A stretch of 22,353 bases of DNA from Treponema sp. GTDB lineage: Bacteria > Spirochaetota > Spirochaetia > Treponematales > Breznakiellaceae. Below are positions 1-22,353 of this stretch, one piece after another. Location: NCBI GenBank assembly GCA_031269405.1, contig JAISZE010000098.1, forward strand, positions 1 to 22,353, written 5' to 3'. Below the pieces are notes generated by a model that worked only from the letters and a program-made list of their open reading frames with translations, had not been told where the DNA came from and did not search any database. The position numbers were made by a program, and so were the translations under genes. Every line of letters starts with the position of its first letter. The stretch's first letter is position 1.

Positions 1-866
1 TGGCCGGAGATGCCGCAGGCGATGTAGACCTTGGTCTGGACGGTCTGGCCGGTTTGGCCCACCTGATGGGCGTAGGAAATCCAGCCCGCATCCACCGCGG
101 CGCGGCTCGCTCCAACGGCGGCGCCGATTTTAGCTGCCAGCTTTTCGATCACCTTGAAGCCCTCGCTGCCCTTCATGGCCCGGCCTCCCGATACGATGAT
201 CGAGGCGTCGGCCAGGTTCACGACGGCTTCGGTATTGCGGATGTATTCGAGGATGCGCTTGATCTTCACGGCGTCGTTTGGGGCCAGATCCTCGACAATG
301 ATTTCTCCGGTACGGGAAGCATCCGGGGCTGGAGCCTTCATGACGCGGGGCCGCACGGTAGCCATCTGGGGCCGGTGCTTTGAACAGCGGATGGTGGCCA
401 TGATGTTGCCGCCGAAGGCCGGCCTGGTCTGGAGGAGGTCGCCGTTTTCCGGGTCGATGTCGAGGCCCGTACAGTCCGCTGTGAGGCCGCAGACCGCCAT
501 AACCGCCGCACGGGGGGCCAGGGCGCGGCCGCGGGTCGTCGCTCCGCAGAGGATGATCTCCGGCCGGTACTTGGCGATGAGCCGGTTTAAGAGCCTCCCT
601 TCAAGCTCATCGTTGAAACCCGCAAGACGGGGATCTTCGGCAACTATGACGATGTCCGCACCGTAGGGGATAAGGGAAACAGCGAGGTCTTTGACCTTCA
701 CGCCGAAGAGCACCGCTCCGACTTTGCTTTTCCGGAGGGCCGCCAGTTTCCGGGCGGCGCCGAGGAGTTCGTGGGTCACAGGGTGCACCTTCCCCTCTTC
801 CGCAACTTCCGCCATGACCCAGATGTTTGAGAAACCCTGTTTATCGCTATCGTTGGTTATCAGCAT
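1..866 (-). CDS. etfA: Electron transfer flavoprotein alpha subunit (3' end outside window)
   Basis: Alpha subunit of the heterodimeric electron transfer flavoprotein, a cytoplasmic carrier that passes electrons between flavin dehydrogenases and a partner. Seen: 288 codons from an ATG at 864-866, running off the left edge. The FAD-binding C-terminal domain has SGGR (residues 226-229), GASRAAVDAGW (252-262), HQVGQTG (267-273) and IACGISG (282-288), in the family's usual order and spacing. Only the last few dozen residues are missing compared with typical EtfA lengths. There is no N-terminal ferredoxin-like extension. It starts 18 bases after the etfB stop, with AAGGA overlapping that stop as a somewhat distant ribosome site, so it is co-transcribed with etfB and the MetF-like gene. 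The physiological electron donor and acceptor are not evident from the window. Confidence 0.95.
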   Translation of the reverse strand, partial: MLITNDSDKQGFSNIWVMAEVAEEGKVHPVTHELLGAARKLAALRKSKVGAVLFGVKVKDLAVSLIPYGADIVIVAEDPRLAGFNDELEGRLLNRLIAKYRPEIILCGATTRGRALAPRAAVMAVCGLTADCTGLDIDPENGDLLQTRPAFGGNIMATIRCSKHRPQMATVRPRVMKAPAPDASRTGEIIVEDLAPNDAVKIKRILEYIRNTEAVVNLADASIIVSGGRAMKGSEGFKVIEKLAAKIGAAVGASRAAVDAGWISYAHQVGQTGQTVQTKVYIACGISG

Positions 867-884
867 ATTGTTTACCCGCAATCC

Positions 885-1673
885 TTATAAAATCCCACGG
901 CTTTTTAGTTCTTTGAAAAGCTCCGCCGCGGCCTGGGCAGCGCTTCCGCTAATCTTTTTGGAGGCCCCGCTTCGGGGAGGTGGCGGCTCGGTTTTGACAA
1001 CCCTGGTGGGGGAACCGTCAAGGCCGATTTTATCGGCTTCCGCACCGATGTCTTCAGGTTTCCACACGGGGATTTCCGCCTTTTCGGACAGGAGGCGGCC
1101 TTTGAGGGTGGGCACCCTCGGCGTATTGATGCCTTTGACCACGGTTACCACCGCGGGGAAGTCAAGTTCGCAGACATCGCAGCCGTCCTCGTGCATGCGC
1201 CGCAGTGTGACGGTTTTGCCCGACACGGCGTCTACGGCCATGACCTGGGCCGCGAGCTGCCAGTCCAGGTGCGCCGCGATGCCCGGTCCAACCTGGGCGG
1301 TATCGCCGTCGATGGCCTGCCTTCCACAGAGGACCAGGTCAACGCCGCCGATTTTCTCGACGGCCTTGGAGAGCACGTAACTCGTAGCCCAGGTGTCCGA
1401 GCCGCCGAAGGCCCTGTCGGAAAGGAGGACCCCCCGGTCGGCGCCTACCGAGATGGCCTCCCGGATGACGCTGGAGGCCCGCTCAGGCCCCATGGACAGG
1501 GCGATAACCTCGCCGCCGTACTTTCTGCGCAGGAGCACCGCCTCTTCAACGGCGTAGGTGTCGAAGGGGTTGAGCGTAGCGGCAATGCCTTCCCGGACAA
1601 TACGCTTGGTTTCCGGGTCTATCTTGGCATCGGTGGTGCCAGGCACCTGTTTTATGCAAACGACTATCTTCAT
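885..1673 (-). CDS. etfB: Electron transfer flavoprotein beta subunit
   Basis: Beta subunit of ETF; it binds a nucleotide (AMP in classical ETFs, a second FAD in bifurcating ones). The 262-residue length is normal. Seen: the start MKIVVCIKQVPGT, the NPFD element (35-38), and the EtfB signature beginning CGRQAIDGDTAQVGP at residue 117, which lines the nucleotide pocket. The C-terminal arm, which in this family wraps around the alpha subunit, is present from about residue 205. The gene lies 21 bases downstream of the MetF-like gene and 18 bases upstream of etfA on the same strand, so the three probably form one transcript. No acyl-CoA dehydrogenase, FixC/FixX or lactate dehydrogenase gene is visible nearby, so the usual ETF partners are absent from this side. 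Whether this pair bifurcates electrons cannot be decided by eye. Confidence 0.96.
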   Translation of the reverse strand: MKIVVCIKQVPGTTDAKIDPETKRIVREGIAATLNPFDTYAVEEAVLLRRKYGGEVIALSMGPERASSVIREAISVGADRGVLLSDRAFGGSDTWATSYVLSKAVEKIGGVDLVLCGRQAIDGDTAQVGPGIAAHLDWQLAAQVMAVDAVSGKTVTLRRMHEDGCDVCELDFPAVVTVVKGINTPRVPTLKGRLLSEKAEIPVWKPEDIGAEADKIGLDGSPTRVVKTEPPPPRSGASKKISGSAAQAAAELFKELKSRGIL

Positions 1674-1694
1674 TGTTGTTTCCTTACTTATTCC

Positions 1695-2492
1695 TTATTT
1701 CCAGGTTTCGGAGATCAGGGGATACTGGGTTTTGAAGCCCAGGAGCGAGAGATACACGCCGCAGGCGGGGTACCAGCCGTGAATCTGCCTGAGGCACGCG
1801 ATGGGGTCAAAGGAGGTGTCCTCGGGGATGGTGTAACCCACGGCATCGGACAGGAGGCCGATCTTCTTGCTCATCCAGGCTTCGATGATCACCGGCACAT
1901 CAGGGTACTTTGCGAGCATCTCATCAATAATAACGTTTTTCTCGATAATCGGCTGGGTGATGATGAAGGAAGCCCCGGCGGCGAACTTCCGCTTGAGCTT
2001 CTCAAACTCGTGTTCAGGCGGCTCGTAGGGGTTAAAGGCCGCGCCCATGGTAAAGGCCCCGGGGTACTCCCGGTTGATGTAGCGCAATAGCTCCACAGAG
2101 GTTACCGACTGCACCTCAGTTGCGCCCACATCGGCGGGCTGGAGCTTGGGCAGCCGGTCCGAGCCGTCGCCGGACACCACGAGGAGGTACGTAATCCCCA
2201 GCTTTTTGCAGGCGTCAAGGATCTCGTGGAGGTTTTCTTTCGTGTGGAAGGTGTTGAGGTGGATCATCACCTGTTTCCCGTTTACTTTAAGGCCCAGCTC
2301 CTCGATACACTCAGCCCCCTGGAACGCCAAAAGGCCCATAGCATTGTCGGTGATGCAGGCGCAGCGCCCGCTCTCCCGGACCTTCTCGTACTTGTCCGTA
2401 AAAAGCTGCAAATCCGCATCAAGTTTTTCGCTCGCCTGTTTGGGCGGCAGAATCTCTACATGGTAGATTTTATTCTGAATATGTTGACGCAT
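1695..2492 (-). CDS. MetF-like protein (methylenetetrahydrofolate reductase family)
   Basis: TIM-barrel protein of the MTHFR family, which in characterised members uses FAD to reduce methylene-THF to methyl-THF. Seen: 265 residues, slightly shorter than E. coli MetF. The N-terminal VEILPPK element carries Glu13 where MetF has its catalytic Glu in FEFFPP. VVSGDGSDR with Asp109 matches the substrate/FAD Asp region, and IITQPI with Gln180 matches the ITQ motif. A central segment, GAAFNPYEPPEHE, resembles the MetF stretch around the flavin. The start is ATG 2490-2492 behind a G6 run (complement of 2500-2505) that can serve as ribosome site. It is the first gene of a probable metF-like/etfB/etfA transcript, suggesting that ETF is its redox partner (inference). 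It could instead act on another one-carbon substrate. Confidence 0.85.
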   Translation of the reverse strand: MRQHIQNKIYHVEILPPKQASEKLDADLQLFTDKYEKVRESGRCACITDNAMGLLAFQGAECIEELGLKVNGKQVMIHLNTFHTKENLHEILDACKKLGITYLLVVSGDGSDRLPKLQPADVGATEVQSVTSVELLRYINREYPGAFTMGAAFNPYEPPEHEFEKLKRKFAAGASFIITQPIIEKNVIIDEMLAKYPDVPVIIEAWMSKKIGLLSDAVGYTIPEDTSFDPIACLRQIHGWYPACGVYLSLLGFKTQYPLISETWK

Positions 2493-2710
2493 TGGTCAAT
2501 CCCCCCGATCATTTTTGGTGTATAAAATTTTACAGGTTTATAATATAGAAAATCGAAAAAGTACACTATAATATTTTTTGTCCAAATATAGTAATATTTT
2601 GCTATTTTGGTGTTTTTATTGACAGAGGCGCATTTAGGACGAAAGTCCGGGGTTCCTGCAGTATCTTTAATTTCCCAGGGTTTTCCTACCGATAAGAAAG
2701 GGGGGAGGCC
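2493..2710. promoter_or_regulatory. AT-rich divergent intergenic region, promoters not resolved
   Basis: This 218-bp gap separates the leftward MetF/Etf genes from the rightward LamG/TPR genes, so promoters for both should lie here. Bases 2521-2620 are strongly AT-rich. TATAATAT occurs twice (2539-2546 and 2567-2574, 28 bp apart), and an inverted repeat AAATAT/ATATTT sits at 2584-2599. A perfect TTGACA at 2619-2624 has no acceptable -10 box 16-18 bp downstream. In the presumed 5' leader of the LamG gene a short GGAC-GAAA-GTCC hairpin is seen at 2637-2648. No promoter can be assigned with confidence on either strand. Confidence 0.4.
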
Positions 2711-4369
2711 ATGAAACGATCATTGTTTGTCATATTACTGGTACTTACGGCGCTTTGCGGCGCTTTCCGTCTTTTTGCGGTAGGGGAAAAAACCATCATT
2801 ATCGGCGCTTCATACGGTTGGGAGGCCGTGGAAAGACGTTCCGGCGTTATAGAACTGCCCCTGGCACGGCCTCATCCGGTGCTGATCCTGGCCGGGGCCG
2901 AAGCGCAGGCGGAAGTTCCGCCGGATTACGGGGCGCTTCCGGCTGAAACAGACCCTTCTCTCGATCTCTATCTCTCTTTTGATGAAGTAACGCCTGGCGC
3001 TTTTGCGGATAAAAAAGGCCGCTGGGACCTGTCCGTTTCCTCCGCAGCCGGCGTTTCCCCCAGGCCCTGGACCCGTACCGGCGAGGGAGCGGCGCGGTTT
3101 TCCGGGATCAGCGGTTCTGGCCCTCTGACCCTTAGGCCCCGGCAGAGCGCCCTTTTTGTCCCAGGCAGCAGGGTAGGGGATTTTTCCCTCGAATTCTGGT
3201 TTTTTCCCATGAGCCTTGAGAACGGCGAAGAACTGCTCGCATGGACTTCTTCCCGATCCGGCGCAGGGGACGCTTACAGCTTCCAGCGTATCCGCTGCGT
3301 TGTTTTGAAAAACCGCCTCCAATGGACTTTTCCTGATTTTTTTTCCGATCCTTCGGGACAGAAAAGCATGACACTTGTCCTTTCGGGACCTCCGGTGATA
3401 CCCAAGACCTGGTCCCATCACCTTATCCGTTTCAACGCGGATCTGGGGCTTCTGGAGTACCTGGTAGACGGCCGGCTGGAATCGGTTGATTACGCCACTT
3501 CCACTGGCCGCGAAGGCGGGGAGGTGTATACGCCCGTGGCCGGCGAGGATTGCAGCCTCGTCCTGGGGAACCAGTTTTCGGGGCTAATGGACGAGTTCCG
3601 CATATACAGTTGTTACCGGGAAACCCCGGCGCTGGCCCGGTATCTCCGGGAAGGCCGGGTGGAAACGAGGACCCTGGATCTGGGAAAATCATCAGGAAGG
3701 CTCCTTAAAATTGAGGCCTTCGGAGGCCAAAGCGCCGGCAGCGCGGGGAATACACGGAATTGGTACGCCGGAAACGGCAGCCTCCGTTTTGCGGATCATT
3801 CGGAACTTAATTTCTTTGTCCGTACCAATAACACGCCTTACCTCTGGAATGATGTTCCCTGGGTGCCGGTAAAACCAGGGGAAGATCTGCCTTCAAGCCT
3901 TTCGGGCCGCTTTATTCAGGTTGCCGCGGATTTTTACCCTTCAGGGGACAGGGAAACCAGCCCTTATCTGGATGAACTGCGTATCATTTACCGGGCCGAT
4001 GATCTCCCGCCCCCGCCTGCGCTGGTTATCGCAGCGGCCAAAGACGGCGCTGTAGAGCTTTCCTGGAAAGCCAGTCCGGGCAGAAATGTGGAAGGCTATC
4101 TCGTTTATTACGGTGTTTCCAGTGGAGAATACTTCGGTGATCATGCTATAATCGAAGGAAGACCGGCAAGATCGCCTGTAAACGCAGGGAACCGGACGAA
4201 AGTGCGCATCGAAGGGCTGAACAACGGAACTCTTTATTATTTTGCAGTAGCCGCTTATGACGGGCAGGGAAGTCCCGGTAGCAGCCCGCCCGGCGGCTTT
4301 GATGTTACCCCGGAAGCCGGGGATTTTTCCCGTGAAACCGCCGCCCGGCCTTTAAGGATGGTAGAATGA
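2711..4369 (+). CDS. Secreted LamG-fold and fibronectin type III protein
   Basis: A 552-residue exported protein of unknown specific role. Seen: a signal peptide (MKRSLFVILLVLTALCGAFRLFA) with likely cleavage after Ala23. The only Cys near it is preceded by Leu, so it is not a convincing lipobox. A concanavalin-A/LamG-like beta-sandwich spans about residues 82-310, opening with LDLYLSFDE and closing with GLMDEFRIYS, the usual LamG end. A fibronectin type III domain covers about 432-530 (ELSWKAS, GYLVYYG, YYFAVAAYD). Such domains bind glycans or proteins in the periplasm or at the surface. The start codon follows a strong purine-rich site (GGGGGGAGG). Its TGA overlaps the ATG of the TPR gene (ATGA at 4366-4369), so translation is coupled and the two products probably act together. 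No catalytic residues are recognisable. Confidence 0.85.
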   Translation: MKRSLFVILLVLTALCGAFRLFAVGEKTIIIGASYGWEAVERRSGVIELPLARPHPVLILAGAEAQAEVPPDYGALPAETDPSLDLYLSFDEVTPGAFADKKGRWDLSVSSAAGVSPRPWTRTGEGAARFSGISGSGPLTLRPRQSALFVPGSRVGDFSLEFWFFPMSLENGEELLAWTSSRSGAGDAYSFQRIRCVVLKNRLQWTFPDFFSDPSGQKSMTLVLSGPPVIPKTWSHHLIRFNADLGLLEYLVDGRLESVDYATSTGREGGEVYTPVAGEDCSLVLGNQFSGLMDEFRIYSCYRETPALARYLREGRVETRTLDLGKSSGRLLKIEAFGGQSAGSAGNTRNWYAGNGSLRFADHSELNFFVRTNNTPYLWNDVPWVPVKPGEDLPSSLSGRFIQVAADFYPSGDRETSPYLDELRIIYRADDLPPPPALVIAAAKDGAVELSWKASPGRNVEGYLVYYGVSSGEYFGDHAIIEGRPARSPVNAGNRTKVRIEGLNNGTLYYFAVAAYDGQGSPGSSPPGGFDVTPEAGDFSRETAARPLRMVE

Positions 4370-7164
4370 GTCCCATAGACATGCAGGATGTGCTGGAACG
4401 CGCCCGGGGAAGCGCCCAGATAGGGGATCACGAAGAGGCCGAACGGCTCCTCAAAAACTACCTCGCCAAAAACCCCGATAGCCGCGAAGCCCGTCTCCTT
4501 TTGGGGACGACTTTCGCCCGTGAAGGGAAACTCACTGAATCCGCAGATGAATTTACCACCCTCCTGGCAAAGGATCCTCAGGATATAGAAGCCCTTAATA
4601 ACACCGCCGTTATTTTCCGCCGTCAGGGCAGGCTCCAGGATGCCCTGGACGCCCTTATCACGGCTATTGATATCAATCCGACGAAGGCGGAATTTCATTA
4701 TAACATCGGGAACATCCACAAGCAGATGGGGGATTTAAAAGCCGCGTCTATGGCTTACGCCAAAGTGATCGAGCTTAACCCCGTTTACGTACCGGCTTAC
4801 AACAACCTTGGGACTATTTATGATCAGCTCAAGGAGTACGATAAGGCATACGGGGTTTTTCGCAAAGGCCTGGCTCTGGACCACAATAACCCTACCCTTC
4901 ACTTTAATTACGGCGTAGCCCTGGAAGCCAACGGCAAGATGGAAGACGCCGCAAACGAATACCGGGCGGCGATACGCAGCAAGCCCGGCTGGCTTGAACC
5001 CATGAACAACCTGGGGATCATTCATTTCAAACAAGGCCGCCACGACAAAGCTGTTGATACCTTTAACCGCATCCTGGACATGGATCCCTTTAACGCCGAA
5101 GCCCGGAACAACATGGGCGTGGTCCAGGCGGATCAGGGGCGTATTAAGGAGGCTATCCAGAATTACCGCAGGGCTATCGAGGCGGATCCCAGGTACACCA
5201 GGGCAGTAGTCAACCTGGAACGGGTGCTGGAGGAATCCGGCGACTTTGCCGATGCCGTGCTGGAACTGGAGAAGCTGGTAAAGCTCACGCCTGACAGCCC
5301 CGAGGTCAGGAACCGGCTTGCAGGGCTCTACCTAAAAATGGAACGTTACCCCGAAGCCCTGGAACAGGCCCAGGCGGCTCTGGAGTGGGATCCCGAAAGT
5401 ATCCAGGCCCTGCGGGTTCAGGGGGCGGTTCAGCGGGTTACCGGCCAGGACGAGGAAGCCAAAGCCAGCTTCGAGAAGATCCTCTCTATCGATCCCGGCA
5501 ACTACGCCTTCCAGCTTGACCTTGCGGATATTCATTTCAGGCGCAAGGAGTACAAGGAAGCTGAAGAACGGATCCAGGCCTACCTTGCCAGGCGGCCTAA
5601 CGACAGGGGGGCGAAACTTCTCCTGGGCAAGCTCTACGCTGAAATGGGGAACCGTACTCATGCCATCCAGGTTTTCGAGGAGCTTTCACGGGCAGACCCC
5701 AACGACGCCGAAGCCCTTGCCGCCCAGGCGGAACTTCTTAAAGAGGCCGGTTCCCTGGAAAAGGCGCTGCGCACTGCAGATACGCTGGTAAACCTTCAGG
5801 GTAAACGGGCCACATCGGAAGATCTTTCGGAACTCAACAAATCTCTTGAATTTTACGAAAACGCGGTCAGCGCTTATTCCTCATCGGTAAAGGAGATGTG
5901 GGACCGGAACATGAAACTCCTTTCCGGCGGCGCTGAAGAAGAGACCGCCGGCGCTGATACCCTGTCCCTGCTCCTGGGCGCTTCAGGAATGACCCAGGAA
6001 GTTGATGAGGAAACTGAAGCGCTGTTTATCGAGGATAGCGAATACTTTGACGAAGTCGAAGCTGAAGACGGATTGTTCGACGCCGGGGGGGGGTACGCGG
6101 TCCCTGAAGACAGCGAAAATCTGTCCGCTTCAAGTCCTGAGAATTCCCTCGATTCCCTGGCCGAGCCGGAAGATTTCCCCGGGGAAGCCCGTGGCCCTGT
6201 AGCGCCAGGCCAGGGCGGGGCCCCCAAAGCCCAGGAGCCGGCGTCCCAGGATTCCGTATCCCAGGAGCCTCAAGTTCAGGAACCTGCGCCTCAGCCTCCG
6301 CAGGTTGATCCCTCTCCCTCTCCCCCTCCTCCTCCTTCCCCCTCCCCCTCCCTTCCCCAGTACCAGCCTCCTAAACAGCCTGAACCTGCTCCTCAGGAAG
6401 AAACCCCGGAGACGGCTAAAACCGCAGAAACCGGCGAAGCTCCGCTTCCCGAAGAAGTTCCCTTGCCGGAAGAAGCGCAACCTGAAGAAGCCCCCGAAGA
6501 GGATCTGCTCTCTTTTGACGAGCCAACCCCGGATCTTGATTCCGGTGAAAATGAGACGCTGTTCGGCGGGGAAAGCGCCGAAGACCTGACGCAGGCGGAA
6601 CCTGAAGAGCTTTTACCGGATTTTGAATCCGAACCTGAACCGCTTGAAGAAGAAATTCCTGCGCTTTCTGAGGAGCCCTTCACTGAAGAAGCGCCGCAGG
6701 ACGAAGTCCTGTTTGAAGGACAGCCCAAAGCCGAACCTGCTTTAGACGCGCTAAAGATCGGGGACATCAGGGCTTCTGACATACTAGGGCTTTTGAAGAA
6801 CCTTAAATACCTGACCCGGTCCCTCCCTGAAAAAGACAAAGACAATTTCCTTAAAAGCGATTGCCGGCTAAGCCTGGAATTTATTATTGATGTACTTGAA
6901 GGCAGGAAAGGCCTCTTCCGGGATATTGAGGAACGGAAAGGCGAAACAAGCGGGGCCATTGATGTAAACAGCAGCCCTGAGCCTCAGGAAGTCGCAGGGA
7001 CGTTGAAATATCTGAAGCATCTGGCGGATGATCTGCCTGACTGCGGGCTTTCGGCTGCTATAACCCGTAAGGCCGAGGCGGTTATTGCGGAACTCGAAAA
7101 GCTCAGGGAAACACGGCGGCCTGAAGAGCCGCAGCAGGCAGCCCGAGGGGCCTATGGCGGCTGA
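4366..7164 (+). CDS. Large TPR-repeat protein with acidic/proline-rich linker and C-terminal helical domain
   Basis: A 932-residue protein with no signal peptide, probably a cytoplasmic scaffold. Seen: about 14 consecutive tetratricopeptide units from residue 12 to 480, with the typical ~34-residue period and NP/DP at unit boundaries (NPDS, DPQD, NPTK, NPVY and so on). A spacer follows to about 575. Then comes a Pro/Ser/Gln-rich stretch (about 625-680, including SPSPPPPPSPSPS) and a very acidic Glu/Pro region to about 790. A C-terminal domain (795-932) contains two similar helical stretches with LLKNLKYLTRSLP and LKYLKHLADDLP, suggesting an internal duplication. The linker is encoded by a G9 run (6085-6093) and a 50-base pyrimidine run. 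Start: ATG within ATGA, with AAGGA at 4354-4358. It is coupled to the LamG gene and overlaps the HDOD gene. Function unknown. Confidence 0.88.
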   Translation: MSPIDMQDVLERARGSAQIGDHEEAERLLKNYLAKNPDSREARLLLGTTFAREGKLTESADEFTTLLAKDPQDIEALNNTAVIFRRQGRLQDALDALITAIDINPTKAEFHYNIGNIHKQMGDLKAASMAYAKVIELNPVYVPAYNNLGTIYDQLKEYDKAYGVFRKGLALDHNNPTLHFNYGVALEANGKMEDAANEYRAAIRSKPGWLEPMNNLGIIHFKQGRHDKAVDTFNRILDMDPFNAEARNNMGVVQADQGRIKEAIQNYRRAIEADPRYTRAVVNLERVLEESGDFADAVLELEKLVKLTPDSPEVRNRLAGLYLKMERYPEALEQAQAALEWDPESIQALRVQGAVQRVTGQDEEAKASFEKILSIDPGNYAFQLDLADIHFRRKEYKEAEERIQAYLARRPNDRGAKLLLGKLYAEMGNRTHAIQVFEELSRADPNDAEALAAQAELLKEAGSLEKALRTADTLVNLQGKRATSEDLSELNKSLEFYENAVSAYSSSVKEMWDRNMKLLSGGAEEETAGADTLSLLLGASGMTQEVDEETEALFIEDSEYFDEVEAEDGLFDAGGGYAVPEDSENLSASSPENSLDSLAEPEDFPGEARGPVAPGQGGAPKAQEPASQDSVSQEPQVQEPAPQPPQVDPSPSPPPPPSPSPSLPQYQPPKQPEPAPQEETPETAKTAETGEAPLPEEVPLPEEAQPEEAPEEDLLSFDEPTPDLDSGENETLFGGESAEDLTQAEPEELLPDFESEPEPLEEEIPALSEEPFTEEAPQDEVLFEGQPKAEPALDALKIGDIRASDILGLLKNLKYLTRSLPEKDKDNFLKSDCRLSLEFIIDVLEGRKGLFRDIEERKGETSGAIDVNSSPEPQEVAGTLKYLKHLADDLPDCGLSAAITRKAEAVIAELEKLRETRRPEEPQQAARGAYGG
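6085..6093 (+). repeat. G9 homopolymer inside the TPR gene
   Basis: Nine consecutive G bases encode Gly574-Gly576 in frame, just after the TPR part of the protein. Adding one G gives a TGA at 6105-6107. Losing one G gives a TAG at 6200-6202. Either change would keep the TPR region but remove the linker and C-terminal domain. Poly-G runs of this length are classic slippage sites in treponemes. Variation here is inferred, not seen. Confidence 0.9.
6309..6358 (+). repeat. 50-base uninterrupted pyrimidine tract (C/T only)
   Basis: Only C and T occur on the plus strand from 6309 to 6358, as CCT/CTC-like triplets and short C5 runs coding for Ser-Pro repeats. Such polypurine-polypyrimidine DNA can slip during replication or form triplex structures. 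The frame is open throughout. Confidence 0.9.
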
Positions 7165-8014
7165 AGTCAATAAAAAAATAGACGAATATATAAAAAACAT
7201 GCCCAGCCTGCCTACTTCTGTGGTCAAGGTACTGGAGATCTGCAATAATCCCCAGACCAGTCCCGCGGATCTTAACCATGTCGTTTCCCTGGATCCGGTG
7301 CTGGTAGGAAGGGTGCTCAAACTTATTAATTCCGCCTATTACGGTATTTCCAACCATGTGACCAATCTGGTCCGCGCTATCATCATGCTGGGGATCAATA
7401 CGGTAAAAAACTTAGCCCTTTCCACTGCGGTTATGGGGAACTTCTCTTCAAAAAAAGATCCCCTGGGTCTGGACATGGAAGGTTTTTGGCGGCACTCCCT
7501 TTGCGTTGGCGTTTCGGCCAAGCTCCTGGCCCGGAAGCGGGGCGTCGATTCCAGGCTGTGGGAGGAGTATTTTACAGCAGGCCTCCTTCATGACATTGGC
7601 AAGATTCCTCTGAACGCTGTGTTGTCCAAAAATTACATGCTCACCCTGAGCGCAGCGGACAGGGAACGGGCGCCTCTCTACCTGGGGGAACAGAAAACAC
7701 TGGGGATGGATCACTGCGCGGCTGGCGCCGCTATCGTACAAGCCTGGAAGCTCGAAGGGCCTGTAGGGGATGCTGTTGTACATCACCACCAGTACGCGGA
7801 GTATTCAGGCGCTTACAAAGATGTTCTTTTCAGCGTAATCGCGGCTAACCGTTTCGCCTCCCTGGCGGGGATAGGCTTTGCCGGAGACCGTCATCCTGAT
7901 AAAATAGAAAGAAATGTCTGGGACGCCCTTGGGGTAACCCAGGATGCCTTTGATGAATTTGAACCGGTGGTGAACGGGGAAATTGAAAAGGCAAAAATTT
8001 TCCTTAAAATTTAG
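7154..8014 (+). CDS. HDOD-domain protein with intact HD metal-site residues
   Basis: A 286-residue HDOD protein, a family related to HD-GYP phosphodiesterases and found in bacterial signalling. Seen: the N-terminal helical part with MPSLPTSVVKVLEI and the SLDPVLVGRVLKLINSA element (about 45-61). An HD-like core follows, with His114, His146-Asp147 within HDIGK (146-150), His187 and a His210-212 cluster. Many HDOD proteins lack these ligands; here they look complete, so metal-dependent activity is possible. The GYP motif is absent. I chose ATG 7154 with GAGGGG just upstream, giving an 11-base overlap with the TPR stop. An in-frame upstream ATG at 7085 would overlap 80 bases and add 23 low-quality residues. 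Position after the TPR gene suggests a joint role in regulation or cell-envelope control. Confidence 0.88.
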   Translation: MAAEVNKKIDEYIKNMPSLPTSVVKVLEICNNPQTSPADLNHVVSLDPVLVGRVLKLINSAYYGISNHVTNLVRAIIMLGINTVKNLALSTAVMGNFSSKKDPLGLDMEGFWRHSLCVGVSAKLLARKRGVDSRLWEEYFTAGLLHDIGKIPLNAVLSKNYMLTLSAADRERAPLYLGEQKTLGMDHCAAGAAIVQAWKLEGPVGDAVVHHHQYAEYSGAYKDVLFSVIAANRFASLAGIGFAGDRHPDKIERNVWDALGVTQDAFDEFEPVVNGEIEKAKIFLKI

Positions 8015-8069
8015 GCGCTGTTTTGCGGCAAGGGACAACAATCCCGAACCGGCGCCGTGCGGAGCTGTT

Positions 8070-8981
8070 ATGCTTTTTGTCCGTTTTTGGGGAGTCCGGG
8101 GTTCCATCCCGTGTCCTGGTTCATCTACGATTGTCTATGGCGGCAATACCTCATGCCTTGAAATCCGGGCAGGGGAGCGGCTGGTTATCATTGATTTCGG
8201 CACAGGCATTAAACCTCTTGGAGACTGGCTTATGGCCCATGAAGCCGGAAAAGGCCCAATAGACACGGATATCTTTATCAGCCATACCCACTGGGATCAC
8301 ATCATGGGGTTTCCCATGTTCGCGCCTCTCTTTGTTCCTGCAACAAAACTCCGGATCCGGGGGCCTGTCTCTTTTGAGGATGATACCCTGGAATCCATCA
8401 TCGGCGCCCAGCTTTCCTACCGGTACTGGCCGGTACGGCAGAGCGAACTGGCTGCCAAAATAACATACGATCAGATACGGGAAACCGTAATGGACCTGGG
8501 AGGAGGACTTAGCGTTACGGCTAAATATCTGAACCATCCCATTTCCTGTTTAGGCTACCGTTTTGAATACCAGGGCAAGTCTATCGTTACCGCTTATGAT
8601 CACGAACCCTTCCGCAACCTCTTCCCTACGGATCCCGCAGATCCGGGATACAATGGGGACGCCGCACTGGAAGGGGAACAGGCGGCGAAGGAAGAAAACG
8701 AAAAGATACTCCGTTTTTTCAGCGCCGCGGATATACTCATACACGACGCCCAGTACACTTCGGAGGAGTATGAGAAGCACCTGGGCTGGGGGCATTCTTC
8801 CTATGATGACAGTATCAAGGCTGCCGCCCAGGCGGGGGTCAGGAAGCTGGTATTTTTCCACCACGATCCGAACAGGACAGATGATCAGCTTATGGAACTG
8901 GAGAGAGGATATGCAAAACAAGCCGCTCAATATAGCATTGAAGCCATGATGGCCAGGGAAGGGCTCACCATAGAAGCCTAG
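8070..8981 (+). CDS. Metallo-beta-lactamase-fold hydrolase
   Basis: A 303-residue cytoplasmic MBL-fold protein resembling the PhnP/RNase Z-like branch of putative phosphodiesterases. Seen: the family's N-terminal FWGVRGSIPCPG and GGNTSC, and a zinc site of His72, His74, Asp76 and His77 (SHTHWDH). Further ligand candidates are His156 (LNHP), Asp226 (HDAQYT) and His264/265 (FFHHDP), plus the typical WGHSS. The start is placed at ATG 8070 because the conserved MLFVRFWGVRGS begins there and GGAG (8061-8064) precedes it. The open frame extends upstream to 7983, but that part would overlap the HDOD gene and has no family similarity. The natural substrate is unknown. The gene lies 55 bases after the HDOD gene, and its stop is inside the ribosome site of the next gene. 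Confidence 0.9.
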   Translation: MLFVRFWGVRGSIPCPGSSTIVYGGNTSCLEIRAGERLVIIDFGTGIKPLGDWLMAHEAGKGPIDTDIFISHTHWDHIMGFPMFAPLFVPATKLRIRGPVSFEDDTLESIIGAQLSYRYWPVRQSELAAKITYDQIRETVMDLGGGLSVTAKYLNHPISCLGYRFEYQGKSIVTAYDHEPFRNLFPTDPADPGYNGDAALEGEQAAKEENEKILRFFSAADILIHDAQYTSEEYEKHLGWGHSSYDDSIKAAAQAGVRKLVFFHHDPNRTDDQLMELERGYAKQAAQYSIEAMMAREGLTIEA

Positions 8982-8991
8982 AGGAGGAATT

Positions 8992-10194
8992 GTGTCAAAA
9001 GTAAGCATCAGGAAGGTAAGGGCGATTCTGACAGCCCCGGGGGGAATCAATCTTATTGTGGTTAAGGTGGAAACTTCGGAACCAGGGCTGTACGGCCTGG
9101 GCTGCGCGACCTTCGCCTACCGGGAGAAGACCGTTAAATCCATGGTAGAGGATTATTTTGATCCTCTTCTTAACGGACGGGATCCGGCTGATATAGAAGA
9201 TCTCTGGCAGCTTATGAACTGTAACTCGTACTGGCGCAACGGCCCGGTAACCAATAACGCCGTATCCGGGGTGGATATGGCCCTTTGGGACATTAAGGGC
9301 AAGCTCGCAGGGATGCCCCTCTATGAGCTTCTGGGCGGACGTTCCCGGCCTGCCGCCGCAGTGTACCGCCACGCCGACGGCAAAACCCTGGAAGAAGTAG
9401 GGGACAATGCGCAGCAATTCCGGGAAGCCGGAACCCGGCATATCAGGATCCAGTGGGGCGGGTACGGCGGGAAAACCGGGGAGCTCCATCAGCCCGATGG
9501 AGCGGGCAGCGGGGTGTACTACGATCCCCGGCAGTACATGCGGGACACCCTGCGGCTCTTTGAGTATATACGGAACCGCATGGGAGATGATGTCGAACTC
9601 CTCCATGATACCCACGAGCGGCTTACTCCTATTGACGCCGTGCGCCTGGCTAAGGAACTGGAGCCTTTCAAGCTCTTTTTTTTGGAAGATATCCTCTCTC
9701 CCGAACAGGGCGGCTGGTTCCGCATGGTCCGCAGCCAGTGCGCCACGCCTATCGCCAATGGGGAACTCTACAATAATCCCAAGGAATGGGATTTCCTCAT
9801 CCGAGAGAGGCTCATCGATTTTATCAGGGTCCATATCAGCCAGATCGGGGGCATCACCCCTGCCCGGAAGCTGGCGGTGCTCTGTGAGGCCTTCGGCATC
9901 CGTACCGCCTGGCACGGCCCCGGCGATGTCTCCCCGGTGGGGCACGCGGCCAATATCCATCTCGATCTTGTCTGTCCCAACTTTGGCATCCAGGAATGGA
10001 GCGGTTTTACCAATGCTGCGCAGGAAGTTTTTCCCGGCTGTCCCGAGCTGAGGAACGGCTTTGTCTATGCCAACGACAAACCCGGCCTGGGAATCGACAT
10101 TAACGAGGATCTGGCTGCCAAATACCCCTGCAAGACCGGGGTTACCTTTTGGACCCAGACCCGCAGCCCGGACGGCACATTCCGCACTCCCTGA
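8992..10194 (+). CDS. ManD/RspA-type sugar-acid dehydratase (enolase superfamily)
   Basis: Dehydrates a sugar acid (mannonate, gluconate or a related aldonate) to a 2-keto-3-deoxy product, in the mannonate dehydratase subgroup. Seen: 400 residues, with YRHADG (125-130), metal ligands Asp206 (LLHDTHER), Glu232 (FLEDI) and Glu258 (NGELYNN), and catalytic-type His208 and His308 (AWHGPGDVSP). Residue 310 is Pro, and the protein ends in RTP rather than with the usual Trp near the C-terminus. Both features suggest a low-efficiency or altered-specificity member rather than a main mannonate dehydratase (inference from family knowledge). The start is GTG 8992, set by GAGGAGG at 8981-8987, which overlaps the upstream TAG. 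The SDR gene follows after 21 bases, as in dehydratase/oxidoreductase pairs for hexuronate-type acids. A T8 run lies at 9676-9683. Confidence 0.9.
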   Translation: MSKVSIRKVRAILTAPGGINLIVVKVETSEPGLYGLGCATFAYREKTVKSMVEDYFDPLLNGRDPADIEDLWQLMNCNSYWRNGPVTNNAVSGVDMALWDIKGKLAGMPLYELLGGRSRPAAAVYRHADGKTLEEVGDNAQQFREAGTRHIRIQWGGYGGKTGELHQPDGAGSGVYYDPRQYMRDTLRLFEYIRNRMGDDVELLHDTHERLTPIDAVRLAKELEPFKLFFLEDILSPEQGGWFRMVRSQCATPIANGELYNNPKEWDFLIRERLIDFIRVHISQIGGITPARKLAVLCEAFGIRTAWHGPGDVSPVGHAANIHLDLVCPNFGIQEWSGFTNAAQEVFPGCPELRNGFVYANDKPGLGIDINEDLAAKYPCKTGVTFWTQTRSPDGTFRTP

Positions 10195-10215
10195 CAGGCT
10201 GCCGGTAGGTTAAAG

Positions 10216-10971
10216 ATGAGTAAAAACGCTTTTGTTACCGGAGGCAGCCGGGGTATCGGCGCCGGTATAGTTAAGGTCCTTTCCGAATCCGGTTATGATA
10301 TTGCCTTCACCTATCACGAGAAGGACGATTCCGCCGAGGCCCTGAAAAATGAAGCCCGGGCCCTGGGAAGGCGGTGTTTTTGTTACCAGGCCAGCCTTGA
10401 AGATCCCGAGGTTCCCCTGAATGTTACCGCCCGGGCGGCGGAGGATCTGGGGGGCATTGATCTCCTGGTATGCAACGCAGGCAGGACCAGGCACAACGAT
10501 CTCCTTAACCTGGATCCGGCTTTAATCGAATTCATTTACGGCCTTAACTACCGTTCCTACCTGCTCTGTTCAAAGGCGGCGGCTAACGACATGGTCCGCC
10601 GGGGCGTTCCGGGGAACATCATCTTCATCACCTCCACCAGGGGTATCCGGGCCTATCCCGAAGACGCCCTCTACGGCGGGTTCAAAGCCGCCCTGAACCG
10701 GAGCGCCGAATCCATGGCCCTGGATCTGGCCAGGTACCGCATACGGGTGAACTGTATCGCCCCTGGGGCCACTGCCGTCAGGGGGAGCTACAGCCCTGAA
10801 GAGCTTTCCTCAGGCGCCTTTGCCCCGAGGATCCCCCTGGGCCGCCTGGGAACCCCCAGGGAGGTGGGGTATCTGGTGCGCTACATCGCCTCTGACGAAG
10901 CCGCGTACATGACAGGGAACATCGTCAAGCTCGACGGAGGCCTGATCCTTCCGGGGATGCCGGAACATTAG
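10216..10971 (+). CDS. Short-chain dehydrogenase/reductase (FabG-like)
   Basis: A 251-residue classical SDR, an NAD(P)-dependent alcohol/ketone oxidoreductase of the cytoplasm. Seen: the nucleotide motif TGGSRGIG (8-15), CNAG (87-90), Asn111, and the catalytic Ser140, Tyr153 and Lys157 (YGGFK). A C-terminal MTGNIVKLDGG, the usual end of FabG-like enzymes, is also present. The ribosome site is weak (AGG at 10207-10209). It lies 21 bases after the ManD-type gene. A likely role is interconversion of a keto-acid and an aldonate feeding the dehydratase, the job SDR-type mannonate oxidoreductases do elsewhere (inference). A generic 3-oxoacyl-type reductase cannot be excluded. Its stop lies one base from the stop of the convergent isomerase gene. 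Confidence 0.9.
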   Translation: MSKNAFVTGGSRGIGAGIVKVLSESGYDIAFTYHEKDDSAEALKNEARALGRRCFCYQASLEDPEVPLNVTARAAEDLGGIDLLVCNAGRTRHNDLLNLDPALIEFIYGLNYRSYLLCSKAAANDMVRRGVPGNIIFITSTRGIRAYPEDALYGGFKAALNRSAESMALDLARYRIRVNCIAPGATAVRGSYSPEELSSGAFAPRIPLGRLGTPREVGYLVRYIASDEAAYMTGNIVKLDGGLILPGMPEH

Positions 10972-10972
10972 T

Positions 10973-12373
10973 TCAAAGTAGAGTTACCTTACATCCCAGG
11001 CAGGAACCCAGGGCCTTTATTTCTTCCAGGACATCGCCGTAGACCAGGGCGCTGTGGTGGGTTCCTCCGCAGCGGGAATAGGCTTCCAGAAAAGCCGGAA
11101 GTTCCGTCCCTGGTTTGAACCAGCCGTTGACCGCTAAGCGCATCTTGTTTTCTCCGCTGACAGGAAGCATCTCCCCCAGGGCGGCGGTGATAGCGTAGAC
11201 CCCTTTCCCGAAAGGGGCGAAGTTTATCAGCGTGGCCTTTCCGCTCTTCATGGTTTTGTAGGCTACTGTGGGATTTTCCGCATCGGTAAAGGGGAAGGGT
11301 TTTTCCGTGAGAAAGGGTTTCCCGCTTGCGATATTGAAGTTGTATTCTCCCATGTGGCTCATAAAGACCGTTCCGTGTTCCCAGTCGGGGCAGAACATTT
11401 CGGTAAAAGTGGTTTCCCTGAAAATCGAAAGCAAGGCGCCGGTAAAGGCCGCCGTCAGAACATCCCCCTCGCCGGCATAGCCCAACCCTTCCGCCATAGC
11501 GGTGGAACATTCGGTAAAAGGCATAACAGGGAATCCCTTATTGCCTGCGCTGGATTCGTTGAAGTTTATGGTAAAGGCGCTGAGCCTTTCGTCTTTTGTC
11601 CAGTTACGAATGGCCAGACATACACGGGCGCTCCGGTCATAGACCTGGCGGCTCAGGTTTTTGTCAACCTCAAAGCGTTGGCAGTCCCGCTGGTATTCGG
11701 CGTCAATTTCGGCCTGCGTAACAGCGGCGATATAGGTTTCGCCTTTTTTGAAATCATAGGGAACCACGGTGATCCCCAGTTCCCGTTTCATCTCCTCAAA
11801 GGGAAGGCTGAAGTCCCCCATACCCTTGAACGGTCTGCCTACAAGACCGACCCGTGAATGGCTAAGGACCCTGGCCGCCGCCGCCGCTTTGGCGGTCTTG
11901 ACCACCCGGTCAACCACATCTGAGTGTTCTATATGGCCCGCATGAATGGTAAAGGCCTTGTTGTTCCTGATAAGGAGGTTGCACATATCCTGAACCCCAT
12001 GTATGCCGTGGTTGTAGCTGACGGCTTCAAGACCGGCGTTTTGATCAAAAGTATAATCCGGGGTGGTATCCATAACGATGATAGGGAGAGGGGTTTTCTT
12101 CAAGGCTTCTTCCGATTCCATCGAAGGGGAGTAGGCCAGGTGAAGGGTGATAACAACGTCGGCTTCCTGCCTTTCAAATTCCGAAAGGGCCCCGGCAAAT
12201 TCCCCTGCCAGCCGGCAGACAGGAACGGTGAGCACTTCAAGACCCGCGCCCTGGAGTTTATCCGCCGCTTTTCTATAAAACTTTTCGATACCGGGCCTCA
12301 TTTCGGGAGAACTCCGGTCATACAGCTCAATATAAAGCGGCAGAAGCCCCGCCACAGGTTTTCCATTTTTCAT
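10973..12373 (-). CDS. AraA/FucI-fold sugar isomerase
   Basis: A 466-residue protein of the L-fucose/L-arabinose isomerase superfamily, which interconverts aldoses and ketoses using Mn2+. Seen: an N-terminal domain with GLLPLYIELYD, and conserved acids and histidines in the second half. Glu302 (AGEGD), Glu332 (DWEHG), His340 (SHMGEYN) and His439/440 (GGTHHS) match in order the four metal/catalytic residues of L-arabinose isomerase. Overall divergence from AraA means the substrate is open. Start: ATG 12373, with a perfect AAGGAGG seven bases upstream. A longer frame to 12421 would overlap the amidohydrolase gene and lacks a ribosome site. It is the last gene of the minus-strand operon, 16 bases after the amidohydrolase, and probably supplies the ketose for the FGGY kinase. 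Confidence 0.82.
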   Translation of the reverse strand: MKNGKPVAGLLPLYIELYDRSSPEMRPGIEKFYRKAADKLQGAGLEVLTVPVCRLAGEFAGALSEFERQEADVVITLHLAYSPSMESEEALKKTPLPIIVMDTTPDYTFDQNAGLEAVSYNHGIHGVQDMCNLLIRNNKAFTIHAGHIEHSDVVDRVVKTAKAAAAARVLSHSRVGLVGRPFKGMGDFSLPFEEMKRELGITVVPYDFKKGETYIAAVTQAEIDAEYQRDCQRFEVDKNLSRQVYDRSARVCLAIRNWTKDERLSAFTINFNESSAGNKGFPVMPFTECSTAMAEGLGYAGEGDVLTAAFTGALLSIFRETTFTEMFCPDWEHGTVFMSHMGEYNFNIASGKPFLTEKPFPFTDAENPTVAYKTMKSGKATLINFAPFGKGVYAITAALGEMLPVSGENKMRLAVNGWFKPGTELPAFLEAYSRCGGTHHSALVYGDVLEEIKALGSCLGCKVTLL

Positions 12374-12389
12374 TTTATTCCTCCTTGCG

Positions 12390-13424
12390 TTACACGCAGC
12401 CTGAAAAAAGTTTTTCGGCATTGTTATAGAAAAAACCCTGCTTATATGCTTCGTCTTTTCCCAATTCTTCCATGGTATTCAGAATATTGTTGACTTGCTC
12501 GTAGACAAAAAAAGTGTATTTTGCCTCAGCTTCTTTTCCCTCTATGTGTTTGTTCCAGGGCAGGTCTTCCCGGCAGACATTGTAATACCCCGTCTCAGTC
12601 CAGCGGCGGCTTCCGTGAAAGAGGAATACGGGCAGGTCCAGCCCGTAGAGTATGCGATCGGGATGCAGAATCTGCATGGCCAGTTTGTGTACCTGTGGAT
12701 TCATCACCGCCGCGGTATCAAACCAGAAATGGTGAATGTCGTCTCCCAGAATTTCCGCCGCCTTCTCGAAGTAGCAGAGGTTGAAAGAGCGGCCCAAATG
12801 GGCAATAACGATCTTCAGCTTAGGAAACCGGGCGGCAATTTCCCGCAGTTCCCTGATATTGTTTTCATCGGCGAAGCGTCCCGCCCGGGGAAGGTGGAGG
12901 ACCACGCACTTGTTGAGCCGTTCCGCCAGGGCGCAGTGTTCCCAGGGGAAAAAGGCGGGGATGCTCAGTTCCGCTCCCTTAAAGGCCGAGACATAATCGG
13001 GGTAGGGCTTGAGGCCGGTAAAGCCATCGTTCCTGATGTCCTTTTCGATATTTTCAACCTTTGCCTCGGGCCTGGTGGTGATGAAGCCGTAGTCGATCTT
13101 CCCCGATTTGATAAGGGACGCGATGTACCGGTTATTGCCATCAGTGTCGGCTTCCTTGACAGCGACAGGAAGGGCAGCGAAACGGTAATCCCTCCCCGGA
13201 AAGAAGGAGTCCGCAAAAAAGCGGGCGTTTTCTATGGACATCTCGCCGCCGGATTGAAGGGCCCAGTCGCTGTCGATACGTTCCTGCGGAATTGACGCCG
13301 TGTGTTCGGGGAGGCTGATATGGGCATGGGCGTCCAGGATTTTGCGGGGCAGCCGTTTTTCCAGCCTGTCCTGAAAATAGGAGCGGTCAAGATCGGTTAC
13401 TGAAAAATAGCTTATAGGGTTCAT
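12390..13424 (-). CDS. Amidohydrolase-2 family metal-dependent hydrolase or decarboxylase
   Basis: A 344-residue TIM-barrel protein of the amidohydrolase-2 family, whose members hydrolyse lactones or decarboxylate acids. Seen: DAHAH (31-35) with metal ligands His33 and His35, Lys139 (GLKPYP), His177 (VLHLPR), His209 (IAHLGR) and Asp263 (YGLDLP), so the full ligand set seems intact. Its ATG overlaps the stop of the kinase gene (ATGA at 13421-13424), and AAAGGAGG lies within the kinase end, giving coupled translation. It sits between kinase and isomerase genes of a sugar operon. A lactonase acting on a sugar-derived lactone would fit (inference), but no specific substrate can be named. Confidence 0.83.
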   Translation of the reverse strand: MNPISYFSVTDLDRSYFQDRLEKRLPRKILDAHAHISLPEHTASIPQERIDSDWALQSGGEMSIENARFFADSFFPGRDYRFAALPVAVKEADTDGNNRYIASLIKSGKIDYGFITTRPEAKVENIEKDIRNDGFTGLKPYPDYVSAFKGAELSIPAFFPWEHCALAERLNKCVVLHLPRAGRFADENNIRELREIAARFPKLKIVIAHLGRSFNLCYFEKAAEILGDDIHHFWFDTAAVMNPQVHKLAMQILHPDRILYGLDLPVFLFHGSRRWTETGYYNVCREDLPWNKHIEGKEAEAKYTFFVYEQVNNILNTMEELGKDEAYKQGFFYNNAEKLFSGCV

Positions 13425-14917
13425 AGAACACCTCCTTTTTTGTACAGTTTTTCCATAAATGAAAGCACTTCGTTGTAACGCCGGGACTTCTCCCGGTAAA
13501 AATCCCTGTCCGCCGTGGTTTCTCTGACTGCTTCCTGCCCCGCCGCCTTTGCGGCGGCAGCGGCGTAGTCAGGATACCAGCCCTGGCCGCAGGCGGCGAT
13601 AAAGGCCGCCCCCAGAGCGCAACTGTCGGTTATGTTCATTTTGTAAAACGGAACGTCCAGGACGGCGGTAAGCATGTCGAGCCACACGGAGCTCTTGATG
13701 GCGCCGCCCATTATTTTGATGCTCCGGGGTGTAAAGCCGCGGGCTTCAAAATCCGTTACGGCGTTGTTAAGGGAAAATGCCGCGGATTCCATAACCGCCA
13801 GGGCCAGAGCATAAGGGTTTGCGGCAAAGTCCATTCCTATAAACCCGCCCCGGGCGGCTGGGTTCCAGGCAGGGTAAGAAGCCCCGGCCAGCCAGGGAAG
13901 GAAAAAAAGGTTTCCGCACTTCGGCGCTTCTGCCGCCGCCTTTTCATCAATGGCATCGAAACTTTCCCCAGGGAGGAAGGTATCTTTTATCCACTGATAG
14001 GCCGCCCCCGCTCCGGCCAGGGAAGCCATGTTCCCGTACAGCCCCTTGGCGGGATGGGGGCAGGCGGCAATGTAGGTATCAGAAAATATGGGCGTTTCGG
14101 TTATCCCCATAAGAACCCAGGCAGTACCGGTGGAAACCAGCATGTCTCCGGCGTTTACCGCCCCGCAGCCGATAGAGGCGCAGTACTGGTCGTGGGCGCC
14201 GTTGTACACCGGGGTGTCTTTTGTAAGCCCCAGGGCGGAAGCGGCTTCGGCAGTCAATCCGCCGATGAGGCTGCCCGTTGGGGCGATCTCCGGAAGTTCT
14301 TTTTCGCTTATCCCCAGGGCGTCGAGAATGGTTTTGTCCCAGCAGCCTGAGCCGGTATTGAAGAGCTGGCGTATGGCGGCGTTGGTGGGATCGATAACGG
14401 CCCGGCCCGTGAGCCGCAGGTTCATATATTCAAGCGTACTCAGGTAGAGCGCCGCATCCCGGTACGCGCCGCTCTGCCTCATCCAGAGGATCTTGGCGGC
14501 GTCATTGCCGGGACCGGCGCGCCAGCCTGAAATCCGGTAAATGGCCTCGTTTCCCAAAAGGGATTCGAGCTTTTCCGACTGGACCCGTGCCCGGCGGTCC
14601 ATCCAGGTAAGGGCCCGGCCCAAGGGTTTCCCCCGGCGATCCAGGGCGGTCATGGTAGCCCCCTGGGTAGAAAGGCTTATAGCCTTTATGTTCCGGGCCT
14701 TGTTTTCCGGCGCAGCCCGGCGTACCGCCTTGACGCAGGCATCCCACCAGTCCCCGCTTTCCTGTTCAACGCGGTTTCCTTCGCTGTAAAGCCGGTAGCC
14801 CTCGTAACCCTGGCCGGCAATATTCCCCGCCTCGGCCATCAGTATCGCCTTGGTCCCCGAAGTTCCTACGTCTATTCCCAGGACATAAGGCCCGTTATTT
14901 CCCTGATTCATTACCAT
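13421..14917 (-). CDS. FGGY-family carbohydrate kinase (xylulokinase-like)
   Basis: A 498-residue ATP-dependent sugar kinase that phosphorylates a ketose or polyol. Seen: the first phosphate motif GIDVGTSGTK (14-23) with Asp16, the sugar-binding region STQGATM (83-89) and WMDRRA (105-110), and the catalytic base Asp243 in NGAHDQYC. The adenosine-side GGAIKSSVW is in the C-terminal domain. Length and motif order fit xylulokinase-type members. The first ATG (14915-14917) overlaps the YjbQ stop as TAATG. A second ATG two codons later is equally possible, and the ribosome site is weak, so re-initiation is likely. In the operon it probably acts on the product of the AraA-like isomerase, giving a ketose phosphate for the TIM-like protein. 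The specific sugar is unknown. Confidence 0.92.
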   Translation of the reverse strand: MVMNQGNNGPYVLGIDVGTSGTKAILMAEAGNIAGQGYEGYRLYSEGNRVEQESGDWWDACVKAVRRAAPENKARNIKAISLSTQGATMTALDRRGKPLGRALTWMDRRARVQSEKLESLLGNEAIYRISGWRAGPGNDAAKILWMRQSGAYRDAALYLSTLEYMNLRLTGRAVIDPTNAAIRQLFNTGSGCWDKTILDALGISEKELPEIAPTGSLIGGLTAEAASALGLTKDTPVYNGAHDQYCASIGCGAVNAGDMLVSTGTAWVLMGITETPIFSDTYIAACPHPAKGLYGNMASLAGAGAAYQWIKDTFLPGESFDAIDEKAAAEAPKCGNLFFLPWLAGASYPAWNPAARGGFIGMDFAANPYALALAVMESAAFSLNNAVTDFEARGFTPRSIKIMGGAIKSSVWLDMLTAVLDVPFYKMNITDSCALGAAFIAACGQGWYPDYAAAAAKAAGQEAVRETTADRDFYREKSRRYNEVLSFMEKLYKKGGVL

Positions 14918-15414
14918 TACTCGCCTATAATCTGCACCTGGACTTGGCGTTCCCTCGGGCAGGTCTGATCAAAATCAATAAAATAGATGTGGCCGTAGCT
15001 TCCCAGGTCCAGCTTTCCGTCAATTATGGGGATTGATTCGTTCCTGCCGATAAACACAGAACGGAGATGGGCGTCGGTGTTAAGGGTCTGGGGTTTGTCT
15101 TCCCCGTGCTGTTTTGCAAATTCCGTCAGTTCCGGGCCGGGGTGCATGTACTGCCCTTCCTTGCGGCAGGTTGGAATCAGTTTTTCAAAAATATCAAGCA
15201 GATCCTGCTGGAGGTACTCCAGGCCGTTGTAGGTTTTATCGAAGGAACATTCCTGGGTCATAACCGAACAGGTAGTATGATGGGAATATACCAGGCAGAA
15301 GCCGCACGTAACCCCCGATTTATCTACAATTTCCTGAACTTTTTCTGTTATCGTATGAAAAACCGGCCTTATTCCCGTAGACAGCAGATTAAAGGATTCC
15401 CGTAACGCTTTCAT
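14917..15414 (-). CDS. YjbQ/UPF0047 family protein
   Basis: A 165-residue member of the YjbQ family, small beta-rich proteins reported to have weak thiamine-phosphate synthase activity and otherwise of unclear function. Seen: SHHTTCS (44-50) with the conserved histidines, AHLRSVFIGRNESIPI (115-130), which is the family hallmark with His116, and LDLGSYGHIYFIDFD (136-149). It is about 25 residues longer than the usual ~140, with the extra length between the two motifs (about 83-110). It starts in ATGA overlapping the TIM-like stop (15411-15414) and ends in TAATG overlapping the kinase start, so it is locked into the sugar operon at both ends. This makes a dedicated role in this pathway likely, though its chemistry is unknown. 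Confidence 0.88.
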   Translation of the reverse strand: MKALRESFNLLSTGIRPVFHTITEKVQEIVDKSGVTCGFCLVYSHHTTCSVMTQECSFDKTYNGLEYLQQDLLDIFEKLIPTCRKEGQYMHPGPELTEFAKQHGEDKPQTLNTDAHLRSVFIGRNESIPIIDGKLDLGSYGHIYFIDFDQTCPRERQVQVQIIGE

Positions 15415-16130
15415 TTTACCAGCTCCGCAGTTTTTATTTTTTTCAGGTCTTCGTATGCTTTTCGTACATTGAAGATCATTTCATCGGCCAGGGCATGGGG
15501 GTCGGGGGCGTTTATTATACCCGAACATGAACCGGCGGCCTCGGAACCAGCGTAGATGAACTTGTAGACCTGTTCCCCTGAGGATATACCCGCAGCCTGT
15601 TCTACCAGGATGTCCGGGTATATTTCCTTGATAGCCCTGATAGACTCAAGGACATAACCCATGCCGCTGGCGGATCCCGAACCGATAAGTTCCGCAGGCT
15701 CAGGATTGATGATGTCCGGGTGAAGCTGGGCGATGGCCCTGGCTTCGGCAATGGTATCGGCGCAGGCGAAGCTGAGCATATCCAGTTCGTTGGCCCGGTC
15801 TATGGTCTTTTTAATGGCTGTAAGGGACATGGGGCGTTCGCAGTGGTTTACCACTACGCCCCGGGCTCCCGCCGCCCTGAGGGCTTCTGGGAGCACATCG
15901 GCCATCCCCCTGCCAGGGCGGATAAGATCCATATAGGGGGCCAGTACGATAAGGTTACGGGTGTTTTCCGCCACCCTCCGGATCTCCGTATACGGGGCAA
16001 TAAAAAGGACATCAATGTCGTACTTTTCAGCCGCTTTGTCCGCTGTTCTGGCGAGTTTCAGAACCTCATCGCCGTAAATATAGTTCTTTACACCGATTTC
16101 AAAAAAGGGTACTCTAATTTTAGCTTTCAT
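15411..16130 (-). CDS. Triosephosphate-isomerase-like protein
   Basis: A 239-residue TIM-family protein; family members isomerise short phosphosugars. Seen: Lys15 in IGVKNY (TIM Lys12), His96 in NHCERPM (TIM GHSER) and Glu145 in PEPAELIGSG (TIM YEPVWAIGTG), so all three catalytic residues are kept. The C-terminal phosphate-binding AGSEAAGSCSGI differs from glycolytic TIM. The divergent loops and operon context argue against a housekeeping tpiA. Homologues in erythritol and threitol pathways act on tetrulose phosphates, a possible analogy. The start is ATG 16130 with AAGG eight bases away. An in-frame ATG at 16157 would lie at the -10 box of the promoter and lacks a ribosome site. It is the first gene of the minus-strand operon, so it is expressed at once upon induction. 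Confidence 0.87.
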   Translation of the reverse strand: MKAKIRVPFFEIGVKNYIYGDEVLKLARTADKAAEKYDIDVLFIAPYTEIRRVAENTRNLIVLAPYMDLIRPGRGMADVLPEALRAAGARGVVVNHCERPMSLTAIKKTIDRANELDMLSFACADTIAEARAIAQLHPDIINPEPAELIGSGSASGMGYVLESIRAIKEIYPDILVEQAAGISSGEQVYKFIYAGSEAAGSCSGIINAPDPHALADEMIFNVRKAYEDLKKIKTAELVK

Positions 16131-16148
16131 TGATAAAACCTTGAGGAG

Positions 16149-16177
16149 ATTATACATGCCATACGTTCATTTGTCAA
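16149..16177 (-). promoter_or_regulatory. Consensus sigma-70-type promoter of the minus-strand sugar operon
   Basis: Read on the minus strand, TTGACA (16177-16172) is followed by exactly 17 bases and TATAAT (16154-16149). All 12 positions match the consensus. Transcription would start near 16142, about 12 bases before the TIM-like ATG. The -35 box lies inside the repeated operator-like element, so strong transcription is likely held off by a repressor. Confidence 0.88.
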
Positions 16178-16217
16178 TGATTGTTTGATTGTTTTTTCTT
16201 GTTGACAATGATCGTTT
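16171..16217. promoter_or_regulatory. Putative DeoR operator: 16-bp element repeated 31 bp apart
   Basis: TTGTCAATGATTGTTT (16171-16186) and TTGACAATGATCGTTT (16202-16217) match at 14 of 16 positions and start 31 bp apart, about three helical turns. An extra TGATTGTTT lies at 16186-16194, giving a tandem TGATTGTT pair. Each 16-mer contains a -35 box, one for each divergent promoter. Position next to the DeoR-type gene makes autoregulation plus repression of the operon likely. Confidence 0.65.
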
Positions 16218-16231
16218 TGCCGATTTATGGT
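16202..16231 (+). promoter_or_regulatory. Probable promoter of the DeoR-family gene
   Basis: TTGACA (16202-16207), an 18-bp spacer and TATGGT (16226-16231; 4 of 6 matches). The predicted start of transcription, seven bases after the -10 box, falls on 16238, which is the A of the chosen ATG. This would give a leaderless mRNA, in keeping with the lack of a ribosome site. Confidence 0.5.
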
Positions 16232-16237
16232 AAAAAA

Positions 16238-17014
16238 ATGAACAAGATTGAAGAACGCAAAAATAAACTGATTGGCTGCCTTGAACAAAAAGGAAAGCTT
16301 TCTGTCGCCGAAGTGGCGGATCTCTTCAGAATTTCCCTGCCTACCGCCCGCAGGCTCTGCACTCAGCTTGAACAGGAACGCAAGGCTATGCGCACCCACG
16401 GGGGGATCCGTTTTATCCCCGAAATTACTGTTTCCTATACCTTCGATACCATTGACACCGAATACAACGCGGAAAAAGAGGCTATCGCCCGGTACGCCTG
16501 CGGTATGGTGAAAAACAACGGGATCATCTTTCTGGATGCAGGTACTACGGTAAAACACCTGGCTCTGGCCCTGGCTGAACGGATCCGAAACGGGCAGCTT
16601 TCGGGAATCTCGGTTTTTACCAACTCCCTGGCGAATATGGAAATTCTGGAACCTGTATGTAAAGTTACGGTAATCGGCGGGCTTTACCGCAAGGAACGCC
16701 GGGATTTCTGCGGTTTTCTCGCGGAAAGGACGCTTCGGACCCTGCGCTTTAACATCTGCTTTATCGGCGCCGATGCCCTGAACCTCACCGACGGTATCAT
16801 GGCTATGGATATAGAGACGGTCCGTTTGGACGAACTCCTTATCAGCCGCTCGGACCAGTCGATTTGCCTGGTTCATTCTGAAAAATTTCATAAATTCTCA
16901 CTTATCTCCATTTGCGCGGTCCGGGATGTCAGTTCTATTATAACCGATAAAAAAATAAGCCCCGAAGTCCTTAGGGAATACCAAGCTGCCGGGGTCAATA
17001 TAATACCGGTATGA
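16238..17014 (+). CDS. DeoR-family transcriptional regulator
   Basis: A 258-residue sugar-operon regulator. Seen: an N-terminal winged helix-turn-helix (about 6-57: KLSVAEVADLFRIS, TARRLCTQLEQ, RTHGGI). A DeoR sensor domain follows (about 75-230) with DAGTT (100-104), TNS (128-130), IGG (146-148) and FIGADA (175-180), the phosphosugar-binding fold related to ribose-5-phosphate isomerase. The usual late D-S-K motif is changed to HSEK (213-216). I chose ATG 16238 because homology begins there. The frame is open upstream to 16181, but that part overlaps promoter elements. No Shine-Dalgarno precedes 16238. It is transcribed away from the catabolic operon and upstream of the importer, so it probably represses both until a pathway phosphosugar appears. 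Confidence 0.92.
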   Translation: MNKIEERKNKLIGCLEQKGKLSVAEVADLFRISLPTARRLCTQLEQERKAMRTHGGIRFIPEITVSYTFDTIDTEYNAEKEAIARYACGMVKNNGIIFLDAGTTVKHLALALAERIRNGQLSGISVFTNSLANMEILEPVCKVTVIGGLYRKERRDFCGFLAERTLRTLRFNICFIGADALNLTDGIMAMDIETVRLDELLISRSDQSICLVHSEKFHKFSLISICAVRDVSSIITDKKISPEVLREYQAAGVNIIPV

Positions 17015-17023
17015 TAGATACAA

Positions 17024-17083
17024 GCCTTAGAGGGTCCCTGCATTGAGCCGCTCTCCTACGGCGCCTCCGGGATGAACTAAGGC
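17024..17083. repeat. 60-bp imperfect palindrome (REP-like element or structured RNA)
   Basis: Ends GCCTTAG (17024-17030) and CTAAGGC (17077-17083) are perfect inverted repeats. Inside them TCCC (17035-17038) pairs with GGGA (17069-17072). GAGCCG (17045-17050) pairs with CGG (17059-17061) plus CTC (17065-17067) around a three-base bulge, closing an 8-base loop. The 4x4 internal loop is symmetric. It begins 10 bases after the regulator stop. There is no T-run after it, so it is not a standard terminator. Confidence 0.6.
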
Positions 17084-17120
17084 AAACTGTTCGTTCCTAT
17101 AATCCATTTCTTCTATTAAA

Positions 17121-17205
17121 ATGATCAATCATACCAAACGATCACTTTTTATTGTATCTTTTCGTGTTTTTTGGTAAAACGGTCAATATTTTGAAAAAAT
17201 GATCA
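17121..17205. promoter_or_regulatory. Putative DeoR half-sites upstream of the importer operon
   Basis: ATGATCAATCAT (17121-17132) is an inverted repeat. AAACGATCA (17136-17144) is the exact reverse complement of the TGATCGTTT found at 16209-16217. AAACGGTCA (17177-17185) differs by one base and lies 41 bp further on. TGATCA occurs at 17200-17205, just upstream of the -35 box. The shared motif suggests that the same regulator controls the importer. Confidence 0.5.
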
Positions 17206-17213
17206 AAAAATGA

Positions 17214-17242
17214 TTGACAAGTAGAATTCTGCGTGTTACAAT
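17214..17242 (+). promoter_or_regulatory. Strong sigma-70-type promoter of the importer operon
   Basis: TTGACA (17214-17219), exactly 17 bases, then TACAAT (17237-17242): 11 of 12 consensus positions. Transcription should start near 17249, leaving a ~22-base leader with AGGAGGG at 17259-17265 before the ATG at 17271. TGATTGAC at 17211-17218 overlaps the -35 box. Confidence 0.85.
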
Positions 17243-17270
17243 GTTTTATCATTTCCTTAGGAGGGAAAAA

Positions 17271-18935
17271 ATGAAGAAAGCAATTTTTTTGGTAACTGGG
17301 TTGTTGTGTACCGTCCTGCTCTTTGCCGGAGGCGGTTCGCAGTCAAAACAGGGAGACAGCGGCTTATATGTCATTCAGACGCTTGGCGAGCCGATAGCGG
17401 GCCTCAAACGATCGGATGATACCAAGGTGGGCCAGTATATCCGCGATAAATTCGGCATTGTATTTGAATACAGCCCCTTTTCAGGGGATGTACGGGAAAA
17501 GCAAAGCCTCATGCTGGCGGCTGGCGATTATGGGGAAGTGCAGCCATTGCAGCGGGATGATATGGTACTCAATTATATTAACGCCGGGGCCCTTATTGAT
17601 CTCCTTCCCTATCTTGATTCAATACCCAATTTCAAGTCCCGTTACAAGGACCTTATCCCCTATTGGCGTTTAATCTGCGGCGGCCCTCTGTACAAATATG
17701 AGAACTGGGTCCCTCGTAACCTGAATACCGATATAGAGGTCAATGATATACTGGTGCGGAGTGATCTGCTCGAAAAAGCCGGATGGCCCCAGCTTCTTTC
17801 AACTTCCGACTGGATAGCGTTTCTGGAAAAGGTGGTTCCCGGAGCGGTGGACGTAAACGGCAGGCAAATAGCCGGTTTAACCATGTCCATGGCCGAACCC
17901 TGGGGGCTCGCGGGAGTTGTCTGCGCTTTATACGAAAAGGGAGGAAATTATCTGCCTCTGAGCAATGAAGGATTTATTTTTGACTTTACCAATGACCGGT
18001 TTGTGGATTATTTTCAAAATGAAAATGTTAAAGAATCCTTTAAGTTTTTGAGCGATCTGAACCGGCGGGGGCTTCTGGATCCGGAATGTTTTAGCGATTT
18101 CTATGCCCAAACTACACAGAAAATTTATACTGGTTCTGTGGCGGCTGTGAATTATAGTATCTATTCAGGGGGAGCTAATGAACTGAGAAACGCGGGCCAT
18201 CCTGAAATGGAATATGTCAAGCTGCCCATACAAAGTGATTCGCAGGTAAGGAACGGGGAAAAACGGCTGGTCCGCATGGAAACCACCCGTTCATTTAACT
18301 CTTTCGGTCTCACCAAAAACTGCAAAAACCCCGAAAAATTACTGGCCCTGATCGACTGGGCCTGTACCGATGAAGGACAGATTATGCTCACTTCCGGTAT
18401 TGAGGGGGTCCACTGGACCCGGAACAGCAGCGGCAAGCGGGTCTGGACCGATTTTTTAGTTCAAATGTCCAGGGATTCAAAGCTTAATTTGACTGAGGGT
18501 CTTGATATATGGACAGATAGCGGCCTCCCACGCTTCAATCTCCCGGCGGCAGACGGCCAGCCCCATAATTTGAAATCCCAGATTGAATGGGTTGACGGCC
18601 AGGGCCAAACAGACCGGGCCAGAGAGGTCTACACGAAATTGGGCTGGGATTCTTCCATGTCCTGGTACAGCAAAAACACAAAGCTCGGTCATACCGGGGT
18701 TGCCGGTACGGTCTATGTGGATCCCACCTCGGATCTCGGGGCCGTGCATACCAAAATGACGGAAACCAGAATTAAACATTCGGCTTCCCTTATTATGGCA
18801 AAGACCGATGCGGAATTTGAGTCGGCCTACCGGAACGCCATGGCCGAATATGATCGCCTGGACCACAAGGCGGTTATTGATGAATTCAACCGGCAGTACC
18901 GGGAAAAGATAGCCGGTCTTAATAAATACCGCTGA
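17271..18935 (+). CDS. Extracellular solute-binding protein of an Lpl-type ABC sugar importer
   Basis: A 554-residue substrate-capturing component of a carbohydrate ABC importer (family 1, LipO/LplA-like group, which are characteristically over 500 residues). Seen: signal sequence MKKAIFLVTGLLCTVLLFA followed by GGGSQSKQ. The place of the usual lipobox Cys after LLFA is taken by Gly, and the only Cys lies within the hydrophobic core. It may thus be a periplasmic protein or stay anchored by its signal. Lobe features such as FTNDRFVDYF and the Trp/Tyr-rich C-terminal half fit sugar binders. Start: ATG 17271 with AGGAGGG six bases upstream. The frame opens earlier at a TTG inside the -35 box, which must be untranslated. 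It is the first gene of the importer operon, followed by two permeases. No ATPase gene is present; such systems usually share a general MsmX-like ATPase. Confidence 0.9.
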   Translation: MKKAIFLVTGLLCTVLLFAGGGSQSKQGDSGLYVIQTLGEPIAGLKRSDDTKVGQYIRDKFGIVFEYSPFSGDVREKQSLMLAAGDYGEVQPLQRDDMVLNYINAGALIDLLPYLDSIPNFKSRYKDLIPYWRLICGGPLYKYENWVPRNLNTDIEVNDILVRSDLLEKAGWPQLLSTSDWIAFLEKVVPGAVDVNGRQIAGLTMSMAEPWGLAGVVCALYEKGGNYLPLSNEGFIFDFTNDRFVDYFQNENVKESFKFLSDLNRRGLLDPECFSDFYAQTTQKIYTGSVAAVNYSIYSGGANELRNAGHPEMEYVKLPIQSDSQVRNGEKRLVRMETTRSFNSFGLTKNCKNPEKLLALIDWACTDEGQIMLTSGIEGVHWTRNSSGKRVWTDFLVQMSRDSKLNLTEGLDIWTDSGLPRFNLPAADGQPHNLKSQIEWVDGQGQTDRAREVYTKLGWDSSMSWYSKNTKLGHTGVAGTVYVDPTSDLGAVHTKMTETRIKHSASLIMAKTDAEFESAYRNAMAEYDRLDHKAVIDEFNRQYREKIAGLNKYR

Positions 18936-18970
18936 CGGTGGTATAACGCTAACCCGGTAAATACCGCTGA
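18923..18970 (+). repeat. 13-bp direct repeat with small hairpins at the binding-protein/permease junction
   Basis: TAAATACCGCTGA occurs at 18923-18935 (including the binding-protein stop) and again at 18958-18970, 35 bp later. ACCG-CTGA-CGGT (18928-18939) and CGGT-AAAT-ACCG (18955-18966) can form hairpins. Such structures between binding-protein and permease genes often protect the upstream mRNA and lower permease expression. Confidence 0.7.
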
Positions 18971-18987
18971 AAGGGGAGCCAATAGGA

Positions 18988-19914
18988 ATGGATGGAAAAC
19001 TAATCAGGTTTGGAAAGAGAATTAACCGGCATAAATTTACCCTCGTCATGCTTCTTCCGGCTTTTGTTTTGACGTTTATATTCGCCTATGTTCCCGTATC
19101 CGGCTGGGTAATGGCCTTTACCGATTACCGTATCGGGGGCGGCCTTTTCAGCGGTGAATTCGCCGGGCTGCGTTTTTTCAAAAGGTTTTTGTTCGACAGT
19201 TCCGATTTTAGCTACCTGTTAAGAAACACCCTGGTGATGAATGTTTCGGCGGTGGTTGTAAACCTGATCATCGCCGTGGTCTTTTCCATCATGCTCCATG
19301 AGATCAGGCTCAAGGGGCTTTCCAAAACGTTACAGACCGCAACCTTTTTTCCCTACTTCATTTCATGGGTAATCTCCTATTCTGTGGTTTGGGCTTTATT
19401 TGCGGTCCGGTCCGGCGCCATTAATCAGTTTCTGGTAGAGGCAAACCTTGTGCCCTCGGGGATCAATCTTCTGGGAGATCCCAAATATTCCTGGGGGCTT
19501 ATGATTTTCCTGTCCATGTGGAAACATACCGGGTACAATTCGGTTATCTTTCTGGCAACCATCAGCGGTATTCCCCATGAAGAGTATGAAGCCGCCGCCA
19601 TAGACGGCGCGGGCCGGTTCCGCTTAATGTACCATGTTACTTTGATGAATATGCTGCCGACTGTTGCCATCCTGCTTATCATGAATTCCGGTTGGGTTCT
19701 CAGTTCCAGTCTTGAACAGTTTTTTGTCTTTTCCAATTCAACCAACTGGGAGACTATGGAAGTTCTGGATATGTATATCTACAAATTCGGGTTGAAGAAC
19801 CTCAATTATTCCTACGCTACTGCGGTAGGCATCTTGAAAACAGTGGTCAGTATCTTCCTGGTATGGGCTGCCAATTTTGGGAGTAAAAAACTTAACGGTT
19901 CTTCTATTTTTTAG
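18988..19914 (+). CDS. ABC sugar importer permease, LplB-like
   Basis: A 308-residue inner-membrane permease of the carbohydrate ABC family. Seen: six hydrophobic segments (starting at about 18, 80, 116, 165, 220 and 280). The cytoplasmic EAA loop, EEYEAAAIDGAGRFRLMYHV (about 198-217), contacts the ATPase. FAYVPVSGWVMAFTDY in the first periplasmic part is typical of LplB proteins. The start is ATG 18988 with AAGGGGAG nine bases upstream. It is separated from the binding-protein gene by 52 bases holding a repeat/hairpin, and its TAG lies inside the ribosome site of the next permease gene. It pairs with the LplC-like protein to form the channel. Confidence 0.93.
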   Translation: MDGKLIRFGKRINRHKFTLVMLLPAFVLTFIFAYVPVSGWVMAFTDYRIGGGLFSGEFAGLRFFKRFLFDSSDFSYLLRNTLVMNVSAVVVNLIIAVVFSIMLHEIRLKGLSKTLQTATFFPYFISWVISYSVVWALFAVRSGAINQFLVEANLVPSGINLLGDPKYSWGLMIFLSMWKHTGYNSVIFLATISGIPHEEYEAAAIDGAGRFRLMYHVTLMNMLPTVAILLIMNSGWVLSSSLEQFFVFSNSTNWETMEVLDMYIYKFGLKNLNYSYATAVGILKTVVSIFLVWAANFGSKKLNGSSIF

Positions 19915-19923
19915 GAGGGAACA

Positions 19924-20814
19924 GTGCTGGCCATAAATATGAGACGATCTTTTGGAGAGAAGGTATTTGACGCCCTGTTGGTTCTTATTGCGTTGATTCT
20001 TCTAGTTTTGTCAATATATCCGTTTTTATATATCCTGAATTATTCAGTATCCAGTCCCGGACGAATTTCCCATCCCCTGCTGCTTTGGCCGGAAGGCTTT
20101 ACCCTGATTTCCTATAAAACTCTGTTTGCGGATTCTACGGTGATCAGTGCTTTTCTCATCTCCGTGAGCCGCAGTGTTTTGGGCTCTTCCGGGATGCTTA
20201 TCATCAGCGGCATGGCTGGTTACGCCCTGAGCAGGCACAATCTGCCCTGGGGGAAATTTTTCCGCCTCTTTTTTCTTTTTACGATGTATTTTTCCGGCGG
20301 AATTATTCCCACGTATCTGCTCTACAAGAACCTGCATTTGATGAACAGTTTTTGGGTCTATATAATTCCCGGACTGGCGGCGCCTTTTAACATGTTTTTG
20401 ATCAAAACCTATATAGAGGCGATCCCCAGGGATCTTGAAGAAGCAACGCTGGTTGACGGGGGTACGGAAATAGACGCGTATTTCCGGGTTCTGTTACCCC
20501 TCTGTATGCCTGTCAATGCGGCGGTGTTTTTATTTGCCTGTATCGGACACTGGAATTCTTACATAGATACCCAGTTGTACAACGCCATGAGCCGGAACCT
20601 CTATACCCTGCAATATGTTCTGTACAATACCCTTGCGTCACAGCTAAGCCGGTCGTTGGAGGAAGCCAAACAGATGGTGAACGCCAATATGGTCTCCACC
20701 CAGTCTTTGAAGATGGCTATAACGGTTGTTACTATTGTCCCGGTTATGTGCGTGTATCCATTTCTACGTAAATATTTTGTTTCAGGGCTGCTTGTAGGCT
20801 CTATTAAGGCTTAA
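19924..20814 (+). CDS. ABC sugar importer permease, LplC/YtcP-like
   Basis: A 296-residue second permease subunit. Seen: six hydrophobic segments, with SIYPFLYILNYSVSS near the N-terminus (family hallmark), FTMYFSGGIIPTYLLYKNLHLMNS in the middle, and an EAA loop around LEEATLVDGGTEIDAYFRV (about 174-192). The C-terminal GLLVGSIKA is typical for the family. The start is taken as GTG 19924, five bases after AGGAGG (19913-19918). An in-frame ATG at 19939 is a weaker option. Together with the LplB-like protein it forms the translocation pore for the sugar or oligosaccharide delivered by the binding protein. Confidence 0.93.
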   Translation: MLAINMRRSFGEKVFDALLVLIALILLVLSIYPFLYILNYSVSSPGRISHPLLLWPEGFTLISYKTLFADSTVISAFLISVSRSVLGSSGMLIISGMAGYALSRHNLPWGKFFRLFFLFTMYFSGGIIPTYLLYKNLHLMNSFWVYIIPGLAAPFNMFLIKTYIEAIPRDLEEATLVDGGTEIDAYFRVLLPLCMPVNAAVFLFACIGHWNSYIDTQLYNAMSRNLYTLQYVLYNTLASQLSRSLEEAKQMVNANMVSTQSLKMAITVVTIVPVMCVYPFLRKYFVSGLLVGSIKA

Positions 20815-20828
20815 TTAAGGAGAAGAAT

Positions 20829-21962
20829 ATGCATAATTACACGGATAACGTGAAACTTGCGCTGGATACCCTAGACCGCCGCCCGACTGTGGGCATACCA
20901 ACTGCTTTTGTTCATATCATGGAGCACCAGGTTATTGAGCGTCTGGCCTGCTGCCGGGATGGTGAATATAGCCGGGATCCCCATGGGGTATATATAAAGA
21001 TGCAGCAGAACATAGGCGCATGCATGCTTGATCAATATCTAGCGGATAATCCGCTTAGCATGGGCGGTCATGGCTATGAGCACGGAAGCAACAGCCCTAC
21101 TACCGGTCTTACTGCTGTTTTGGATGGAATAACCATAGATTCCCCCGAGGCGGTGGCGGAGCATCTTGAAACCTATGAATTCTCCCGTCTGCGGGAAAAA
21201 ATCAAGTCTTTTTACGCGCCCGATGTTAAAAGGAAGATTGCCAATCAAATGTCCTGGCAGGCTCAAATTTTGGGAGAAAATATTCTATCGACAGGATACG
21301 GGCATTTCGCTTTTCCGGCTCTTATGTACGGGCAATACGGATACGTCCCCTTTTTGGAATCCTACGCTATCTATCCGGAACTCTGGGAACAGCACTTCCG
21401 CTTACAGGGGGAATATGCCGCCCTTCACAACAGGGCTGTGGCGGAACTATACCTCCAGAACGAATACCCCCTTTTTCAGCGCTTGGATCATGATATGGCC
21501 GATTCCCGGTCGACCCTGGTCAGTATTGCGTCTCTGGAAAAAATGTGGCTGCCCCATTTTCTTGCTTCCATTGCTCCCGCCCTGGACGCGGGTTTTAAGC
21601 TGATATGGCATTGCGACGGCAATCTGAGCGCTTTAGTACCAATCCTCATTGAAGCCGGGCTTGCGGGGTTTCAGGGATTTCAATATGAGGATGGAATGGA
21701 TTATGAAAAAATTTGCGCCATGCGTACCAGGGACGGGGAAACCCTTATTATTGAAGCGGGTGTTTCGGTTACCAGAACTTTGCCCTTTGGAACACCCGCC
21801 GATGTTGTCCGGGAAATGAAATTCCTTGTGGAACATGGTCCAAAAACCGGACTTTTTTTGGCCGCTTCCAGTTCATGTACGCCTGGGACGCCCTGGAAGA
21901 ATATAAAAACGTTTGTTGAGGGTTTACAATACTACCGTATAAACGGGAGAGTTGGGTTATAA
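20829..21962 (+). CDS. URO-D superfamily (uroporphyrinogen decarboxylase/MtaA-like) protein
   Basis: A 377-residue TIM-barrel protein related to uroporphyrinogen decarboxylase and to MtaA-type methyltransferases that act on methyl-corrinoid or thiol acceptors. Seen: His261-Cys262 in WHCDGN, in the place of the metal/substrate HxCG element of the MtaA branch; Cys350 in SSSCTPGTPWKNI near the C-terminus, a typical last motif of this branch; and a His221-Asp222 pair (RLDHDM). Start: ATG 20829 with AAGGAGA seven bases upstream, 14 bases after the permease stop, so it belongs to the importer operon. It is very unlikely to make haem here. The three thiol/imidazole ligands suggest a Zn-dependent transfer or cleavage reaction on the imported compound, but function is unknown. 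Confidence 0.82.
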   Translation: MHNYTDNVKLALDTLDRRPTVGIPTAFVHIMEHQVIERLACCRDGEYSRDPHGVYIKMQQNIGACMLDQYLADNPLSMGGHGYEHGSNSPTTGLTAVLDGITIDSPEAVAEHLETYEFSRLREKIKSFYAPDVKRKIANQMSWQAQILGENILSTGYGHFAFPALMYGQYGYVPFLESYAIYPELWEQHFRLQGEYAALHNRAVAELYLQNEYPLFQRLDHDMADSRSTLVSIASLEKMWLPHFLASIAPALDAGFKLIWHCDGNLSALVPILIEAGLAGFQGFQYEDGMDYEKICAMRTRDGETLIIEAGVSVTRTLPFGTPADVVREMKFLVEHGPKTGLFLAASSSCTPGTPWKNIKTFVEGLQYYRINGRVGL

Positions 21963-21963
21963 T

Positions 21964-21981
21964 CAAGCCTATCAAGGCTTG
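21964..21981 (+). other. Intercistronic hairpin
   Basis: CAAGCCT (21964-21970), ATCA loop, AGGCTTG (21975-21981): a perfect 7-bp stem starting two bases after the URO-D-like stop. It is not followed directly by a T-run (the next T-rich stretch begins 14 bases later). It is therefore more likely an mRNA-processing or stability element, or a weak attenuator, than a terminator. Confidence 0.6.
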
Positions 21982-22012
21982 TCAAATTGAGTATTATTTT
22001 TGGAGGCAGAAA

Positions 22013-22353
22013 ATGGAAAAGTTGAAAATCGGCGTATTTGGCGGAAGCCGGGGGATTACAATGATGAATATCCTCCTCAGGCATCCGGAGGCGGAACTTG
22101 TCGCGGTATGCGACAAGTATGTTCCCTTGCTTGACAGGGCGAAGAAAAACGCGGAAGAAAACGGAAAACAGGTCGCGCTCTACGAACGTTTTGACGATTT
22201 CCTGAAACACCCGGGGCTTGACGCCGTTGTTCTGGCAAATTACGCCAACGAACATGCCGTCTATGGGGTAAAGGCCCTGGAAGCAGGTAAACACGTTTTG
22301 AGCGAGGTTTTGGCCTGCGAAACCATGGCCCAGGCGGTTCAGCTTATTGAGGC
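22013..22353 (+). CDS. Gfo/Idh/MocA-family oxidoreductase (3' part outside window)
   Basis: The N-terminal 113 codons of a cytoplasmic NAD(P)-dependent sugar oxidoreductase. Seen: a Rossmann start KIGVFGGSRG (4-13), acidic strand-2 end VAVCDKY (30-36), LDAVVLANYANEH (69-81) and AGKHVLSEVLACET (91-104), in the order of the family. The canonical EKP, whose Lys is catalytic in many members, reads SEVLA here, so this belongs to a branch without that Lys. ATG 22013 has GGAGG (22002-22006) six bases upstream. It is 50 bases after the URO-D-like gene and probably the fifth gene of the importer operon. The truncated C-terminal domain prevents a substrate prediction. Confidence 0.88.
   Translation, partial: MEKLKIGVFGGSRGITMMNILLRHPEAELVAVCDKYVPLLDRAKKNAEENGKQVALYERFDDFLKHPGLDAVVLANYANEHAVYGVKALEAGKHVLSEVLACETMAQAVQLIE

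What the first reader, a model, noticed from the sequence alone, without database searches (positions are those of the whole stretch)
10973..22353. Candidate undescribed sugar uptake-and-catabolism system
One DeoR regulator lies between a five-gene catabolic operon (TIM-like, YjbQ, FGGY kinase, amidohydrolase-2, AraA-like isomerase) and an importer operon (binding protein, two permeases, URO-D-like, Gfo/Idh/MocA). Related operator-like motifs lie at both. Isomerase, kinase and phosphosugar isomerase form a logical chain, but no pathway known to me combines them with YjbQ and a URO-D-like protein. A working hypothesis is aldose to ketose, then ketose phosphate, then an isomerised phosphate entering central metabolism, with the amidohydrolase, URO-D-like and Gfo/Idh proteins preparing a modified (lactone, methylated or oxidised) substrate.
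Basis: partly seen in the sequence, partly recalled or inferred. Interest (0 to 1): 0.75.

Follow-up and report, generated by a model that had tools for sequence, protein, structure and literature searches.

The report
Sugar-use system with linked TIM–YjbQ pair
A bacterial gene cluster that appears to import and break down an unidentified sugar contains a tightly linked enzyme pair, one a triose-phosphate-isomerase relative and one from the YjbQ family whose true job is unsettled; the pair recurs in many related gene clusters, which makes the function of YjbQ testable.

Summary
Ten complete genes and one cut gene form two divergent operons around a DeoR regulator. A 28-nt element (24/28 identical; 0 of 500 shuffles as good) overlaps the -35 box of both operons. 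Isomerase and kinase fall below the curated AraA and XylB cut-offs, and no aldolase or epimerase partner was found among the proteins scanned. Relatives keep the genes together: of 80 loci chosen for the isomerase, 56 carry an amidohydrolase relative and 52 a kinase relative. The unexpected result is the TIM-like/YjbQ pair: 49 of 57 TIM copies have YjbQ within 800 nt on the same strand, and a KdsD-like SIS isomerase is in 33 of 38 TIM genomes against 9 of 253 others. The TIM-like protein keeps Lys-His-Glu (57/57) but has lost the Asn of N-x-K (53/57); 20 of 22 such genomes tested have a separate TpiA. A class I aldolase is in 0 of 17 TIM genomes and 18 of 24 isomerase-bearing genomes without TIM. 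Best reading: aldose → ketose → ketose phosphate, then carbonyl shifting by TIM-like plus YjbQ (plus SIS) into central sugar phosphates, where other bacteria use the aldolase. Gene set and linkage are shown; chemistry and substrate are inferred.

The parts
10973..12373 (-). AraA-like aldose isomerase (ISO), 466 aa
   Evidence: Pfam Arabinose_Iso_C 3.2e-11 and AraA_central 9.2e-10; 80.7 bits to the L-arabinose isomerase model against cut-off 622; E318, E341, H356 and H455/H456 (numbering of the 482-aa frame) align with positions of E. coli AraA recalled to bind the metal
12390..13424 (-). Amidohydrolase-2 (AMH), 344 aa
   Evidence: Pfam Amidohydro_2 2.8e-15; H33, H35, K139, H177, H209, D263 at 95% or more in a 69-row alignment
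13421..14917 (-). FGGY sugar kinase (KIN), 498 aa, nearest XylB but below cut-off
   Evidence: FGGY_N 7e-53, FGGY_C 3.3e-28; XylB 295 bits against cut-off 380.25
14917..15414 (-). YjbQ/UPF0047 of the TIM-linked branch, 165 aa
15411..16130 (-). TIM-like (archaeal-type, PRK04302) phosphosugar isomerase, 239 aa
   Evidence: NF003302 147.5 bits over cut-off 132; TIGR00419 68 bits under cut-off 130.6; K24, H105, E153 in 57/57, Asn of N-x-K lost (numbering of the 248-aa frame)
16149..16177 (-). promoter-like site of the catabolic operon, TTGACA-17-TATAAT
   Evidence: 12 of 12 consensus match
16171..16198 (-). operator-like 28-nt element, catabolic side
   Evidence: 24/28 to 17193-17220, 0 of 500 shuffles as good
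16238..17014 (+). DeoR-family regulator, 258 aa
   Evidence: DeoRC 4.4e-37, HTH_DeoR 4e-10
17193..17220 (+). operator-like 28-nt element, importer side
17214..17242 (+). promoter-like site of the importer operon, TTGACA-17-TACAAT
   Evidence: 11 of 12
17271..18935 (+). family-1 extracellular solute-binding protein, 554 aa
   Evidence: PDB 9pmy 2.7e-18; relatives beside related permeases in L023, L037, L066
18988..19914 (+). ABC sugar permease 1
   Evidence: BPD_transp_1 1.9e-10
19924..20814 (+). ABC sugar permease 2
   Evidence: BPD_transp_1 1e-6
20829..21962 (+). URO-D/MtaA-fold protein, 377 aa
22013..22353 (+). Gfo/Idh/MocA oxidoreductase, cut by the window end
   Evidence: GFO_IDH_MocA 4.3e-9 on 113 aa

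Best explanation
A DeoR-controlled system that imports an unidentified sugar through a binding-protein ABC importer (ATPase supplied from elsewhere), isomerises the aldose to a ketose (AraA-like), phosphorylates it (FGGY kinase), and then moves the carbonyl along the phosphorylated ketose with a specialised TIM-like isomerase and a specialised YjbQ acting in sequence, so that a central sugar phosphate results. In most related genomes a KdsD-like SIS isomerase joins as a third member; bacteria that have a related isomerase but no TIM-YjbQ mostly carry a class I aldolase instead. SHOWN by computation: gene set, operon structure, shared operator-like element, conservation of catalytic residues, TIM-YjbQ linkage, SIS co-occurrence, complementary distribution of TIM-YjbQ and aldolase in the 41 genomes compared. 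INFERRED: that YjbQ is an isomerase, the order of steps, the position phosphorylated, and the substrate. Amidohydrolase, URO-D-like and Gfo/Idh probably act before the isomerase on a derivative of the sugar; this is the weakest part.
For: Linkage: 49 of 57 TIM copies in 55 stretches have a same-strand YjbQ within 800 nt, 32 a SIS gene within 6 kb (window included, L065 and L171 are one locus counted twice). Sample of 291 Clostridia genomes: UPF0047 in 38 of 38 TIM genomes against 95 of 253 others; ISO in 17 of 18 genomes whose TIM is >=60% identical to the window's against 9 of 273 (lists); SIS in 33 of 38 against 9 of 253, p 5e-30. Not housekeeping: 20 of 22 TIM genomes tested have a separate TpiA over cut-off. 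Altered substrate site: catalytic K, H, E in 57/57, Asn of N-x-K is G/S in 53/57, Ser after the His is C, A or V in 54/57 (archaeal TIM 1hg3 has both N and S). YjbQs of these loci split from 20 ordinary YjbQs, 100/99. Alternative lower pathway: a class I aldolase (profile A7, E <= 1e-80) is in 0 of 17 TIM genomes and 18 of 24 isomerase genomes in which no TIM was found. [quoted passage not shown] that LerI/EryH is a TIM relative and DerI/EryI RpiB-like is recalled.
Against: I found no assay or complex that shows an isomerase activity for any YjbQ; the family model is named for a secondary thiamine-phosphate synthase activity. The SIS gene is not in the window (whose contig appears to end with it) and was not found in 5 of 38 TIM genomes. 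URO-D-like and TIM/YjbQ genes share none of the 80 isomerase loci, so the window's combination is unusual. The aldolase complementarity fits YjbQ being an aldolase equally well, and is confounded with descent (all TIM genomes there are clostridial). In 4 stretches (L165-L168) the pair sits beside a class II ketose-bisphosphate aldolase gene, and these keep the TIM Asn. The kinase and amidohydrolase beside TIM are often only distant relatives of the window's (kinase 24-31% in 24 of 35 copies, amidohydrolase 25-30% in 10 of 15), so one substrate for all is not shown. Neighbouring glycosidases show no pattern.
Confidence: 0.45

Rival explanations
1. YjbQ cleaves the phosphorylated ketose as an unrecognised aldolase, and the TIM-like enzyme equilibrates the triose phosphate formed; the class I aldolase of the other genomes is the functional substitute.
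For: Aldolase and TIM/YjbQ are complementary: 0 of 17 TIM genomes against 18 of 24 without TIM (E <= 1e-80); 0 of 17 against 8 of 14 if genomes that gave a row to the aldolase profile are left out, p 0.0004; no shared locus among 17 aldolase and 13 TIM/YjbQ loci of 80. YjbQ has conserved His and Asp.
Against: Locus-level exclusion alone is weak (p 0.06) and the genome contrast is confounded with descent; at E <= 1e-20 one TIM genome (G007) has a weak match. Loss of the TIM Asn and Ser argues against triose phosphate as substrate, and a TpiA is present anyway. The SIS partner fits isomerisation better.
Confidence: 0.2
2. The TIM-like protein does the single phosphoketose isomerisation needed; YjbQ does an ancillary job (repair or detoxification of a side product, or a thiamine-related reaction).
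For: The YjbQ model is named for a secondary thiamine-phosphate synthase activity and the family occurs widely without TIM (95 of 253 other Clostridia).
Against: YjbQ of these loci is a separate branch and tracks TIM tightly, in several loci in two copies; no thiamine gene was among the window proteins scanned.
Confidence: 0.17
3. The importer half and the catabolic half are separate systems that happen to be neighbours.
For: G+C differs (0.543 catabolic, 0.481 importer); TIM/YjbQ loci of relatives often have rbs-type importers, and URO-D occurs only in loci without TIM/YjbQ.
Against: A 28-nt element shared at both promoters with one DeoR between them. One genome (G012, source of L016) carries ISO, KIN, AMH, URO-D, GFO, TIM, YjbQ and SIS.
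Confidence: 0.13
4. An ordinary L-arabinose, D-xylose or L-fucose pathway with divergent sequences.
For: Isomerase and kinase superfamilies match.
Against: Cut-offs missed for isomerase (80.7 of 622) and kinase (295 of 380); no AraD, FucA or RhaD partner among the 20 window ORFs scanned with Pfam.
Confidence: 0.05

Closest known systems
Tetritol (erythritol/L-threitol) catabolism: LerI-DerI, EryH-EryI
   Same: A ketose 1-phosphate is converted to an aldose phosphate by two successive phosphosugar isomerases (PMC10733421, passages); the first is recalled to be TIM-like
   Different: The second enzyme is recalled to be RpiB-like, not YjbQ; those pathways start with a polyol dehydrogenase or kinase (recalled), not an AraA-like isomerase
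L-arabinose operon (AraA-AraB-AraD)
   Same: Isomerase superfamily and FGGY kinase
   Different: Isomerase 80.7 bits of 622 needed, kinase nearer XylB, no AraD among proteins scanned, extra TIM-YjbQ and amidohydrolase
Archaeal triosephosphate isomerase (1hg3, 2h6r)
   Same: Sequence family (1.1e-32) and catalytic Lys, His, Glu
   Different: Asn of N-x-K and Ser after His replaced in nearly all of the linked group; separate TpiA in 20 of 22 genomes tested
UPF0047/YjbQ (1vmj, 2p6c and others)
   Different: 165 aa in the window with extra segments; branch separate from 20 ordinary clostridial YjbQs
URO-D / MtaA
   Different: 10-13% identity to these two; H-x-D-G-N where MtaA is recalled to have H-x-C; no corrinoid protein among the window proteins scanned

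Membership tests
L-arabinose isomerase (AraA equivalog) | NCBIfam NF002795 cut-off 622 bits | tested here: not met
   80.7 bits
L-arabinose isomerase (AraA equivalog) | metal-binding Glu, Glu, His, His | tested here: met
   aligned positions conserved; ligand roles recalled
Xylulokinase (XylB equivalog) | TIGR01312 cut-off 380.25 bits | tested here: not met
   295 bits
Triosephosphate isomerase (TIGR00419) | cut-off 130.6 bits | tested here: not met
   68 bits
PRK04302 archaeal-type TIM subfamily | cut-off 132 bits | tested here: met
   147.5 bits
Triosephosphate isomerase (activity) | Asn-x-Lys, His-Ser, Glu at the active site | tested here: not met
   window has Gly-x-Lys, His-Cys, Glu; in the group Lys, His, Glu 57/57, Asn 4/57, Ser 3/57; sequence signs only, activity untested
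UPF0047/YjbQ | PF01894 and TIGR00149 cut-offs; fold | tested here: met
MtaA methylcobamide:CoM methyltransferase | NF040654 cut-off 400 bits; H-x-C zinc motif (recalled) | tested here: not met
   20 bits; H-x-D in 12 of 12
Amidohydrolase superfamily, binuclear metal site | HxH, Lys, His, His, Asp (recalled) | tested here: met
   conserved at 95% or more in a 69-row alignment
Tetritol pathway (LerI-DerI type) | RpiB-type second isomerase in the operon (recalled) | tested here: not met
   none among the window proteins scanned
Tetritol pathway (LerI-DerI type) | activity on erythrulose phosphates | not testable with these tools
   needs enzymes
Binding-protein ABC sugar importer | binding protein plus two permeases | tested here: met
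   no ATPase among the proteins scanned

The most novel reading that the evidence does not exclude
TIM-like, YjbQ and SIS proteins form a general 'carbonyl-walk' module: a ketose phosphorylated at C1 has its carbonyl moved from C2 to C3 (TIM-like), C3 to C4 (YjbQ) and, for hexoses, C4 to C5 (SIS), so that it becomes, read from the other end, an ordinary D-ketose terminal phosphate. This would let bacteria feed L- or rare sugars into central metabolism without the aldolase that other bacteria use for the same ketose phosphate, and would give the widespread UPF0047/YjbQ family a first physiological reaction.
Probability: 0.27. Interest if true: 0.87.

Novelty: new variant of a known kind. Interest (0 to 1): 0.62.

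Why it matters
UPF0047/YjbQ occurs in 10 of 14 well-known control genomes from bacteria and archaea; that its physiological function is unsettled is my recollection, and my searches found nothing to the contrary. A branch tied to a sugar kinase, an aldose isomerase and a TIM relative narrows the question to sugar phosphates and names partner enzymes with which to test it. The system also marks an unrecognised sugar used by Clostridia and, judging by source names, some Treponema-like bacteria, and two alternative lower pathways (isomerases or aldolase) for what may be the same phosphorylated ketose.

Tried and rejected

Literature: searches for YjbQ/UPF0047 with sugar or isomerase terms, erythrulose isomerases, kinase/amidohydrolase/isomerase context, URO-D in sugar clusters (0 papers) and apiose (0 papers) listed no title or abstract that describes this system; subscription papers are not held. 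Passages only were seen of PMC10733421, PMC10190533 and PMC3245297; all others as search listings.

(1) The first aldolase test used one sequence (0 of 17 against 10 of 24) and missed aldolases that I already knew in G017 and G025, and the TIM status of 16 of the 24 comparison genomes had not been tested. TIM was then sought in those 16 and not found (the query does match 17 other genomes), and the aldolase was sought with a profile of 16 of the 17 aldolases. Because the complementarity became clearer I raised the YjbQ-aldolase rival from 0.17 to 0.20 and lowered the ancillary one from 0.20 to 0.17. (2) Kinase and amidohydrolase identities in the wider TIM set were recounted.

Limits of counts: tblastn found TIM in 12 and YjbQ in 14 of 80 loci, ORF clusters 13 loci with either; my ORF caller missed some genes, so 49 of 57 is a lower bound. 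Kinase and amidohydrolase hits go down to about 23% identity and may include paralogues. An early script stopped on a wrong start coordinate, corrected. The 80 loci are the best 80 of 313. One search scored 7996 candidates and lists 120. The contrasts in 291 genomes use one sample whose members are related by descent, so the p values overstate independence. Of the 67 rows called linked in the YjbQ tree, 58 lie next to TIM and 9 do not in my gene map.
Full report
WHAT IS THERE. The window holds two divergent operons around a DeoR gene. Minus strand: TIM-like, YjbQ, FGGY kinase, amidohydrolase-2, AraA-like isomerase, with overlapping or nearly overlapping junctions (-4, -1, -4, +16 nt). Plus strand: DeoR, then binding protein, two permeases, URO-D-like protein and a Gfo/Idh gene cut by the window end. 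The binding protein has no Pfam hit but matches family-1 solute-binding proteins in the PDB. No transport ATPase was among the proteins scanned; no tRNA and no Rfam element was found. No whole genome is held for the window.

REGULATION. The longest inverted match between the two intergenic regions is 28 nt, 24 identical, placed so that it overlaps the -35 box of the best promoter-like site of each operon in the same orientation relative to transcription. In 500 dinucleotide shuffles of both regions the best match never exceeded 22. One regulator for both operons is therefore likely, not shown.

CONSERVED NEIGHBOURHOODS. A profile of 19 isomerases found 313 relatives in the genome collection; the best 80 were fetched. 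Around them tblastn with the window proteins found a relative of the amidohydrolase in 56, kinase in 52, Gfo/Idh in 30, DeoR in 15, YjbQ in 14, URO-D-like in 13, TIM-like in 12, each permease in 8, the binding protein in 3 (weak hits may be paralogues). Two types appear. Type A (Clostridia, like the window's catabolic half): isomerase, kinase (34-50% identical to the window's in the 9 TIM/YjbQ loci of this set that have one), TIM and YjbQ, often with an rbs-type importer. Type B (Paenibacillus, PVC, Armatimonadota and others): amidohydrolase, isomerase, a more distant kinase, class III aminotransferases, Gfo/Idh, URO-D-like and a DeoC/LacD-type class I aldolase. The split is not clean: in the wider TIM set the kinase is often as distant (24-31% in 24 of 35 copies). 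Aminotransferases (25 loci) and TIM/YjbQ (13) share no locus (p 0.007), nor do aldolase (17) and TIM/YjbQ (p 0.06). By genome, the aldolase profile (16 rows) matches at E <= 1e-80 in 0 of 17 TIM genomes and in 18 of 24 genomes of the isomerase set in which TIM was sought and not found; at E <= 1e-20 in 1 and 19. Ten of the 18 gave rows to the profile; without them it is 0 of 17 against 8 of 14, p 0.0004. All 17 are clostridial, so descent is a confounder. The window combines type A enzymes with a URO-D/Gfo importer operon of lower G+C (0.481 against 0.543), so it may be a mosaic; one Clostridia genome (G012, source of L016) holds ISO, KIN, AMH, URO-D, GFO, TIM, YjbQ and SIS.

THE TIM-YjbQ(-SIS) MODULE. 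In 25 genomes of the isomerase loci the TIM-like gene was found in 17, at 65-74% identity for the best copy, and not in the other 8 (five Paenibacillus, Robinsoniella, two spirochaete genomes by the titles); all 17 best places have YjbQ next to it. In samples of 291 Clostridia and 247 Spirochaetota genomes TIM (E <= 1e-30) was in 38 and 1, the isomerase (E <= 1e-60) in 26 and 2. Contrasts in the 291: UPF0047 38/38 against 95/253; ISO 17/18 (TIM >=60% identical) against 9/273. Forty-eight stretches were fetched. Of 57 TIM copies 49 have a same-strand YjbQ within 800 nt and 32 a SIS-domain gene within 6 kb. The SIS protein is nearest KdsD/GutQ arabinose-5-phosphate isomerases, without reaching their cut-offs (112.6 of 505 bits). 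It is in 33 of 38 TIM genomes and 9 of 253 others of the sample; in the set in 45 of 53 TIM genomes and 0 of 8 without TIM. Eight of the 55 stretches also hold a fructose-6-phosphate-aldolase-like gene, and four (L165-L168) a class II aldolase gene (one member of each cluster was annotated).

MECHANISM. Aldose to ketose (isomerase), ketose to ketose phosphate (kinase): inferred from families. Then two or three successive isomerisations: inferred from linkage, retained TIM chemistry with changed substrate contacts, the SIS partner, the complementary aldolase, and the LerI/DerI precedent (PMC10733421, passages seen). If the kinase phosphorylates O1, TIM-like would move C=O from C2 to C3 and YjbQ from C3 to C4, giving from a pentulose an ordinary pentulose 5-phosphate; a hexulose would need a third step, for which SIS is a candidate. 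None of these steps is shown. YjbQ as aldolase explains the complementarity as well; YjbQ as ancillary enzyme also remains open.

VERDICT.

Noticed in passing
window 8992-10971 (+): Mandelate-racemase/enolase-superfamily enzyme and an SDR dehydrogenase, convergent with the catabolic operon; perhaps a sugar-acid pathway, not linked to the isomerase in relatives (MLE 0 of 80, SDR 2 of 80).
   Followed up: partly
window 17271-22353 against 10973-16130: Importer operon has lower G+C (0.481) than the catabolic operon (0.543); possible mosaic origin.
   Followed up: partly
window 885-2492 (-): ETF-domain protein and MTHFR-like protein side by side; not examined.
   Followed up: no
L028, L037, L048, L050, L061, L070 and others: Type B neighbourhoods in Paenibacillus and Cohnella: kinase-amidohydrolase-isomerase with a class III aminotransferase, some with Gfo/Idh or a class I aldolase in the locus; apparently another undescribed sugar pathway.
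   Followed up: partly
L160:6006-7355, also L147, L151, L155-L157, L161, L162, L173-L176: A second isomerase family (its annotated member is SftI-like, 54.8 bits of 700) stands near TIM in 12 stretches, often with a ceramidase-like protein.
   Followed up: no
L065:2903-3877, L012:929-2110 and 16673-17611, L145: A NagB-like protein without Pfam hit and a NagA-like deacetylase recur near some TIM/YjbQ loci, hinting at an amino sugar.
   Followed up: no
L165-L168: The most distant TIM-YjbQ pairs keep the TIM Asn and sit beside a class II ketose-bisphosphate aldolase.
   Followed up: partly
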